A DNA stretch of 64,000 nucleotides, taken from the NCBI RefSeq assembly GCF_028473605.1, contig NZ_CP097267.1:2720501-2784500 (forward strand), read 5' to 3'. Under the pieces are notes generated by a model. It ran no database searches. It was given only the letters and a program-made list of their open reading frames with translations, and had not been told where the DNA came from. Within the stretch, counting starts at the first letter, position 1. Every line of letters begins with the position of its first letter. This document shows positions 1 through 64,000 of this stretch, one piece after another. The stretch is from Acidovorax sp. NCPPB 3576. GTDB taxonomy: Bacteria; Pseudomonadota; Gammaproteobacteria; Burkholderiales; Burkholderiaceae_C. Position numbers and translations under genes: made by a program.

Positions 1-206
1 GCTGCATTGTTGTAGATACCGCCGCTCGATTTCTTCACGATTTCCTCGAGCGTCATGCTCTCGAATTCCGTGCCCTTTTGCAGATTGTTCAGGTTCACCA
101 CATAGGCGTTGTGGTGCTTGCCGTAGTGATATTCCAGGGTTTCCTGGCTGTAATGAGGCGCCAGGGCGTCGATCGCATAAGGCAACGGTGGCAGGGTATG
201 TTCCAT
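1..206 (-). CDS. sodB: Fe/Mn superoxide dismutase, N-terminal part
   Basis: Cytoplasmic superoxide dismutase that converts superoxide to oxygen and hydrogen peroxide. Only the first 68 codons lie in the window; the gene runs off the left edge. The translation starts [20 protein letters not shown] and then has the [10 protein letters not shown] block, which carries the first metal-ligand histidine of the Fe/Mn SOD alpha-hairpin domain. The ATG at 206 begins exactly where SodB proteins begin. It lies downstream of xseA on the same strand with a 140-bp gap, so it may have its own promoter. The iron-specific (SodB) rather than manganese assignment rests on the N-terminal similarity only. Confidence 0.93.
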
Positions 207-346
207 GGTGCAGTCCTTCGTGGGTTGAAATTCTTGGAATGGAACCGCCGCCCCCAAAGGGCCAGCACGGTCCGAACTGGCATTGTAGAAAGTAATAGCA
301 GCACCTGCTGTAGGTGAGCGCCAATGGCAGAAAAAGCGTGCGGATC

Positions 347-1675
347 TCACAGCAGCCGGCGCTGCGATACCTGCAGATCGATTTCGCCGTCGGTCACCGC
401 AGCCCGGACGGCGTCGCCAGGGCGTACCTGGGCGACCTTCGTGACCGGCTGGCCTTGCGCATCGGTGAGCAACGCATAGCCACGCTGCAGGACCAAGTGG
501 GGGTCCAGCAATTGAAGGCGCAGGGCGGCACGCTCCAGTTGTTCGGACTGGCGGGCTGCCCGCCTTTGCAGCGTCTGCCGCATTTCTGCCTCCAGCGCTT
601 TCTGTTGTTGCGTCAAGCGCTGCATTTTTAATAGCACACTGTGGCGCATACGCTCCGCAAGCCGTGCCAGGCGCGTCTGCTGCCGCACCACCAGACCGGA
701 AGGCCGGCCGAGGCGCTGGGCCACCAAGTCGAGCCGCTGATGCCGCACGTCGAATTGCGTCTGAACGCTGTCCGACAAGCGATCGGCCAAAAGGTCGATG
801 GCACCCAGCCACACGGCACGCGGCTGGGAGACGAGTTCAGCGGCAGCCGTTGGCGTCGGTGCCCGCAGGTCTGCGCAAAAATCGGCAATGGTGAAGTCGG
901 TTTCATGGCCGACACCGCAAATGACAGGTACCGGGCTTTGGACGATGGTGCGCGCCAATTGCTCATCATTGAAAGCCCACAGATCCTCCATGGACCCACC
1001 TCCCCGCACCAGAAGGATGACGTCGATGGGACACGGGGACTGCTTTGAAACAGGGTCTTTCGATCCATTCGCCCCGTCCACGCCCTCCGCCAGGGCGTAG
1101 AGCTTGGACAACGCAGCCCGCATCGAGGCTGGTGCGTGGGCACCCTGCACCAATGCCGGCACCAGCGTCACCGGAATGTGCGGAACGCGACGGCGCAGCG
1201 CGGTCACGACGTCATGCAGCGCCGCGGCGCCCGGGGACGTGACCAGCCCGATGCCGCGCGGCATCAACGGCAGGGGCCGTTTTCGCGCGCTGTCGAAAAG
1301 CCCCTCGGCCTCCAGTTGCGACTTCAGCCGCAGGAACTGCTCGAACAAGGCGCCCTGGCCTGCCCGCTGCATGCTTTCGACGATGAGTTGCAGATCGCCC
1401 CGTGCCTCGTACACCCCCAGGCGGCCGCGCAACTCGACCAGTTCCCCATCCCGTGGAGAAAAGTCCAGCAACAAAGCCGCGCGCCGGAACATCGCACACC
1501 GGATCTGGCCCTGGCCGTCCTTGACCGTGAAATAGCAATGCCCACTGGATGCGCGCGAAAAGCCCGTGATCTCGCCTTGCACGGCCACGGGATTGAATCG
1601 GGACTCCAGGGTGTCAGCAATGGCGCGGCACAGCGCCCCAACCTGCCAGATACGTGGCGCCGTTGCGAGGTTCAT
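347..1675 (-). CDS. xseA: Exodeoxyribonuclease VII large subunit
   Basis: Catalytic large subunit of exonuclease VII, which degrades single-stranded DNA from both ends together with XseB. The 442-residue product has the N-terminal OB-fold (about residues 10-110, with [20 protein letters not shown]), the central catalytic domain (about 125-320, with [11 protein letters not shown] and [16 protein letters not shown]) and a long helical C-terminal region. I start at the ATG at 1675 ([19 protein letters not shown]) because family similarity begins there; an in-frame ATG 17 codons upstream adds an unrelated leader. xseB is not adjacent. It is divergent from exbB. Confidence 0.94.
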
Positions 1676-2048
1676 GGTGTCAGACGCCGATACGGCAAGG
1701 GCTTGCAGGCCATGGCAACGTCGCACTAGTCCACAGAGCCCGGGTATGCCTCATTTGCCCAGCACCACCAGCCAAATCACCGCGCATCGCTAGCAAATAC
1801 GTGCAAACCATTGATTTAAAAGGATTTTTTCGTGCTTTATTTTTCATCAATCTGTCAAATTCACGGACTGGTGCCGCTTGGCGGGCCCTCGCAACCCAGT
1901 TGCCCACAAAGTTATCCACAGAAAATGTGGGTGGCGGCGCACGGTCGGAAGGTCGAGGATGGTCGAAACGTTCGGTCGTTTTACAGCGCGGACCATAACG
2001 CCAACTGGGCCATAATCGCGGATTGCTTCCATCTGCGCGGAGAGAGAA
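1676..2048. other. Divergent intergenic region xseA/exbB
   Basis: This 373-bp non-coding gap separates the divergent xseA and exbB starts. It contains one perfect DnaA box, TTATCCACA, at 1912-1920. An AT-rich stretch around 1810-1860 could hold promoter elements, but no convincing -35/-10 pair stands out. No tRNA, insertion sequence or terminator is visible. Confidence 0.5.
1912..1920 (+). promoter_or_regulatory. Isolated DnaA box
   Basis: The sequence TTATCCACA matches the consensus DnaA box exactly. It stands alone: no cluster of further boxes, AT-rich unwinding element, dnaA or dnaN gene lies nearby. A role as a DnaA-responsive control site for exbB or xseA is possible; it could equally be chance. 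Confidence 0.4.
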
Positions 2049-2678
2049 TTGCTATTGATCATACAAGCCGCAGGCTGGCCGATCTGGCCTTTGATAGCCT
2101 GCTCCGTCCTGGCGCTGGCACTGGTTGTGGAGCGTTTCATCGCCCTCAAAACCGCGCGCGTTGCCCCTCCCAAGCTGCTGGACGAAGCCATCACCGTGTC
2201 CTCCCGCTCCGTTCCCACGCCCGATGTGGTGAATCAACTGGCACAGAATTCCGCTCTAGGGGAGGTTCTGGCCAGCGGGCTGCGCACGCTCAACAGCAAT
2301 CCGCAAAGCACCGAGGCCGACGTGCGGGCTGCCATGGAAAGCTCCGGCAGGGCCGTTGCCCATCGCCTCGAAAAATACCTCAGTGCGCTTGCCACCATCG
2401 CGTCAGCTGCCCCGCTGCTGGGCTTGCTGGGCACGGTGATCGGCATGATCGAGATCTTCGGCTCCCAGGCGGGCGCCGGCCAGTCCGGCGGGGGCAACCC
2501 GGCCCAATTGGCGCAGGGTATTTCGATTGCGCTCTACAACACGGCGTTCGGCCTGATCGTGGCCATTCCTGCACTGATCTTCTGGCGCTATTTCCGCAGC
2601 CGCGTGGATGCTTACCTGCTGACCCTCGAATTGGCTTCCGAGCAATTCGTACGGCATATCAGCCGGCTGCGAAAATAA
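2049..2678 (+). CDS. exbB: Biopolymer transport protein ExbB/TolQ family
   Basis: Inner-membrane proton-channel subunit of the TonB-type energising complex, which couples the proton gradient to outer-membrane transport. The 209-residue product has the MotA/TolQ/ExbB layout: an N-terminal membrane helix (about residues 8-28), a cytoplasmic loop, and two further helices (about 110-135 and 155-180) with the motif APLLGLLGTVIGMIEIF. The start is a TTG at 2049; a GGAGA ribosome-binding site lies 5 bases upstream and no better ATG fits the family N-terminus. It is followed by exbD and lpxK, the common betaproteobacterial order. tonB is not in the window. Confidence 0.9.
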   Translation: MLLIIQAAGWPIWPLIACSVLALALVVERFIALKTARVAPPKLLDEAITVSSRSVPTPDVVNQLAQNSALGEVLASGLRTLNSNPQSTEADVRAAMESSGRAVAHRLEKYLSALATIASAAPLLGLLGTVIGMIEIFGSQAGAGQSGGGNPAQLAQGISIALYNTAFGLIVAIPALIFWRYFRSRVDAYLLTLELASEQFVRHISRLRK

Positions 2679-2785
2679 ATGGTGCACACCCTGTCCGCAA
2701 AAGTCCCTTCGCATCGCCGTCAGCGCGCGATCAGGCGGACGGGCGGATTCGGCGCACGCCAAAAACATTGATCGGCTGAACGGAC

Positions 2786-3211
2786 ATGAACTTTCGATCC
2801 CGCCCCACCGAAGCGCCGGAAATCAACCTGATTCCTTTCATCGACGTGCTGCTTGTGGTGCTCATCTTCCTGATGCTGTCCACCACCTACAGCAAGTTCA
2901 CCGAACTGCAATTGACGCTGCCAGTGGCCGATGCCGAGCAGCAGCGCGACCATCCCAAGGAAGTGATCGTGGCGGTCGCCGCGGATGGCCGCTATGCGGT
3001 CAATAAATCGGCAGTGGAGGGCAAGAGCGTGGAAGTGGTGGCGCAAGCATTGGCGGCTGCAGCCAGTGCCGGCAAGGACAGCGTCGTCATCATCAGTGCC
3101 GACGCCAATTCTCCGCACCAGGCAGTGGTGACGGTGATGGAAGCCGCACGCCGCGTGGGCCTGTCGCAGATCACCTTCGCCACCCAATCGACGGCCAGCG
3201 CCGGCAAATAG
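2786..3211 (+). CDS. exbD: Biopolymer transport protein ExbD/TolR family
   Basis: Inner-membrane partner of ExbB. The 141-residue protein has a short cytoplasmic N-terminus, one membrane helix (about residues 17-38) containing the conserved proton-carrying aspartate in [18 protein letters not shown], and a small periplasmic domain. The 107-bp gap from exbB shows no terminator, so co-transcription is likely. Only 5 bp separate it from lpxK, indicating a single operon. Confidence 0.93.
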
Positions 3212-3216
3212 CCGCG

Positions 3217-4278
3217 ATGGCTGCCGCCGGGCCGCAGCCGCCCTCTTCACACACTCAAACTGCCATAAGTTCAACCGCTTCCACACTCCATGCGGCCTGG
3301 AAGCGCCGTGGGCCGCTGGCGTGGATGCTCTGGCCGCTGTCGTGCCTCTACCGTGCAGCGGTCGCCGCGCGGAAATTGCTTTACCGGGCAGGCGTCCTTC
3401 GATCCGAGCGCATGGCGGTGCCGGTGATCGTGGTGGGCAACGTGATCGCCGGAGGGGCCGGCAAAACCCCGGTCACACAGGCCATCGTGCGGCACCTGGT
3501 GGCGCAGGGGTGGCGGCCTGGGGTGGTGTCGCGTGGCTATGGGCGTTCCACCGACGACTGCCGCGAGGTGCATGCGGACAGCAGCGCGGCCGAAGTGGGC
3601 GACGAACCGGCGTTGATCGCGCGCAGCACCGGCGTCCCCGTGTTCGTGGCGCGGCAAAGAACGCAGGCGGCGCGCGCATTGCTTGCGCGGCATTCCCGCA
3701 CCGATGTGATCGTCTGCGACGACGGGCTGCAACATCTGGCCCTGGCCCGCGACATCGAGGTCTGCGTATTCAACGACGATGGCGTGGGCAACGGATTTCT
3801 ATTGCCTGCCGGTCCGCTGCGGGAACCTTGGCCGCGTCCGGTCGATTGCGCGCTTTACGCCGGCCAGGTGCCTGGAGGCACGGCACACGCATTTGCGCTG
3901 ACTCGCTCCCTCGCTGCTGATGCCATTCGCGCGGACGGCAGCACCATGCCCCTTGCGCAATTGCGCCACCACCCCTTGCACGCCGTGGCCGCCATCGCCA
4001 GGCCGCAGGAATTTTTCGCGATGCTGCGCGCGAAAGGGCTCACGCTGCAGCACACCAGCGCCTTTCCGGATCACTATGATTTTGATAGCTGGCAGCGCAA
4101 TGAAATCCACGGCATGCCACTCATTTGCACCGAAAAAGACGCCACCAAACTGTGGCAGTCCCACCCGCAAGCGCTGGCAGTGCCTTTGCAGCTGGAAATC
4201 GACAGTGCTTTTTTCTCCCTGCTGGACGACCGGCTGCGGTCTGCCACGCATCGCTCGCTATCATCGCCCTCCGACTGA
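3217..4278 (+). CDS. lpxK: Tetraacyldisaccharide 4'-kinase
   Basis: Inner-membrane-associated lipid A biosynthesis kinase that phosphorylates the 4' position of tetraacyldisaccharide 1-phosphate to give lipid IVA. The 353-residue product has an N-terminal hydrophobic membrane-anchoring stretch (about residues 35-55), the P-loop [13 protein letters not shown] at about residue 76, and the [14 protein letters not shown] motif. The segment near 4075-4110 (DHYDFDSW) is the family's conserved DHY region. It is sandwiched between exbD and kdsB, another lipopolysaccharide-core gene. Confidence 0.94.
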
Positions 4279-4297
4279 CATTGAAGCCATAACCGCC

Positions 4298-4480
4298 ATG
4301 GACCCCAAACTGCTCGAACTGCTGGTCTGCCCCGTCACCAAGGGCTCGCTTACCTTCAACAGGGAACGGCAGGAGCTTGTGTCGCGCAGCGCCCGGCTGG
4401 CCTACCCGGTGCGCGACGGCATTCCTGTCCTGCTCGAAAATGAAGCGCGTACCCTGACGGACGAGGAGCTGGAGGCGTGA
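4298..4480 (+). CDS. Trm112/YcaR-family zinc-ribbon-like protein
   Basis: Short (60-residue) protein of the Trm112 family, starting [16 protein letters not shown] and with the conserved block [16 protein letters not shown]. In most bacteria this small gene sits between lpxK and kdsB, as here. Members in eukaryotes and archaea activate methyltransferases; the bacterial role is unclear. Only one cysteine of the zinc-ribbon set is present, so metal binding is doubtful. Its TGA overlaps the GTG start of kdsB by 4 bases, so the two are translationally coupled. Confidence 0.9.
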
Positions 4481-5274
4481 CCTCCCCCGCCACGCCATTC
4501 ACTGTCCTGATCCCTGCGCGGCTGGCCTCCACGCGGCTGCCCGACAAGCCGCTGGCCGACATCGCCGGGCTGCCCATGGTGGTGCGCGTGGCGCAGCGCG
4601 CGGCGCAAAGCCGGGCCCACCGCGTGGTGGTGGCCGCGGACGACGCCCGCATCCTCGCGGCATGCCAGGCCCATGGCATCGACGCCTTGCTCACGCGATC
4701 CGACCATCCCAGCGGTAGCGACCGCCTGGCGGAAGCCTGCGAGCAGCTCGGTTTGGCAGGCGATGACATCGTGGTGAACGTGCAAGGCGACGAACCGCTG
4801 ATCGACCCTGCGCTGATTAAAGCCGTCGCCGAGCTGCTGCCGGCCCGCACGGAGGCCAGCATGGGAACCGCGGCCCACGCCATCGAGGCTTTGGCCGACT
4901 ATGCCAACCCCAATGTCGTGAAGGTCGTGCTCGATGCCCGCGGACTGGCGCATTACTTCAGCCGGGCACCCATCCCGCATGCACGCGACCATGCCGGCAC
5001 TGCCTGGTGGGCGAACGGCACCGATGGCGCCTCGCCGGGCGTGCCAACAGGCTACTCGCCGCTGCGCCATATCGGCATCTACAGCTACCGCGCCTCGTTC
5101 CTTCGCCAATTTCCGGCCCTAGCCCCCGCACCGACGGAAGCCGTCGAGGCGCTGGAGCAACTGCGAGCCCTGTGGCATGGCCACCGCATTGCGGTCCACG
5201 TCACGGCCTCCGCACCCGGCCCCGGCGTAGATACACCGATGGATCTGGAACGCGTTCGCACACTGTTTTCGTAG
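4477..5274 (+). CDS. kdsB: 3-deoxy-manno-octulosonate cytidylyltransferase
   Basis: Activates KDO with CTP to CMP-KDO for transfer to lipid A. The 265-residue cytoplasmic protein has the nucleotidyltransferase signature [18 protein letters not shown] near the N-terminus, GDEPLIDP, and the C-terminal block [14 protein letters not shown] typical of KdsB. The GTG start at 4477 overlaps the upstream stop by 4 bases. It is the last gene of the exbB-exbD-lpxK-Trm112-kdsB cluster and is followed by a 140-bp gap before adk. Confidence 0.95.
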
Positions 5275-5405
5275 GGATTTCAGAGTCCCCACCGTGTCAG
5301 GAAAGCGCGCGGACACGCGTGCTATCCTTGCCCGCGATCAGAGTGCCGCATCCCGGGCCGGAGGCAAGCCCGTGGCCAGTGGCGCCAGCCGAATTCAACA
5401 CTTAG

Positions 5406-6071
<666 letters not shown>

Positions 6072-6128
6072 TCGGGCCAGCGGATTTCCGCCTGACGACC
6101 CGCACGGCACCGCCGCCGCCGTGCCCGA

Positions 6129-6160
6129 AACGCCCCGCCCGTCAGCGGGGCGTTGTCTTT
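6129..6160. terminator. Rho-independent terminator between adk and asparaginase
   Basis: A perfect 10-bp stem (AACGCCCCGC / GCGGGGCGTT) with a 6-base loop, followed by GTCTTTT on the plus strand. It terminates adk; the convergent asparaginase stop codon begins directly after it. Confidence 0.88.
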
Positions 6161-7120
6161 TCATCGCTGGCGAGCGCGCGCCAGCAGTTCGAGCAGCAGA
6201 GTGATTCGGGCCTTCACCGGGCTCAGGCCCTCCGAGTGAGGCAACGTGTCTCCCGGTTTTGGCAGCACCCGTCCCAGCGCGCAACGGGTGGCCACGCGCA
6301 CTTCCACTCCGCTCGCATGGGCGCGCTCCAGCGCACTTCCGAGGGCATGGTGCAGCGTGCCATTGCCCGTCGCCGCCACCACGATGCCATCCACGCCTTC
6401 CCGCACCATCAAATCGACGATGCGGCCATCCGCGCCGACATGGCTCGTGAGCACCTCGACCCGGGGCCAGACGAAGGTGTCGGCGACGTGCCGAAGGGCG
6501 CCTGGCTTTGGCACCGACGGGGCCGGCCAGCCACTGGCCAGGCGGACAGTCCCCTCCTCCACCCAGCCCAGCGGGCCTGCTTCTCCTGAACTGAAGGCAT
6601 CCACCTTGTAAGGATGCACTTTCTGAACATGCCGCGCCGTGTGGATCGTGCCTGCCACGACGGTCATCACGCCCCGTGCCCCGGGCGTCGCGGCCAGGAC
6701 AACCGCGTCGAGCAGATTCTGCGGCCCGTCAGGCACCATGGCGGAGGCCGGCCGCATGGCGCAGGCCAGCACCACCGGACGGTCGGCAGCCAGGACCGAA
6801 TCCAGGAACCAAGCCGTCTCCTCCAGCGTATCCGTGCCGTGCGTAACGACCACGCCCCGCACGTCAGGGTCGGCCAAAAGTTGCGCGCACCGATGGGACA
6901 GTTGCCGCCATACGGCAAATTCCATGTCCTTGCTGTCGATCTGCGCGATCTGCTCGGCTTCGATCCGGCCGCCGGCTGCCTGCTCCAACCCGGGAATCGC
7001 CTCCAACAGTTGGCCGATTCCCACCTGGCCTGCGGTGTAGCCGATGTTGTCCCCCGCCTCCGTTGCGGTGCCTGCGATCGTTCCGCCGGTGCCAAGCACC
7101 ACGATTTTTCCTGTGCCCAC
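6161..7120 (-). CDS. Type II L-asparaginase
   Basis: Hydrolyses asparagine (often also glutamine) to aspartate and ammonia. The roughly 319-residue product has both signature blocks: VVLGTGGTIAGT at the N-terminus with the nucleophilic threonine, and VVTHGTDTLEETAWFL with the second catalytic threonine-aspartate pair. No signal peptide is seen, so it is probably cytoplasmic. A GGGAG ribosome-binding site (7132-7128) sits 7 bases before the GTG at 7120 but only 1 base before an alternative GTG at 7126, so I chose 7120. Its start lies 18 bp from the lexA SOS box, raising possible LexA control. Confidence 0.9.
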   Translation of the reverse strand: MGTGKIVVLGTGGTIAGTATEAGDNIGYTAGQVGIGQLLEAIPGLEQAAGGRIEAEQIAQIDSKDMEFAVWRQLSHRCAQLLADPDVRGVVVTHGTDTLEETAWFLDSVLAADRPVVLACAMRPASAMVPDGPQNLLDAVVLAATPGARGVMTVVAGTIHTARHVQKVHPYKVDAFSSGEAGPLGWVEEGTVRLASGWPAPSVPKPGALRHVADTFVWPRVEVLTSHVGADGRIVDLMVREGVDGIVVAATGNGTLHHALGSALERAHASGVEVRVATRCALGRVLPKPGDTLPHSEGLSPVKARITLLLELLARARQR

Positions 7121-7137
7121 TTGCACGCTCCCAAAAA

Positions 7138-7153
7138 CTGGTTAAAAATACAG
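7138..7153. promoter_or_regulatory. LexA (SOS) box of lexA
   Basis: CTGGTTAAAAATACAG has the CTG-N10-CAG form with an AT-rich centre, matching the LexA operator of gamma- and betaproteobacteria. It lies 57 bp ahead of the lexA start, as expected for autorepression, and 17 bp from the divergent asparaginase start. Confidence 0.88.
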
Positions 7154-7210
7154 TGACTGGATTAATAAACAGGCCTCTCTCTGCCTTTCCGTTCAGCACC
7201 GGAGTCACAC

Positions 7211-7885
7211 ATGTTCGACAGTCCCAAGCTCACCGCCCGCCAGCAGCAGATCCTCGATCTGATCCAGACCGCCATCTCCCGCACTGGAGCGCCTCCCACC
7301 CGGGCGGAAATCGCCGCCGAATTCGGCTTCAAGTCCGCCAATGCGGCTGAGGAACACCTGCAAGCGCTGGCCCGCAAGGGCGTGATCGAACTGGTCAGCG
7401 GCACTTCGCGGGGCATCCGGCTTCGCGGCGATGCCGTGCGTTCCATCAATGCCGCCCGCGGCACCCAGTTCAACCTCCCCATCCCCGGCCTGTCGCAACT
7501 GTCGCTTCCGCTGGTGGGGCGGGTGGCCGCAGGGTCGCCCATTCTCGCGCAGGAACATGTTGATCAAACCTACAGCGTGGAGGACAGCCTGTTCCAACAC
7601 AAGCCGGATTACCTGCTCAAGGTGCGTGGCATGTCCATGCGCGATGCGGGCATCATGGACGGCGATCTGCTGGCCGTGCAATCGACCCGCGAAGCGCGCA
7701 ACGGCCAGATCATCGTGGCCCGGCTGGGCGACGACGTCACCGTCAAACGCCTTCGCCGCACGGCCACCGCCATTGAGTTGCTGCCGGAAAACCCCGACTA
7801 CCCGGTCATCACGGTGCACCCAGGCGAGCCTTTCGAGATCGAAGGTCTGGCCGTGGGCCTCATCCGCAACACCATGCTGATGTAG
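7211..7885 (+). CDS. lexA: LexA repressor
   Basis: SOS-response repressor and self-cleaving serine protease. The 224-residue protein has a winged-helix DNA-binding domain (residues 1-70) and a latent S24 protease domain. The scissile Ala107-Gly108 bond is in VGRVAAGSP, the nucleophile Ser142 in GMSMRDAG, and the general-base Lys179 in VTVKRL. The linker is longer than in E. coli LexA (202 residues), a common betaproteobacterial state. An SOS box lies upstream. The second SOS target in this window is the imuA-imuB-dnaE2 mutasome operon. Confidence 0.97.
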
Positions 7886-8023
7886 CCCGTCGCACACCGC
7901 CGCAGGTGGCGGGCGTCTGGCGGTCAGGGGCATGCAGTCCTGGCCAGCCAACCCTGCGGCAGTGTGTTTTCTTTGGCAATCCTGCCTGTGTTCAACCCCC
8001 TTGCACCTCGCTGGAGTTTTCAC

Positions 8024-8614
8024 ATGGGATTTGCCCTGCTCGCCTTTTCTTCCTTTTCTCAACCGCTGAATGCACTGGCGCGGTGGTTGCGAGCGCCCGC
8101 CTGTCGCCCTCTCAGCCCAGGCCAACAACAGAGGGCCGCATCAAGCCGGCCAAGCCGTGTCGTGGAGGTGAAGGCCGCTGTGGCCGCCGCCAGCACTGTG
8201 GCCATCGGCCCGGATTCCAGTGGCACGCTCCAACCGCCTTCGGCTTTGCGGAACGGGTCGGACACGCTGCCGTGCGCCGCTTCGGAGGGTTGGGCGGATC
8301 ACATGCCGGGTGCGACTGCGCTCGCCCAGGCGCCCCGGCGCCTCGCGGTGGTTCGTCACCGGAAGGAGCGATTGGAGCGGCGCGACCTGCCAAGTCAGGC
8401 ACCCATTCGCGAATGGTCCAGCACCAGTGCCAATGACGGCGCGGCATTCGCAGGCCTCAGCCGTCCACGGCCCGATGGACGCCCATTGCGGGTGCTGGAT
8501 CGCCGCGGCCCCGGCGCGGCGGCGCGCGTGATGATCTCCGGTCGGATGGCGGATGTTTGTGCCGAGCTGGACCGCCTGGTGCGTGCCGAGGCGGCCATGC
8601 AGACGCCGCATTGA
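8024..8614 (+). CDS. Hypothetical protein downstream of lexA
   Basis: A 196-residue protein I cannot assign to a function. It begins MGFALLAFSSFSQPLNALARWL, a hydrophobic stretch that may be a membrane or signal segment, has a low-complexity middle, and ends with a conserved-looking block, RVMISGRMADVCAELDRLVR. The ATG at 8024 has GGAG 7 bases upstream; an in-frame ATG 60 bases earlier has no such site. The sequence has coding-like third-position GC. It lies 138 bp after lexA on the same strand and could be co-transcribed with it. Confidence 0.6.
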   Translation: MGFALLAFSSFSQPLNALARWLRAPACRPLSPGQQQRAASSRPSRVVEVKAAVAAASTVAIGPDSSGTLQPPSALRNGSDTLPCAASEGWADHMPGATALAQAPRRLAVVRHRKERLERRDLPSQAPIREWSSTSANDGAAFAGLSRPRPDGRPLRVLDRRGPGAAARVMISGRMADVCAELDRLVRAEAAMQTPH

Positions 8615-8682
8615 AGAACAGGACCGCCCTGCTGCCAACCGTGGCCCCGCCCTCCCTCAGCCCAAGCTTGCCTCGCCATGCT

Positions 8683-11600
8683 TTAGCTGTTCAGTTGCCC
8701 CCAGAGCTTGTCTAGCCGCTTGACGCTCACCGGCTGCGGAGTCCGCAACTCCTGGGCAAAAAAGCTGACCCGCAGCTCTTCCAGCAGCCAGCGCAGTTCC
8801 TGCATGCGCGCATCGACCGCGCCCTTGCGTTCGGCCACCAGGCGCCAGTAGCGCTGCTCCTGCGGGCGCAGTTCGGCCAGCTTGGTAGCGTCGCGCGCAG
8901 GGTCGGCGCGGTATTTGTCCAGGCGCAGCGTGATCGCCTTGAGGTAGCGGGCAAAGTGCGCCAGCTGCGTCCACGGTGCCGCGGCCAGGAACTGTTTGGG
9001 CATGAGGCGCTGCAGTTGCTGCTGTGCGTCCTGCACGGCTTCGGGTGCGTTCTTCGTGTCCTTGATCTTGCGGGCTGCGGCGGCGTACTCCAGCAAGATG
9101 GTGCCCGCCAGCCTTGCGACCTCGTTGGCGATCAGGGTAAGCCGGCCGCGCCCCTCGTCCACCCGGCGCTTGAACGCAGCCTCGTCAGTGGGCAGCGGCT
9201 CCAGCAGGAAAGCCCGGTCCAGCGCCACGTCGATGATCTGGCTGCGCAGCTCTTCCTGCGTGCCCAGCGGCATGTAGGCCACGGCCATCTTCTGCAGATC
9301 GGGAATGTTCTTTTCCAGGTATTTGAGCGCGTCCTTGATCTGCAGCGCGAACAGGCGGCGCAGGCCCGCACGGTGCTTGGCGGCAGCCAGCTCGGGCTCA
9401 TCGAAGACCTCGATGGTGACGGCATCGCCACCGTCGATGAGCGCGGGAAAGCCGATCAGCGTCTGACCACTTTTGCGGATCTCCATGAGCTCGGGCAGCT
9501 CGCCAAAGGTCCAGGCGGTGTGGCGCTGGCCCGCTGGTGCCTGCCCGGCCGAAGCGGCCGAGGGCGCGGATGCGGCCGATGCCGGCCCCGTTGCAGAACC
9601 ATGGCGTCCCGATGGCGATGGAAATGCTTCATTTTTGATAGCACCCTGCCCTAGTACTATATGCGCTGGAGCCTGTTTTTCTTCTAATCCTTTGCCATCG
9701 CCACCCAGCTTGAGTCCTGCCAGGGCCTGGAAGGCGCCACGTGCCTTGGCTCCCCATTCGGCCTTGAGGGCGCCCAGGTTGCGCCCATGGCCGAGCTGGC
9801 GCCCGTGTTCGTCCACCACGCGGAAGTTCATGAACAGGTGCGGGCTCAGCATGTCGAGCTTGAAATCGGCCCGCTTGACGTCGAGCGAGGTCTCATCGCG
9901 CACCTGCTTGAGCAGCACCTCGACCAGGCTGCCGTGGCCGAAGCGTTCGGGCGTGCCGAGCAGCCCGGCCAGCCGCGCCGCGCTGTCAGGCAGCGGCACG
10001 AACCGGCTGCGGGGGCGCTGCGGCAGGCTCTTGAGCAGGGCCTGGATCTTGGGCTGCAGCATGCCGGGCACCAGCCACTCGCAGCGCTCGTCGCTCACCT
10101 GGTTGAGCACGAACAGCGGCACGGTGACGGTGATGCCATCGCGTGCGTCACCGGGTTCGTGCAGGTAGCTCGCCGCGCAATCCACGCCGCCCAGCCGCAC
10201 CGTGCGCGGAAAGGCACTGCCCGTGATGCCCGCCGCCTCGTGGCGCATGAGTTCTTCGCGCGTCAGCTTGAGCAGGTCGGGATTCGACGCGCTTGCCTCG
10301 CGATACCATGCCTCGAAGCTGTGTCCGCTGCACACGTCGGCCGGCAACTGCTGGTCGTAGAAGGCGTAGATCAGCTCGTCGTCCACCAGCACGTCCTGGC
10401 GGCGCGACTTGTGTTCGAGCTCTTCGACCTTGGCGATGAGCTTGTGGTTGGCGGCCAGGAAGGGCAGCCGGGTTTCCCACTGCCCGCCGATCAGCGCCTC
10501 GCGGATGAAGATGTCCCGCGCCGCGTACGGGTCCACCTTGCCGAAGTTCACCCGCCGGTTGTTGTAGATGACGATGCCGTAGAGCGTGGCGCGCTCGAGC
10601 GCGTTGACCTCGGCCGCCTTCTTTTCCCAATGCGGGTCGAGCAGCTGCTTCTTGAGCAGGTGCCCGCCCAGTTGCTCGATCCACTGCGGCTCGATGGCCG
10701 CGATGCCCCGGCCGAACAGCCGCGTGGTCTCCACCAACTCGGCCGCGACGATCCAGCGGCCGGGCTTCTTGGCCAAGTGCGCGCCCGGGTGCTTGTAGAA
10801 CTTGATGCCGCGTGCGCCCAGATACCAGTCTTCCTCGTCGCTCTTGACGCCGATGTTGCCCAGCAGCCCGGCCAGCATGGACAGGTGGATCTGCTCGTAG
10901 CTGGCAGGGCGGTCGTTGATGCGCCAGCGGTGTTCGGTCACCACGGTCAGCAGTTGCGTGTGGATGTCGCGCCACTCGCGCAGACGGCGCACGCTGATGA
11001 AGTTCTGGCGCAGCAGCGATTCGTACTGGCGGTTGCTGAGCTTGTGGCTGGGCGCGGCCGCTGCGGCCTCGGTGGCCGCAGGCGGCGCCACGGCCGCCGC
11101 GGCCATGCGCTGCGCCACGGGCAGCACGGCCTGCGAGGGCGCGCCCTTGCGTGCCACCTGCTTTTGCATGCGCGCCGACGGCAGGGTGGGCGCGCCACCG
11201 CGCGCTTCGTTGATCCATTTCCACAGCTTGAGGTAGCCGCTGAACTCGCTCTTTTCGTCGTCGAACTTGGCGTGCGCCTGGTCGGCCTGCTGCTGCGCGT
11301 CCATGGGGCGATCGCGCACGTCCTGCACGCTCAGGGCGCTGGCGATGATGAGCACCTCGTCCAGCGCCTGGCGCTCGCGCGCCTCCAGGATCATGCGGCC
11401 CACCCGCGGGTCGAGCGGCAGGCGCGACAGCTCCTGGCCCATCGGCGTGAGTTCGTTGGATTCGTCCACCGCGCCCAGCTCGCCCAGCAACTGGTAGCCG
11501 TCGGCGATCGCGCGGCCCGAAGGCGCCTCGATGAACGGGAACTGCGCCACGTCGCCCAGGTGCAGCGACTTCATGCGCAGGATGACGCCGGCCAGAGAGG

Positions 11601-12879
11601 ACCGCAGGATCTCCGGATCGGTGAACCGGGGCCGGCCGTTGAAGTCGGCCTCGTCGTAGAGCCGGATGCAGATGCCGTTGGCCACGCGCCCGCAGCGGCC
11701 CGCGCGCTGGTTGGCGGCGGCCTGGCTGACGGGCTCGACCATCAGCTGCTCCACCTTGCTGCGGAAACTGTAGCGCTTGACGCGCGCGGTGCCTGCGTCG
11801 ATCACATACCGGACACCGGGCACGGTGAGCGAGGTCTCGGCCACGTTGGTGGCCAGCACGATGCGCCGGCCCGTGTGGCCGTCGAAGATGCGGTCCTGCT
11901 CGGCCTGAGACAGCCGCGCGAACAGGGGCAGCACCTCGGCATTGCGCATCACCGGCTGGTGCGCCAGGTGCTTGCGCAGGTGGTCGGCCGCCTCGCGGAT
12001 CTCGCGCTCGCCGGGCAGGAAGACGAGGATGTCGCCGCCTGCGTTGCCGGCCCACAGCTCGTCCACGCCGTCGGCGATGGCTTCGTTCAAGCCGTAGTCG
12101 CGCGACTCTTCGAACGGGCGCCAGCGCTGCTCGACCGGAAAGGTCCGGCCCGACACGTAGATGATGGGCGCGGGAATCAGCTCCGCGCCCTGCGGCCCGG
12201 CTGCGTGCGCCGCATCGCCCTGCGGCCCCTCGCCGGGCCTGGAGCGGCCGGTCAGGCGCCGCGGCAACGCGAAGTGCTTGGCAAAGCGGTCGGCATCGAT
12301 GGTGGCCGAGGTGACGACCACCTTCAGGTCGGGCCGGCGCGGCAGGATCTGCCGCAGGTAGCCCAGCAGGAAGTCGATGTTCAGGCTGCGCTCGTGCGCC
12401 TCGTCGATGATGATCGTGTCGTAGGCCTTGAGCAGCGGGTCGGTCTGGGTCTCGGCCAGCAAGATGCCGTCCGTCATGAGCTTGACCGAGGCGTCGCGCG
12501 ACAGCCGGTCCTGGAACCGCACCTTGTAGCCCACCACATCGCCCAGCGGCGTCTGCAGCTCTTCGGCGATGCGCTTGGCCACGCTGCTGGCGGCGATGCG
12601 GCGCGGCTGCGTGTGGCCGATGAGTTGGCCTTTCTGTCCCGGCGCGGCGTTGCATTTGCCGCGCCCCAGGGCCAGCGCGATCTTGGGCAGTTGCGTGGTC
12701 TTGCCCGAGCCGGTCTCGCCGCACACGATGATGACCTGATGCTCCCGCATCGCCGCCATGATTTCCTCGCGCCGCGCGGAGACAGGCAGCAGTGGCGGGA
12801 AGGTGATGCGCAGCGGCGCGCCGGGTGCGGCGGCAGTGGACGAAGAAGGAGAAGAAGAGGAAGGCGCGGATTCGGTCAT
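8683..12879 (-). CDS. hrpA: ATP-dependent RNA helicase HrpA (DEAH box)
   Basis: Large DEAH/RHA helicase of about 1398 residues. In E. coli HrpA acts on mRNA processing and on stalled ribosomes. Visible motifs: Walker A GETGSGKTTQLPKIAL, DEAH in IIIDEAHERSLNIDFLLGYL, SAT in VVTSATIDADRF, the QRxGRxGR motif as NQRAGRCGRV, then the HA2, OB and DUF3418 C-terminal regions. I use the ATG at 12879 (MTESAPSSSS); an ATG four codons upstream is equally possible. The start is followed by a serine/alanine-rich segment. About 20 codons near residues 1065-1084 are encoded by a copy of the dispersed AT-rich repeat, an in-frame insertion. Confidence 0.95.
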   Translation of the reverse strand: MTESAPSSSSPSSSTAAAPGAPLRITFPPLLPVSARREEIMAAMREHQVIIVCGETGSGKTTQLPKIALALGRGKCNAAPGQKGQLIGHTQPRRIAASSVAKRIAEELQTPLGDVVGYKVRFQDRLSRDASVKLMTDGILLAETQTDPLLKAYDTIIIDEAHERSLNIDFLLGYLRQILPRRPDLKVVVTSATIDADRFAKHFALPRRLTGRSRPGEGPQGDAAHAAGPQGAELIPAPIIYVSGRTFPVEQRWRPFEESRDYGLNEAIADGVDELWAGNAGGDILVFLPGEREIREAADHLRKHLAHQPVMRNAEVLPLFARLSQAEQDRIFDGHTGRRIVLATNVAETSLTVPGVRYVIDAGTARVKRYSFRSKVEQLMVEPVSQAAANQRAGRCGRVANGICIRLYDEADFNGRPRFTDPEILRSSLAGVILRMKSLHLGDVAQFPFIEAPSGRAIADGYQLLGELGAVDESNELTPMGQELSRLPLDPRVGRMILEARERQALDEVLIIASALSVQDVRDRPMDAQQQADQAHAKFDDEKSEFSGYLKLWKWINEARGGAPTLPSARMQKQVARKGAPSQAVLPVAQRMAAAAVAPPAATEAAAAAPSHKLSNRQYESLLRQNFISVRRLREWRDIHTQLLTVVTEHRWRINDRPASYEQIHLSMLAGLLGNIGVKSDEEDWYLGARGIKFYKHPGAHLAKKPGRWIVAAELVETTRLFGRGIAAIEPQWIEQLGGHLLKKQLLDPHWEKKAAEVNALERATLYGIVIYNNRRVNFGKVDPYAARDIFIREALIGGQWETRLPFLAANHKLIAKVEELEHKSRRQDVLVDDELIYAFYDQQLPADVCSGHSFEAWYREASASNPDLLKLTREELMRHEAAGITGSAFPRTVRLGGVDCAASYLHEPGDARDGITVTVPLFVLNQVSDERCEWLVPGMLQPKIQALLKSLPQRPRSRFVPLPDSAARLAGLLGTPERFGHGSLVEVLLKQVRDETSLDVKRADFKLDMLSPHLFMNFRVVDEHGRQLGHGRNLGALKAEWGAKARGAFQALAGLKLGGDGKGLEEKQAPAHIVLGQGAIKNEAFPSPSGRHGSATGPASAASAPSAASAGQAPAGQRHTAWTFGELPELMEIRKSGQTLIGFPALIDGGDAVTIEVFDEPELAAAKHRAGLRRLFALQIKDALKYLEKNIPDLQKMAVAYMPLGTQEELRSQIIDVALDRAFLLEPLPTDEAAFKRRVDEGRGRLTLIANEVARLAGTILLEYAAAARKIKDTKNAPEAVQDAQQQLQRLMPKQFLAAAPWTQLAHFARYLKAITLRLDKYRADPARDATKLAELRPQEQRYWRLVAERKGAVDARMQELRWLLEELRVSFFAQELRTPQPVSVKRLDKLWGQLNS
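9629..9686 (+). repeat. Dispersed AT-rich repeat, copy 1 (inside hrpA)
   Basis: The plus strand reads TTTTTGATAGCACCCTGCCC then TAGTACTATATGCGCTGGAG, the same core (ATAGCAC..TGCCCTAG..TATGCGCTGG) seen at 29.3, 38.2, 38.3 and 56.5 kb. Here it is embedded antisense in hrpA and translated in frame as part of the peptide QAPAHIVLGQGAIKNEAF. The gene stays open through it. Confidence 0.75.
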
Positions 12880-12938
12880 GAAGGGCTGCATTATCCGAGC
12901 CCGCCGTTGGCCGTGCACAACAAGGGCCGCGCCGCACC

Positions 12939-12968
12939 TTGCCACGCGCGCCAAGCCGATTTGATAAT
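12939..12968 (+). promoter_or_regulatory. Predicted sigma-70 promoter of the leader transcript
   Basis: A -35 element TTGCCA (12939-12944) and a -10 element GATAAT (12963-12968), within TGATAAT, are separated by 18 bp. Transcription would start near 12975 and run into the hairpin-rich leader ahead of the small gene at 13210. Confidence 0.6.
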
Positions 12969-12986
12969 CGCGCCCTCGCTTCACCA

Positions 12987-13114
12987 GCGCCGCAACGAGC
13001 ACCCTTGCGGCGCCCCTTTCAGGAGCTGTTTTCCATGACCCATTCGTTCAACACCTCCCACTGAACACGGTTCCTCGCCCCGGCTGAACCGTGTCGCTCA
13101 CACACCGTTCAGCC
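12987..13114 (+). promoter_or_regulatory. Structured leader with mutually exclusive hairpins
   Basis: A perfect 9-bp hairpin, GCGCCGCAA (12987-12995) with TTGCGGCGC (13005-13013), precedes a short reading frame. After its stop, ACACGGTTC (13065-13073) can pair with GAACCGTGT (13086-13094). The same second strand, extended to 13082-13094, can instead pair over 13 positions with one mismatch to ACACCGTTCAGCC (13102-13114). These alternatives cannot form together, which is the logic of a transcription attenuator; a terminator follows at 13161. The fold is read by eye. Confidence 0.5.
13035..13064 (+). CDS. Putative 9-residue leader peptide
   Basis: The short reading frame MTHSFNTSH ends in TGA at 13062-13064. 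AGGAG lies at 13021-13025, 9 bases before the ATG, and the predicted promoter is about 60 bases upstream of the start. Its stop codon directly abuts the first strand of the competing hairpins, so ribosome position could decide which hairpin forms. It is not rich enough in one amino acid to name a sensed metabolite, although two His, two Ser and two Thr stand out. Too short for ordinary gene finders. Confidence 0.4.
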   Translation: MTHSFNTSH

Positions 13115-13160
13115 AAGGTGGCTGCGCACCCCCGACCATGCGAATGGGGGGCGCCGCAGG

Positions 13161-13197
13161 AAAGCCCTGGCTTGCTCAGCCGGGGCTTTTTGCTTTT
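13161..13197 (+). terminator. Rho-independent terminator in the leader
   Basis: A 12-bp stem, AAAGCCCTGGCT (13161-13172) with AGCCGGGGCTTT (13178-13189), contains one G-T wobble and has a 5-base loop. The run TTTTTGCTTTT begins in the last stem bases. It lies just 13 bp upstream of the start of the next gene, so it would terminate the leader transcript unless overridden. Confidence 0.75.
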
Positions 13198-13209
13198 CAG
13201 GAATCGCAC

Positions 13210-13452
13210 ATGAGTGCTCAGAAACGTTCCCGCGCCTTCCAGCAAGGCCGGGTCAAGGCCTTGCGCCGCATGAAACAGCCGATGGTGCTGCACCTCGAAG
13301 CCAGCGCACCGCCGCGCAACCCCGTGGCCCGCGCGCTGGCGGCGCGCGGCACCAGCGCCGCCGCAGGCAAGCACATCCGCAGCCAGGGTGCCCAGCGCCG
13401 CGCCGACCGCATGGCGTTGCAGCGCGCCCTGCGCCGCGGCGCGGATGGCTGA
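13210..13452 (+). CDS. Small basic hypothetical protein under leader control
   Basis: An 80-residue, very arginine/lysine-rich protein starting MSAQKRSRAFQQGRVKALRR and ending MALQRALRRGADG. I do not recognise a family. The high positive charge suggests nucleic-acid or ribosome binding, but this is inference only. It starts at an ATG 13 bp after a strong terminator-like hairpin, so its expression should require read-through. A longer in-frame start at 13138 would translate the terminator itself and is less likely. The next gene begins 130 bp downstream. Confidence 0.6.
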   Translation: MSAQKRSRAFQQGRVKALRRMKQPMVLHLEASAPPRNPVARALAARGTSAAAGKHIRSQGAQRRADRMALQRALRRGADG

Positions 13453-13582
13453 TTCGCCGGTGCGTACCGGGCACCAGGGCCGCAGGGCGCAGTGGGAAGG
13501 ATCTCTTTCATGGAAAAATGGCGCGGCCGGGGCCGGCCATCCGCCCACCCTCTTCTCCCCTCGCTGCCATGCAGCCGCACCG

Positions 13583-14941
13583 ATGCCCGCCACTGCCACT
13601 CCCGCCTACGTCCCTGACGAACACGCCACGACCGCGCCGGCCGGTCCCGCCGACCGGCGCCGGCACGTCGTGGTGATCGGGGCCGGCATCGTGGGCACGG
13701 TGTGCGCCATCGAGATGCTGCGCTCCGGCCGCCAGGTCACGCTGCTCAACCCCCATGCCCCAGCCGGCGAAGAAGCCACCAGCTACGGCAATGCGGGCTG
13801 GCTGTCTTCCCATTCCATTCTTCCGCCCGCAGGGCCCGGCATGTGGAAGCAGGTGCCCGGCTACCTGCTGGACCCGCAAGGCCCGCTCACCGTGCGCTGG
13901 GGCTACCTGCCCCGCGCCCTGCCGTGGCTGTGGCGCTTCTTGCGCTCGGGCCGCACGCCCGCGCACGTGGCCCGCACTGCGCATGCCCTGCGCCAGTTGC
14001 TGCGCGATGCGCCGGCGCTGCATGCCCGACTGGCCAGCGAAGCCGGCGTCCCGCATCTGGTGGCCCAGCGCGGACTGCTGCACGCCTACCGCTCGCGGGC
14101 GGACTTCGAGGCGGATGCGCTGGGCTGGCGACTTCGCGGCGAGGAAGGCATCGCGTTCGAGACCGTGGTAGGCGCCAGCCTGCGCGCGCAGGAGCCGGAC
14201 CTGGCCCCGGCCTACGGCTTCGGCGTGCGCGTGGCGGAAGCCGGCCACTGCGCCAATCCCGGTGCCTACCTCGCGGCGCTGGTGGAGCATGCGCAATCCC
14301 TCGGTGCGCGCTGGGTCACGGGCCAGGCCACCGGGCTGCGCATCGAGGCGGGCCGCCTGCACGCCGTGAGGACCGACCAGGGCGACCTGCCCTGCCAGGG
14401 CGCGGTCATCGCCGCGGGTGCCTATTCGCGGCCGCTGGCCCGCGCCGCCGGAGACCGCGTGTGGCTGGACACCGAGCGCGGATACCACGCGATGCTGGAC
14501 GTGCAGGCCCGGGCCGGGGAGCCCGTGCCCGCCGGCCCCCGCACCTCCACGATGGTGATGGACCGCAAGCTCATCGTGCATCAGATGGCGCACGGCCTGC
14601 GGGTGGCGGGCCAGGTGGAGATCGCCGGGCTGCACGCCGCACCCGACTGGCGCCGCGCCCGCATCCTGCTCGGGCACCTGTTCGATCTGTACCCGTCGCT
14701 GCCCCGCGCCGCGCTGGAGGACGGCGCCCGCTTCTGGATGGGCCGGCGTCCGAGCACCAGCGACGGACTGCCCTGCATCGGCCCTGCCAGCGCCTGCGCG
14801 GACGTCGTCCACGCCTACGGCCACGGCCATGTGGGCCTGGGTGCTTCGGCCCGCACGGGACGGGTGGTGGCGCAGTGCATCGATGGGCAGCCTCCGGAGA
14901 TCGACCTGGCGCCGTTCCGTCCTCAGCGATGGCGACGATAA
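13583..14941 (+). CDS. FAD-dependent amino-acid oxidoreductase (DadA-like)
   Basis: Probable D-amino acid dehydrogenase or related DAO-family flavoenzyme. The 452-residue product has a dinucleotide-binding motif VVVIGAGIVGTVCAIEML at about residues 29-46, the EEATSYGNAGWLSSHSI segment typical of DadA-like proteins, and a C-terminal block with DGLPCIGP and YGHGHVGLGAS. A short tail precedes the Rossmann fold. The ATG at 13583 is preferred because ORF upstream of it is unrelated to the family. The substrate cannot be told from sequence; proline, glycine or D-amino acids are options. argA lies 88 bp downstream. Confidence 0.85.
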   Translation: MPATATPAYVPDEHATTAPAGPADRRRHVVVIGAGIVGTVCAIEMLRSGRQVTLLNPHAPAGEEATSYGNAGWLSSHSILPPAGPGMWKQVPGYLLDPQGPLTVRWGYLPRALPWLWRFLRSGRTPAHVARTAHALRQLLRDAPALHARLASEAGVPHLVAQRGLLHAYRSRADFEADALGWRLRGEEGIAFETVVGASLRAQEPDLAPAYGFGVRVAEAGHCANPGAYLAALVEHAQSLGARWVTGQATGLRIEAGRLHAVRTDQGDLPCQGAVIAAGAYSRPLARAAGDRVWLDTERGYHAMLDVQARAGEPVPAGPRTSTMVMDRKLIVHQMAHGLRVAGQVEIAGLHAAPDWRRARILLGHLFDLYPSLPRAALEDGARFWMGRRPSTSDGLPCIGPASACADVVHAYGHGHVGLGASARTGRVVAQCIDGQPPEIDLAPFRPQRWRR

Positions 14942-15029
14942 TTCGCCCGCAACGGAAAACGCCCCGCCCTCCCCACGCAAACTGCGCCGCCCCGCAGGTT
15001 GCAGCCCCCGCTCTCTTCACCCTTTCGCC

Positions 15030-16376
15030 ATGTCCGCCGTCTTCAACTTCACCTTCGTCCCCTGGTTCCGCTCGGTTGCGCCATACATCCACAAGTTCCG
15101 CCACCAGACCTTCGTGATCGGGCTCACGGGCGAAGCCATCGCGGCTGGCAAGCTCCAGGCCATCGCGCAGGACCTCGCCATGATCCAGGCGATGGGCGTG
15201 AAGATCGTGCTGGTACATGGCTTTCGCCCGCAGGTGAACGAGCAGTTGGCGGCCAAGGGGCATGCCGAGAAGTATTCGCACGGCATCCGCGTCACCGATT
15301 CGGTGGCGCTCGATTGCGCGCAGGAAGCCGCAGGACAGTTGCGCTACGAGATCGAGGCGGCGTTCAGCCAGGGCCTGCCCAACACGCCCATGGCAGGTTC
15401 CACGGTTCGGGTGATCTCCGGCAACTTTCTGACGGCGCGGCCCGTGGGCATCGTGGACGGGGTGGATTTTCAGCACTCCGGCCTGGTGCGCAAGGTGGAT
15501 GTGGCGGGCATCCGGCGCTCGCTCGACATGGATGCGCTGGTGCTGCTGTCGCCGTTCGGCTTCTCGCCCACCGGCGAGGCGTTCAACCTGACGATGGAAG
15601 AAGTCGCGACCTCGGTGGCGATCGCCCTCAAGGCCGACAAGCTGGTCTTCGTGTGCGAGGTGTCCGGCATTCTCATGAACCCCGACGAGCCCGAGAGCGA
15701 CGACAACCCCATCGACACCGAACTGCCGCTAGCGCAGGCCCGGAAGATGCTGGCCAGCGTACCGCCCAGCCAGCGGCCGACCGACACCGCGTTCTATCTG
15801 CAGCACTGCGTGAAGGCCTGCCAGAACGGTGTGGAACGCAGCCACATCATTCCCTTCGCAGTCGATGGCGCTTTGCTGCTGGAGATCTACGTGCACGACG
15901 GCATCGGCACCATGGTGGTCGATGAAAAGCTGGAAGAACTGCGCGAGGCCACGCCGGACGATGTGGGCGGCATCCTGCAACTGATCGAGCCGTTCGAGAA
16001 GGACGGCACGCTCGTCAAGCGCGACCGCACCGAGATCGAACGCGACATCGCCAACTACACCATCATCGAGCACGACGGCGTGATCTTCGGCTGCGCCGCG
16101 CTCTACCCCTACCCCGAAGGCAGCACGGCCGAGATGGCGGCCGTGACCGTGTCGCCGCACAGCCAGGGCACGGGCGATGGCGAAAAGCTGCTCAAGCGCA
16201 TCGAGCAGCGGGCGCGGGGCATGGGGCTGACCAGCCTGTTCGTGCTGACGACGCGCACCATGCACTGGTTCATCAAGCGCGGCTTCCAGCCCGTGGACCC
16301 CGAATGGCTGCCCGAGGCCCGCAAGCGCAAGTACAACTGGGACCGCCGCAGCCAGGTGCTGGTCAAGAAACTATAG
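15030..16376 (+). CDS. argA: Amino-acid N-acetyltransferase (N-acetylglutamate synthase)
   Basis: First enzyme of arginine biosynthesis, acetylating glutamate with acetyl-CoA. The 448-residue protein has the classical ArgA layout: an N-terminal amino-acid-kinase-like regulatory domain (about residues 20-290, starting FVPWFRSVAPYIHKFRHQTF and with LVHGFRPQVN) and a C-terminal GNAT domain (about 300-448, with VSPHSQGTGDGEKLLKRIEQ as the acetyl-CoA loop). The ATG at 15030 matches the family start. It converges on the beta-lactamase gene with only 28 bp between stops. Confidence 0.95.
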   Translation: MSAVFNFTFVPWFRSVAPYIHKFRHQTFVIGLTGEAIAAGKLQAIAQDLAMIQAMGVKIVLVHGFRPQVNEQLAAKGHAEKYSHGIRVTDSVALDCAQEAAGQLRYEIEAAFSQGLPNTPMAGSTVRVISGNFLTARPVGIVDGVDFQHSGLVRKVDVAGIRRSLDMDALVLLSPFGFSPTGEAFNLTMEEVATSVAIALKADKLVFVCEVSGILMNPDEPESDDNPIDTELPLAQARKMLASVPPSQRPTDTAFYLQHCVKACQNGVERSHIIPFAVDGALLLEIYVHDGIGTMVVDEKLEELREATPDDVGGILQLIEPFEKDGTLVKRDRTEIERDIANYTIIEHDGVIFGCAALYPYPEGSTAEMAAVTVSPHSQGTGDGEKLLKRIEQRARGMGLTSLFVLTTRTMHWFIKRGFQPVDPEWLPEARKRKYNWDRRSQVLVKKL

Positions 16377-16404
16377 GCGCCGGCCCGGCCTGCGGCCGCG
16401 CCGC

Positions 16405-17331
16405 TCAGGCAGCGACCGACCGGGCCACCTGGCGCGCCACCTCGGCAATGGTGGCCTCGCGCTTTTCCGGCGTGGCCGTGGTCTGGGTCATGTAGCAGGT
16501 GACCACGATGGGCGCGCCGCCGCCAGGCGGCCACAGCACGCCGATGTCGTTGGACGAACCCTGGGCGCCCGTGCCCGTCTTGTCGCCCACCCGCCAGCCC
16601 GGCACGCCGGCCCGCAGCCGCTTGTCGCCGGTCTTGTTGGCCACGATCCATTCGACCAGCTGGGCGCGCGAGGCCGGGCTCAGCGCATCGCCCAGGGCCA
16701 CCTTGCGCAGCGACTGCAGCATGGCCTGCGGCGTGGTGGTGTCGCGAGGATCGCCCGCGATGGCCTCGTTCAACGTGGGCTCGGTGCGGTCCAGCCGCGT
16801 CACCGTATCGCCCAGGCCGCGCACGAAGGCGGTGAAGCCCTGCGGGCCGCCGTGGCGCGCCAGCAGCAGGTTGGCCGCGGTGTTGTCGCTCAGGGTGACG
16901 GTGCCTTCGCACAGCTCGCCGACCGTGATGCCGGCATCGCCCACCCGCTTTTCAGTCACCGGCGAATAGGCCACGAGCGCCGACGCGTCGAAATGCACCC
17001 GGCGGTCCAGCGCCTCCTGGCCCCGGTCGACCCGCTCCAGCATCCAGGCGGCCAGCAGCAGCTTGAAGGTGCTGGCCATGGGAAAGCGCTCGTCCTGGCG
17101 CCAGCCCAGCGACAGCCCGGAGCCCGTGTCGAGCATCGCCACGCCCAACCGCGCTTTAGGGTGCCCGTCCAAACTGGATTCGAGTCGCTGCATGGCGGCT
17201 TGCCAAGCCGTTTCCCGCGCGTTTTTCTGGCCCGCAGGCGCGGCGGCATGGGCCGGGCCGGCCCACAAGGCGGCCGTCGAAGCGGCGGCCACGGCGGCGA
17301 AGAGATCAAAGGAAAACTGGCGTCTTTGCAT
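16405..17331 (-). CDS. Class A beta-lactamase
   Basis: Periplasmic serine beta-lactamase of 308 residues with an N-terminal signal peptide (cleavage probable after the AHA near residue 29). All class A motifs are intact: the nucleophile Ser87 in STFK (Ambler 70-73), SDN at 148-150 (Ambler 130-132), Glu184 in EPTLNEA (Ambler 166) and KTG at 251-253 (Ambler 234-236). The preceding RRQF could be a twin-arginine signal. Its start faces an AmpR-like regulator across a 130-bp gap, the arrangement of inducible chromosomal beta-lactamases. The spectrum cannot be deduced from the sequence. Confidence 0.94.
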   Translation of the reverse strand: MQRRQFSFDLFAAVAAASTAALWAGPAHAAAPAGQKNARETAWQAAMQRLESSLDGHPKARLGVAMLDTGSGLSLGWRQDERFPMASTFKLLLAAWMLERVDRGQEALDRRVHFDASALVAYSPVTEKRVGDAGITVGELCEGTVTLSDNTAANLLLARHGGPQGFTAFVRGLGDTVTRLDRTEPTLNEAIAGDPRDTTTPQAMLQSLRKVALGDALSPASRAQLVEWIVANKTGDKRLRAGVPGWRVGDKTGTGAQGSSNDIGVLWPPGGGAPIVVTCYMTQTTATPEKREATIAEVARQVARSVAA

Positions 17332-17461
17332 GGAATGAACCTGTCGTTTGAAGCAAGAAGACCCGAACGATAGAGACATGTCGGCCAGAGCACCATCGAC
17401 AATAATCGGGACGAGCCCCAAGAAAAACTGCTTGCTTACCTGCCCACTTGATTCCAACGCC

Positions 17462-18340
17462 ATGCACCTGCCCCTCAATGCACTGCGCGCCTTCGAGGTG
17501 TCGGCGCGGCACCTCAACCTCACGCGCGCGGCCCAGGAACTGTGCGTGACCCAGACAGCGGTCAGCCAGCACATCCGCAACCTCGAAGAGCGCCTGGGCA
17601 AGCCGCTGTTCCGCCGCCTGCCACGCGGCCTGGCGCTGACCGATGAAGGCCTGGCTCTGCTGCCGGTGCTGGCCGATGCGTTCGGCCGCATCGCCGGCGC
17701 GCTGGAGCAGTTCAGCGACACCCGTCCCCGCGAAGTGCTCACCGTCGGCGCCGTGGGCACCTTCGCCGTGGGGTGGCTGCTGCCGCGGCTGCGCGATTTT
17801 CAGCACGCCTGCCCCTTCGTGGACCTGCGCCTGCTCACGCACAACAACCGCGTGGACATCGCGGGCGAGGGGCTGGACTGCGCCATCCGGTTCGGGGACG
17901 GCGCGTGGCATGGCACCGAGGCTGATCGCCTGCTGGAAGCGCCGCTGTCCGCCATGTGCGCGCCCTCCATCGCGCCCCGGCTGCGGGCGCCGGCCGATCT
18001 GGCGCATGAATCGCTGCTGCGCTCGTACCGCTCGGACGAGTGGGCGGCGTGGTTCGGCGCAGCCGGCGTGCCCTGCCCGCTGGTGCGCGGAACCGTGTTC
18101 GATTCGTCCCTGGCCTTGGCCGAGGCCGCCGCGCAAGGCGCGGGCGTGGCGCTGCTGCCGGTGCGGCTGTTTCAACGGGAGCTGCAACAGGGGCGGCTCG
18201 TGCAGCCCTTTGGCACGCACATCGCGCTGGGCGCGTACTGGCTCACGCGACTGAAGTCCCGCCCGCCCAGTGCCGCGCTGCAGGCCTTTCGCGGCTGGCT
18301 GCTCGCCGGTTGCGGCAGCCCACCGGGCGAGCCGGCCTGA
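17462..18340 (+). CDS. ampR: LysR-family regulator, AmpR-like
   Basis: A 292-residue LysR regulator with an N-terminal winged helix (residues 5-64, LNALRAFEVSARHLNLTRAA) and a periplasmic-binding-like effector domain. The helix motif and GLDCAIRFGDGAWHGTEAD segment closely resemble AmpR, which senses peptidoglycan fragments and controls a divergent beta-lactamase. Here the beta-lactamase gene is divergent across 130 bp, supporting that role. I start at the ATG at 17462; the longer reading frame upstream is unrelated. Control of further genes cannot be judged. Confidence 0.88.
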   Translation: MHLPLNALRAFEVSARHLNLTRAAQELCVTQTAVSQHIRNLEERLGKPLFRRLPRGLALTDEGLALLPVLADAFGRIAGALEQFSDTRPREVLTVGAVGTFAVGWLLPRLRDFQHACPFVDLRLLTHNNRVDIAGEGLDCAIRFGDGAWHGTEADRLLEAPLSAMCAPSIAPRLRAPADLAHESLLRSYRSDEWAAWFGAAGVPCPLVRGTVFDSSLALAEAAAQGAGVALLPVRLFQRELQQGRLVQPFGTHIALGAYWLTRLKSRPPSAALQAFRGWLLAGCGSPPGEPA

Positions 18341-18396
18341 TCTTCCGTCAGCGCCCGGACCTTCTTCAAAAAGCCCCCGCTTATCATCGCCACCCC

Positions 18397-20076
18397 ATGC
18401 CCGAGATCCTCACCGCAGCCCTGTACCACTTCGTCGATCTGCCCGACTGCGCCGCACTGCAGTCGCCGTTGCAATCCCTGTGCGAAGCCCATGGCGTGCG
18501 GGGCCTGCTGCTGCTGGCGCCCGAGGGCATCAACGGCACGATCGCGGGCGATCGCGCCGGGGTGCAGACCGTGCTTGCGTGGCTGCGTGCCGATGCGCGT
18601 TTGGCAGGCTTGCGGCACAAGGAAGCCTTGGGTGACCGCATGCCGTTCTACCGCATGCGGGTGCGGCTCAAGCGCGAGATCGTGACCCTGGGCGTGACCG
18701 GGCTGGACCCCGCGCGCAACGCCGGCACGCATGTGCCGCCGGCGCAATGGAATGCCTTGATCGACGACCCCAAGGTGGTGGTGATCGACGTGCGCAACGA
18801 CTATGAAGTGGGCATCGGCAGCTTCGCGCGGGCGATCAACCCGCGCACGCGCAGCTTCACGGAGTTTCCGGCCTGGGTGGAGCAGCAGCGCGCGCCGGGC
18901 GGCGTGCTGGCGCACCGGCCCAAGGTGGCCATGTTCTGCACGGGCGGCATCCGGTGCGAAAAGTCCACCGCCCTGCTCAAGTCGCAAGGCTTCGACGAGG
19001 TGTTCCACCTGGACGGCGGCATCCTGCAGTACCTGGAGGACGTGCCTGCCGAAGACAGCCGCTGGCAAGGTGACTGTTTCGTTTTCGACGAACGCGTGTC
19101 GGTCGGCCATGGCCTGTCCACGGGCCGGCACCAGCTGTGCCGGTCCTGCCGCATGCCGCTGGGCGAGGCCGAACTCGCATCGCCCCAGTACCGCCCCGGC
19201 GTGAGCTGCCCCTATTGCCATGGCACGCGCACACCCGAGCAGGAGCGCGCATTGGCCGAGCGCGAGCAGCAGATGGTGCTGGCGCGGCAGCGCGGGCAGG
19301 ACCACATCGGCGCGCGCCTGGGCGGAGCCCCTGCGGCCGCGGCCCCCGATGGCCAAGCCACGGACGCCCCGAGCGGCCTGCCAGTGCTGTACTCCTTTCG
19401 CCGCTGCCCCTATGCCATGCGCGCCCGAATGGCCATCGCGGCCAGCGGGCAGGCCTGTGAATTGCGCGAGGTGGTGCTGCGCGACAAGCCGCAAGCGTTG
19501 CGGGACGCATCGCCCAAAGCCACGGTGCCCGTGCTGGTGCTGCCCGATGGCCAGGTGCTGGAGCAAAGCCTGGAGATCATGCGCTGGGCGCTTTCTCGCC
19601 ACGATCCGCAGGGCTGGATGGCCGAAGATGCAGCAACGGCCCAGGACGCCGATGCGCTCATCGCAGACTGCGACGGTGCCTTCAAGCAGGCCCTGGACCG
19701 CTGCAAATACCCGAACCGCTATCCGCAGCAGACCGGCGCGCAGGACGGCATGGAGCCGAGCGCATCAACGCCCCGTGCCACCGCCACCGCGTTCCTGGCC
19801 CGGTGGGACGCGCGGCTGGCGCAGCACGCCTTCCTGTGCGGCCCCCAGCCCACGCTGGCCGATGTGGCCATCATGCCGTTCGTGCGCCAATTCGCGGGCA
19901 TCGACGCCACGGACTGGGAGGCTGGCCCCTGGCCCCATGTGCGAAAGTGGCTGACAGCGTGGGAGGCCAGCACGGTGTTCACGCAGGTGATGGACAAGGT
20001 GGCGCCCTGGGTGCCCGGAACCCGGGGCCCGGTGTTTCCTGCCCAGGAGCCCATGGCAGCGCCGGCACCGATCTGA
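18397..20076 (+). CDS. TrhO-type tRNA hydroxylase fused to a glutathione transferase domain
   Basis: A 559-residue fusion. Residues 1-290 form a complete TrhO (YceA) protein, which in E. coli and relatives hydroxylates uridine 34 of tRNA to 5-hydroxyuridine. They include an N-terminal acylphosphatase-like domain (PEGINGTIAG), a rhodanese domain with catalytic Cys181 in MFCTGGIRCEKS, and a C-terminal cysteine-rich block (CRSC at 248-251, CPYC at 271-274). After a 40-residue Ala-rich linker, residues 329-559 resemble a glutathione S-transferase/glutaredoxin fold starting LYSFRRCPYAMRARMAI. Stand-alone TrhO proteins are about 300-350 residues, so the second domain is extra. A terminator follows. 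Confidence 0.88.
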   Translation: MPEILTAALYHFVDLPDCAALQSPLQSLCEAHGVRGLLLLAPEGINGTIAGDRAGVQTVLAWLRADARLAGLRHKEALGDRMPFYRMRVRLKREIVTLGVTGLDPARNAGTHVPPAQWNALIDDPKVVVIDVRNDYEVGIGSFARAINPRTRSFTEFPAWVEQQRAPGGVLAHRPKVAMFCTGGIRCEKSTALLKSQGFDEVFHLDGGILQYLEDVPAEDSRWQGDCFVFDERVSVGHGLSTGRHQLCRSCRMPLGEAELASPQYRPGVSCPYCHGTRTPEQERALAEREQQMVLARQRGQDHIGARLGGAPAAAAPDGQATDAPSGLPVLYSFRRCPYAMRARMAIAASGQACELREVVLRDKPQALRDASPKATVPVLVLPDGQVLEQSLEIMRWALSRHDPQGWMAEDAATAQDADALIADCDGAFKQALDRCKYPNRYPQQTGAQDGMEPSASTPRATATAFLARWDARLAQHAFLCGPQPTLADVAIMPFVRQFAGIDATDWEAGPWPHVRKWLTAWEASTVFTQVMDKVAPWVPGTRGPVFPAQEPMAAPAPI

Positions 20077-20095
20077 CGGATTTGCAACGACCAAG

Positions 20096-20125
20096 AAAAA
20101 AGGCGCCTGTTCAAGGCGCCTTTTT
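20096..20125. terminator. Bidirectional terminator between trhO fusion and dsbB
   Basis: AAAAAGGCGCC and GGCGCCTTTTT pair around a 7-base loop; the flanking A and T runs make it function on both strands. It serves two convergent genes. Confidence 0.9.
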
Positions 20126-20146
20126 CATTCGGGGTTCAGGCGGGTT

Positions 20147-20680
20147 TCAAGCCGCAGCCAGCGGGCGGCGGTTGGCGCCACCTCGTCCACCACGGGCCAG
20201 CAGCACCAGCAGTACGACGCCCATCAGCACGAAGCAGATGAACGACCAGTTGGCGATGGAGCCGCCGAGGAAGGTCCAGTCCACCGCAGCGCAGTCGCCC
20301 GAACCGCGAAAGATCATGGGGATCGCGCGGCCGATGGGGAAGTGTTCGATCATCCCGTAGAAGTCGCGCCCGCAGGTGGCGATTTCGGGCGGATACCACT
20401 GCAGCCAGCTTTGCCGCGCCGCCACGAAGGCGCCGAAACCCGACGACAGCAGGGCCAGGAAGGCCCACGACATCCACCAGCCACGGGCGCCCCGGGCGCT
20501 GGCCAGGGCGGCGAAGACGGCGACTCCGATGAGCGCGTAGCGCTGCACGATGCACATCGGGCAGGGCTCGAGCCCCACGACATGCTGCAGGTACATGCCA
20601 AAAGCCAGCATGGCCACACAGGCCGCCGCGATGAGGCCCAGCACGCGGCGAGGCGCGGCATCCAACCAGTTCAACACCAT
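20147..20680 (-). CDS. dsbB: Disulfide bond formation protein B
   Basis: Inner-membrane quinone reductase that re-oxidises periplasmic DsbA. The 177-residue product has four membrane helices and both essential cysteine pairs: CPMC (Cys40/Cys43) after the first helix, and Cys103 with Cys130 in the long second periplasmic loop. The ATG at 20680 (MVLNWLDAAPRRVLG) matches the family start; upstream codons in the frame are unrelated. It lies 49 bp downstream of cysA on the same strand and may be read as the tail of that sulfate-uptake operon. Confidence 0.94.
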   Translation of the reverse strand: MVLNWLDAAPRRVLGLIAAACVAMLAFGMYLQHVVGLEPCPMCIVQRYALIGVAVFAALASARGARGWWMSWAFLALLSSGFGAFVAARQSWLQWYPPEIATCGRDFYGMIEHFPIGRAIPMIFRGSGDCAAVDWTFLGGSIANWSFICFVLMGVVLLVLLARGGRGGANRRPLAAA

Positions 20681-20729
20681 TGTTCTTGTCCTTGAAGGCC
20701 GCTGCGGTCGGCAGCCCTCGAAGGCTGCA

Positions 20730-21854
20730 TCAGATACCGGCGGCGTGGTCCAGAAAAACGCGGGCGCGGCGCGGTGTGACCACCAGCGTTTCACCCTCCC
20801 TGAAACCCATCTCCCGGTACTGCTGCGCAGGGATCTGCGCTTCGATCACCGAGTCGGGGCTCGCATTGTCCGCTGGTTTGTGGTCGGCATCGGGAATAAG
20901 TTCCAGGCGCGCGATCGGCCCCACGACGATGGCACGGCTGAGCTGCGCGACGATGCCGCGCGGGCGCCCATCGGCGTCCACGCCCTCGCCGGGCGAATAG
21001 CGTTGCACGTCCAGGTCGTGCGGGCGCACATAGGCGAAGGCGCTGGCGTTCTGGGCGCCCGCATGCTCGGGCGAATCGATGGCCATGCCCTCCACGTGCA
21101 CCAGCCCTTCGTGGGCACGGCCGCGAAACAGGTTCACGTCGCCGAGGAAGCCATAGACGAACGGGCTGGCCGGCTGGTCCCATACCTCCTGGGGCGAGCC
21201 GCTTTGCTCGATCCGGCCCTGGTTGATGACCACCACGCGGTCGGCCACTTCCAGGGCTTCCTCCTGGTCGTGGGTTACGAAGATGCTGGTCACGTGCAGT
21301 TCATCGTGCAGGCGGCGCAGCCAGCGGCGCAGTTCCTTGCGCACCTTGGCATCGAGCGCGCCGAAGGGCTCGTCCAGCAGCAGCACCTTGGGCTCCACCG
21401 CCAGGGCGCGCGCGAGGGCGATGCGCTGGCGCTGGCCGCCGGACAACTGCGAAGGGTAGCGGTCGGCCAGCCAGTCGAGCTGCACGAGCTTGAGCAAGTC
21501 GGTCACCTTCTGCTTGATCTGCGCATCGCTCGGGCGCTCGCCGCGCGGCTTCACGCGCAGGCCGAAGGCGACGTTCTCGAACACCGTCATGTGCCGGAAC
21601 AGCGCGTAGTGCTGGAAGACGAAGCCCACGCCGCGTTCGCGCACATGCACGTCGGTGGTGTCTTCGCCCGAGAAATGGATGGTGCCCACGTCGGGCGTCT
21701 CCAGCCCCGCGATGATGCGCAGCAGTGTGGTCTTGCCGCAGCCCGAGGGGCCGAGCAACGCGATGAGTTCGCCGGATTGGATGTCCAGGCTCACGTCGCG
21801 CAGTGCCTGGAAGCTGCCGAACTGCTTGCTGATGTTGCGGATTTCAATGCTCAT
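20730..21854 (-). CDS. cysA: Sulfate/thiosulfate ABC transporter ATPase
   Basis: ATP-hydrolysing subunit of the sulfate/thiosulfate importer. The 374-residue protein has the Walker [12 protein letters not shown], the Q-loop, signature [15 protein letters not shown], Walker [12 protein letters not shown], and a C-terminal TOBE regulatory domain after about residue 240. The ATG at 21854 ([18 protein letters not shown]) follows cysW by 13 bp. It is the last of four genes in the sbp-cysT-cysW-cysA operon. Confidence 0.96.
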
Positions 21855-21867
21855 GGTGTGCTTTCGT

Positions 21868-22794
21868 TCAGCGCGCGCCCACGGCGGCGGGTGCGGGGCG
21901 CTCGGGCGGCAACGTGGCCGCGGCCTTGCGCTCTTGCTCGTTGCGCCATTCGGCAATGGACTTGATGACCAGGGTGACCAGCGCCAGCAGCGCCAGCAGC
22001 GAAGCGGCAGCGAACGCCGCCACGGACTGGTATTCGTTGTAGAGAATTTCCACGTGCAGCGGAATGGTGTTGGTCTGCCCGCGGATGTGCCCCGACACGA
22101 CCGACACCGCGCCGAACTCGCCCATGGCGCGCGCATTGCACAGGATCACGCCGTACAGCAGGCCCCACTTGATGTTGGGCAGCGTCACGTACCAGAAGGT
22201 CTGCCAGCCGCTCGCGCCCAGCACGATGGCCGCCTGCTCTTCGTCGCTGCCCTGGGCCTGCATGAGTGGAATCAGCTCGCGGGCGATGAACGGGAAGGTC
22301 ACGAAGACCGTCGCCAGCACGATGCCCGGCACGGCGAAGATGATCTTGACATCGTGCGCCGCCAGCCAGGGGCCGAACCAGCCGTTGGCGCCGAACATCA
22401 GCACGTACACCAGGCCAGCCACCACGGGCGAGACGGAGAACGGCAGGTCCACCAGCGTGGTCAGGAAGGCCTTGCCCCGGAACTCGTACTTGGCGATGGC
22501 CCAGGCCGCCGCCACGCCGAACACCAGGTTCAGCGGCACGGCGATGGCCGCGGTGATGAGGGTCAGCCGGATGGCGGCCCAGGCATCGGGCTCCTTGAGC
22601 GCGGCCACATAGGCCCCGAAGCCCTTGCGCAGCGCTTCGGTGAACACGGCGGCCAGCGGCAGCACGAGGAACAGCAGCAGGAACGCCAGCGCGATGCCGA
22701 TCAGCGTCCAGCGCACCCAGGGCGCCTCGGTGGTGCCGGCCTGGGCGCGGCGCACGGGGTTGCGCCCGCCGGAGTGGGAAGCGTTGGAACTCAT
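21868..22794 (-). CDS. cysW: Sulfate ABC transporter permease CysW
   Basis: Inner-membrane subunit of the sulfate importer. The 308-residue protein has six predicted membrane helices and the permease EAA loop near [21 protein letters not shown]. The N-terminus is a hydrophilic, Ser/Arg-rich extension of about 25 residues. Its ATG overlaps the cysT stop by 4 bases (ATGA), so the two permeases are translationally coupled. Confidence 0.95.
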
Positions 22795-23678
22795 GCCGGG
22801 GCTCCTGCGTGGCGGCGCTGCCAGGCCTGCAATGCATTGATGACGAGCAGCAGCACGAAGGAGATCACCAGCATCACCACCGCGACCGCCGTGGCGCCCG
22901 CGTAGTCGTACTGCTCCAGCTTGCCGATGATGATGAGGGGCGTGATCTCGGAAATCATGGGCATGTTGCCCGCGATGAAGATGACCGAACCGTATTCACC
23001 CACCGCCCGCGCGAATGCCATGGCAAAGCCCGTGAGCAGCGCCGGGGTGATCGCGGGCAGGATGACGCGCGTGAAGATCTGCCAGCGCGTGGCACCCAGA
23101 CTGGTGGCGGCCTCTTCCAGTTCCTTCTCTGCGTCTTCCAGCACCGGCTGCACCGTGCGCACCACGAAGGGCAGCCCGATGAAGATCAGCGCGATCACCA
23201 CGCCGGCGGGCTTGAAGGCCAGCTGGATGCCCAGCGGCTCCAGGTACTGCCCGACCCAGCCGTTGCCGGCCAGCAAGGCGGTGAGCGAAATGCCCGCCAC
23301 CGCCGTGGGCAGCGCGAACGGCAGGTCCACCAGGGCATCGACGATCTTCTTGCCCGGAAAGCGGTAGCGCACCAGCACCCAGGCGATCAGCAGCCCGAAC
23401 ACGAGATTGACCACCGCAGCGATGAACGACGCGCCGAACGTGAGCCGGTAGGACGCCAGCACGCGCGGGGCGCTGATGGCCGTCCAGAACTGGTCCCAGG
23501 TCAGCGTGAAGGTCTTGAACACCAGTGCCGACAAGGGGATGAGCACGATGATGCTCAGGTAGAAGATGGTGTAGCCCAGCGTCAAGCCGAAGCCGGGCAG
23601 AACCCGCTTCGGACTGCGCCGGGACCCGCCCGTGGACGCCACGGCGGCGCCGGGCAAGGCAGAGGTCGCAGCGTTCAT
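22791..23678 (-). CDS. cysT: Sulfate ABC transporter permease CysT
   Basis: Inner-membrane permease subunit of the sulfate/thiosulfate importer, paired with CysW. The 295-residue product has an unusual Ala/Ser/Arg-rich start, then six membrane helices and the EAA loop with [25 protein letters not shown]. It is separated from sbp by only 3 bp and overlaps cysW by 4. The order sbp-cysT-cysW-cysA is standard for betaproteobacteria. Confidence 0.95.
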
Positions 23679-23681
23679 GTC

Positions 23682-24692
23682 TTACTTGGCGCCAGGGGTG
23701 TAGAGCTTGTCGAACTGGCCGCCGTCGTTGAAGTGCACCTTCTGTGCTTCACCCAGCGAGCCGAAGTACTTGGCCACGGTGAACAGCTTGACGGGCTTGA
23801 ACAGGTCGGCGTGCTTTTTCAGCACCGCTTCGGAACGCGGGCGCAGCGCGTGGCGGGCCGCGATCTCCTGCGCCTCGTCGGAGTACAGGTAGTCCAGATA
23901 GGCCTTGGCCAGCTCGCCCGTGCCCTTCTTGGCGACAGTGCGTTCGACCACCGCGACGGGGTTTTCGGCCAGCACGCTGCTGGAGGGGTACACGGCATCG
24001 ACCTTGCCCTTGCCGAACTCGCGCTCGATGGACAGCACCTCGGATTCGAACGTGATCAGCACATCGCCCGTGTTGCGCTGCAGAAAGATGCTGGTGGCGT
24101 CGCGGCCGCCCTTGCCCAGCACGGGCACGTTCTTGAACAGCTGGCCCACGAACTCAGCGGCCTGGGCATCGGTGCCGCCCTTCTCGCGCACGCTGCCCCA
24201 GGCCGCCAGGTAGGCGTAGCGGCCGTTGCCGCCAGTCTTGGGGTTCACCACGACGACCTGCACGCCGGGCTTGGCGAGGTCGTCCCAGTCCTTGATGTTC
24301 TTGGGGTTGCCCTTGCGCACCAGGAACAGCATGGTCGAGGTGGTGGGCGATGCGTCGTTCGGGAAGCGCTTGGCCCAGTCCTTGGCAACCACGCCGTTGG
24401 TGGCGAGGAAGTCGATGTCGGTCGTGGTGTTCATGGTGACCACGTCGGCGTCGAGGCCGTCGTTCACCGCGCGGGCCTGGGCGCTGGAGCCGCCATGGGC
24501 CTGGTCGATCTTGACGTCCTTGCCGGTGGTTTTCTTGTAGTGCGCGGCAAAGGCGGGGTTGTAGTCCTTGTAGAACTCGCGTGCCACGTCGTAGGAGGCG
24601 TTCAGCAGCGTGGTCGTCTGCGCCGAAGCGGCGGCGCCAGCCACCAGGGCCAGAACGGCCAGGAAAGTCTTGAGTTTGGTCCGGGAAGTCAT
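23682..24692 (-). CDS. sbp: Periplasmic sulfate-binding protein
   Basis: Substrate-binding protein of the sulfate importer. The 336-residue precursor has a signal peptide ending in ASAQ (cleavage near residue 25), then TTTLLNASYDVAREFYKDYN and HGGSSAQARAVNDGLDADV, the conserved Sbp segments that bind the sulfate oxyanion. It is the first gene of the sbp-cysTWA operon. The upstream region holds a palindromic operator (24741-24780) nearly identical to one ahead of the 25.5-kb hydrolase. Control by a CysB-type activator under sulfur limitation is inferred. Confidence 0.95.
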   Translation of the reverse strand: MTSRTKLKTFLAVLALVAGAAASAQTTTLLNASYDVAREFYKDYNPAFAAHYKKTTGKDVKIDQAHGGSSAQARAVNDGLDADVVTMNTTTDIDFLATNGVVAKDWAKRFPNDASPTTSTMLFLVRKGNPKNIKDWDDLAKPGVQVVVVNPKTGGNGRYAYLAAWGSVREKGGTDAQAAEFVGQLFKNVPVLGKGGRDATSIFLQRNTGDVLITFESEVLSIEREFGKGKVDAVYPSSSVLAENPVAVVERTVAKKGTGELAKAYLDYLYSDEAQEIAARHALRPRSEAVLKKHADLFKPVKLFTVAKYFGSLGEAQKVHFNDGGQFDKLYTPGAK

Positions 24693-24740
24693 GTGTGCGC
24701 ACCCACGTTGCTGAAAAGTGAAACCGATTGTGGGCGGCGG

Positions 24741-24780
24741 TCCTTAAAACTCAAAAGAATATATTCTTGTTAATTAATCG
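24741..24780 (-). promoter_or_regulatory. CysB-type operator/promoter candidate, copy 1 (sbp)
   Basis: This 40-bp block centres on the perfect palindrome AAGAATATATTCTT (24755-24768), flanked by TTAAAAC and TTAATTAATCG. It lies about 60 bp upstream of sbp. It matches the block at 25663-25702 at 35 of 40 positions and resembles sequences upstream of metQ and of the encapsulin-operon rhodanese. All are sulfur genes on the minus strand except the hydrolase, whose function is unknown. CysB-like binding is inference. Confidence 0.6.
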
Positions 24781-24836
24781 ATTTCCAGAATATAGAACCA
24801 ACACGGTGCGGCCGGCCTGTTGGATGGGTTCAAGGG

Positions 24837-24896
24837 AAAAAGGCCTGCAGCGCAATTGGTACTATGGCATATTGCTACAAAATAAATAGCAATTAT
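24837..24896 (-). repeat. Dispersed AT-rich repeat, copy 2 (intergenic)
   Basis: On the minus strand it reads TTGCTATTTATTTTGTAGCA, then TATGCCATAGTACCAATTGC and GCTGCAGGCC, the same order of modules as the other copies. It lies between the sbp upstream region and the hydrolase gene. Confidence 0.75.
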
Positions 24897-24907
24897 TCAG
24901 TCGGCCG

Positions 24908-25513
24908 TCAGGCAGCAGAACGGGTCTCTGCTGCGCCATGGCCCAGGCCCCATTCCGCACCATCCACCAGGGAATGCAGCAGCGCCCATCCCAGAGGCCA
25001 TTCGCCATGGCCGGAATCCACGTTCACATGCCCCGCCTGCGGCAGGCGGACGAACTCGCTGCCCCAGGCCCGCGCATAGGCGCCTGCCAGGCGGATCGGG
25101 CAATAGGGGTCGTTGCTGCTCGCCACCAAGATGCTGCGGTAGGGCAGCGGCGCATAGGGCACCGGCGCGAAGTCGCTCAGGACCGCCCGGCGCTCCGGAT
25201 CGGCCGGGGCCACGAGCAAAGCGCCCTGCACGCGCTCTGCGGCCTGCGCGCCCATGTGGGTCGCGGTGATGCAGCCCAGGCTGTGCGCCACCAACACCAC
25301 CGGGTGCGGCGACTCCAGCACGGTGCGCTCGAGCGCGGCCACCCAAGGGGCCCGCGCGGGGGTGACCCAGTCGTCCTGCACCACGCGGCACGCGCCGGGC
25401 AGCCGCTGCGCCCACAGGCTTTGCCAGTGGCCAGGACCCGAATCGCGCCAACCCGGCACGATGACCACCGACACCGGGCCACCCGCCCCGGCGGTGGGCG
25501 CGCTGCGGCTCAT
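24908..25513 (-). CDS. Alpha/beta hydrolase, RBBP9/YdeN-like
   Basis: A 201-residue serine hydrolase of the RBBP9/YdeN family, whose physiological substrates are mostly unknown. It has the family opening VVIVPGWRDSGPGHWQSLW, the nucleophile elbow VAHSLGC, and a C-terminal histidine in LPQAGHVNVDSGHGEWPLGW. Proteins of the family are about 180-190 residues, so I start at the ATG at 25513; the frame continues upstream to a TTG at 25633. A sulfur-type operator lies 150 bp upstream, a hint that the hydrolase belongs to the sulfur-starvation response. No nearby gene indicates a substrate. Confidence 0.8.
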   Translation of the reverse strand: MSRSAPTAGAGGPVSVVIVPGWRDSGPGHWQSLWAQRLPGACRVVQDDWVTPARAPWVAALERTVLESPHPVVLVAHSLGCITATHMGAQAAERVQGALLVAPADPERRAVLSDFAPVPYAPLPYRSILVASSNDPYCPIRLAGAYARAWGSEFVRLPQAGHVNVDSGHGEWPLGWALLHSLVDGAEWGLGHGAAETRSAA

Positions 25514-25662
25514 GGATGAAGCGGCACGGCGGCCGGCAGGCGGGACAAGGAAAGCAAGGGGAGCAAGCGAGAAATTCGGACCCTGCAGGAGGCGCGGAAG
25601 GACAGTGCAATGGCCATGGAACAGGCTCCTCAACGGTGAATGCGGCCCATTCTGCGATCCCG

Positions 25663-25702
25663 CCCTTAAAACCCAAACGAATATATTCTTTTGAATTAAT
25701 CG
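25663..25702 (-). promoter_or_regulatory. CysB-type operator/promoter candidate, copy 2 (hydrolase)
   Basis: This block differs from the sbp copy at only 5 of 40 positions, keeping CTTAAAAC, the GAATATATTCTT core and AATTAATCG. It lies upstream of the hydrolase gene, just after the LysR gene stop. The near identity over 40 bp suggests a shared regulatory module or recent duplication. Confidence 0.55.
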
Positions 25703-25712
25703 CGAATTGATC

Positions 25713-26669
25713 TTAAGAAGTGGCGGGCACGTCCATTGCTGACCCCTCGGCCAGCGGCGCCTCCGCCTGTTTCGTGGCGCCCTGCATGGTCTCGCCCAGA
25801 AAGTCGAGAAACCGCCGCACGGCCGGCGTCAGGCCCCGGCGGGACGGAAACACCGCATGCATCACACCGCGCTCCGGCGCCCATTCGGGCATCAACTGCA
25901 CCAGGCAGCCGCTGCGCAGCTCGTCCTGGCACATATAGTCGGGCAACCAGCAAATGCCTACCCCGCGCTCGGCGGCCAGCTTCAGGGTGAGCAGGTCATC
26001 GGCCACATACCGCGGGCTGTGCTGCCACAAAGCCTCCTGCCCTCCAGGGCCGATCAGCCGCAGCGCGGCACGGCCATCGGCGGCCGACATGGCCATGCTG
26101 TCCATGCGCGCCAGGTCTTCCAGCGTGTGCGGCGTGCCCTGGCGGGCCAATTGCTCGGGGCTGGCGACCAGAATCACGCCGCCATCGCTCAGCCGCTTCA
26201 CGATCATGCTGCCGCTGTCGTCCAGCTTGGAGCGCACGCGCAGTGCCACGTCGATCCCCTCCTCCACCAGATTGACCACGCGGTTGCTCACCTGCATCTC
26301 CACCCGCACCAGCGGATGCCGGGCGAGGAACTCGGGCATCAGCTCGCCCAGCAGCGTCTGTGCGATCGTCACCGGGCAGACCACGCGGATGGTGCCGCGC
26401 GGCTCGGCCTGGACCTGGGCCACCGTGTCGGCCGCCGCCTGCGCCGATTCGCGCAGGGCCTGGCAGTGGCGCAGATAGGCTTCGCCCACTTCGGTGAGCG
26501 AGAGCTTGCGCGTGGTGCGCTGCAGCAGCCGCACCCCCAGGTGGGCTTCCAGGTCCGACACGCGGCGCGACAGGCGCGACTTGGGGATGCCGAGCGCCCG
26601 GCCCGCGGCGGCGAACCCGCCGCGCTCGACCACCTCGGCGAAATACAGCATGTCGTTGAGATCTTGCAC
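25713..26669 (-). CDS. LysR-family regulator of the adjacent azoreductase
   Basis: A 318-residue LysR transcription regulator with an N-terminal winged helix (QDLNDMLYFAEVVERGGFAAA..) and an effector domain. The start is the GTG at 26669, which has GAGGGG 5 bases ahead; this beats the longer frame. It is divergent from an FMN-dependent azoreductase gene, with a palindrome at 26683-26708 between them. This is the typical layout of quinone- or azo-responsive LysR regulators. It is not CysB: the helix and N-terminus differ. Confidence 0.9.
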   Translation of the reverse strand: MQDLNDMLYFAEVVERGGFAAAGRALGIPKSRLSRRVSDLEAHLGVRLLQRTTRKLSLTEVGEAYLRHCQALRESAQAAADTVAQVQAEPRGTIRVVCPVTIAQTLLGELMPEFLARHPLVRVEMQVSNRVVNLVEEGIDVALRVRSKLDDSGSMIVKRLSDGGVILVASPEQLARQGTPHTLEDLARMDSMAMSAADGRAALRLIGPGGQEALWQHSPRYVADDLLTLKLAAERGVGICWLPDYMCQDELRSGCLVQLMPEWAPERGVMHAVFPSRRGLTPAVRRFLDFLGETMQGATKQAEAPLAEGSAMDVPATS

Positions 26670-26682
26670 CGCAGCCCCTCTT

Positions 26683-26708
26683 AGATTGTTCCACCAGTAG
26701 AACAATCT
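26683..26708. promoter_or_regulatory. Inverted repeat, LysR operator candidate
   Basis: AGATTGTTC (26683-26691) and GAACAATCT (26700-26708) form a perfect 9-bp inverted repeat with an 8-bp spacer, just upstream of the LysR GTG. Its right arm, ACAATCTATC, recurs as a direct repeat at 26750-26759, 48 bp away, close to the azoreductase start. Both are plausible binding half-sites. Confidence 0.65.
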
Positions 26709-26805
26709 ATCGCAAAGTGGCCTGCTTATCAATCAATGCACTCATCTGCACAATCTATCCAACGCCACACACCGGGTGCGGCCCCACCCCCCAGGAGAAC
26801 ATTCC

Positions 26806-27447
26806 ATGCAACTGCTGCACATCGATTCCGCCATCACCGGCGAACAGTCCGTTTCGCGCCAACTCACCGCCCGCACCGTGGCGGCGTGGGTGGCGGCCCA
26901 TCCTGGCACGCAAGTGCAGCACCTGGATTTGGTCGCCCAGGCACCGGCACACTTCACGATGGATGCCATGGCCCCCCGCACCGGCCAGACCGAGGGCCTG
27001 AGCGAGACGCAGCGCCTTGAAAACGCCGTGTCCGAACAGTTGGTGAGCCAGTTCCTCGCGGCCGATGTGGTCGTGGTGGGCGCACCGCTCTACAACTTCG
27101 GCATTCCCACGCAATTGAAAGCCTGGATCGACCGCATCGCCCAGCCCGGCCGCACTTTCACCTATACCGCTGCCGGCCCCCAAGGCCTGGCCAAGGGCAA
27201 GACGGTGATCGTCGCCTCCAGCCGCGGCGGCGTGTATTCGACCAGCGATGCCGGCCGCGCCATGGAACACCAGGAGAGCTACCTGCAGACCGTGTTCGCC
27301 TTCTTCGGCATCACCGACGTGCGCTTCGTGCGCGCCGAAGGCGTGGCCATGGGCCCGGATGCCAAGTCCAAGGCCCTGGACAGCGCAGACTCGGACATCC
27401 AGGCGCATGTGGCGCAATCCCGCCAAGCCGTGGCCGAAGCTGCCTGA
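26806..27447 (+). CDS. azoR: FMN-dependent NADH-azoreductase/quinone reductase
   Basis: A 213-residue flavodoxin-like AcpD/AzoR family enzyme that reduces quinones and azo dyes with NADH. Motifs include [20 protein letters not shown], the FMN-binding [21 protein letters not shown], and SRGGVYS. The ATG at 26806 has AGGAG 9 bases upstream. It is divergent from the LysR gene; induction by quinone or electrophile stress is likely but inferred. A strong terminator lies 30 bp after the stop. Confidence 0.93.
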
Positions 27448-27476
27448 TCCGCGAAAAGACGGCGTCCCCCCCCGAG

Positions 27477-27500
27477 AAGCCGGCCTTGCGCCGGCTTTTT
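27477..27500 (+). terminator. Rho-independent terminator of azoR
   Basis: AAGCCGGC and GCCGGCTT pair perfectly around a 5-base loop, followed by TTT and then CGC; together they form a TTTTT run. It ends the azoR transcript before the convergent MarR-GNAT gene. Confidence 0.88.
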
Positions 27501-27519
27501 CGCATGCGCCTCAAGGCGC

Positions 27520-28464
27520 CTACAGCGCACGCGTCCAGGTCTCGCCCACCAGGGACTGGCCGTAGGCGGTGTACGGCTCCGAGGCCACGAGGGTGAAGCC
27601 GCGCTGCGCGTAGAGATGGCGGGCCGCGGCCAGGCAGCTGTTGGTCCACAGCGTCATCTCCGTGTAGCCCTGGCCCCGCGCGAAGGCGATGCACTCGTTC
27701 ACCAGCCGGCCGCCCAGCCCCATGCCGCGCGCCTCTTGCGCGAGGATCAGCATCCGCAGCCGCGCGGTGCTGTCGGACTCGCGGACCACGAAAGCCGCAC
27801 CCATGCGAGCCCCATCGATCTCGGCAATCCAGCACTTGTCGAACTCAGGCCGGAAGTCGCGCACGAACCGCGCGGCGATCTCGGCCACCAGCGCCTCGAA
27901 CTCCTGGTTCCAGCCGTACTCGCGCCAATAGGTCTCGCCATGCAGTTGCACCACCCAGCCCATGTCGCCCGGCACCGGATCGCGCAGCACCGCGAGCCGT
28001 GGACGGCTGGTGGGCTCGGGCGACAGCAGCGCCTCCAGCCGCTGCATGGCCGCCAGGGCGTCGGCCTGTTGATCCGGCGACAGGCGCGCCAGAAGGGCCT
28101 GCGCCTCGTCGCGCGAGCGCTGCTGCAGCGGGGCGAAGGCCGCGTGCCCGGCATCGGTCAAAAACAGCAGGCTCTGGCGCGCGTCGTGTGCGCCCGGCCG
28201 CCGCTCCAGCCAGCCCGCCTTTTCGAACCGGCGCAGGATGCGGCTCAGGTAGCCGGCATCCAGGCCCAGGTCCTTGGCGATGTCGGTGGCGACCGGCGCG
28301 CTGCGGTGGGCCAGTTCATACAACACCCGCACATCGGTCAGGGACAGATCGCTGCCCAGGTAGGCATCGAGAACGCCGATGCGGCGCGTGAAGAACCGGC
28401 TGAACTGCCGAAGCGCCTTGACCGCCGCAGCGGGAACGGGAAAGACTGCAGAATCCGACGCCAT
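27520..28464 (-). CDS. MarR-GNAT fusion regulator
   Basis: A 314-residue fusion of a MarR-type winged helix (about residues 10-150, with LTDVRVLYELAHRSAPVATDIAKDL) and a GNAT acetyltransferase (about 165-314, with ILAQEARGMGLGGRLVNECIAFA as the acetyl-CoA loop). Such fusions are a known MarR/GNAT family with unknown substrates. The start is the ATG at 28464. A perfect 10-bp palindrome, CAATTAATTG, lies 21 bp upstream and could be the autorepression site. Confidence 0.87.
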   Translation of the reverse strand: MASDSAVFPVPAAAVKALRQFSRFFTRRIGVLDAYLGSDLSLTDVRVLYELAHRSAPVATDIAKDLGLDAGYLSRILRRFEKAGWLERRPGAHDARQSLLFLTDAGHAAFAPLQQRSRDEAQALLARLSPDQQADALAAMQRLEALLSPEPTSRPRLAVLRDPVPGDMGWVVQLHGETYWREYGWNQEFEALVAEIAARFVRDFRPEFDKCWIAEIDGARMGAAFVVRESDSTARLRMLILAQEARGMGLGGRLVNECIAFARGQGYTEMTLWTNSCLAAARHLYAQRGFTLVASEPYTAYGQSLVGETWTRAL

Positions 28465-28524
28465 ATTCACTTGCCCCCATCAAACAATTAATTGACTTTA
28501 TCAACCAATTGGCGCAATGGCAAA

Positions 28525-28560
28525 CAAAAAAAACCGGCCACCCATGCAAGAGCGGCCGGT
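28525..28560 (-). terminator. Terminator of the FMN reductase gene
   Basis: On the minus strand, ACCGGCC and GGCCGGT form a 7-bp stem followed by a run of eight T. It lies about 30 bp after the FMN reductase stop. Confidence 0.85.
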
Positions 28561-28590
28561 CCTGAGGACTGCAAAAAAGGCGCCAGCCGA

Positions 28591-29145
28591 TCAGAGCTTG
28601 GCGTGCAGCTTGACCCAGGCCACGTATTTCTCGACCCAACCTTGCAGGAACTGGCGGCTGGCCTCGCCGATGTTGCCTTCGTCATCGAACAGGCCATCCT
28701 TGGCCTGGATGAAGGCTTCGGGCTGGCCCATGGTGGGCACGTCGAGGTAGGCCAGCACATTGCGCAGATGCTGCTGCGCCATGGCCGTGCCGATGGCACC
28801 AATCGATGCGCCGATCACCCCGGCCGGCTTGCCGCCCCAGGCGCTTTGGCCATAAGGGCGCGAGGCGTGGTCCAGCGCGTTCTTGAGCACGCCGGGAATC
28901 GAGCGGTTGTATTCGGGCGTGACGAACAGCAGGCCCTGGGACTGGGCGATTTCGGTTTTGAGCCGCAGCACGGCCGGAGCGGGATGCGCGTCGTCGTCCT
29001 GGTTGTACAGCGGCAGATCGTCGATGCGCAGTTGCGTGAAGTGGAAATTCGGCGGTGCGAGCCGGGCCAGGGCGGTGGCCAGCTTGCGGTTGAACGAGTC
29101 CTTGCGGAGACTGCCGACGACGACGGCGATCTGGTATTGGTCCAT
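28591..29145 (-). CDS. NADPH-dependent FMN reductase (SsuE/ChrR-like)
   Basis: A 184-residue flavodoxin-fold NADPH-dependent FMN reductase. Visible motifs are VVVGSLRKDSFNRKLATALA for phosphate binding and TPEYNRSIPGVLKNALDHASRP for FMN contact. The ATG at 29145 has an AGGAG site 8 bases upstream. Members act as quinone or chromate reductases or supply FMNH2 to sulfonate monooxygenases. An SsuD/SfnG-like monooxygenase lies 17 kb away in the same sulfur region, so this could be its partner; that is inference. It is downstream of the encapsulin operon across a terminator. Confidence 0.88.
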   Translation of the reverse strand: MDQYQIAVVVGSLRKDSFNRKLATALARLAPPNFHFTQLRIDDLPLYNQDDDAHPAPAVLRLKTEIAQSQGLLFVTPEYNRSIPGVLKNALDHASRPYGQSAWGGKPAGVIGASIGAIGTAMAQQHLRNVLAYLDVPTMGQPEAFIQAKDGLFDDEGNIGEASRQFLQGWVEKYVAWVKLHAKL

Positions 29146-29284
29146 GAACACTCCTTGTGAAACAGCCGACAAAAGACGGGATGGCGCATCGGCCGCAGCG
29201 GGCCATGATAGACACGGCCTGCCGTATCCAGGCGCTGCAGGCGGCGCGTTCAGGGCCAAACGGCGCAGAGGGCCGAACCGCAGA

Positions 29285-29342
29285 TTGCTATTAATTTAAT
29301 AGTACAACGCCCTAGTACTGATTGCGCTGGGGCCCTATTCAA
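29285..29342 (+). repeat. Dispersed AT-rich repeat, copy 3 (intergenic)
   Basis: Reads TTGCTATTAATTTAATAGTA then CGCCCTAGTACTGATTGCGC and TGGGGCCC. It shows the full module order: AT-rich palindrome, GCCCTAG, TGCGCTGG. It lies between the FMN reductase and the encapsulin-operon terminator. Confidence 0.8.
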
Positions 29343-29382
29343 GCAAAACACCCCCGGCGCTGCAGCGCAGCGGCCGGGGGTG
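29343..29382 (-). terminator. Terminator of the encapsulin-desulfurase operon
   Basis: CACCCCCGGC (29349-29358) and GCCGGGGGTG (29373-29382) form a 10-bp stem; on the minus strand it is followed by TTTTG. It is only 29 bp beyond the cysteine desulfurase stop. Confidence 0.75.
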
Positions 29383-29410
29383 CGCGGGCTGGCGCAAACG
29401 CGCGCTTGTC

Positions 29411-31459
29411 CTACCCGGCGCGGCGCTGGCCGGCGAGGCGGCGCACCACATGCACCAGCCGGTCGATCTCGTCGAACGTGTTGTAGAACGCGAGCGACGG
29501 CCGCACGGTGGTCTCCACCCCGAAGCGCCGCAGGATGGGCTGCGCGCAATGGTGCCCGGTGCGCACGGCGATGCCTTCGTCGTTGAGCGCCTTGCCGACT
29601 TCCTCGGTCGAGTAGCCGGCCAGCACGAACGACATCACGCTGGCCTTGTCGTCGGCGGTGCCGATCAGCCGCAGGCCCGGGATGGGGCGCAGTTGCTGCA
29701 TGCCGTACACCAGCAGTTCATGCTCGTAGCGCGCGATGTTCTCGATCCCCACGCGGTTCACGTAGTCGATCGCCGCGCCCAGGCCCACCGCGTCGGCGAT
29801 GTTGCCCGTGCCGGCCTCGAACTTGTTCGGGATCGGCTGGAACACGGTTTTCTCGAACGTGACGTCGGCAATCATGTTGCCGCCGCCTTGCCACGGGGGC
29901 ATGTCTTCGAGCACCTCGCGCCGGCCCCAGACCACGCCGATGCCGGTCGGCCCGAACACCTTGTGGCCCGAGAACACGAAGAAGTCCGCACCGATGTCCT
30001 GCACGTCCACCCGCATGTGCGAGACCGACTGCGCGCCATCGACCAGCGCCTTCGCGCCCGCGCGCTTGGCCAGCGCCACGATCTCCTTGACCGGCACCAC
30101 GGTGCCCAGCGCGTTGGAGACCTGCGTGACGGCGACGATCTTCGTGCGGTCGTTCAGGAGCTTCTGGTACTCATCGAGCAGCACCTGGCCCGAGTCGTCC
30201 ACCGGAATCACGCGCAGCCTCGCTCCCTTGGCGGCAGCGAGCTGCTGCCACGGCACGATGTTGGCGTGGTGCTCCAGGTGGCTGACGATGATCTCGTCGC
30301 CCTCGCCCACGTGCTGGCCGCCCCAGCTCTTGGCCACCAGGTTGATGGCCTCGGTGGTGCCGCGCACGAAGATCACCTCGTTCACGTCGGGCGCGTTGAT
30401 GAACGTCTTCACGCGCTGGCGGGCGCCTTCGTAGGCGTCCGTGGCGCGCGCGGCGAGTTCATGCGCGGCGCGGTGGATGTTCGAGTTCTCGTGCTCGTAG
30501 AAATGGCTGATGCGGTCGATCACCGCCTTCGGCTTGTGCGTGGTGGCCGCGTTGTCGAACCACACCAGTTGGCGGCCATTCACGCGCTCGGACAGCACGG
30601 GAAAGTCGCGCCGGATGGCGTGCACGTCGAACGGCGGGTGCTGCCCCTGGCCCGCCAGCGGCACCGTACCGTGCGGCGCGGGCTTGGCCGGGGTGACGTA
30701 GCCGCTGGGCAGCACCACCGCGTCCACGAAGTAGAACTTCGGATCGGACGACGGCGTGGCCGCCAGGCCAGCCGGTGCAGCCGGCGCCTGGGCCGCGTGC
30801 GGCACCTGGGGCTGCGCGAACGGCAGGCGCGCCAGCGCATCCAGCCGGTCGCCGGACTGCGCCGTGGGAACCGGCGCGCCCCCGGGCGAAGGCTGCGCCT
30901 GACGCTCGCCGACGAAGTAGTACGGCGAGGCGGCAGAGGCAGGCGCTGCCGGATGGGCCGCCGCCTGCGATGCGCTGGCGCCCGAGGCCTCGGGCACGCC
31001 CAGCACCCCGCTGCCCAGGCGCGGCTCGTAGGCCGGCAGCGTGCTCACCACCGTGTCGGGCAGGCCATTGGCCGCCGTGGCGTGCGGCAGCAGCGCGGGC
31101 GCGCGGTGGCCGAGCGACAGCACCTGCGTGGGCGAGGCCGGCAGCAGGTTGGTGCCAGGCACCTGGCCCTGCGGGATCGGCGTGCCGGGCACGCTGGGCC
31201 CGAAGCCGGCGGGGCTGGCCAGGGGCGAGCCGGGCGGCGCGATGTTGGCCGGCGCCTGCACGCCCGGCGGCACGGCACCGAGGCCGGGCACGGACGCAGG
31301 CGGCACCGAAGGAAAGCCGCCCGCGGAGTGCACGCCCGCAGGCGCCGCCGCCTCGCCCGGCAGCGCCGAGAACAGGGCATTGGCCATGCGCGCGATCAGT
31401 GCCGGATCGATGGGGGCGCCGGACGCATCGGCGCCCGGCGAGAAGGAAGAGAGGGTCAT
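29411..31459 (-). CDS. Encapsulin-cargo cysteine desulfurase with long disordered N-terminus
   Basis: A 682-residue PLP enzyme. Residues about 275-682 are a complete SufS-type desulfurase: the PLP lysine is Lys500 in VFSGHKVFGP, and the sulfur-accepting Cys638 is in VRTGHHCAQP. The first ~275 residues are proline/alanine/glycine-rich and look unstructured, with short motifs: PALIARMANALFSALPG, YYFVGERQ (near 180), RLDALARLPFAQP and KFYFVDAVVLP (near 241). In family 2A encapsulin systems such an N-terminal region carries the cargo-loading signal. It is 16 bp downstream of the encapsulin gene. Cargo release of cysteine sulfur into a shell is inferred from the family. Confidence 0.93.
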   Translation of the reverse strand: MTLSSFSPGADASGAPIDPALIARMANALFSALPGEAAAPAGVHSAGGFPSVPPASVPGLGAVPPGVQAPANIAPPGSPLASPAGFGPSVPGTPIPQGQVPGTNLLPASPTQVLSLGHRAPALLPHATAANGLPDTVVSTLPAYEPRLGSGVLGVPEASGASASQAAAHPAAPASAASPYYFVGERQAQPSPGGAPVPTAQSGDRLDALARLPFAQPQVPHAAQAPAAPAGLAATPSSDPKFYFVDAVVLPSGYVTPAKPAPHGTVPLAGQGQHPPFDVHAIRRDFPVLSERVNGRQLVWFDNAATTHKPKAVIDRISHFYEHENSNIHRAAHELAARATDAYEGARQRVKTFINAPDVNEVIFVRGTTEAINLVAKSWGGQHVGEGDEIIVSHLEHHANIVPWQQLAAAKGARLRVIPVDDSGQVLLDEYQKLLNDRTKIVAVTQVSNALGTVVPVKEIVALAKRAGAKALVDGAQSVSHMRVDVQDIGADFFVFSGHKVFGPTGIGVVWGRREVLEDMPPWQGGGNMIADVTFEKTVFQPIPNKFEAGTGNIADAVGLGAAIDYVNRVGIENIARYEHELLVYGMQQLRPIPGLRLIGTADDKASVMSFVLAGYSTEEVGKALNDEGIAVRTGHHCAQPILRRFGVETTVRPSLAFYNTFDEIDRLVHVVRRLAGQRRAG

Positions 31460-31475
31460 GGCCGCTCCTTCCGGT

Positions 31476-32408
31476 TCACTTGTAGGTGTCCGGATAGTCG
31501 TGGTACTTGTTCACCTCGACATCGTCCAGCACGGCCAGCGCATCGCTGGTGAGCACGGCCAGCGAGCAGTACTGCGAGATCAGGTACGACGCGATGGCGT
31601 GGTTGTTGATGCCCATGAAGCGCACCGACAGGCCCGGCCCCTGCTCGCCCGCCAGGCCCGGCTGGAACAGGCCCACCACGCCCTGGCGCTTGTCGCCCAC
31701 CCGCAGCAGCAGGATCTTGCTCTTGCCGTCGGCCACCGGCACCTTGTCGGACGGAATGAGCGGAATCCCGCGCCACGTGATGAACTGCGAGCCGAACAGG
31801 CTCACCGTGGGCGGGGGCGTGCCGCGGCGCGTGGCTTCGCGGCCGAAGGCGGCAATGGCGAGCGGGTGGGTGAGGAAGAAGGCGGGCTCCTTCCACACCT
31901 TGGTCAGCAGCTCGTCCAGATCGTCCGGCGTGGGCGCGCCGGTGAGCGGGAAGATGCGCTGCGCATCGGTCACCTGGGCCAGCAGGCCGTAGTCGGGGTT
32001 GTTGATCAGCTCGCTTTCCTGGTTTTCCTTGATCGTCTCGATCGTCAGGCGCAGCTGCTCCTTGATCTGGTCGTGCGGGCTGCTGTACAGGTCGGAGACG
32101 CGGGTGTGCACGTCCAGCACCGTGCTCACGGCGTTCAGGAAGAATTCGCGCGGGTTTTCTTCGTAATCGACGAAGGTGCGCGGCAGCTGGTTTTCTTCTT
32201 CCTTGGCCGTGCAGGTGACGCGGATGGATTCCGGGTTCTTGACCTTGTTCAGGCGGTAGATGCCTGCTTCCACGGGCACCCACTGCAGCAGGTGCGTGAG
32301 CCAGCGGGGGCTGATCGTTTCGAGTTGGGGGACCGTCTTGGTGGCGTTGGCCAATTGCCTTGCGGCGTTGTCACCCAAGGCGGTCGTGCCGCCTACAGTT
32401 GCAGACAT
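31476..32408 (-). CDS. Family 2A encapsulin shell protein (SrpI-like)
   Basis: A 310-residue capsid-fold protein of the SrpI/'major membrane protein I' group. Its opening after residue 25 (VPQLETISPRWLTHLLQWVP), RTFVDYEENPREFFLNAVST and the C-terminal RFMGINNHAIASYLISQYCS match family 2A encapsulins, HK97-fold shells that self-assemble into ~25-nm particles. It has no cyclic-nucleotide-binding insert, which separates it from family 2B. It lies directly upstream of the desulfurase, its known cargo class, and downstream of XRE and cysE genes. Start ATG at 32408; a perfect 11-bp palindrome sits 16 bp upstream. Confidence 0.92.
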   Translation of the reverse strand: MSATVGGTTALGDNAARQLANATKTVPQLETISPRWLTHLLQWVPVEAGIYRLNKVKNPESIRVTCTAKEEENQLPRTFVDYEENPREFFLNAVSTVLDVHTRVSDLYSSPHDQIKEQLRLTIETIKENQESELINNPDYGLLAQVTDAQRIFPLTGAPTPDDLDELLTKVWKEPAFFLTHPLAIAAFGREATRRGTPPPTVSLFGSQFITWRGIPLIPSDKVPVADGKSKILLLRVGDKRQGVVGLFQPGLAGEQGPGLSVRFMGINNHAIASYLISQYCSLAVLTSDALAVLDDVEVNKYHDYPDTYK

Positions 32409-32423
32409 GAAGAACTCCGTGCG

Positions 32424-32434
32424 TTGTTGAACAA
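32424..32434. promoter_or_regulatory. Palindrome upstream of the encapsulin gene
   Basis: TTGTTGAACAA is an 11-bp odd palindrome located 16 bp before the encapsulin ATG. A possible -35 (TTGACA on the minus strand, 32452-32447) lies just upstream of it, though no good -10 is visible. It could be the operator of the XRE regulator encoded immediately upstream. Confidence 0.35.
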
Positions 32435-32469
32435 AAACCTGGGCAGTGTCAAAGCATCGGGCGTGGCGC

Positions 32470-32739
32470 TCAACAGGCTATAGCCGTCAATTGCAGGCCC
32501 CGCACGAGATTGGCGTGTCCAATGGTTTCACCGCGCGTGACCAGCGCCGAGGGCCGCACCCCCAGCGCGCCGGCCAGCTTTTCCACCGTGAGCAGCGAGG
32601 CGATGGCGGCGCCCCGCTCGATCTCGCCCACATAGGAGCGATTGAGGTCCGAATGCTCGGCCAGCCGCTCCTGAGACCACCCTTGTGCCTCGCGCGACTG
32701 GCGCACCGCCACCCCGAAGTTCTTGATCAGTACCGACAT
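32470..32739 (-). CDS. XRE-family helix-turn-helix regulator
   Basis: An 89-residue Cro/CI-type DNA-binding protein. The helix-turn-helix lies at about residues 18-55 (GWSQERLAEHSDLNRSYVGE), followed by a short tail. It has no sensor domain, so it either dimerises alone or senses through an unknown route. It lies between cysE and the encapsulin gene on the same strand with 70-bp and 61-bp gaps, and is thus the natural local regulator of this operon. It may bind the palindrome 36 bp downstream of its stop. Confidence 0.88.
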   Translation of the reverse strand: MSVLIKNFGVAVRQSREAQGWSQERLAEHSDLNRSYVGEIERGAAIASLLTVEKLAGALGVRPSALVTRGETIGHANLVRGLQLTAIAC

Positions 32740-32809
32740 GCGTTTTCCCTGCTTCTTTTTTCTCGAACCTTGACTGTCCCGACCCTGCTTTCCGGGGCAT
32801 TGCCGTCGC

Positions 32810-33709
32810 CTACCCTTCGCGCGACACCGCCTGCGTGACGTTGCCGCCGGGCGGCACGTCGTGGGTCACCCACACGTTGCCGCCGATGACCGCCCCGCGG
32901 CCCAGCGTGACCCGGCCCAGCACGGTCGCACCCGCATAGATGACCACGTCGTCCTCGACCACCGGATGGCGCGGCAAACCCTTTTGCAAGTGGCCATCGG
33001 CATCGGTGGGAAAGCGCTTGGCACCCAGCGTGACGGCCTGGTACAGGCGCACGCGCTCGCCGATCACCGCCGTCTCGCCGATCACGACGCCCGTGCCGTG
33101 GTCGATGAAAAAACCCGCGCCGATCTGAGCGCCCGGATGGATGTCGATGCCGGTCTGCCCGTGCGCCAGCTCGGCCACGATGCGCGCCAGCAGCGGCAGA
33201 CCCAGCGTGTACAGGCGGTGCGCGATGCGGTGGTGGATCATGGCCAGCACGCCCGGGTAGCACAGCAGCACCTCGTCCACGCTGCGCGCGGCGGGATCGC
33301 CCTGGTAGGCGGCGAGCACGTCGCTGTCCAGCAGCCGGCGGATGTCCGGCAGCGATGCGGCGAAAGCCTGTGCGGCCGCCAGCGCCTGCGGCTCGATCGC
33401 CTCGCTGTCCGCCCCGCCGTGCTGGCGCGCGCCGTAGCGCAGCTCCAGCCGGACCTGCCCCAGCAAGGTGTGCAGCGCCAGATCGAGCGTGTGGCCCACG
33501 TACCAGTCTTCGCTTTCCTGGCGCAGGTCGTGCGGGCCCAGCCGCATGGGAAAGAGCGCGCCCTTGAGTTGCTCCAGCACCTGCGCCAGCGCATCGCGCG
33601 ACGGAAACTCGCGCCCGCCGGGTTCCTGGGAGCGCTTTTGGGAGTCGCGCCATTCGCGGCGGACGGCGTGCAGCGACTGCACGATGTGATCGATTTCGAA
33701 GACAGCCAT
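32810..33709 (-). CDS. cysE: Serine O-acetyltransferase
   Basis: Makes O-acetylserine, the carbon skeleton of cysteine. The 299-residue protein has the SATase N-terminal helical domain and a C-terminal left-handed parallel beta helix of hexapeptide repeats with GIDIHPGAQIGAGFFIDHGT and GETAVIGERVRLYQAVTLGA. The ATG at 33709 has an AGGAGG site 6 bases upstream. It is in the same operon as the encapsulin and desulfurase, a known accessory of family 2A encapsulins. It probably raises cysteine supply for the cargo enzyme. Confidence 0.94.
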   Translation of the reverse strand: MAVFEIDHIVQSLHAVRREWRDSQKRSQEPGGREFPSRDALAQVLEQLKGALFPMRLGPHDLRQESEDWYVGHTLDLALHTLLGQVRLELRYGARQHGGADSEAIEPQALAAAQAFAASLPDIRRLLDSDVLAAYQGDPAARSVDEVLLCYPGVLAMIHHRIAHRLYTLGLPLLARIVAELAHGQTGIDIHPGAQIGAGFFIDHGTGVVIGETAVIGERVRLYQAVTLGAKRFPTDADGHLQKGLPRHPVVEDDVVIYAGATVLGRVTLGRGAVIGGNVWVTHDVPPGGNVTQAVSREG

Positions 33710-33779
33710 CAAGGCCTCCTGCCTGGGATAAAGAAACGGCGGCCTGCTGCGGGCCGCCCGTGGGGCCGCGAGGCCGCCA

Positions 33780-34259
33780 TCAGTCCTGCACCCAGGGCAG
33801 GCGGTGATAGCGCCAGCCGTCCGACGCGCCCCGCTGCTGCAGCGCATCGATCTCGCCTTCGAAGCCCTCGGTCACGTTGAAAACGTTCTGCAGGCCTGCC
33901 TTGGCCGCGGCCTCGGCCGCCAGCACCGAGCGCTTGCCGCTGCGGCACAGCAGCAGCACGGGCGCATCGCGCGTGGCGGCCCTGGCGATGGCGGCCTCCA
34001 GTTCGCGCACGAAGCGGGGGTTGCGCGTGAGCGCCGTGCCCGTGGCCCAGGCCACGTGCAGGCTGCCCGGCACATGGCCGACGAACTTGCGTTCCTCGCC
34101 TGATCGCACATCCACCAGCAGGGCCTGGCCCGCGGTGAACAGGTCCCACGCGACCGTGGGCGGCACGCCGCCGGCGTGGGCCAGGCCCGAGGCCTGGGCG
34201 TCGTTGTGGGCGGCTTGCAGTGCGGGGGGCAGTTCGGTGTCTTGCACAGCGGTGGACAT
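33780..34259 (-). CDS. Single-domain rhodanese sulfurtransferase
   Basis: A 159-residue rhodanese with catalytic Cys in LLLCRSGKRSV and the CH2A motif LLVDVRSGEERKFVGHVPGS. It moves persulfide sulfur. It is the first gene of the minus-strand operon rhodanese-cysE-XRE-encapsulin-desulfurase. Family 2A encapsulin loci often carry a rhodanese. Start ATG 34259 has AAGGAA 6 bases upstream. A sequence related to the sulfur operators of sbp and metQ lies 95 bp upstream. Confidence 0.92.
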   Translation of the reverse strand: MSTAVQDTELPPALQAAHNDAQASGLAHAGGVPPTVAWDLFTAGQALLVDVRSGEERKFVGHVPGSLHVAWATGTALTRNPRFVRELEAAIARAATRDAPVLLLCRSGKRSVLAAEAAAKAGLQNVFNVTEGFEGEIDALQQRGASDGWRYHRLPWVQD

Positions 34260-34350
34260 GGATCGTTCCTTTGAACCTGTGTGAATGGGTGGCTGCAGCC
34301 GTCCGTTTGGCGGGGCCTGGCCGTCCAAGCCAATGTAGAACCGCTCCGGC

Positions 34351-34380
34351 GCGAATCCAACGAATAAAAAATCGGTTTCT
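34351..34380 (-). promoter_or_regulatory. Weak CysB-type operator candidate, copy 4 (encapsulin operon)
   Basis: The plus strand reads GCGAATCCAACGAATAAAAA, sharing CCAACGAATA with the stronger operators at 25.7 kb (CCCAAACGAATATATTC). It lies about 95 bp upstream of the rhodanese start. The resemblance is limited to the left half and the AT run, so this is the least certain copy. Confidence 0.35.
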
Positions 34381-34444
34381 CCATCGAAAAACATCTAAGC
34401 AGCCCGTTGACTCGTTGACGGCCCAACTCGACGCCCCGCAGCCA

Positions 34445-34484
34445 TGAAAAAAGCCGCCAGCACCCGGGAAGGCGCTGGCGGCTT
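34445..34484 (-). terminator. Terminator of metQ
   Basis: AAGCCGCCAGC and GCTGGCGGCTT form a perfect 11-bp stem; the minus strand continues with TTTTTT. It lies 18 bp after the metQ stop. Confidence 0.9.
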
Positions 34485-34501
34485 GATCGAACGCGGGCCG
34501 G

Positions 34502-35299
34502 TCAGAAGCCCGGCAGCACGGCGCCCTTGAATTCCGTCTGGATGTACTGGCGGATTTCTTCCGACTGGTAGGCCTTCACGAGCTTGGCGACCCAGGGCTT
34601 GTCCTTGTCGGCCTCGCGCACGGCGATCAGGTTGACGTAGGGGCTTTTGGCGCTTTCCTGGGCGATGGCGTCCTTGGCGGGGTTCAGGCCGGCAGACAGC
34701 GCGAAGTTGGTGTTGACCGCGGCGGCGTCCAGATCGTCCAGCGAGCGGGCGAGCTGCGCGGCATCGAGCTCGACGAACTTCAGCTTCTTGGGGTTGGCAA
34801 CCACGTCCAGCGGCGTGGCCTTCAGGCCGGCGCCTTCCTTGAGCTTGATGAGTCCCTTGTCCTGCAGCACCAGCAGCACGCGGCCGCCGTTGGTGGGGTC
34901 GTTGGGAATGCCGAACTTGGCGCCTTCTTTCAAGTCTTCGAGCTTCTTGACCTTCTTGGAATACAGGCCGATCGGAAAATTGACCGTGTAGCCCGCCGAA
35001 ACCAGCTTGTAGCCACGGTCCTTGACCTGCGCGTCCAGGTAGGGCTTGTGCTGGTAGCTGTTGGCATCCAGGTCGCCGGAAGCCAGCGCCGCATTGGGCT
35101 GCACGTAGTCGCTGAACTCCACGATCTGGAGCTTGAGGCCGTCCTTTTCAGCCACTTTCTTGACCTGCTCGAAGATCTGCGCGTGCGGGCCGGCGGTGAC
35201 GCCGATCTTCAGCGGCTTGTCCTGGGCCAGCGCACCGGTTTGGAAGCCGGCGGCCAGGGCCAGGGCGAGGGTCGATTGCAGCAGGAAACGCTTGTTCAC
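34502..35299 (-). CDS. metQ: Methionine-binding lipoprotein-like protein MetQ
   Basis: NlpA/MetQ-family substrate-binding protein of a methionine importer. The 265-residue precursor has a signal peptide (NKRFLLQSTLALALAAGFQT), then LKIGVTAGPHAQIFEQVKKV and the YVQPNAALASGDLDANSYQH block. There is no lipobox cysteine, so it is probably free in the periplasm or the start is mis-set. I chose the GTG at 35299, with AAGG 9 bases away; a GTG at 35308 directly abuts it. The permease and ATPase genes lie 2 kb further on the same strand, separated by an oppositely oriented GNAT gene. Confidence 0.92.
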   Translation of the reverse strand: MNKRFLLQSTLALALAAGFQTGALAQDKPLKIGVTAGPHAQIFEQVKKVAEKDGLKLQIVEFSDYVQPNAALASGDLDANSYQHKPYLDAQVKDRGYKLVSAGYTVNFPIGLYSKKVKKLEDLKEGAKFGIPNDPTNGGRVLLVLQDKGLIKLKEGAGLKATPLDVVANPKKLKFVELDAAQLARSLDDLDAAAVNTNFALSAGLNPAKDAIAQESAKSPYVNLIAVREADKDKPWVAKLVKAYQSEEIRQYIQTEFKGAVLPGF

Positions 35300-35342
35300 G
35301 GAACACACCTTTTGAGAAGAGATGGCCGCATCTTAGGGTTTG

Positions 35343-35377
35343 CCTTATCAAACCCATAAGAATACGTTTTCATTTCC
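35343..35377 (-). promoter_or_regulatory. CysB-type operator candidate, copy 3 (metQ)
   Basis: Contains CCTTATCAAACCCATAAGAA then TACGTTTTCATTTCC, which aligns with the sbp and hydrolase operators (CTTAAAAC..CCAAACGAATATATTC) after a 2-base shift. It lies about 50 bp upstream of metQ. Palindrome symmetry is weaker than in copies 1 and 2. Confidence 0.45.
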
Positions 35378-35430
35378 TTACTACAGGTGCACATAAAAGA
35401 ATGGCGGCGCGGCGCTGCTATAAATCCTGC

Positions 35431-36204
35431 ATGCCCTCTGCTGCCCTTCCTCTTTCTGCTGTCGATCTTCTTCAAGTGCGAGCCCTGGAAGAGCGCGCCT
35501 TCAACGCCTGGCCTGCGCGCCAGACCGTCTTCCACCGGGGCTGGATTTTTCGCTTGGCCGGCGGATTCACCAAACGCGCCAATTCGGTCAACGCGCTGGA
35601 GCCCGGGGCGCCGTTCGAGGGCGTGCGCGAGACGGCCGAAGCGCTCTACGCCCTGCAAGGGCTGCGGCCGGTGTTCCGCATTTCCCCTTTGGTGAGCGAC
35701 AGCGCCCAGCAGGCCTTGGAGGACGTGGGCTACACCGTCTTCGAGCCCACGTGCGTCATGCAGGCGCGGCTAACGGCTGGCGGGCTGCAATCCACTTCCG
35801 TCGAGATCGCGCAGACGCCGACGCCCGAATGGCTGGACGGTTTTGCCGCCGCCAATGGCGTGGCCGAGGCACACCACGCCACGCACCACGCCATGGTGCA
35901 GTCGATCGCCCTGCCCTGCGCCTTCGCCACGGTGCGCCATCAGGGCCGCGCCGTGGGCTTTGGCCTGGCCGTGCGCGAGCGCGGCGCGGTCGGCCTGTTC
36001 GACATCGTGGTGGCGCCCGGTCACCGGGGCCAGGGCCACGGCCGGGCGCTGGTGCAGGCGCTGATGCAGTGGGGCCGCGCGGGTGGCGCGGAATCGGCCT
36101 ACCTGCAGGTGCGCGGCGACAACGCCACGGCGCGGCGGCTGTATGCCGCGCTGGGGTTCGCCGACATCTACCGCTACCACTACCGGGTGCCGGCGGACCG
36201 CTGA
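35431..36204 (+). CDS. GNAT-family N-acetyltransferase
   Basis: A 257-residue acetyltransferase with a C-terminal GNAT domain (about residues 150-257). The acetyl-CoA-binding motif is VVAPGHRGQGHGRALVQALM. The N-terminal half, starting MPSAALPLSAVDLLQVRALE, has a degenerate GNAT-like fold as in double-GNAT proteins. The substrate is unknown. It lies opposite to and between metQ and metNI. The ATG at 35431 is chosen because the longer frame begins inside the metQ upstream region. Confidence 0.82.
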   Translation: MPSAALPLSAVDLLQVRALEERAFNAWPARQTVFHRGWIFRLAGGFTKRANSVNALEPGAPFEGVRETAEALYALQGLRPVFRISPLVSDSAQQALEDVGYTVFEPTCVMQARLTAGGLQSTSVEIAQTPTPEWLDGFAAANGVAEAHHATHHAMVQSIALPCAFATVRHQGRAVGFGLAVRERGAVGLFDIVVAPGHRGQGHGRALVQALMQWGRAGGAESAYLQVRGDNATARRLYAALGFADIYRYHYRVPADR

Positions 36205-36247
36205 GGCCGCCGCCGCGCCGTGCGGCCCCGCTGTCCGGGTCCCGGGG

Positions 36248-36913
36248 TCAGCGGTGGCTCAGCCGGCGCACCGCCCAGTCGCCCAGGCTCTGCACGGCCT
36301 GCACGAAGAAGATCAACACGACCACCACCGCCAGCATCACGTCGGGCAGGAAGCGCTGGTAGCCGTAGCGGATGCCCAGGTCGCCCAGGCCGCCGCCGCC
36401 GATCGCGCCGGCCATGGCCGAATAGCCCGTCAGGCTGACGAAGGTGATGGTCAGGCCCGCGACGATGCCGGGCAGCGCCTCGGGCAGCAGCACCTTCCAG
36501 ACGATCTGCCCGGTGGTGGCCCCCATGGCCTGGGCCGCCTCGATCAGGCCGTTGTCCACCTCGCGCAGCGAGGCTTCCACCAGCCGCGCCACGAACGGCG
36601 CCGCGGCCAGGGTCAGCGGCACCACGGCGGCTGCCGTGCCGATGGACGAGCCCGTGATGAGCCGCGTGAACGGGATGATCGCCACCAGCAGGATGATGAA
36701 CGGCGTGGAGCGCACGGCGTTCACGATCCAGCCCACCGTCTTGTTCAGCGGGCCGTTCTCCAGCACGCCGCCGCGGTCGGTCAGCCGCAGGAACACGCCC
36801 AGCGGAATGCCCAGCAACGCGCCGACCACGCCCGAGATGCCCACCATGATCACCGTCTCCCACAACGAGGTGGCAAACAGCTCCAGCATCATTTCCGAAA
36901 AATTCTCGAACAT
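36248..36913 (-). CDS. metI: Methionine ABC transporter permease MetI
   Basis: Inner-membrane permease of the methionine importer. The 221-residue protein has five predicted membrane helices and the EAA loop QAMGATTGQIVWKVLLPEALP. The start ATG at 36913 lies 1 bp from the metN stop, so they are coupled. It is the last gene of the metNI pair; the binding protein MetQ is encoded separately. Confidence 0.94.
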   Translation of the reverse strand: MFENFSEMMLELFATSLWETVIMVGISGVVGALLGIPLGVFLRLTDRGGVLENGPLNKTVGWIVNAVRSTPFIILLVAIIPFTRLITGSSIGTAAAVVPLTLAAAPFVARLVEASLREVDNGLIEAAQAMGATTGQIVWKVLLPEALPGIVAGLTITFVSLTGYSAMAGAIGGGGLGDLGIRYGYQRFLPDVMLAVVVVLIFFVQAVQSLGDWAVRRLSHR

Positions 36914-36914
36914 C

Positions 36915-37982
36915 TCAGGCCCCGCTCTCTTCGCTCGCTTGCACTTCCTGCACCACCACCCCTTCGGCGCGCAACTGCGCAATCGCCGTGGCCAGCCGCG
37001 CGGCATCGCCGCTGGCATACACCGCGAGCGATCCGAAGGTCTGCCCCTGGATCTCGTCGATCTGCCCGTGCAGGATCGACAGGTCCAGCCCGTGTTCGCG
37101 GATCAGGCGCGACAGGATGGGCTGGTAGGCGCGTTCGCCGGCATACGACAGACGCAGCAATTGACCCACGCCGCCCTGCCCCGCGGCCAGCAACTGCGAC
37201 GACAGGTGGCGCACATGGTCCAGCACGCTGGCGGGCAGCTCCTGCGGCACGATCTCATCGATCAGGCTCTTGGTGATGGCCTGCTGGGGCCGGGTGAACA
37301 CGTCCAGCACCGGGCCCTGTTCCACGATGCGGCCGGCGTCGATCACGGCCACGCGGTCGGCCACCTGCTTGATGACCTGCATCTGGTGGGTGATGAGCAC
37401 CACCGTCAGGCCCAGCTCCTGGTTCACCTGGCGCAGCAGCGCGAGGATGGAACGGGTGGTTTCCGGGTCGAGCGCCGAAGTGGCCTCGTCCGACAGCAGC
37501 ACCTTGGGCCGGCTGGCCAGCGCCCGGGCGATGCCCACGCGCTGCTTTTGCCCGCCGCTGATCTGCGCCGGATAGCGGTCGCGCAGGGCCGACAGGCCCA
37601 CCAGCTCCAGCAGCGGATCGACCCGGCCTCGGATGGCGGCCTTGTCCATGCCGGCCAGCTCCAGCGGCAGGGCCGCGTTGCCCCACACCGTGCGCGAGGA
37701 CAGCAGGTTGAAATGCTGGAACACCATGCCGATCTCGCGCCGCGCCTCGCGCAGCTGCGCATCATTGAGCCGGGTCAGGTCGCGCCCCGCCACGATCACC
37801 TCGCCCCGGGTGGGCCGGTTCAGCAGGTTGATGACGCGCACCAGCGAGCTCTTGCCCGCGCCGCTGCGCCCGATGATGCCGAACACTTCGCCCGGCGTGA
37901 TGTGCAGGTCGATGCCGCGCAGCGCCTCCACCGGCCCCTGCGAGCCCTGGTAAATCTGGGTGATACCCCGTAAATCGATCAT
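36915..37982 (-). CDS. metN: Methionine ABC transporter ATPase MetN
   Basis: ATPase of the methionine importer (MUT family). The 355-residue protein has Walker [18 protein letters not shown], signature [15 protein letters not shown], Walker [13 protein letters not shown], and a C-terminal NIL domain (about residues 265-355) that senses methionine and inhibits transport. The ATG at 37982 fits the family start [13 protein letters not shown]. No convincing promoter or sulfur operator is seen just upstream, where two dispersed repeats lie. Confidence 0.95.
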
Positions 37983-38149
37983 GAAAATGCCATGGCGCCA
38001 CCGGGGCCCGCAGGCCGCGGCGGCGCTGAAAAGGAAAAATGCGGATGCGGGAATGTACGGGGTTGCACCCCAAACGCCAACGACCCTGAAATTGGCTGCT
38101 AAGACATTCCGGTTATGTAGCGGCTTCGGGCACTCTGATGAAACGCTCC

Positions 38150-38205
38150 TTGATTGATAGCACAATGCCCTAGATCGATATGCGCTGGAGGCCATTTCGA
38201 TCAAA
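38150..38205 (+). repeat. Dispersed AT-rich repeat, copy 4
   Basis: Reads TTGATTGATAGCACAATGCC then CTAGATCGATATGCGCTGGA. It is the same module order as copy 1 and lacks the 5' half of the AT palindrome. Confidence 0.75.
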
Positions 38206-38285
38206 CAATCGCAGAGGCCACGCCGGGCATGGCATTCCTGCCCGCCCTGGTCCATCTTGCACAGGCAGGCATCCATCTTCTGGCG

Positions 38286-38348
38286 TTTTAGCTATTATTT
38301 TCATAGCACATTGCCCTAGTCACCATTGCGCTGGAGGCCAATTTGGCC
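38286..38348 (+). repeat. Dispersed AT-rich repeat, copy 5
   Basis: Reads TTTTAGCTATTATTTTCATA then GCACATTGCCCTAGTCACCA and TTGCGCTGGAGGCC, a complete copy. It is in direct orientation to copy 4 at a distance of about 80 bp. Confidence 0.8.
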
Positions 38349-38378
38349 ATTTGACCCTCCGCCTCTGACAGGCCCCTT

Positions 38379-39338
38379 TCACGCCTTCCCCAGGTTGAAC
38401 CCCGTGTCGAAGGTCTGCCGCACATCCAGCCGTTGCCGCAGCAGCCCGGCCCCCAGGTAGAAGTCGGCGGTGCGCTGCTGGTCGGCCACCACGGCGGCGT
38501 CGATGTCCACCCATTTCGTCGCCCGGCGCTCGAACTGCAGTTGCGCCGCCTCTACCGGAATGCCGATGATGCGCGACAGCGATTCGGCGAACGGCCGCGC
38601 GTTGCGGTACGACCAGAGCTGCGCACGCTCCACGCGCTCCTTGAAATCGCGCAGCGCCTCGCGCTTGGTGTCGAGCGCCCCTTGCGTGGCCGCCAGAAAG
38701 CTGAGCCCGCTGGACAGCCCCCGCCCGTTGACCAGCACGCGCGCATGCCCGCTCGTCTCGGCCAGCGCGGTATAGGGCTCCCACGTGGCCCACGCATCGA
38801 CCGAGCCCTGGGTGAGCGCCAGTTTGGAGTCGGCCGGGGGAATGAATCGCACATCGGCGTCCGAGCCCTTGAGGCCCACGGACTCCAGCGCCTTGAGCGT
38901 GACGAAGTGGCCGATGGAGCCGCGGTTGGTGGCGATGCGCTTGCCTTTGAGGTCGGCCGCCGTCTTCAAGGGCGAGTCGGGCCGCACCAGCACCGCCGTG
39001 CCGTAGGGGTCGGAGCGGTTGGCGGCGAACGCGCGCACCTGGCTGCCGGCCGCGAGGGTGAAGAGCAGGGGCGCATCGCCGATGGGGCCAAAGTCCACCG
39101 CGTTCGCGTTCAGCGCCTCAGCCAATGGGGCGGCGGCGGGGAACTCGCTCCACTGGATGTCGTAGGGCAGGCCCTTCAGCTCGCCCGCCGCATCGAGCAG
39201 TGCGCGCAGCCCGCCCTTCTGGTCGCCCGCGCGCAGTGCGATGCGCTGCTGCGTGTGCCCCAGCACCGGCGAGAGAAAGGACGCCGCGGCCACCGAGGCC
39301 GTCATGAAGCGGTGGAAATGTCGCCGTTGCAAGGTCAT
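38379..39338 (-). CDS. Sulfonate/taurine-type ABC substrate-binding protein
   Basis: A 319-residue periplasmic binding protein of the SsuA/TauA type with an N-terminal signal peptide (RRHFHRFMTASVAAASFLSP). ALRAGDQKGGLRALLDAAGE and KGKRIATNRGSIGHFVTLKA match the SsuA-family ligand-binding lobes. No ssuB/ssuC permease or ATPase gene lies within the window, so it is an orphan here. Organosulfonate binding is likely from family and context; the actual ligand is unknown. Start ATG 39338 has GGAG upstream. Confidence 0.88.
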   Translation of the reverse strand: MTLQRRHFHRFMTASVAAASFLSPVLGHTQQRIALRAGDQKGGLRALLDAAGELKGLPYDIQWSEFPAAAPLAEALNANAVDFGPIGDAPLLFTLAAGSQVRAFAANRSDPYGTAVLVRPDSPLKTAADLKGKRIATNRGSIGHFVTLKALESVGLKGSDADVRFIPPADSKLALTQGSVDAWATWEPYTALAETSGHARVLVNGRGLSSGLSFLAATQGALDTKREALRDFKERVERAQLWSYRNARPFAESLSRIIGIPVEAAQLQFERRATKWVDIDAAVVADQQRTADFYLGAGLLRQRLDVRQTFDTGFNLGKA

Positions 39339-39421
39339 GGAAGCTCCGTGTTCTGAAAGGGAAGAAGAAGGCAAAGGAAAAAGAAACAGGCGGCGCCAGC
39401 ACGGCCGGGCCAAGCGAACGA

Positions 39422-40567
39422 TCACAGCCCCAGCGCTCGGCGCCCGGCGGCGAGATACACGCTGTCGTCCTGCGGCGTGTGCACGCGGCCGCACAGCACG
39501 TCGCGCAGGTGGCGCTCCAGCGGGTTCTTGCGCGCCAGGCCGTGGTTGCTGGTCAGCGCCAGGGCCGACTGCACCGCTTCGATGGCGTTGTGGGTGGTGG
39601 TGGCCTTGACCAGCCCGCTTTCCTCGGACGGCAACGCGGCGCCGGTATCGAGCGCGGCGGCCAGCCCGGCGATGAGGCGGTCGTTGGTGAACAGCAGGCC
39701 CTCGATGCGGCCCACGGCCTCCTGCGCGCGGGGCAGCGTGGCCAAAGACGCGCCCAGACTGGCCGGCTTGCGCTCCTGCAAAAAACCCACCAGCCAGTGA
39801 CGCGCCGCGCGGGCCACGCCGGTGTAGAGCGAGCCCAGCATCACCGCCATCTCGGCCTGCATGGCGGGCTCGCCGCGCGCCCAGTCTTTTGGCAAGCGCA
39901 ACTCCAGCGCATGCTCGGCGGGCACGGCCACGTCATGGAACAGCACGTCGTGGCTGCCGCTGGCCCGCAGGCCCAGGTGGTCCCACGTCGGTTCGATGCG
40001 CACGCCGGGCTCGCCGGCCCGCACAAGGAACGAGCCCGTGCGCGGCTCGGCATCGTCCGTGCGCGCCCACACCACGTACCAGCGCAGCGCCGGCGCGCCG
40101 GTGCTGTACACCTTGTGTCCCGTGAGCCGCCAGCCCTGCGGCGTGCGCCGCGCCACGGTGGCCGGCAGGCCGCCACGCGCGGGCGATCCCAGCTCGGGCT
40201 CCACCCGCAGCGCGTTGACGAGCGACACGCCCTGCACCGCCTCCTGTACCAGTTGGCGTGACAAATCCACCGGCCACGCGTTGCCCGGCCGGCCCATGCC
40301 GCGGTGCTGGATGTACTGCATCGTCAGCACCAGGGCCGTGGCGGGGCAGCCTTGCGCCACCGCGCCGATCACCTCGCCCAGTTGCGCGGCGCTCGCCCCC
40401 TGCCCGCCCAAAGACCGGGGCGCGGCGAGCGCCAGCAGCCCGGCCTGCTGCAGGTCGGCGAAGTTCTGGTGCGGAAAGCTGGCGTCGAGATCGTGCGCCA
40501 CTGCGCGCGCGCCGAACTCGGCGGCGAGCGTGCGCGCCCGCTGGCCGGCGGTGAGTGGTGCGTTCAC
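39422..40567 (-). CDS. Acyl-CoA dehydrogenase family protein, SfnB-like
   Basis: A 381-residue flavoenzyme with the acyl-CoA dehydrogenase fold: N-terminal helical domain, central beta domain with RLTGHKVYSTGAPALRWYVV, and C-terminal helical domain. SfnB-type members, involved in sulfone/sulfur-source use, look similar and fit the sulfur context; a true acyl-CoA substrate cannot be excluded. The start is a GTG at 40567 overlapping the class II aldolase stop by 4 bases. They form an operon. Confidence 0.75.
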   Translation of the reverse strand: MNAPLTAGQRARTLAAEFGARAVAHDLDASFPHQNFADLQQAGLLALAAPRSLGGQGASAAQLGEVIGAVAQGCPATALVLTMQYIQHRGMGRPGNAWPVDLSRQLVQEAVQGVSLVNALRVEPELGSPARGGLPATVARRTPQGWRLTGHKVYSTGAPALRWYVVWARTDDAEPRTGSFLVRAGEPGVRIEPTWDHLGLRASGSHDVLFHDVAVPAEHALELRLPKDWARGEPAMQAEMAVMLGSLYTGVARAARHWLVGFLQERKPASLGASLATLPRAQEAVGRIEGLLFTNDRLIAGLAAALDTGAALPSEESGLVKATTTHNAIEAVQSALALTSNHGLARKNPLERHLRDVLCGRVHTPQDDSVYLAAGRRALGL

Positions 40568-41379
40568 TGCAACACCCCGGGGTCTTCGCGCACCACGGTC
40601 TCGAACAGGCTCTTGAATGTGAAATGCGCCCCGCCCGGCCCGCCGATCTGCCCGTGGGTGTGGCGCGCCACCTCGTGGCGGATGGGCTGCGGCGTGCCGG
40701 CGGCCTCGGCCAGCAACTGCGTGTGGCAGGCGTTTTCCAGCGCGATGTACCACCACGCGGCCGACTCCACGCTGGGCCCGGCCGTGAGGATGCCGTGGTT
40801 CTTCAGGATGACGGCCTTGCATGCGCCCAGCGCCTGGCTGATGCGAAAGCCTTCGTCCGTCTCCCACACCACGCCCGTGAAGTCGTCGAACAGCGCATGG
40901 TCTTCGTAGAAGATGCAGGCGTCCTGCGACAGCGGATCGAGCGTGCGCCCCAGCGTGGACCACGCCTTGCCGTAGGTGGAGTGCGTGTGCGCGGCGGCCA
41001 CGATGTCGGGCCGCGCCTCGTGCAGCGCGGCGTGAATGGCGAACGCCGCGCGGTTGAGCGGCCCCTCGCCGATGGCGATCTCGCCGCGCGCGTTCACCAG
41101 CAGCAGGTCCGACACGCGGATGCGCGAGAAATGCAGGCCCAGCGGGTTCACCCAGAAGTGGTCGTGCCATTCAGGGTCGCGCGCCGTGATGTGGCCGGCC
41201 AGCCCATGGTCGAAGCCATGCCGCGCGAACAGGCGAAACGCCACCGCCAGCTGCTCCTGGCGGTGGCGCCGCTCGGCCTCGACCGTGGGGCGCGGCGGCG
41301 GGGCATCGAACCAGTCCTTGCGCTGGGGATCGGGGCGGCGCTGCAGCGCGGCGGTCGGGAGCGAGAGAACGGCAGACAT
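40564..41379 (-). CDS. Class II aldolase/adducin family protein
   Basis: A 271-residue metal-dependent class II aldolase-like protein. The zinc-binding histidines appear in AAAHTHSTYG and later in NHGILTAG; the opening AERRHRQEQLAVAFRLFARH is the family helix. It is translationally coupled to the SfnB-like gene. Substrate unknown; the organosulfur context suggests it processes a carbon skeleton left after sulfur removal, but this is inference. It is divergent from a second binding-protein gene. Confidence 0.85.
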   Translation of the reverse strand: MSAVLSLPTAALQRRPDPQRKDWFDAPPPRPTVEAERRHRQEQLAVAFRLFARHGFDHGLAGHITARDPEWHDHFWVNPLGLHFSRIRVSDLLLVNARGEIAIGEGPLNRAAFAIHAALHEARPDIVAAAHTHSTYGKAWSTLGRTLDPLSQDACIFYEDHALFDDFTGVVWETDEGFRISQALGACKAVILKNHGILTAGPSVESAAWWYIALENACHTQLLAEAAGTPQPIRHEVARHTHGQIGGPGGAHFTFKSLFETVVREDPGVLQ

Positions 41380-41447
41380 CGTGGGTCGGGCTTTCGATCG
41401 AGGAAGGGATGGGACTGCGCCCACCTTAGGAGCGCGCGGCGCCCCCA

Positions 41448-41463
41448 CCAACGAAGAAAAGCG
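41448..41463 (-). promoter_or_regulatory. Weak sulfur-operator-like motif in the aldolase/binding-protein gap
   Basis: CCAACGAAGAAAAGCG lies 68 bp upstream of the aldolase start. It resembles the CCAAACGAATA half of the stronger operators and the CCAAAGAAGAAAACC motif at 47.5 kb. Similarity is low and no palindrome is present. Confidence 0.25.
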
Positions 41464-41611
41464 CGTGAACACATGCGGTTTCGGCATGAGGCGCACCCGG
41501 GGCCCGTCGCGGCTTTTCCGCATGAGCTTGCTACGGATCCATCGTTGGCGGTGGCGCCCGCCGGCCGCACGCTCGGGCATTCGATACAACCGCCCGAAGC
41601 GAGGACCTGCC

Positions 41612-42643
41612 ATGCGCCCCAACACCGCCGCCCTTCCCCCCTCCCCGCAGCGCCGCGCGCTGCTGCAACGCTCGCTGGTGGCCGGCGCAACTGCCGCACT
41701 GGGCCTGCCCGCCCTGGCACGCCCATCGGCGGCGGGACCCGACCTGTCGGGCGTCACGCTGCGCATCGGCACCTACAAGGGCCTGTGGCGCCCGCTGATC
41801 AGCGCGGCCGGCCTGGCCGACACGCCCTACCGCATCGAATGGCGCGAGCTGAACAACGGCGTACTGCACATCGAGGCCATCAACGGCGACGCGCTCGACC
41901 TGGGGTCGGGCAGCGAGATCCCGGCGCTGTTCGCGGCGCGCCAGAAGGCCCAGGTGCGCTTCGTGGCCGTGACGCGCGAGGACCTCAACAACCAGGTCAC
42001 GCTGGCACGCAAGGACGCGCCCATCCAGCGCATCGCTGATTTGAAAGGCAAGCGCGTGGGCTACGTGCGGGCTACCACATCGCACTATTTTTTGAGCCGC
42101 CAGTTGGCCGAAGCGGGCCTGTCGTTCGCGGACATCACGCCGGTCAGCCTCACGCCGTCCGATGGCCTGTCGGCCTTCGACCGGGGCGACCTGGATGCCT
42201 GGGCCATCTACGGCTACAACGGCCAGATCGCCCGACTGCGCTACGGGGCGCGGGTGCTCAAGACCGGCGTGGGCTACCTGTCGGGCAACTTTCCGCTCTA
42301 CGCCAACCCGCGCGCGGTGGCCGATCCGCTGCGCCATGCGGCCCTGGCCGACTACCTGCAGCGGCTGCGCCGCGCTTACCTGTGGGCCAATGGCAACTAC
42401 CTGGACTATGCGCGGGCCCAGGCCGCCGAAACCCGGGTGCCGGTGGGCGATTTGATCGAGCTGTGGAACAACCGCAGCACCGACTACGACCTGCGCCCCG
42501 TGACCGATGCCGTGGTGCAGGGCCACCAGTCCGTGGCCGATGCCTTTCAGCAACTGGGTGTGCTGGATGGCAAGGCCCAGGTGGCGCCGCTGTGGGACCG
42601 CAGCTTCGGCCCGGTGCTGGCGGGCGCGGACCCCGCCGCCTGA
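41612..42643 (+). CDS. Second sulfonate-type ABC substrate-binding protein
   Basis: A 343-residue periplasmic protein with an N-terminal RRALLQRSLVAGATAALGLP, probably a twin-arginine-like signal peptide. SGVTLRIGTYKGLWRPLISA and LKGKRVGYVRATTSHYFLSR are SsuA/NMT1-type features. It is distinct from the 38.4-kb paralogue. As there, no permease or ATPase gene is adjacent. It is divergent from the aldolase-SfnB pair and convergent with the MFS gene. Confidence 0.85.
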   Translation: MRPNTAALPPSPQRRALLQRSLVAGATAALGLPALARPSAAGPDLSGVTLRIGTYKGLWRPLISAAGLADTPYRIEWRELNNGVLHIEAINGDALDLGSGSEIPALFAARQKAQVRFVAVTREDLNNQVTLARKDAPIQRIADLKGKRVGYVRATTSHYFLSRQLAEAGLSFADITPVSLTPSDGLSAFDRGDLDAWAIYGYNGQIARLRYGARVLKTGVGYLSGNFPLYANPRAVADPLRHAALADYLQRLRRAYLWANGNYLDYARAQAAETRVPVGDLIELWNNRSTDYDLRPVTDAVVQGHQSVADAFQQLGVLDGKAQVAPLWDRSFGPVLAGADPAA

Positions 42644-42662
42644 GCACCGCGCTCCACACGCC

Positions 42663-43895
42663 TCAGATCGCCGCAGCGGTGGCGGCCCCGCGGCCCGGCA
42701 GGCACCGCACGGCCAGGGCCGCGGCCGAGGCGGCGGTGGCCAGCGCCACCACCCCCAGCCAGCCCCATTGCGCCAGCGCCAGGCTGCCCAGCGCCGCACC
42801 GGCCGACATGCCCACGAACATGCCGGTGAACAGCAGCGCATTCAGGCGGCTGCGGGCGGCGGGCTCGATGCCGTACACGATGGTCTGGTGCGCCACCAAC
42901 GTCGCCTGCACCCCGAAGTCGAACCCGATGGCGCTCGCCACGATCAGCCCCAGCTGGGCTTGCGGCGGCAGCCAGTGGGCCAGGCCCATGGCGGCAAAGG
43001 AGACCACGGCCAGGCCGGCGCCGAGACGCGTCACCCGCTCCGGGCCGCTGCGGTCGGCGATGCGGCCGGCCAGCGGTGCGGCCAGGGCGCCCGCAGCACC
43101 CGCCAGTCCGAAGGCGCCGGCGGCCGCGCTGCCCAGATGGAAAGAGCCGTGCAGCATCACCGCCAGCGTGGACCAGAACGCGCTGAACCCCAGCGACAGC
43201 AGCCCCTGCGCCCAGGCCGCGCGGCGCAGCGCCCCATGGCGGCGCCACAGGGCCACCATCGAGCCGATCAGCGCGCGGTAGGGCAGCGTGGTCGTGGGCT
43301 CGAACTTCGGCAGGCCGCGCCATGCGGCCACGCCCACCAGCGCAATGGCGCCCGCTGCCGCCACGTACACCGCGCGCCAGCCGAAATGCTCGGCCACGAA
43401 ACCGCTCACCACGCGCGACAGCAAGATGCCCAGCAGCAATCCAGTCATCACCGTGCCGACCACCTTGCCGCGGTGGGCCACCGGCGCCAGCGTGGCCGCG
43501 GCCGGCACCACGTCCTGCGCCAGCGTGGCGGACAGGCCCACCGCCAAACTCGCCACCAGCAGCCAGCCGATGCCCGGCGCAAAGCCGCTCATCAGCAAGG
43601 CCAGGGCCAGCACGGCCGCCTTGGCCAGGATGATGCGGCGGCGGTCGTAGCGGTCGCCCAGCGGGGCCAGCAGCAGGATGCCCAGCGCATAGCCCAGTTG
43701 CGTGAGCGTGGGCACCAGGCCCACCGCCCGGTCGCCGGCATGGATGTCCGCGCCCAGCACGCCCAGCATGGGCTGGCTGTAGTAGAGCGAGGCCACGCTC
43801 AAGCCCGCAGCCGTGGCCAGCAGCAGCAACAGCGGGGCCGGCACGCCCGTGGCGGGGCCACCGGGTTCTGCATGCGCGTTTTGAATGGAAGACAT
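42663..43895 (-). CDS. Major facilitator superfamily transporter
   Basis: A 410-residue membrane protein with twelve predicted helices of the MFS type. The signature GDRYDRRRIILAKAAVLALA after helix 2 and GRIADRSGPERVTRLGA in the second half are characteristic. Drug or sugar export is common for close relatives, but the substrate is unknown. It is divergent from a LysR gene, its likely regulator. Start ATG 43895; an upstream ATG 18 codons earlier has no family support. Confidence 0.9.
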   Translation of the reverse strand: MSSIQNAHAEPGGPATGVPAPLLLLLATAAGLSVASLYYSQPMLGVLGADIHAGDRAVGLVPTLTQLGYALGILLLAPLGDRYDRRRIILAKAAVLALALLMSGFAPGIGWLLVASLAVGLSATLAQDVVPAAATLAPVAHRGKVVGTVMTGLLLGILLSRVVSGFVAEHFGWRAVYVAAAGAIALVGVAAWRGLPKFEPTTTLPYRALIGSMVALWRRHGALRRAAWAQGLLSLGFSAFWSTLAVMLHGSFHLGSAAAGAFGLAGAAGALAAPLAGRIADRSGPERVTRLGAGLAVVSFAAMGLAHWLPPQAQLGLIVASAIGFDFGVQATLVAHQTIVYGIEPAARSRLNALLFTGMFVGMSAGAALGSLALAQWGWLGVVALATAASAAALAVRCLPGRGAATAAAI

Positions 43896-43994
43896 GGGAA
43901 AGACCCTTGAATGAAGAAGCGATGGGCGGAGTTTCTGCGATGCGTTCACCGCTGGGTAGTGGGCTGCGGCGCAGATCTGCTATACGCTCGGCGC

Positions 43995-44987
43995 ATGAAG
44001 CAAGCCGCAGCCACACCCGCCGCCGCCGCCTCCCTTGCCGGGGTGGACCGCATCGAACTGATGCAGACCTTCGTGCGCATCGTCGAGGCCGGCAACCTGT
44101 CGGCCGCCGCGCAGCAGCTGGGCACCAGCCAGCCCACGGTGAGCCGGCGGCTGCAGGCGCTGGAGCGGTCGCTGGGGCTCAAGCTGCTGCAGCGCTCCAC
44201 CCATGTCATGAAGCTCACCGAAGACGGCGAGCGCTGCTTCGCCCACGCCAAGGCACTGCTGGACGACTGGCGCGCGATGGAGGCCGACCTGCGCGGCGCG
44301 CACGACGCCCCGCGCGGCACCCTGCGCGTGCTGGTGCCGCACGCCTTCGGGCAGGAGCAGCTCATCGCGCCGCTGGTGAAATACCTGCGGGAGTATCCCG
44401 AGGTGTCGGTCGAATGGCTGCTGCACGACCGCCGGCCCGACTTCATCGCCGAGGGCATCGACTGCGCGATCCAGGTGGGTGCGGTGGACGACCCCTCCGT
44501 GGTCGCCATCCACCTGGCCGAAGTACCGCGCATCGTCGTCGCGGCGCCGGATTTGCTGCCCGGCGGCACGGTGCCCGAACACGCGAGCGCGCTGCGCGAT
44601 CTGCCCTGGGTGGCCCTGCGCACCTACTACCAGCGCGAGGTGTCCCTCACCCGCGTGCCGGACGGCGTGGTGGAGCGATTCGCCATCCACCCGCGCATGG
44701 GCACCGACAGCCTCTATGCCCTGCGCAGCGCGGCGCTGGCGGGCCTGGGCGCGGCGGTCGCCTCCGCCTGGGCGGTGGAGGCCGACTTGCGCCAGGGCCG
44801 CCTGCGGCACCTGGCGCCCGCGTGGCAGGCGGCGCCGCTGCCGGTGTACCTGGTCTATCCGCATGCGCGGTTCTATCCGGCGCGGCTGCGGCGGTTTCTG
44901 GATGCGATGCGGGCTGCGCTGCCGACCTTGGCCGGCATGAGGGCGCCAGGTGGGGATGGTTGGGCCCTGAGCGGCCGTTTAGCCTAG
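43995..44987 (+). CDS. LysR-family transcriptional regulator
   Basis: A 330-residue LysR regulator with a winged helix (VDRIELMQTFVRIVEAGNLS) and a substrate-binding domain ending near residue 310. It is divergent from the MFS gene over a 99-bp gap, consistent with control of that transporter. The N-terminal 17 Ala-rich residues are non-conserved. Start ATG 43995. Confidence 0.9.
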   Translation: MKQAAATPAAAASLAGVDRIELMQTFVRIVEAGNLSAAAQQLGTSQPTVSRRLQALERSLGLKLLQRSTHVMKLTEDGERCFAHAKALLDDWRAMEADLRGAHDAPRGTLRVLVPHAFGQEQLIAPLVKYLREYPEVSVEWLLHDRRPDFIAEGIDCAIQVGAVDDPSVVAIHLAEVPRIVVAAPDLLPGGTVPEHASALRDLPWVALRTYYQREVSLTRVPDGVVERFAIHPRMGTDSLYALRSAALAGLGAAVASAWAVEADLRQGRLRHLAPAWQAAPLPVYLVYPHARFYPARLRRFLDAMRAALPTLAGMRAPGGDGWALSGRLA

Positions 44988-45013
44988 CTTTTAATGACGC
45001 GAGCGAGGCATCA

Positions 45014-45919
45014 TCAGTCGAAGAAGTCCTCATCGAGCTTTTTGATATAGATCACCTCTTCAACCCGACAACCAATATCGAAGCGGATCATCAGTCGCGT
45101 GAGAAGGAGGCCGTCGATCAGTACGATGCGCTTGCTCAGCATGTCGGCCGTTTCTTTCGCTGCCGGCGAAAAGGTCGACGTCGTGACGAACAGGCCCTTG
45201 TTTGCTTTGAACCTATCTAGCGATCCGAAGAAGTCCCGAATCTCACCTGACGAGACTTTGTTGTCTGTGTAACGCTTTGCCTGCACGTATATCCGATCCA
45301 GGCCCAATGCATCCTGATCTATAACGCCGTCAACACCACCGTCTCCGCTCTTGCCAAGGGCCTTCCCGGCTTCAATCGCTGACCCACCGTAGCCCATGGC
45401 GATTAGGAGTTGCACAACTAGGCGCTCAAAAAAATCTGGAGGTGAGGTGAGAATCTTCGCGAGAAGCTCGGCACTAAGTGATTGCTGAAGCTCGTCACTT
45501 GCAGACCGGATCACCTCATCGGGCGCCAATTCCTTAAAGTTTGTTGGTTCCGATTGCGGCGTGATCGGGCTCACAGACGCCGCTTCTCGGAATGCCTTGA
45601 ACTCGGGAAAGGACTCGAGAAATTTGATATTGATCGTCTGTGGAGGGTTGGCCAGCACAGCCCGGCCCCGATCACTAATCTCGAAGTACGCGCGCTTCGT
45701 GAGTTTGATCAGCCCCGCCTTTCCCAGATAGCTCTTGGCCCAGTTCACGCGGTTAGCGAACGTAGTCTGCTTGCCCGAAGGTAGAAGCTCTGATAGCTCA
45801 GCCTCAGTCAAAGCGAGCTTGGCTCCCAGCAGGCCGACGACATCAGAGATACGCACCTCACCGGCAGCAGACTCCCTGAGCACTGGAAGCATCAATGACT
45901 GAAAGTCTGGAATCGCCAT
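45014..45919 (-). CDS. Mrr-like type IV restriction endonuclease
   Basis: A 301-residue protein with an N-terminal winged-helix domain and a C-terminal PD-(D/E)xK nuclease domain. Catalytic residues appear in GKSGDGGVDGVI and YVQAKRYTD. Mrr-type enzymes cleave methylated foreign DNA. The gene has lower GC and different codon use than its neighbours and sits among sulfur and MFS genes without a methylase, which suggests horizontal acquisition. The stop is near the end of the LysR gene. Confidence 0.88.
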   Translation of the reverse strand: MAIPDFQSLMLPVLRESAAGEVRISDVVGLLGAKLALTEAELSELLPSGKQTTFANRVNWAKSYLGKAGLIKLTKRAYFEISDRGRAVLANPPQTINIKFLESFPEFKAFREAASVSPITPQSEPTNFKELAPDEVIRSASDELQQSLSAELLAKILTSPPDFFERLVVQLLIAMGYGGSAIEAGKALGKSGDGGVDGVIDQDALGLDRIYVQAKRYTDNKVSSGEIRDFFGSLDRFKANKGLFVTTSTFSPAAKETADMLSKRIVLIDGLLLTRLMIRFDIGCRVEEVIYIKKLDEDFFD

Positions 45920-46346
45920 AGTGAGATCTCCTCCTCGTTACTTTGTTGCAGGAGAATTCTACGGGTACCGTTTCAGACGTTTGTGGCTACTCTTCAATGG
46001 CTCGCGAGGATCGGAAAGCAGTCGCCTTTGAATGCTCGCTTCCAGCCAAAGCAGCCACCTCCGCATGCTCTCTAAGCAGGCTGGTGACGCCTACGGCTTT
46101 CAATTGACCGCCGACACCTGCTGCGCATTTTTCAACGATGCGTTCACCAAGATCAGTGCGTTTCACAGCTGCAATCACCATACCGATTGCAACGGGCACT
46201 TGCATCCGCCCTATCGTGCATTGCCAAGCCCCATCAATCACGAAGATTAGGCAGGGTTCAATTCGACTTCTTCAGTTGACCGCGCACTGATACGAGGCGC
46301 ACCCCGCCCCAGGCGCAAGAGGCGGAAGGACGCTATCGACATAGAT
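45920..46346. other. Low-similarity spacer after Mrr, probable gene remnant
   Basis: About 430 bp between the Mrr start and the LLM oxidoreductase stop. It has lower GC than the flanks and one weak minus-strand reading frame (45987-46241). No intact gene, terminator or inverted-repeat end of a transposon is visible, so it looks like debris from a past insertion. Confidence 0.4.
45987..46241 (-). CDS. Short hypothetical ORF in the Mrr island
   Basis: An 84-codon frame beginning MIDGAWQCTIGRMQVPVAIG. I do not recognise a domain. It lacks a clear ribosome-binding site, and its sequence is of the anomalous composition of the island. It may be a degraded fragment of a larger protein or not expressed at all. 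Confidence 0.25.
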   Translation of the reverse strand: MIDGAWQCTIGRMQVPVAIGMVIAAVKRTDLGERIVEKCAAGVGGQLKAVGVTSLLREHAEVAALAGSEHSKATAFRSSRAIEE

Positions 46347-47453
46347 TCACGCCACCTTCAACGCCGCCCGGTTGGCATTCACCCGATCCCGCTCGGCCAC
46401 CTTGGCACGCACCAGCGGCAGCAGTTCCCTGCCGTACTCGATGGCGTCCACCAGCGGGTCGAAGCCGCGGATCAGGAACGTGGTGATCCCTAAGTCGTAG
46501 TACTTGAGCAGCGCGTCGGCCACCTGCTCGGGCGTGCCCACGAGCGAGGTCGAGTTGGACCGCCCGCCGGTCTCGCGTGCGATGGCCGTCCACAGCCGCT
46601 CGTCCACGCGGTCGCCCTTGGCTGCATCGGCCAGCAGGCGCTGCGCGCCCTCGCTCTGCTGCGGGCCGGTGCCGCGTGCATAGCCCTGGGGCACGCCCAG
46701 GCGGCGGGTGGCTTCCAGGATCTGGTCGGCGCGGGCCCAGGCTTCTTCCTCGGTGCGGCCCAGGATGGGGCGGAACGAGATGCTGAACTCGATGTGCCGG
46801 CCATGCTGCGCGGCCTCGGCACGCACCTGGCGCACCAGGTCGCCGGCCTGGGCCAGCGACTCGCCCCACAGCGCATACACGTCGGCATGCCTGCCGGCCA
46901 CCTTCAGTGCGGGGGCGGATGCGCCGCCGAAATAGATGGGCACGTAAGGCGCCTGCAGGGGCTTGACCTCGGACGTGGCGCCTTTCACCTGGTAGTAGGT
47001 GCCATGGTGGTCGAAGGGGCGGTCTTCGGTCCACACGCGCCGCAGCAGCGTGAGGTATTCGTCGGTGCGGGCATAGCGCTCGTCGTGGCTCAAGAAATCG
47101 CCATCGCGCTGCTGGTCGGCATCGGAGCCGCCCGAGATGTAGTGCACCGCCACGCGGCCGCCGGTGTAGTGGTCCAGCGTGGCCAGTTGGCGCGCGGCCA
47201 GGGTCGGCGCCACGAAGCCGGGGCGGTGCGCCAGCAGGAAAGCGATTTTCTGCGTGACTGAGGCAGCGTAGGCCACCGTCAGCAGCGTGTCGGGGCCGGT
47301 GCCGCTGGCAGGCACCAGGATGCGGTCGAAGCCCGCGTGCTCATGCGCCTGGGCAAAGGCCCGCACATAGGCCGGGTCCACGGCCGGGCCCTTGCGGGCG
47401 ATGGTTTCCGACACTTCGTGCGGCTGGATCATGCCGATGAACTGAACACCCAT
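46347..47453 (-). CDS. LLM-class flavin monooxygenase (SsuD/SfnG-like)
   Basis: A 368-residue luciferase-like FMNH2-dependent monooxygenase. Recognisable are the LLAHRPGFVAPTLAARQLAT and HYISGGSDADQQRDGDFLSH blocks, like alkanesulfonate (SsuD) or dimethyl-sulfone (SfnG) monooxygenases, which release sulfite. It needs an FMN reductase; the SsuE-like protein at 28.6 kb is a candidate. Start ATG 47453, with AAGGAG 8 bases upstream. It is divergent from the dioxygenase-rhodanese pair. Confidence 0.85.
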   Translation of the reverse strand: MGVQFIGMIQPHEVSETIARKGPAVDPAYVRAFAQAHEHAGFDRILVPASGTGPDTLLTVAYAASVTQKIAFLLAHRPGFVAPTLAARQLATLDHYTGGRVAVHYISGGSDADQQRDGDFLSHDERYARTDEYLTLLRRVWTEDRPFDHHGTYYQVKGATSEVKPLQAPYVPIYFGGASAPALKVAGRHADVYALWGESLAQAGDLVRQVRAEAAQHGRHIEFSISFRPILGRTEEEAWARADQILEATRRLGVPQGYARGTGPQQSEGAQRLLADAAKGDRVDERLWTAIARETGGRSNSTSLVGTPEQVADALLKYYDLGITTFLIRGFDPLVDAIEYGRELLPLVRAKVAERDRVNANRAALKVA

Positions 47454-47525
47454 GGGAGACTCCTTGAAGGTACGTGAGACAGACAGACAGCAAGCCGCCG
47501 ATGATGGGCACCGCCCCCGCCCGCG

Positions 47526-47560
47526 CCAAAGAAGAAAACCGCCTGTGGTCATTCGGTTTT
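47526..47560. promoter_or_regulatory. Operator candidate between the monooxygenase and dioxygenase genes
   Basis: AAAACCG (47535-47541) and CGGTTTT (47554-47560) are a perfect 7-bp inverted repeat with a 12-bp spacer. It overlaps CCAAAGAAGAAAACC, loosely similar to the sulfur operators. It lies between two divergent sulfur genes and would suit joint control. Confidence 0.4.
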
Positions 47561-47665
47561 TGCCAGAGGACGCCGTTTGCTCCGGCTCGGAAGAAAGAAG
47601 AAAAACATGCATGCATATGAAAAACCCGCTTCCCTTGCGGACGGCTGCGCTGGTGCAATGGCGGC

Positions 47666-48352
47666 ATGCCACCTTCTTCCTCTTCGCCCACCCCTTCCCT
47701 GAACGCCCTGCCGAACACCGCCCGCCTGCGCCACTTCGTGCAGCAGATCGCCGCCCTGCTGGAGCACCGGCCGGCAGAGGCCGACATCCTGACGCGCGGG
47801 GGCGCGCTGCTGGCCGACCTGGTCGCACACGACGACTGGCTGCCGCCGGACTTCGCCCGGCCCGATGCCGAGCGCTACCAGCAATACCTGCTGCACGCCG
47901 ATGCGCTGGGGCGCTTTTCGGTGGTGAGCTTCGTCTGGGGGCCGGGCCAGTCCACGCCGATCCATGACCACACGGTGTGGGGCCTGGTCGGCATGCTGCG
48001 CGGCGCAGAGCTGTCTCAAGCCTACGGGCAGGACGCCGATGGGCAGTGGCAGCCCCGCGGTGCGCCCCATCGGCTGCAGCCGGGCGACACCGAAGCCGTG
48101 TCGCCCACCATCGGCGATGTGCACCGCGTGAGCAACGCCCTGGCCGATGAGACATCGATCAGCATCCATGTGTACGGCGCCAACATCGGGGCCGTGCGGC
48201 GATCGGTGTACCGGGAAGACGGTTCGGTGCGCCCCTTCGTCTCGGGCTACAGCAACGACACGTTGCCCAACCTCTGGAACCAGCCGCTCGCCAGCCCGGC
48301 CTCCCACACCGCGTCCACTTCCGTGGCCCCCACTGCCTTTGCCGCCCCATGA
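47666..48352 (+). CDS. Cysteine dioxygenase-family thiol dioxygenase
   Basis: A 228-residue cupin non-heme iron enzyme. The iron ligands are His100 and His102 in IHDHTVWGLVG and His153 in DVHRVSN. Family members oxidise cysteine, 3-mercaptopropionate or mercaptosuccinate to sulfinates; the substrate is not fixed by these motifs. It overlaps the four-rhodanese gene by 4 bases (ATGA), so the two are co-translated. It is divergent from the flavin monooxygenase. Confidence 0.88.
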   Translation: MPPSSSSPTPSLNALPNTARLRHFVQQIAALLEHRPAEADILTRGGALLADLVAHDDWLPPDFARPDAERYQQYLLHADALGRFSVVSFVWGPGQSTPIHDHTVWGLVGMLRGAELSQAYGQDADGQWQPRGAPHRLQPGDTEAVSPTIGDVHRVSNALADETSISIHVYGANIGAVRRSVYREDGSVRPFVSGYSNDTLPNLWNQPLASPASHTASTSVAPTAFAAP

Positions 48353-49968
48353 GTGCCATCCCCGACACCCACGCCTTCGCGTTCACCGCCACCCGGCCCC
48401 ACCAGGTCCGCCAGGCCCTTGTCGATCAGCAAGAGATCGCCCTGCTCGACGTGCGCGAAGAAGCCCCGTTCGCCGAAGGCCACCCGCTCTTCGCCGCCAA
48501 TCTGCCAGCCGGCCGGATCGAACTCGACGCCTGGACCCGCATTCCCCGCAAGACCACGCCCATCGTGGTGTACGACAACGGCGAAGGCCTGGCCGAGCCC
48601 GCGGCACGCACCCTGCGCGCGCTGGGCTACACCGAGGTGTCGCTGCTGGAAGGCGGCCTGCAGGGCTGGAAGGACTCCGGCGGCGAACTCTTCATCGACG
48701 TGAACGTGCCCAGCAAGGCCTTCGGCGAACTGGTCGAAAGCGAGCGCCACACGCCGTCGCTTGCGGCCGAGGAGGTGCAGGCGCTGCTGCAGGCCAAGGC
48801 CGACGTGGTGGTGCTGGATGCGCGCCGCTTCGACGAATACCAGACCATGAACATCCCGGGTGGCATCAGCGTGCCCGGGGCGGAGCTGGTGCTGCGCGCC
48901 CAGGCGCTTGCGCCCGATCCGGCCACCCGCATCATCGTGAACTGTGCCGGGCGCACGCGCAGCATCATCGGCACGCAGTCGCTGGTGAATGCGGGCCTGC
49001 CCAACCCCGTGGCCGCGCTGCGCAACGGCACCATCGGGTGGCTGCTGGCCGGCCAGGCGCTGGAGCATGGCGCCGACCGCCGCTTCCTGCCCGTGCCGCC
49101 GGAGCAGCGCGCCACGGCCGCCGCCCGCGCGCGCGCCGTGGCGGACCGCGCTGGCGTGCGCCGCGCAAGCCCCGCCGATCTGGCGCGGTTTGCCGCGGAG
49201 GCCGGCCGCACCACCTACCGCTTCGACGTGCGCACGCCCGAAGAGTACGAGGCCGGCCACCTGCCAGGCTTCAAAAGCGCGCCGGGCGGCCAGCTCGTGC
49301 AGGAAACCGACCACGCGGTGCCCGTGCGCGGCGCCCGCATCGTGCTGGCCGACGACGATGGCACGCGAGCGAACATGACCGCCTCCTGGCTGGCCCAGAT
49401 GGGCTGGGACGTATGGGTGCTGGACGGCGCCGACCCCGCCGCCGCGCTGGAGACGGGCCAGCCCCCGCCGCTCACGCCCGAGCCGCACGGCCCGCTGACC
49501 TGGGTAGCGCCCCGCCAGCTCGCGCGCTGGCTGCGGGAAGAGCCCGAAGGGCACACGGCCGTTCTGGATTTCACCGCCAGCGCCCAATACGTTCGGCGCC
49601 ACATCCCCGGTGCCTGGTTCGTCCTGCGATCCCAGTTGGCGCAGGCACTGGAACACGTGCCGCCCGCCAGCCGCTATGTGCTGACCTGCGGCACCAGCGC
49701 CCTCGCCCGCCATGCCGCCGAAGCCGTCGCCCGGCTGACCGGCGCGCCCACGGCCGTGCTTCAAGGCGGCACCCTGGCATGGATCGAAGAAAACCTGCCC
49801 CTGGAGCATGGCGAGACGCGCCTGGCCTCCCCGCGCATCGACCGCTACCGCCGCCCGTACGAAGGCACCGACGCCCCGCGCGAGGCCATGCAGGGCTATC
49901 TGGATTGGGAGTTCGGGCTCGTGGAGCAGCTGGCGCGCGATGGCACGCACGGTTTTGCCGTCGCGTGA
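48349..49968 (+). CDS. Four-domain rhodanese protein
   Basis: A 539-residue protein with four rhodanese domains (about residues 10-118, 135-240, 275-370 and 385-480). Domains 2 and 4 have a catalytic cysteine: Cys199 in VNCAGRTRS and Cys447 in VLTCGTSA. Domains 1 and 3 have aspartate at this site (VVYDNGEG, VLADDDGT) and look inactive. It is translationally coupled to the thiol dioxygenase, so persulfide or thiosulfate transfer linked to thiol oxidation is likely. The exact reaction is unknown. Confidence 0.88.
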   Translation: MSAIPDTHAFAFTATRPHQVRQALVDQQEIALLDVREEAPFAEGHPLFAANLPAGRIELDAWTRIPRKTTPIVVYDNGEGLAEPAARTLRALGYTEVSLLEGGLQGWKDSGGELFIDVNVPSKAFGELVESERHTPSLAAEEVQALLQAKADVVVLDARRFDEYQTMNIPGGISVPGAELVLRAQALAPDPATRIIVNCAGRTRSIIGTQSLVNAGLPNPVAALRNGTIGWLLAGQALEHGADRRFLPVPPEQRATAAARARAVADRAGVRRASPADLARFAAEAGRTTYRFDVRTPEEYEAGHLPGFKSAPGGQLVQETDHAVPVRGARIVLADDDGTRANMTASWLAQMGWDVWVLDGADPAAALETGQPPPLTPEPHGPLTWVAPRQLARWLREEPEGHTAVLDFTASAQYVRRHIPGAWFVLRSQLAQALEHVPPASRYVLTCGTSALARHAAEAVARLTGAPTAVLQGGTLAWIEENLPLEHGETRLASPRIDRYRRPYEGTDAPREAMQGYLDWEFGLVEQLARDGTHGFAVA

Positions 49969-49972
49969 AGGA

Positions 49973-49996
49973 TTTGCTATTTAATTGATAGCACTC
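49973..49996 (+). repeat. Dispersed AT-rich repeat, truncated copy 6
   Basis: TTTGCTATTTAATTGATAGC then AC carries only the first half (AT-rich palindrome) of the repeat, then diverges. It begins within 5 bp of the rhodanese stop codon. Confidence 0.5.
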
Positions 49997-50096
49997 CAGA
50001 CATGGAATCCGCCGGCATCGGGCCAAAAAGGCTTCAAGCTTTCGGCTTGACGCCCCACTGCCGCCATCGCCTGCGGCCGCCCGATCCACCGATCGA

Positions 50097-50549
50097 TCAC
50101 CGCGCGGTGGCGGCAAGACAGGGCTTCAACACCGCCTCGAAATCGTTCATCGCCTGCGCCGCCCCCAGGTCGGCGAGGTAGGCGCCACCGGCCTTGAGGT
50201 CCAGCGTGGCCTCGCCGGCCCCGGGCGGGCGTTCGATGCGCACACGAAAGCCGCTGCGGTTCCACTCCTGAAAGTGGCCCGACTCCAGCAGGCCCTGTGC
50301 ATCGTCCCTGCGCGTGATCCCGGGCCAGGCACTGCCGGTCTCGGACAAGCGCGCCAGGCCGGCCACGGCGCAGTCGAACAACTGCGGATTGGGCAGGTCG
50401 GCGGGCACAGCCACAACGCGCGATGCGCTCGGCGGATACCCCGCAGCGCCGGTCAACGCGCAGGCCGACAGCGCGCAGGCCAGGCTGGCCGCCACGCCCA
50501 TGGAGAGCCATCGAATCCTGGAACGAGGCGGCGTCGCGCGCTTGGGCAT
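50097..50549 (-). CDS. Small putative lipoprotein
   Basis: A 150-residue protein with a positively charged N-terminus, hydrophobic stretch and lipobox LSAC (Cys at residue 30). After it come ALTGAAGYPPSASRVVAVPA and a C-terminal domain ending ALNDFEAVLKPCL-like (residues near 140). The function is unknown. I chose the ATG at 50549 because the signal peptide then has normal length. It stands alone, divergent from a pseudouridine synthase gene. Confidence 0.7.
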   Translation of the reverse strand: MPKRATPPRSRIRWLSMGVAASLACALSACALTGAAGYPPSASRVVAVPADLPNPQLFDCAVAGLARLSETGSAWPGITRRDDAQGLLESGHFQEWNRSGFRVRIERPPGAGEATLDLKAGGAYLADLGAAQAMNDFEAVLKPCLAATAR

Positions 50550-50695
50550 GTCAGTTCCCTTTGGTGAAAGATTCGGGCCCCTAATGGACCATGCCGGGCC
50601 ATTCCAGCCAATCCCCCTTCGGTGGGGAGCCGCGAAATCGGCAGGGTGCGGCGGCACCGGGCCCAGACAGGGCGGCTCACTACAATCGGCGCGCC

Positions 50696-51607
50696 ATGCA
50701 CAACCGCCACGATCCCCGCGTCCTGCCCATGCGCGACGGGGTGAGCCCCAGTTGCGTGGCGCTGCCCTCCGTGGGGCAAGGCAGCCTGCTGGACTTTTTG
50801 GCGGAACGCTTGCCCACCGTGGGCCGAGAAGGCTGGCGGCAGCGCATGGCGGCGGGAGAGGTGGTCGATGAGTTCGGCATGGCCGCCACGCCCGAGCGGC
50901 CTTTCGCCCCCGGCATCCGGCTGTATTACTACCGCGCGCTAGAGCAGGAAATCGCCATTCCGTTCGAGGAAGCCGTGCTCTACCGGGACGATCACATCCT
51001 GGTGGCCGACAAGCCGCATTTCCTGCCCGTGGTGCCCACGGGCCCTTACCTGCAGCACACGCTGCTCGTGCGGCTCAAACGCCGCCTGAACCTGCCCGAC
51101 CTCACCCCCGTGCACCGCATCGACCGGGACACGGCCGGGCTGGTGCTGTTCTCGGTGCAGCGCGAAACGCGCGGGGCGTACCAGGCCCTGTTCCGCGACC
51201 GCCGCATCGCCAAGACCTACGAAGCCGTCGCACCCTGGCGCGACGACCTGGCGTTTCCCCGCGAGCACGCCAGCCGCATGGATGAAAGCCCGCAGTTCTT
51301 TCGCATGCAGGAAGTGCCGGGGGCGCCCAACACGCTCACGCGCATCGAGGTGCTGCAGGTGGCCGGTGCCTGGGCCCGCTACCGCCTGTCGCCCGTGACG
51401 GGCAAGCGCCACCAGTTGCGCGTGCACATGGCCGCGCTGGGGTTGCCGCTGCGCGGCGACGCGTTCTATCCCGTGGTCAACGATCCGCCCGAGGGCGACT
51501 TTTCGCAGCCGCTGCAGTTGCTGGCGCGTTCGCTGGTGTTCCACGACCCCGTCACCGGAGTGCCCCGGCGTTTCGACAGTGCGCGGGAATTGGGCGCCTT
51601 GGAATGA
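50696..51607 (+). CDS. RluA-family RNA pseudouridine synthase
   Basis: A 303-residue pseudouridine synthase. The catalytic aspartate lies in PVHRIDRDTAGLVLF, and KTYEAV and GKRHQLRVHMAALGLPL are further family blocks. RluA-subfamily members modify 23S rRNA or tRNA; which position here is unclear. The N-terminal 70 residues resemble an S4-like domain. Start ATG 50696. Confidence 0.88.
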   Translation: MHNRHDPRVLPMRDGVSPSCVALPSVGQGSLLDFLAERLPTVGREGWRQRMAAGEVVDEFGMAATPERPFAPGIRLYYYRALEQEIAIPFEEAVLYRDDHILVADKPHFLPVVPTGPYLQHTLLVRLKRRLNLPDLTPVHRIDRDTAGLVLFSVQRETRGAYQALFRDRRIAKTYEAVAPWRDDLAFPREHASRMDESPQFFRMQEVPGAPNTLTRIEVLQVAGAWARYRLSPVTGKRHQLRVHMAALGLPLRGDAFYPVVNDPPEGDFSQPLQLLARSLVFHDPVTGVPRRFDSARELGALE

Positions 51608-51713
51608 CCCTCATGCCGCCCTGTGGCCCGGGCGGGTGACCCGCGACGGGCTGCATCTGCACGGCTAAACCGCGCCCCGGGGGCTGCTTCGCACGGCTTG
51701 GGCGAGCCAGCCC

Positions 51714-51767
51714 ATGGCGCATGGCGCATGGCGCATGGCGCATGGCGCATGGCGCATGGCGCATGGC
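51714..51767. repeat. Heptanucleotide tandem repeat (ATGGCGC)n
   Basis: ATGGCGC occurs seven times head to tail from 51714, followed by a partial copy ATGGC, 7.7 units in all. Each unit carries an ATG in a new reading frame. The tract ends 20 bp upstream of the predicted -35 at 51787 and 89 bp upstream of the IPTL-CTERM gene start. Unit number changes by slipped strand would shift this spacing. Confidence 0.9.
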
Positions 51768-51786
51768 TTCGGAAAGGATGCGGCCA

Positions 51787-51814
51787 TTGCTATCGCCGCC
51801 ACTGAAGATATATT
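51787..51814 (+). promoter_or_regulatory. Predicted promoter of the LamG/IPTL-CTERM gene
   Basis: TTGCTA (51787-51792) and TATATT (51809-51814) are spaced by 16 bp, with the heptanucleotide tract just upstream. The spacer is short and the -35 is weak, consistent with dependence on an activator or tract length. Confidence 0.45.
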
Positions 51815-51855
51815 CCACAACTATCAATTTGTTACCGGTGAAGAGGGGCTGCGGA

Positions 51856-52983
51856 ATGACCTGGACACGGAAACCATGGCGGATGTTGGCCTCGATCGGC
51901 CTCATCTTGGCCGCTTTTTCGGCTTCGGCTGCGGACAACGCGCTGCACTTCGATGGCGCGAACGACCAGGTCGCGATGCCCGTTCCCGCGGCACTGAGTG
52001 CAGCCAACAGTTTCTCGACCACGGTGTGGATCAAGCCCGATTCGCTGCCAGCGGCCGCCCGGGTGTTTTTCGCCGAGACGGACACGTCCAACTTCGTCAC
52101 ACTGCTGATGACCACCCCCGGCACGATCATTGGCTATGTCGTCAATGGTGGCGTCACGGTGTCGACGAGATCCACCGATACGGTCACGGCAGGCGCCTGG
52201 AATCACGTTGCCATGACTTGGGATGCAACGACAAGCACCGTCGGCCTCTACATCAATGGCGTTTTGCAGCCCAGCGTGGCCGGCGGGGCCAGTTCCACCG
52301 GCACGAATGGATTGATGACGATCGGTTCGCGGACCGACGGAGCGCAATTTTTCCCCGGGTCGATGGATCGCTTCGATCTTTTCAACCGGGTCCTGACCGC
52401 CTCCGAAGTCACCACGGCGAAGGCCGGTTGCCAAGCCCCGGCGGGTGCGTCGAATTCGTATGCTTTCGACCAAGGCAATGCGGGAGGCAACAATGCCGGG
52501 CAGACCGGCCTGCCCGATGGGGCCGGGGGCAATAACGGCACGCTGCAGAACTTCGCACTCGCCGGGACCGTCTCCAATTGGGTGGCATCGGACGTCACCA
52601 GCCAATGCAGCTATGCCGTCGGCGGAACGGTTTCGGGGCTGACGGGAACGGGCCTCGTTCTACAAATCAACGGTGGCGGCAACGCGTCGATTTCGGCGAA
52701 CGGCGCGTTCTCGCTATCGGCCGTGCCTTACGGTGCGACCTATGTGGTGTCCGTGCTGAACCAGCCCACATCGCCAGCGCAGAGTTGCACCGTGACGAAC
52801 GGCACTGGCACGGTGTCGGGCCCCGTGAGCAACGTCGCTGTCGTCTGCACCGCCGTGGCGGTGCCGCCCGTGGCTGCGGCGGCGGCCATCCCGACGCTCA
52901 GCGAATGGGGGCGATACCTTCTGACGGCGTTGATGGCAGCGCTCGCACTGTTCATGCATCGGCGAAGCCGTGCCAATCGCTGA
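51856..52983 (+). CDS. LamG-like surface protein with IPTL-CTERM anchor
   Basis: A 375-residue secreted protein. It has a signal peptide (LASIGLILAAFSASAADNAL), a concanavalin A/LamG-like domain (about residues 25-190, NALHFDGANDQVAMPVPAAL), then a beta-rich region with Gly/Asn-rich repeats. It ends with the IPTL-CTERM signal IPTLSEWGRYLLTALMAALA plus an Arg-rich tail. That signal is processed by an exosortase, probably XrtH, not encoded here. The start ATG at 51856 has GAGGGG upstream. The longer frame runs into the tandem repeat and is less likely. Function is probably adhesion or surface structure. Confidence 0.85.
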   Translation: MTWTRKPWRMLASIGLILAAFSASAADNALHFDGANDQVAMPVPAALSAANSFSTTVWIKPDSLPAAARVFFAETDTSNFVTLLMTTPGTIIGYVVNGGVTVSTRSTDTVTAGAWNHVAMTWDATTSTVGLYINGVLQPSVAGGASSTGTNGLMTIGSRTDGAQFFPGSMDRFDLFNRVLTASEVTTAKAGCQAPAGASNSYAFDQGNAGGNNAGQTGLPDGAGGNNGTLQNFALAGTVSNWVASDVTSQCSYAVGGTVSGLTGTGLVLQINGGGNASISANGAFSLSAVPYGATYVVSVLNQPTSPAQSCTVTNGTGTVSGPVSNVAVVCTAVAVPPVAAAAAIPTLSEWGRYLLTALMAALALFMHRRSRANR

Positions 52984-53121
52984 GGGCTGGGCAATCGAGC
53001 GAGCCACCGCGTGCATGGCGTCTTAGCCACTTCTCCGGGAAACCAGGCCGACGGGCCTTATATAATCCGGCGCGCTACTGCGCAAAGCATTGCAAATCAA
53101 TGCTCCAGCCTCTAGCGCCAT

Positions 53122-53195
53122 GCGGGTGTAGTTCAATGGTAGAACGGCAGCTTCCCAAGCTTCATACGAGGGTTCGATTCCCTTCACCCGCTCCA
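53122..53195 (+). tRNA. tRNA-Gly (CCC)
   Basis: A 74-nt cloverleaf ending in CCA. The acceptor stem GCGGGTG pairs with CACCCGC, the T-arm is GAGGGTTCGATTCCCTT, and the anticodon loop TTCCCAA gives CCC. It matches the E. coli glycine CCC tRNA closely. Confidence 0.96.
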
Positions 53196-53240
53196 ATCGA
53201 TACCTGATCCACAGATGCCGATGCGTCTCTGGGTCGCCGC

Positions 53241-53267
53241 AAAAGGGGCTTTTCAGCCCCTTTTTTT
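53241..53267. terminator. Terminator between tRNA-Gly and the effector candidate
   Basis: AAAAGGGGCT (53241-53250) pairs with AGCCCCTTTT (53255-53264) around a 4-base loop. A T run follows on the plus strand; the A run gives a weaker T tract for the convergent gene. It overlaps the last bases of that gene. Confidence 0.88.
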
Positions 53268-53847
53268 ATCGCTCGGCCGCAGCGGACCTTGCTGGCGAAG
53301 CGTTCTGCGAAGGCTCTTCCGAAGAAGCACTGGCCCCGCTGGGATGCTCGTCAAGGGTCGGTAGCCGGGTCGACAGGTCCGATGCAGACGCAGAGGCAAG
53401 TTTCAACGAAGCCGCACGCTGCATCCTCTCCTGAAATCTCTGCTCCATCGTTTGCGCCAACTGCTGCGAGAGACCTTGGCGCCGTTTGTGGATGTCGTAC
53501 CGCTCACGCCGTTCTGCCTTGATTTCGGCGTAGGTGCGGGTGTCCTCCGGCGGATTCGGCAGCAATGCAATGTCGATCTCTTTCAGCATGACCTCGAACG
53601 GCACTTTGTCGTTCTGCATGGCTTGCAGCTTGGCCAGCTCCTGGCGGGATTCGCGGCTTTCCAGGTCCATGGATTGGCTACGCCGAGTGCTGCGGGGCGC
53701 CAGCAGCGAACTCAGGGCATCCGGAATGCGCATGGAACTGGATCGGCCCACAGCGCCGCCTTGCGGCTTTGCCTTTTCAGAAGAAGAGGCTTCTCTGGCA
53801 GAGACGTTTTGGGTAGAAGAGCGACCCAGCTTTTTCAAATAATCCAT
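53266..53847 (-). CDS. Candidate type III secretion effector, PIP-box controlled
   Basis: A 193-residue protein of unknown family. The first 50 residues are rich in Ser, Ala and Lys with no acidic cluster (MDYLKKLGRSSTQNVSAREA), as is common in type III secretion signals. The centre has a charged helical region (YAEIKAERRERYDIHKRRQG) that may form coiled coil, and the tail is Ser/Ala/Glu-rich. The ATG at 53847 has AGGAGGT 6 bases ahead. A PIP box lies 60 bp upstream. Effector status is inference from promoter and composition, as no homologue is recognised. Confidence 0.65.
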   Translation of the reverse strand: MDYLKKLGRSSTQNVSAREASSSEKAKPQGGAVGRSSSMRIPDALSSLLAPRSTRRSQSMDLESRESRQELAKLQAMQNDKVPFEVMLKEIDIALLPNPPEDTRTYAEIKAERRERYDIHKRRQGLSQQLAQTMEQRFQERMQRAASLKLASASASDLSTRLPTLDEHPSGASASSEEPSQNASPARSAAAER

Positions 53848-53906
53848 AAATGACCTCCTGGTACATCCATCATTGCTTAGGCACTCGCAGGAAGTCGCGA
53901 TCTGCC

Positions 53907-53931
53907 CCGAAGCGGCGTAGCCCCGTCCGAA
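53907..53931 (-). promoter_or_regulatory. Perfect PIP box (HrpX-type)
   Basis: On the minus strand it reads TTCGG, 15 bp, TTCGG, the plant-inducible promoter TTCGB-N15-TTCGB bound by HrpX/HrpB-type AraC regulators in Xanthomonas, Ralstonia and Acidovorax. It lies 60 bp upstream of the start codon of the effector candidate, in the right orientation. No clear -10 consensus is seen 30 bp downstream. Confidence 0.75.
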
Positions 53932-54017
53932 AAGACTTCAGCCACCACGCTTTGGGGACGGGCCGGGTTGCATCGATCAATAGATCAGGAAAAAACCGTT
54001 GGCACGTGCCGCCGAAC

Positions 54018-54042
54018 CCATTCGGCAGGCTTTGCCGAATGG
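54018..54042. other. Hairpin in the effector/asmA gap
   Basis: CCATTCGGCA and TGCCGAATGG form a perfect 10-bp stem with a 5-base loop. The 306-bp gap 53848-54153 also holds the palindrome GGCACGTGCC at 54001-54010 and the PIP box. No T run follows the hairpin, so it is not a terminator. Confidence 0.55.
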
Positions 54043-54153
54043 ATTCCATGCCGTGCAACAGCGTTGCCCGGGCTGTAGGACAACGGCGGCAAAGCGGCAT
54101 GGCAGCCGGGTGAACCCGCATGCGCGGGCTAGCATCGCCCAAAGAAAATACCC

Positions 54154-56445
54154 ATGACCATGCCCTCTGAGACCCCGCCTTCCTCCCCACCAACCTCTGT
54201 TGCCGCACCGGCCCCGCCCCGGCGGCGTTCACGGGTTCCTTTGGCCGCGGTGGCCGGCCTGCTCGTCGTGCTGCTGCTGTTGGTGGCCTTCGTCGCGTGG
54301 TTCGACTGGAACCGGGCTAAGCCCTGGATCAACCAGCAGGTCAGCGAGGCCACCGGCCGCCGCTTTGCCATCGAGGGCGATCTGAGGGCCCACTGGCAGT
54401 GGCCGCAGCCCGTGGAGACCGGCTGGCGCCGCTGGGTGCCGGGCGTCACGGTGCAGGCGGACCGGCTGGTGATGGACAACCGGGCGGACTTCGGCCACTT
54501 CGGTGCCCTGGATGTGCAGACGGACGATGCATCCACCGCCACCGTGCAGGCGCGTGCCGAGAAGGCCGCCGCATCGGCCACGCCTGCGGCGGCGTCGGCT
54601 GCATCGGCGGCTTCCGTGCCTGCCTCGCCTGCCGCGCCGGACAGCACGGCCTCGGTGCCCGCGTCCGGCCAGCCCATGGCCACCGTGGGCAGCGTGAGTG
54701 CTTCGCTTCGGCTCTTGCCACTGCTGTCGCGCCATGTGGCCATCGATACGCTGAGGCTCACCGTGCCCGACGTGGCGCTGGCCCGCAAGGCCGACGGCAG
54801 CAACAACTGGACCTTCGACCGCCCCGCCAGGGACGGCGGGCCGGCGAAGCCCAACCCCTGGAGCGTGAGCGTGGGCCAGGTGGTGGTGCGCGATGGCCAG
54901 CTGGCCTATGCCGATGCCGTGAAAGACCTGGCCTTCACCGCCAAGCTGGGCACCATCGACACGCCCGCCGGGCAGGCCCCCGGACCGTACGGCGTGCGCT
55001 TCGAGGTGCGGGGCCGCTATGCCCAGGCCCGCATCCAGGGCCGGGGCGAAGGCGGGCACGTCATGGATCTGCGCGAGAAGGTCGTGGACTACCCGCTGCG
55101 GTTCAAGGCCAAAGCCGGCACCGTGGAGGCCGAGGTGGAAGGCATCCTCTCCAACCCGGCCGCGTTGTCGGGCATGGACATGAAGGTGATGCTCAAGGCC
55201 GACAGCATGGCCGACCTGTACGACCTGACCGGCCTGGTGCTGCCCAACACCCCGCCGTTTCGCACGCGCGGCCGGCTGGTGGGCAGCCTGGAGCCGGACA
55301 ACGCCGTGTGGGAGTACCGCGATTTCGACGGCACCGTGGGCGACAGCGACCTGCACGGCAGCCTGACCTACACGTCGGCCAAGCCGCGCCCCCGCCTCAA
55401 GGGCACGATGACTTCCAAGAAACTGCGCCTGGCCGACTTAGGCCCGGTGCTGGGTGCGCCCACGGGCGAAGGCAAGGCGGAAAAAGGCACCTCCAAGCGG
55501 CCCGGAAAGGTGCTGCCCGATGTGGCGTTCGCCACCGACCGCTGGAACGCGATGGACCTGGACCTGACCTTCAGCGGCCAGCAGATCGTGCGCGACGAGA
55601 GCCTGCCGATCGAAAACCTGCGCGTGCATGCGGTGCTGGACAACGCCATGCTCACCCTCTCGCCCCTGCAGTTCGGCGTGGCGCAGGGCAAGATCGATTC
55701 CACCGTGGTGCTGGACAGCCGCACGAAGCCGCTCAAGGCCCAACTGCGCGGCAACGTGGAAGGGCTGCGGCTGTCGGGCCTGTTCCCCAAGGTCGAGCTG
55801 ATGGAAAAGAGCTTCGGCCGGCTCGACGGTGCCGTGGCCCTGAACGGCAGCGGCCAGTCGGTGGCCAGCATGCTGGGCAGCGCCAGCGGCGAGACACGGC
55901 TTTACATTCGCGATGGCCGTTTCAGCAAGCAGATGCTGGACCTGGCCGCGCTCAACGTGGGCAGCGTGGTGGTGGCCAAGCTCTTCGGCGATGACAAGGA
56001 GGTGCAGCTGCGCTGCGCCGTGGCCGACTTCGCGGTGAAGGACGGCATCGCGCAGACACGCTCGGTGAAGCTGAGCACCAACGAGGCCACGGTGGAAGCC
56101 ACCGGCACGGCCGACCTGGGCCGCGAACACCTGGACCTGCGCATCAAGCCCGAATCGCTGCAGTGGAAGTTCTTCTCCCTGCGCACGCCGCTGTACGTGA
56201 AGGGCCCGTTCGCCGATCCCAAGGTGGGGCTGGAGGCCGGCCCGCTGCTGCTGCGCGCGGGCGCCGCCGTGGCGGCTGCGGTGGTCGCCCCCGTGGCGCT
56301 GGCGCTGGCACCCATCACGGTGCCCGCCGCGGACGACGACGAGAACTGCGCCGTGCTGCTGGCCCGCGCCGGGGACAAGGTGCAAGGCGGTGCAGCGGGC
56401 GCGGCCCCGAAGCCGCCGGTTGCATCGCCAGCGCCCGCACGCTGA
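54154..56445 (+). CDS. AsmA family protein
   Basis: A 763-residue membrane-anchored periplasmic protein with an N-terminal Pro-rich cytoplasmic segment, one membrane helix (about residues 28-50) and then the AsmA domain (WINQQVSEATGRRFAIEGDL). The C-terminal AsmA_2 region has LGSASGETRLYIRDG. AsmA-like proteins belong to the bridge-type lipid-transport superfamily and affect outer-membrane lipid composition. The start ATG at 54154 is weakly supported; ATG at 54160 is an option. An Ala-rich low-complexity run lies near residues 125-160. Confidence 0.9.
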   Translation: MTMPSETPPSSPPTSVAAPAPPRRRSRVPLAAVAGLLVVLLLLVAFVAWFDWNRAKPWINQQVSEATGRRFAIEGDLRAHWQWPQPVETGWRRWVPGVTVQADRLVMDNRADFGHFGALDVQTDDASTATVQARAEKAAASATPAAASAASAASVPASPAAPDSTASVPASGQPMATVGSVSASLRLLPLLSRHVAIDTLRLTVPDVALARKADGSNNWTFDRPARDGGPAKPNPWSVSVGQVVVRDGQLAYADAVKDLAFTAKLGTIDTPAGQAPGPYGVRFEVRGRYAQARIQGRGEGGHVMDLREKVVDYPLRFKAKAGTVEAEVEGILSNPAALSGMDMKVMLKADSMADLYDLTGLVLPNTPPFRTRGRLVGSLEPDNAVWEYRDFDGTVGDSDLHGSLTYTSAKPRPRLKGTMTSKKLRLADLGPVLGAPTGEGKAEKGTSKRPGKVLPDVAFATDRWNAMDLDLTFSGQQIVRDESLPIENLRVHAVLDNAMLTLSPLQFGVAQGKIDSTVVLDSRTKPLKAQLRGNVEGLRLSGLFPKVELMEKSFGRLDGAVALNGSGQSVASMLGSASGETRLYIRDGRFSKQMLDLAALNVGSVVVAKLFGDDKEVQLRCAVADFAVKDGIAQTRSVKLSTNEATVEATGTADLGREHLDLRIKPESLQWKFFSLRTPLYVKGPFADPKVGLEAGPLLLRAGAAVAAAVVAPVALALAPITVPAADDDENCAVLLARAGDKVQGGAAGAAPKPPVASPAPAR

Positions 56446-56456
56446 GGCGCACATCG

Positions 56457-56518
56457 TTTGCTATATTTTTAATAGCTACACCCCTTAGATAAATATGCGC
56501 TGGAGGCACTTTTTGCCT
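56457..56518 (+). repeat. Dispersed AT-rich repeat, copy 7 (after asmA)
   Basis: Reads TTTGCTATATTTTTAATAGC then TACACCCCTTAGATAAATAT and GCGCTGGAGGC. All modules are present with variation in the middle (CCCTTAG for GCCCTAG). It lies between the convergent asmA and dnaE2 genes. Confidence 0.8.
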
Positions 56519-56600
56519 TGATGGCTATTTGAACGGCGGGCAGGGGCACCGCGGCCTTCCCGGCCGCTCGATCCATGCCCCGCCTTGGGGTGAATGCAGG

Positions 56601-59600
56601 TCAGTGGAAATCCCGGCTGCCATCGAGCGCCTGGGCCAGGCGCCCGAGCAGCGGCGTCATGTCCTTGCAGCGCTGGGCCACGAGGTGCCGCACCGCCCCG
56701 CCCTGCCCGGCCGGCACGCCCGGCGGCAGCGGGCTGGCCTGCCACACGCCCTCCACGGCCAGCAGCCGCGAGCGCAGCAGTGCATTGCGCCAGGTCTCCA
56801 CCAGCGACGGCCAGACGATGACGTTGACGGGCCCGGTTTCGTCCTCCAGCGTGATGAACATCGTGCCGTTGGCCGATCCGGGCCGCTGGCGCACGGTGAC
56901 GATGCCGCAGGCACGCACGATGCGGCCGTTGGGCGTGTCGCGCAGCGCCAGGGCGGTGAGCAGCCGCCAGCGCTGCAGCCGGCCGCGCAGCAGCGCCAGC
57001 GGATGGCGGCGCAGCGTGAGGCCCGTGGCGGCGTAGTCGAACAGAATCTCTTCGCCCTCGGGTGCTTCGGGCAGGGCCAGGGGCGCCTCGTTCACCGCCG
57101 CATCCTGCAGCAAGGCCGGCGCGCGCCATTGCGCCGCGGCGTCCCAGGCCTGCTGGCGCCGGTGGCCCGACAAAGAGCGCAATGCATCGGCCGCGGCCAG
57201 CGCCTGCAGCGCGGGCCGGTCCAGCCGGGCGCGCAGGGCCAGGTCTTCGGTGCCGGCGAACGCCTGGACCGCGCGCGCCGTGACCAGCCGCTCGGCCGTG
57301 GCACGGGCCAGCCCCGCCACCAGCCGCAAGCCCAGGCGCACGGCCGGCTGCGGGTCGGCCACGCCGCGCACGGGCTGCGGCTCGCCTTCCAGGGTCGTGT
57401 CCCAGTCGCTGTGCACCGCATCGATGGGCAGCACGCGCACGCCGTGGCGCACGGCGTCCTGCACCAGTTGCGACGGCGTGTAGAAACCCATGGGCTGCGA
57501 ATTGAGCAGCGCCGCCAGAAAACAGGCGGGCTCGTGGCACTTGAACCAGCTGCTCGCATAGGCCAGCAAGGCGAAGCTGTAGGCATGGCTTTCGGGAAAG
57601 CCGTATTCGCCGAAGCCTTCGATCTGCCGGAAGATGCGCCGGGCGAAATCTTCGCTGTAGTCGTTGTCCGCCATGCCCTTCATGAAGGGTTCTTCGAAGC
57701 GGTGCACGCCGCCGGTGCGCTTCCATGCGGCCATGGAGCGGCGCAGGTCATCGGCCATGCCCGCCGTGAAGCCGGCGGCGATGATGGCGATCTGCATGAC
57801 CTGCTCCTGGAAGATGGGCACACCCAGGGTGCGCTCCAGCGCCGGGCGCAGGCTCTCGTGTTCCATGGGCGGCTTCTGGCCAGGCACCCTGCGCTCCCGG
57901 GCCTGCAGGTACGGGTGCACCATGCCGCCCTGGATCGGCCCCGGCCGCACGATGGCGACCTCGACCACCAGGTCGTACAGCTCGCGCGGGCGCAGGCGCG
58001 GCAGCATGCTCATCTGCGCCCGGCTTTCGATCTGGAACACGCCCACGGTGTCGGCCGCGCAGATCATGTCGTAGGTGGCGCCGTCCTCGCGCGGGATGCC
58101 GGCCAGGTCCCAGCGCTCGCCGCGCAGCACGGCGCGCAGGTCGAGGGCGCGGCGCAGCGCGCTCAGCATGCCCAGGGCGAGCACGTCCACCTTCATGAGG
58201 TGCATGTCGTCCAGGTCGTCCTTGTCCCACTGGATGATGGAGCGGCCGTCCATGCTGGCAGGCTCCACGGGCACCAGCCGCGTGAGCTTGCCCTCGGTGA
58301 GCACGAAGCCGCCGACGTGCTGGCTCAAATGGCGCGGAAAGCCTTTCAGGTCGCGCGCCAGCTTGAGCCACAGCTCGGCCACGTGCGGCGCCAGGGGGGC
58401 GCCCACGGCCTCGGCCAGCTCCTGCAGGCGGTCGGTGGCGATGGCCTCGTCGAACCAGTGGTGGTCCTTGGCGAAGGCATCGATGAGCGCAGGCGCCACG
58501 CCCAGGGCCTTGCCCACGTCGCGCAGCGCGCTGCGCGTGCGGTAGCTGATGACCACGGCCGCGATGGCCGCCCGCTCGCGGCCGTACTTGGCGTAGATGT
58601 ACTGGATGACTTCTTCGCGCCGGTCGTGCTCGAAGTCCACGTCAATGTCGGGCGGCTCGTCGCGCTCCTTGCTGATGAAGCGCTCGAACAGCAGCCGCGT
58701 CTTGGTCGGATCGACCGCCGTGATGCCTAGACAAAAGCACACCGCCGAATTGGCGGCGGAACCCCGGCCCTGGCACAGGATGCCCTGGCTGCGGGCATGG
58801 CGCACGATGTCGTGCACGGTGAGAAAGTACATCTCGTAGCGGCAGTGCGCGATGAGGTCCAGTTCCTTGGCGATCTGCATGCGCACGTCGTCCGGCACGC
58901 CCAGCGGGTAGCGCCCGTGCGCGCCCTGCCCGGTGTACCAGGCCAGCGCCTCGCCCGGCGTCATGCCCGGCGGCAGGGTTTCCCGCGGATAGCGGTAGCG
59001 GATTTCGTTCAGGCTGAACGTGCAGCGCGATGCCACGGCCAGCGTGGCCGCCAGCAGCGTGGGTGGGTAGATGGTGGCCAGGCGCATGCGCGCGCGCAGG
59101 TGCCGCTCGGCATTGGGCTGCAGCGCAAAACCGCATTCCGCCACGGGCCGGCCCAGGCGCACGGCAGTGACCACGTCCTGCAGGCGCTTGCGGCCACGCA
59201 CGTGCATGTGCACATCACCCGCCGCCACCAGCGGCAGGCCGAGCGCCTGGCCCACCTGCTCCAGCGTGGTCAGCCACAGGCTGTCGTCGGGGGCCAGGGG
59301 TTGCTCCACCGCCAGCCAGGGGGCGATATCCCAAGGGTTCAATTGCCCCATTGCCCTAGAAAAACATGCCTTGATAGCTATTAAATCAGTAGCATCCAGG
59401 TGATCGCGGCGTGGGGACAGCAGCACCTCGCAGCCACGCAGCAGCGCGAAGTCGGTGCCAGCGTGCAGGCGGTATTCGCCCTTGGGCGCGGCCTGCCGGG
59501 CCGCGGTGATGAACTCGCACAGGTTGCCCCAGCCCTCGGCGTTGCGCGCGAGCGCCACCAGTCGCAGGTCGCCCCAGGCGAACTCGCTGCCCACGATGAG

Positions 59601-59843
59601 CTTCAGGCCGAGCTTTTGCGCCACGGTGTGCGCCCGCACCACGCCGGCCACCGAGCATTCGTCGGTGATCGCCAGCGCCGTATAGCCCAGTTCCGCCGCG
59701 CGCTGCACCAGTTCGGCGGGGTGCGAGGCGCCGCGCTGGAAACTGAAGTTGGTGAGGCAATGCAGTTCGGCATAGTCCGGCAGGGCATGCGCGGGCCGGG
59801 TCGGTGGCCCACCCGGGGAAGGGGTAACTGGGACGCCGCTCAT
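56601..59843 (-). CDS. dnaE2: Error-prone DNA polymerase DnaE2
   Basis: A 1080-residue C-family polymerase of the SOS mutasome, used for translesion synthesis. It has the PHP domain at the N-terminus (YAELHCLTNFSFQRGASHPAE), the palm with DIDVDFEHDRREEVIQYIYA, and a C-terminal OB region with GSANGTMFITLEDETGPVNV. Its ATG overlaps the imuB stop (ATGA). Residues ~149-168, DATDLIAIKACFSRAMGQLN, correspond to a dispersed repeat copy inserted in frame within the PHP domain. The partners imuA and imuB lie upstream. Confidence 0.95.
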   Translation of the reverse strand: MSGVPVTPSPGGPPTRPAHALPDYAELHCLTNFSFQRGASHPAELVQRAAELGYTALAITDECSVAGVVRAHTVAQKLGLKLIVGSEFAWGDLRLVALARNAEGWGNLCEFITAARQAAPKGEYRLHAGTDFALLRGCEVLLSPRRDHLDATDLIAIKACFSRAMGQLNPWDIAPWLAVEQPLAPDDSLWLTTLEQVGQALGLPLVAAGDVHMHVRGRKRLQDVVTAVRLGRPVAECGFALQPNAERHLRARMRLATIYPPTLLAATLAVASRCTFSLNEIRYRYPRETLPPGMTPGEALAWYTGQGAHGRYPLGVPDDVRMQIAKELDLIAHCRYEMYFLTVHDIVRHARSQGILCQGRGSAANSAVCFCLGITAVDPTKTRLLFERFISKERDEPPDIDVDFEHDRREEVIQYIYAKYGRERAAIAAVVISYRTRSALRDVGKALGVAPALIDAFAKDHHWFDEAIATDRLQELAEAVGAPLAPHVAELWLKLARDLKGFPRHLSQHVGGFVLTEGKLTRLVPVEPASMDGRSIIQWDKDDLDDMHLMKVDVLALGMLSALRRALDLRAVLRGERWDLAGIPREDGATYDMICAADTVGVFQIESRAQMSMLPRLRPRELYDLVVEVAIVRPGPIQGGMVHPYLQARERRVPGQKPPMEHESLRPALERTLGVPIFQEQVMQIAIIAAGFTAGMADDLRRSMAAWKRTGGVHRFEEPFMKGMADNDYSEDFARRIFRQIEGFGEYGFPESHAYSFALLAYASSWFKCHEPACFLAALLNSQPMGFYTPSQLVQDAVRHGVRVLPIDAVHSDWDTTLEGEPQPVRGVADPQPAVRLGLRLVAGLARATAERLVTARAVQAFAGTEDLALRARLDRPALQALAAADALRSLSGHRRQQAWDAAAQWRAPALLQDAAVNEAPLALPEAPEGEEILFDYAATGLTLRRHPLALLRGRLQRWRLLTALALRDTPNGRIVRACGIVTVRQRPGSANGTMFITLEDETGPVNVIVWPSLVETWRNALLRSRLLAVEGVWQASPLPPGVPAGQGGAVRHLVAQRCKDMTPLLGRLAQALDGSRDFH
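59340..59399 (-). repeat. Dispersed AT-rich repeat, copy 8 (inside dnaE2)
   Basis: On the minus strand it reads GATGCTACTGATTTAATAGC then TATCAAGGCATGTTTTTCTA and GGGCAATGGGGC. The AT-rich palindrome and a CTAGGGCAA motif resemble the other copies but the middle differs, so it is a variant subtype. It is translated in frame in DnaE2. Confidence 0.55.
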
Positions 59844-61486
59844 CCGAACACCCCGTGCAGGAACCATTCGTGCCGGCCCGCCTCGCGCGGGCCCGCCCAT
59901 TGCCGAAAGATCCACACCGTGCCCACGGTGTCGTTGTGGGCCACGAAGTAGTCGCGCCGCTCCAGGTGCTGCGATGCGTCCCACCAGCCGCCATCGAAGC
60001 GGTGGGGACCGGCCAGCAGGCGCAGCGGGCCGTGCCACAGCGGGCGACTGCCCTGCAGGGCCAGGCGCTGGGGCGGGCGCAGCAGCCAGCCGGGCCACAG
60101 CGCGGCATCGGCCGCCACGGCGCCGGGACGGGGATCGCCGTGGCGGCCGTGGTTGCCGTGGTTGCCGTGGTTGCCCAAGCCTGCGGCATCGCCCAAATCA
60201 CCCGAATCACCCAAATCGCCCGCCCCTGCCCCGGCGGCTCTGGCCGGCCTGGCGGTTGCGGCACCCGCAGGGCGCGCCCGGGAGGTGCGCGCGCCGGAAG
60301 GTCCGGGCCCGGCGGCCATCGGATGGCCCGCGGCCGGCTCCCAGCGCAGCATGCATTCCGGCCGGTGGTCCGCCTGCAGCACGGCCACCTGCACCTGCTG
60401 CGCCCCGAGCCGGGCCGAGACCCGCTCCACCCACTGGTGCCAGGGCTCGCCCTGCGCGCGTCGTGCGTCTTCGGGGCTGGGCGGCAGCAGGCTGGCGCTG
60501 GCCTCGGCCCAGGGCCGGGTTTCGGTGCCGCTCAGGGTGATGTGGTTCACCGGCGCGGCCAGGCGCTGGCGGCCCAGGTGCTCGGCGAGCAGGCGGCGCA
60601 GATGGGCCAGGTCCTGCGTGGGTTCGGCCGTGCGCACGGTCAGGCTTTGCTGGGCCGGCAGGTCCACGCCGTCGATGCGGCGCAGGTCGTGGCGCCAGGC
60701 CAGCTCCAGCGCCAGCACGCCCTGCTGGCGCGCCTGCAGCCAGCCGTGCAGCACGCCCAGCAGCCGGTTCGCGGACCACAGCAAGGTGCTGGCCGATTCG
60801 GCCAGGGCGGGCAGCTCGGCCGACATGGAAAAGCACTCGGGCAGTTCGATCCAGGGCAAGGGATGGGGCACATCGCCCCAGGCCTGGTCCAGCGCCCGCA
60901 GCACATCGGCCCCGAACCGGCGCGCCACGCCCGCCCGTGGCAAGGCCCGCAGCGCGCCCAGCGTGCGGCAGCCCATGCGCTCCAGGCTGGCGGCGTGCGG
61001 GCGCAGGGCGGTCAAGCTGCGCAGGGGCAGGTCGTGCGGCAGCCGGCGTGGAGCGCGGTGGGGCAGGCGGCCAGGGGGATCGGCGCGGGCCAGCCGCAGC
61101 AGCGCCAGGGCTTCGAAGGCGGTGGCGCCTTGGGCCAGTGCGGGGCCGCTGCCGGATCGCGGGGGCAGGTCATCGGCGGCGGCCCGGCCCTCTTGCGGCA
61201 CGGGTGCTGTCCCGGTGCCTGACCGCTCAGGTTTTTGTGCTTGCGCTGGTGCAGCGAGCCCGTCCGATTCGAACTCCCCGCTGAACGCCGGCCGGTGCTG
61301 CCGGATCAGCGAAAGCAGCCGGGCGCGGCCGCCCCAGAGGCGTTCGGTGCTGGAGACCTCCAGGAGCAGGGCTTCGTCGAGCAGCGCCACCCGGGGCGTG
61401 AAGCGCAGCGCCCACCAGCCCGCCGATGCGGCCGGGGCGCCGGGCGGCAGTTCATCCAGCGACGAAGGCACGGCGATCCAGTGCAT
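59840..61486 (-). CDS. imuB: ImuB, inactive Y-family polymerase of the mutasome
   Basis: A 548-residue DinB-like protein that lacks the catalytic acidic residues but links DnaE2 to the beta clamp. It begins MHWIAVPSSLDELPPGAPAA and contains a helical finger-like region. Between about residues 405 and 460 there is a low-complexity insert of Gly, Asp, Asn and His repeats (GDLGDSGDLGD, NHGNHGNHG) encoded by 9-bp direct repeats near 60150-60210. It overlaps imuA by 35 bases and dnaE2 by 4. Confidence 0.9.
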   Translation of the reverse strand: MHWIAVPSSLDELPPGAPAASAGWWALRFTPRVALLDEALLLEVSSTERLWGGRARLLSLIRQHRPAFSGEFESDGLAAPAQAQKPERSGTGTAPVPQEGRAAADDLPPRSGSGPALAQGATAFEALALLRLARADPPGRLPHRAPRRLPHDLPLRSLTALRPHAASLERMGCRTLGALRALPRAGVARRFGADVLRALDQAWGDVPHPLPWIELPECFSMSAELPALAESASTLLWSANRLLGVLHGWLQARQQGVLALELAWRHDLRRIDGVDLPAQQSLTVRTAEPTQDLAHLRRLLAEHLGRQRLAAPVNHITLSGTETRPWAEASASLLPPSPEDARRAQGEPWHQWVERVSARLGAQQVQVAVLQADHRPECMLRWEPAAGHPMAAGPGPSGARTSRARPAGAATARPARAAGAGAGDLGDSGDLGDAAGLGNHGNHGNHGRHGDPRPGAVAADAALWPGWLLRPPQRLALQGSRPLWHGPLRLLAGPHRFDGGWWDASQHLERRDYFVAHNDTVGTVWIFRQWAGPREAGRHEWFLHGVFG

Positions 61487-62405
61487 GGACCCGCTCCTGA
61501 AGGGCCACCATGGCCTGTGGCGCGCCAGGCACCGGCCGCTGCACAGCCGGCGCTGAGGCATCGCCAGGAAACCGGCGCGCCTTCAACGCCCGCATCGCCG
61601 CCAGCACGGCGGACAGCGCGGACGCATGCGCGCAGACAGGCACCGGCTGCATCAACGGCGGCCCGCGCCGCTTGAGAACATGCACCTGAAGCACGCCGGG
61701 CGCCCTGCCCCCGTCCGGCCATCCCGGGACTTGCGCCGGAGCCGGCAGCCCCTGCGCGCGCCCAAACGCTGGCGAACCTTCGGCCCCTTGAATCCCCTGG
61801 ATCGCTTGAACGCCCTGCACCACCCACAGCCGCAGCGGCGCGGGCGAGGCTTGCAGACGAAGGTCCTGCGGGCGGAACACCCAGAGCAGCGCCGCCTGCT
61901 GGGCCGCGGCCAGTTGCAGGCGGCGCAGCGCTTCGGGCGGCGCCTGGGGCAGCCAGGCCAGCACGGCCAGCACGTCGCGGCAGCGCAGGGCCTGCTCGCT
62001 GGCCCAGGCGGCCGACTGGTCGTGCCGCGAAGGCAAGGGGCGCACGCGGCACAGCCGGTCGGCCGGCAGGCCCGCGGCCTGCAGCGCGGGGGCGAAGGGC
62101 TCGGCCGGCGGCGCCACCAGCACCACCTGCCCGCCCCGCTGCGCCGCCGCCCGGGCCAGCGCCGGCAGCACCAGGGGCCACTCGGCGCCGCCCTGCGGCG
62201 GCTGCAGCACCTCGGTCATGGCCCCCAGCGGCCATCCGCCACCGGGCAGCGCCGCATCCAAAAGCGCATGGCCGGAAGGCTGCACGCGCCCGTGCTGCGC
62301 CGTGAGCGCATCGCCCTGCCACACGCCGGGCAGCTCCAGGCGGGCAGCGCTTTCCCTGCGGGCAGCGGCACCCGGTGGGAGGGAGGCAAGGGCAAGGCGG
62401 GACAT
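61452..62405 (-). CDS. imuA: ImuA, RecA-like SOS mutasome protein
   Basis: A 317-residue protein of the ImuA/SulA-like family in the imuA-imuB-dnaE2 cassette. It shows a hydrophobic RecA-core-like stretch (RGGQVVLVAPPAEPFAPALQ) and GHALLDAALPGGGWPLGAMT near the N-terminus, but no complete Walker A motif. The start ATG at 62405 lies 18 bp from a LexA box. It overlaps imuB by 35 bp, so translation is coupled. Confidence 0.9.
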   Translation of the reverse strand: MSRLALASLPPGAAARRESAARLELPGVWQGDALTAQHGRVQPSGHALLDAALPGGGWPLGAMTEVLQPPQGGAEWPLVLPALARAAAQRGGQVVLVAPPAEPFAPALQAAGLPADRLCRVRPLPSRHDQSAAWASEQALRCRDVLAVLAWLPQAPPEALRRLQLAAAQQAALLWVFRPQDLRLQASPAPLRLWVVQGVQAIQGIQGAEGSPAFGRAQGLPAPAQVPGWPDGGRAPGVLQVHVLKRRGPPLMQPVPVCAHASALSAVLAAMRALKARRFPGDASAPAVQRPVPGAPQAMVALQERVHALDRRAFVAG

Positions 62406-62422
62406 AGGGCGGGCATCGAAGA

Positions 62423-62438
62423 CTGTTTAAATATACAG
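62423..62438. promoter_or_regulatory. LexA box of the imuA-imuB-dnaE2 operon
   Basis: CTGTTTAAATATACAG fits CTG-N10-CAG with an AT-rich centre. It overlaps the probable promoter 18 bp before imuA, so the mutasome would be LexA-repressed. Confidence 0.9.
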
Positions 62439-62484
62439 TATTCGAATCCGTTTCGGCCCCGGGCCATCGGCAGATACCGCCCCA

Positions 62485-62520
62485 TGAAAAAAGCCTGCGG
62501 GCACGCAGGCCGGCAGGCTT
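62485..62520 (-). terminator. Terminator of ppa
   Basis: AAGCCTGC (62491-62498) and GCAGGCTT (62513-62520) form the outer stem with extra inner pairing. On the minus strand six T follow. It lies about 80 bp after the ppa stop and shields the imuA promoter from read-through. Confidence 0.85.
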
Positions 62521-62602
62521 TGGCAGGTTCGGCCCCCGGGCGCCAGGGCGGCGGCCGGGACGGTGGAACCTGAAAAAAGAAACGAAAGGAAAGCGCCCTA
62601 TC

Positions 62603-63130
62603 TCACTTCTTGTAGTTGGCCAGGCCTTCGACGATTTCCTGGTGGGCGGCATCGATGCCTTCCCAGCCCAGCACCTTGACCCACTTGCCTTCTTCCAGGT
62701 CCTTGTAGTGCTCGAAGAAGTGGCTGATGGCCTTCAGGCGCATCGGGTTCACGTCGTCCACGGTCTTCCAGTTTTCGTACATCTTGAGGACCTTGGTGGT
62801 GGGCACGGCCAGCACCTTGCCATCGACGCCCGCTTCGTCTTCCATCTTCAGGATGCCGAGCGCGCGGCAGGGCACGACCACGCCGGGCAGCAGCGGATAG
62901 GGGGTGATCACCAGCACGTCCACCGGGTCGCCGTCGCCGCTCAGCGTTTGCGGCACGTAGCCGTAGTTGGAGGGGTAGTACATGGCCGTGGTCATGAAAC
63001 GGTCCACGAAGATGGCGCCCGATTCCTTGTCCACCTCGTACTTGATGGGGTCCGAGTCCATGGGGATCTCGATGACCACATTGAAGGTTTCAGGGGTGTT
63101 CTTGCCGGGGGTGACGTTGTTGAGGGACAT
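62603..63130 (-). CDS. ppa: Inorganic pyrophosphatase
   Basis: Cytoplasmic family I pyrophosphatase hydrolysing PPi to two phosphates. The 175-residue protein has the active-site signature DGDPVDVLV and [20 protein letters not shown]. Its length fits the hexameric bacterial type. It is divergent from hppA, the membrane pyrophosphatase, across 262 bp, giving soluble and energy-conserving PPi hydrolysis side by side. Confidence 0.96.
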
Positions 63131-63392
63131 GGATCTCTGAAGGTTGAGGAGGTGATGGGCTCCGGCGGCCGCGGGACCTGCCCGCGCCGGGCCGGGGGTG
63201 GCGCGATTTTAGGCGCATGCCCGGCGGCGCTTGCCCGCACGGGCCCTTGGCAGTAAATTGGGTCCGTTGGCCAATCGTCTCCTGCCTGCTCGCACACACG
63301 CAGGCCCCGGGGCACGAGGAAGCAACGCAGCGGAAACACCACCGATGCGTTGTGTTTCCTTTCCGTGCAATCGACACCCAAGGAGACAAAGC

Positions 63393-64000
63393 ATGGCGAA
63401 CCCGGCAGCGTTGAACCCTCCCCTGATCCTGGCCCTGATCTGCGGATTGATCGCGGTGGCCTACGGCCTCTGGGCCCGCCGCTGGATCTTGTCCAAAGAC
63501 CCGGGCAACCCCCGCATGCAGGAGATCGCCGGCGCCATTCAGGCCGGCGCGGCTGCCTACCTGGCGCGGCAGTACCGCACCATCGCCATCGTGGGCGTGG
63601 TACTGGCCGTGCTCATCAGCCTGTTCCTCGATGCCATGACGGCCGGGGGCTTCGTGGCCGGCGCGGTGCTGTCGGGCGCCTGCGGCTTCATTGGCATGAA
63701 CGTGTCGGTGCGTGCCAACGTGCGCACCGCCCAGGCCGCCACGCAGGGCATCGGCCCGGCGCTGGACGTGGCCTTTCGCGGCGGGGCCATCACCGGCATG
63801 CTGGTGGTGGGCCTGGGGCTTTTGGGGGTGACCGGCTTTTGCTGGCTGCTGGTGGGGCGCGGGCAGTTCACGCCCACGGCCGATCTGGCGGCGCTGCTCA
63901 ACCCGCTGATCGGCTTTGCCTTCGGCTCCTCGCTGATCTCGATCTTCGCGCGGCTGGGCGGCGGCATCTTCACCAAGGGCGCGGACGTGGGGGCCGACCT
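63393..64000 (+). CDS. hppA: Membrane-bound proton-pumping pyrophosphatase, N-terminal part
   Basis: Start of a K+-independent or K+-dependent H+-translocating pyrophosphatase that couples PPi hydrolysis to proton transport. The 202 visible residues have four membrane helices, with [20 protein letters not shown] and [20 protein letters not shown] being family signatures. The gene continues beyond the right edge. The ATG at 63393 has AAGGAG 7 bases upstream. Confidence 0.94.

Follow-up and report, generated by a model that had tools for sequence, protein, structure and literature searches.

Encapsulin shells are thought to derive from virus capsids, and to our knowledge little has been established about how cells control the timing of encapsulin building. 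Sulfur storage by desulfurase encapsulins was reportedly described directly by Benisch and colleagues in 2024. In the family 2A system of S. elongatus (SrpI/CyD), the shell protein SrpI is raised by sulfate starvation, according to the available portion of PMC8049743. The portions available of two further papers name a rhodanese and a serine O-acetyltransferase (SAT) as the most enriched accessories of family 2A desulfurase operons (PMC8346489) and state sulfur storage for desulfurase encapsulins (PMC12407261). The term "xre" is absent from the main text of PMC8346489, and no described regulator of family 2A desulfurase operons appeared among the papers listed by a literature search limited to open-licence papers. 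The other systems that bear on our locus are the controller (C) proteins of restriction-modification systems, among which C.Esp1396I recruits sigma at the OL site and represses at the start site (OM), with operators centred on TATA (available part of PMC4041747).

Judged by its sequence, the window (the whole stretch of 64,000 nucleotides from Acidovorax sp. NCPPB 3576 that was analysed) contains a family 2A encapsulin operon with a cysteine desulfurase; this type of compartment and its rhodanese and SAT partners are already known, and the regulation is the new part. The five consecutive minus-strand genes listed in the first-pass annotation were all present as ORFs, in the order rhodanese-SAT-XRE-shell-desulfurase; among the 80 nearest loci, 70 kept the same order, so the arrangement is not due to chance. 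The remaining ten comprised four loci without XRE, one without SAT and five without one or more outer genes, the latter probably cut by contig ends. The operon begins with a rhodanese-like sulfurtransferase (33780..34259, minus strand; PF00581, 2.1e-14), found at the same position in most related loci. Next comes an EpsC-type SAT (32810..33709, minus strand), which matched PDB 3f1x (3.4e-80) and passed the EpsC model NF041874 (166.8 bits, cut-off 150); TIGR01172 was matched at 1.9e-50, yet its 171 bits fell below the cut-off of 210.65. The FMN reductase gene (28591-29145; PF03358), earlier proposed as part of the system, had to be dropped, as had MetQ, since they occurred in the flanks of only 7/80 and 4/80 loci, respectively. 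In one of those seven loci the FMN reductase match lay about 4 kb beyond the desulfurase.

The shell gene (31476..32408, minus strand) encodes 310 residues and scored 527.7 bits against the family 2A shell model NF041162 (cut-off 380); the family 2B model was also passed, but with a lower score (410.5 bits, cut-off 400). PF19307 (SrpI-like, 1.6e-100) was the only domain listed by the domain scan, with no cNMP-binding domain among the 310 residues, and sequence searches of the PDB identified HK97-fold relatives in 8t6r (558 bits, 3.6e-167), which we take to be the shell of the A. baumannii locus L199, and in SrpI (6x8m, 483 bits; 6x8m/6x8t, 2.4e-144). These matches agree with the earlier proposal of an HK97-fold shell lacking the cyclic-nucleotide-binding insert. 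The desulfurase gene (29411..31459, minus strand; 682 residues) reached 939 bits against NF041166, the model of SufS-type family 2A cargo (cut-off 800); with both the shell and the cargo above their cut-offs, the proposed family 2A encapsulin with desulfurase cargo held. Its Aminotran_5 domain spans residues 299-668, with SGHK at 497 and RTGHHCAQP at 633. The N-terminus, previously described as about 275 disordered residues, is indeed a long low-complexity region (the first ~283 residues stand before the catalytic domain and are rich in Ala, Pro and Gly, as pooled over 77 proteins), whereas the disorder is a term of that description only. Within this putative loading region, IARMANALFS at 22 and AASPYYFVGE at 176 are variants of the published loading motifs LARLANEFFS and AASPYYFLDG, differing at 4/10 and 3/10 positions. 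Storage of sulfur by the compartment is possible.

The locus resembles the SrpI/CyD system in its shell, its cargo desulfurase with loading motifs, its SAT and rhodanese partners and its link to sulfur supply, here putatively through a sulfur box. It differs in having a controller-type XRE gene, a predicted internal promoter (P2) and two predicted operators (O1 and O2), and the pANL locus, when scanned for XRE and O2, gave no match to either. The A. baumannii locus shares the order rhodanese-SAT-shell-desulfurase, and its shell is 82% identical, but it has no XRE match, no O2 and no O1.

The XRE regulator (32470..32739, minus strand; HTH_3, 1.2e-13) is a small single-domain protein of 89 residues, which by sequence is most like the C proteins of restriction-modification systems. 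Its top two PDB sequence matches were C.AhdI (2.3e-10) and C.BclI (2.8e-8), which were also found in a profile search (6.4e-17 and 4.5e-14), and its top three PADLOC matches were all control proteins (Control_protein, 4.9e-16). The predicted model had a pLDDT of 94, and C proteins occupied 14 of the best 17 structural rows; those 14 rows represent only three distinct C proteins, ClgR-type regulators stand at ranks 1-3, and the fold is a common one. The best NCBIfam match, a HipB-type antitoxin model, remained below its cut-off (43.1 bits, cut-off 71.65). The direct neighbours of XRE are SAT and the shell gene. The setting differs from that of C proteins: no restriction enzyme or methyltransferase gene was detected by PADLOC among the nine neighbouring genes scanned (25.7-37.0 kb), and the genes presumably controlled here build a protein compartment. 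Sensing of thiols by XRE was not favoured, since, among 76 XRE proteins, 44 lack any cysteine other than the last residue, which is itself encoded by O2.

The XRE association comes with two conserved predicted operators that were absent from the first-pass annotation. The predicted operator O2 (TTGACGGCTATAGCCTGTTGA; 32470..32490, minus strand) overlaps the XRE stop codon and is perfect in the window; in related loci it appears as a 21-bp element, TTGnYGkCTATAGCmTGTTGA, overlapping or following that codon. Its 3' end forms the predicted -35 box of P2, the putative promoter of the shell and desulfurase genes (TTGAGC, 32468..32473, minus strand), which is followed at 17 bp by the predicted -10 box GACACT (32445..32450, minus strand), so read from the sequence and from spacing statistics over 74 loci: the spacing between the -35 box and NANNNT was 17 or 18 bp in 74/74 loci, and 17 bp in 58. 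The centre of O2 thereby lies at about -42.5, a classical activator position, as for lambda cI at PRM. The 16-base core of O2 matched a single place in its own genome with fewer than two mismatches.

Of the 80 nearest relatives, 76 had XRE before the shell gene, and in an even sample of the order (399 genomes, of which 40 were shell-bearing and 359 were not; 37 shell loci examined) it was present in 15/37 family 2A loci and missing in 22. The pairing of the compartment with an XRE regulator, put forward earlier as new here, is real but not peculiar to this genome. The loci of Acinetobacter, Synechococcus, Azospirillum, Methylosinus and Aliarcobacter gave no XRE match, and the absence of XRE from these and from the 22 loci of the order sample indicates that the compartment works without it. 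O2 accompanied XRE in 74/76 of the nearest loci, as compared to 0/4 without XRE, and in 12/15 loci of the order sample, as compared to 0/22. At the level of genomes, O2 occurred in 12/40 shell-bearing ones, each time just before the shell gene (12/12 matches), and in 0/359 others, which argues that no general regulon uses it; the reversed-pattern control was matched in 2 genomes. A table of 121 loci held 89 with both XRE and O2, 31 with neither, one with XRE only and none with O2 only. In L126, XRE is present and O2 has decayed. A tree test of joint change gave three supported pairs (two agreeing, none opposing, one without difference) and was not significant; independent changes of XRE and O2 on the tree are few, and a joint loss can be one deletion. 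In loci without XRE, the distance from SAT to shell was 27-832 bp (median 61, 27 loci), and the two gaps of 803 and 832 bp could hold another gene. L104, which was counted as lacking XRE, is a locus cut by a contig end.

Before the rhodanese gene we read from the sequence a predicted promoter P1, with the -35 box TTGGAT (34355..34360) and the -10 box TACATT (34332..34337, both minus strand). The sulfur-type operator proposed earlier was located upstream in P1, as a LysR-type-like sulfur box (CCGATTTTTTATTCGTTGGA; 34356..34375, minus strand) with a weight-matrix score of 27.0. CysB or SsuR as its factor is a guess, and the literature search gave no usable CysB/SsuR site. In most XRE-bearing loci, a palindrome matching O2 (O1) lies close to the start site of the rhodanese promoter, and O1 and O2 are about 1.8 kb apart. 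The O1 consensus was drawn by eye from related loci, so its occurrence with at most 3 mismatches in 39/74 XRE loci (0/1560 shuffled upstreams) is not an independent count; in a held-out test, O1 with at most 5 mismatches was found in 9/12 XRE loci (12/15 with three repeats) and in 0/13 without XRE. In 27/45 cases TAnnnT overlapped the first two bases of O1. The candidate O1 of the window (CGGACGGCTGCAGCCACCCA; 34286..34305, minus strand) has 5 mismatches, a level met by 22/1560 shuffled upstreams, and lies 26 bp downstream of the predicted -10 box. O1 is weak, degenerate and displaced in the window's genus, and autorepression may therefore be weak or absent there. The predicted operators have the geometry of C-protein sites, with O1 degenerate in the window: a -35 box is close to one site and a start site to the other, with a dyad in the TATA core, as in C.Esp1396I. 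As in C.Kpn2I, an operator lies within the regulator's own reading frame (available part of PMC6237814); the operator sequence, TTGRYGGCTATAGCCRYCAA, differs from those of C proteins.

On balance, we lean towards the prediction, based on these sequence features, that XRE represses the rhodanese-SAT-XRE promoter and likely activates the internal shell-desulfurase promoter. In this switch, for which C.Esp1396I provides a precedent with its combined activating and repressing sites, XRE dimers would bind both operators, blocking P1 at O1 and contacting sigma at O2 next to the P2 -35 box, as lambda cI and C proteins do upon activation. The sulfur box would make transcription of rhodanese, SAT and XRE depend on sulfur supply, and accumulation of XRE would then shift transcription to the shell and desulfurase genes; the compartment would therefore be built after the supply of cysteine begins. 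The shell would load the desulfurase, which would convert cysteine to alanine and sulfur, for storage or hand-over to the rhodanese. More tentatively, the Burkholderiales may have adopted a restriction-modification controller switch that schedules the assembly of a protein organelle: when sulfur is limiting, rhodanese, SAT and controller would come first and the shell and desulfurase would follow with a delay, through the dual activator-repressor logic by which restriction enzymes are held back. A controller-type switch would then have a role beyond restriction-modification, acting on a compartment with a shell thought to be capsid-derived. The short, sharply defined pair of predicted operators and the 89-residue protein make the timing of organelle building testable.

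Alternatively, XRE could repress both promoters, with induction coming from falling XRE or from read-through, which we consider unlikely. A dimer bound at O2, abutting the -35 box, could exclude RNA polymerase, in the way that C.Kpn2I represses through overlap with a -35 box (PMC6237814, in its available part). In Paraburkholderia, moreover, the P2 -10 boxes (GATAAT, CATAAT) are near consensus, so that P2 there needs no activator. However, most loci have a weak P2 -10 box (at spacing 17, a mean of 2.93 of 6), the half of O2 on the -35 side has been maintained as a -35 box and is not palindromic, whereas O1, near the start site, is, and the centre of O2 occupies the activating position. It is less probable still that O1 and O2 are sites of another regulator or ordinary promoter elements, with the XRE gene in front of the shell as a passenger. 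The locus L009 has kept O1 without XRE, and O2 adjoins the XRE gene, so one deletion removes both; yet the absence of O2 from the shell-less genomes, the fact that O1, despite its distance from O2, also accompanies XRE, and the dyad in the TATA core, as in C.Esp1396I operators, all speak against this reading.

We see only a slight chance that the locus is an ordinary family 2A operon, with a single sulfur-regulated transcript from P1 and nothing beyond the published system: the family membership is clear and 31/121 loci do without XRE, but the XRE-bearing loci have a second conserved promoter and an operator pair. The conserved tail of XRE (..LxAIAC), kept in many of the proteins, could finally be taken as a peptide signal, such as a tag docking XRE into the shell, a reading with hardly any probability left. 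This stretch of DNA falls outside the XRE ORF in 22 loci, and where O2 is coding its isoleucine codon is ATA in 53/53 cases, as compared to 130/5149 in other genes of the operon, indicating that O2 is conserved as DNA and not as peptide; the tail as an encapsulation tag was thus rejected.

A genome-wide regulon marked by the sulfur box was not supported: its short consensus with at most 2 mismatches occurred at 126 places and the reversed control at 121. Examination of the nine best SsuA-family places gave a score above 11 at one alone, the window's own site at 41447. Within the window, the sulfate transport genes are preceded by similar sulfur boxes, at 24751 and 25673.

The five minus-strand genes named in the first-pass annotation were all found in their places and order: rhodanese (33780-34259), serine O-acetyltransferase (SAT, 32810-33709), XRE regulator (32470-32739), shell (31476-32408) and desulfurase (29411-31459), in a window covering 64 kb of a genome of 5.41 Mb in one contig. 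The proposed family 2A shell with a cargo desulfurase was borne out, as both proteins exceed the NCBI cut-offs for family 2A; the shell also exceeds the cut-off of the family 2B model, with a lower score. Sequence searches match the shell to family 2A shells whose HK97-fold structures are solved; it shares 309 of its 310 residues with the Paracidovorax valerianellae protein, and it is the one family 2A-type shell in the source genome. The desulfurase retains SGHK, the PLP-lysine motif, as well as the motif of the catalytic cysteine, and both published loading motifs are found in it as variants. Passages of PMC8346489 report 1281 desulfurase-bearing family 2A operons, whose accessories with the strongest enrichment are named as serine O-acetyltransferases and rhodaneses; since published systems share this gene content, the content alone denotes a known kind of system. 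Parts of PMC8049743 describe an increase of SrpI upon sulfate starvation, cargo loading by the N-terminal 225 residues and an approximately sevenfold higher activity upon encapsulation, and sulfur storage by desulfurase encapsulins is cited in a passage of PMC12407261.

Comparison of the ends of the XRE genes indicated that AIAC, a C-terminal peptide of the XRE protein (89 residues in the window), is encoded by TTGnYGkCTATAGCmTGTTGA, the predicted operator O2. The end of O2 is exactly the XRE stop codon in 53 loci, and its isoleucine codon is the rare ATA in 53 of 53 cases, versus 130 of 5149 in the other four operon genes (the related locus L065, with a too diverged O2, was left out of this count). 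In 22 loci O2 lies outside the XRE reading frame. The constant use of ATA where O2 is coding, together with these 22 loci, marks O2 as a DNA element.

With up to two substitutions in the 15-base core, O2 was present in 74/76 loci with XRE and in 0/4 without it. The core occurs at one exact place in the source genome, the next best having two mismatches. When one mismatch was allowed, O2 was found in 12 of 399 genomes of the order, each time (12/12 places) directly upstream of a shell gene; these are 12 of the 15 order-sample genomes with XRE, and 0/359 shell-less genomes of that sample had it; the reversed pattern, used as a control, matched two genomes (counted by hand). Among 121 pooled loci, with four substitutions allowed, 89 had both XRE and O2 (at least three being repeats), 31 neither, one XRE only and none O2 only. 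The tree contained about ten changes of the XRE label and just three independent supported pairs; the association therefore rests on the counts and on the second candidate operator, O1, rather than on the tree.

O1, revealed upstream of the rhodanese gene by a scan with the O2 matrix, is in its full form the palindrome TTGRYGGCTATMGCCRYCAA. It was found with up to three mismatches in 39/74 XRE loci versus 0/1560 shuffled upstream regions, and with up to five in 52/74 versus 22/1560. At the latter threshold, it was present in 12/15 later-fetched loci with XRE (9/12 without three repeats) and in 0/13 of those without XRE, where the best match had six mismatches. Duganella sp. 1411 (L009) lacks both XRE and O2 and retains O1 upstream of the rhodanese gene with two mismatches, which looks like a recent loss. 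A TAnnnT -10-like box ends on the first two bases of O1 in 27/45 loci, so that the start site of these loci would fall within O1; in other loci O1 lies further downstream, and in the window just a degenerate, displaced version was seen.

Downstream of O2, NANNNT follows the final TTGA by 17 or 18 bp in 74/74 loci (by exactly 17 bp in 58), and occurs at every other single spacing listed in 0-17 loci. This -10-like sequence of the predicted promoter P2 reads GACACT in the largest group; Paraburkholderia and Caballeronia have GATAAT or CATAAT. In the window, the predicted -35 and -10 boxes lie at 32468-32473 and 32445-32450 on the minus strand, which places the O2 dyad at about -42.5. According to passages of PMC4041747, C.Esp1396I recruits sigma at OL and acts as a repressor at OM; the likeness is that a single protein has one site close to a -35 box and another close to a start site, with a dyad in TATA. 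On this arrangement, XRE is predicted to activate P2 (shell, desulfurase) and to repress the rhodanese promoter P1 (rhodanese, SAT, XRE). The foremost alternative is that XRE bound at the same two sites represses both P1 and P2. XRE is predicted to act like a C protein; we do not assign it to a restriction-modification system, since a PADLOC scan of nine neighbouring genes detected no linked genes of that kind.

A further box upstream of P1, TTTTTATTCGTTTG or a variant, was found in 61/74 XRE loci and 10/780 shuffled upstream regions; its presence in 3/4 loci without XRE argues that it is independent of XRE. A matrix built from 48 of the box-bearing promoters gave three sites above 18 in the window besides that of P1: at 24751, before a sulfate-binding protein gene (23682-24692; TIGR00971, 390.8 bits), at 25673, before the ORF preceding that gene, and at 41447, with a class II aldolase gene on one side and an SsuA-like gene on the other. 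Over 60 simulations, Markov controls gave a mean of 0.05 matches of at least 17.5 per 64 kb, with a single simulation reaching 23.5, and the reversed window scored at most 16.7. Set against these controls, the sites make a link of the operon to sulfur supply plausible. Genome-wide, the short box was not selective.

The sulfate-binding protein gene belongs to a complete operon for sulfate transport (sbp, cysT, cysW, cysA; 20730-24692, minus strand), preceded by a box resembling that upstream of the rhodanese gene. The nearly palindromic box GAATATATTC (25673-25692) precedes an uncharacterised ORF (24908-25633), which lies between a LysR gene and this operon and had no NCBIfam match at 1e-20. 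A methionine transporter set, MetQ, MetI and MetN (34502-38276, minus strand), immediately precedes the rhodanese promoter, with MetQ in the flank of only 4/80 related loci, three of them Paracidovorax. ARAGORN called a tRNA with an undetermined anticodon at 43285-43375 (minus strand), which is absent from the Rfam listing and probably false.

XRE and the predicted operators were found in Burkholderiales and in a few unplaced betaproteobacterial or proteobacterial assemblies; in the even sample of the order, XRE accompanied 15/37 family 2A loci. Loci from Acinetobacter, Synechococcus, Azospirillum, Methylosinus and Aliarcobacter gave no match to them. The sample beyond the order was small: at the phylum level, 17/398 genomes had a shell match, four being long frames of 471-520 residues, probably of family 2B. 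The Azospirillum brasilense family 2A locus (L201) carries a different XRE regulator of 199 residues (2743-3342), divergent and on the opposite strand, which may represent a second and independent case of XRE controlling such a compartment. A Methylosinus family 2A pair (L202, 3476-7870) has a cupin and an Rrf2-type regulator in its flanks, the latter suggesting that other regulator classes may control such compartments.
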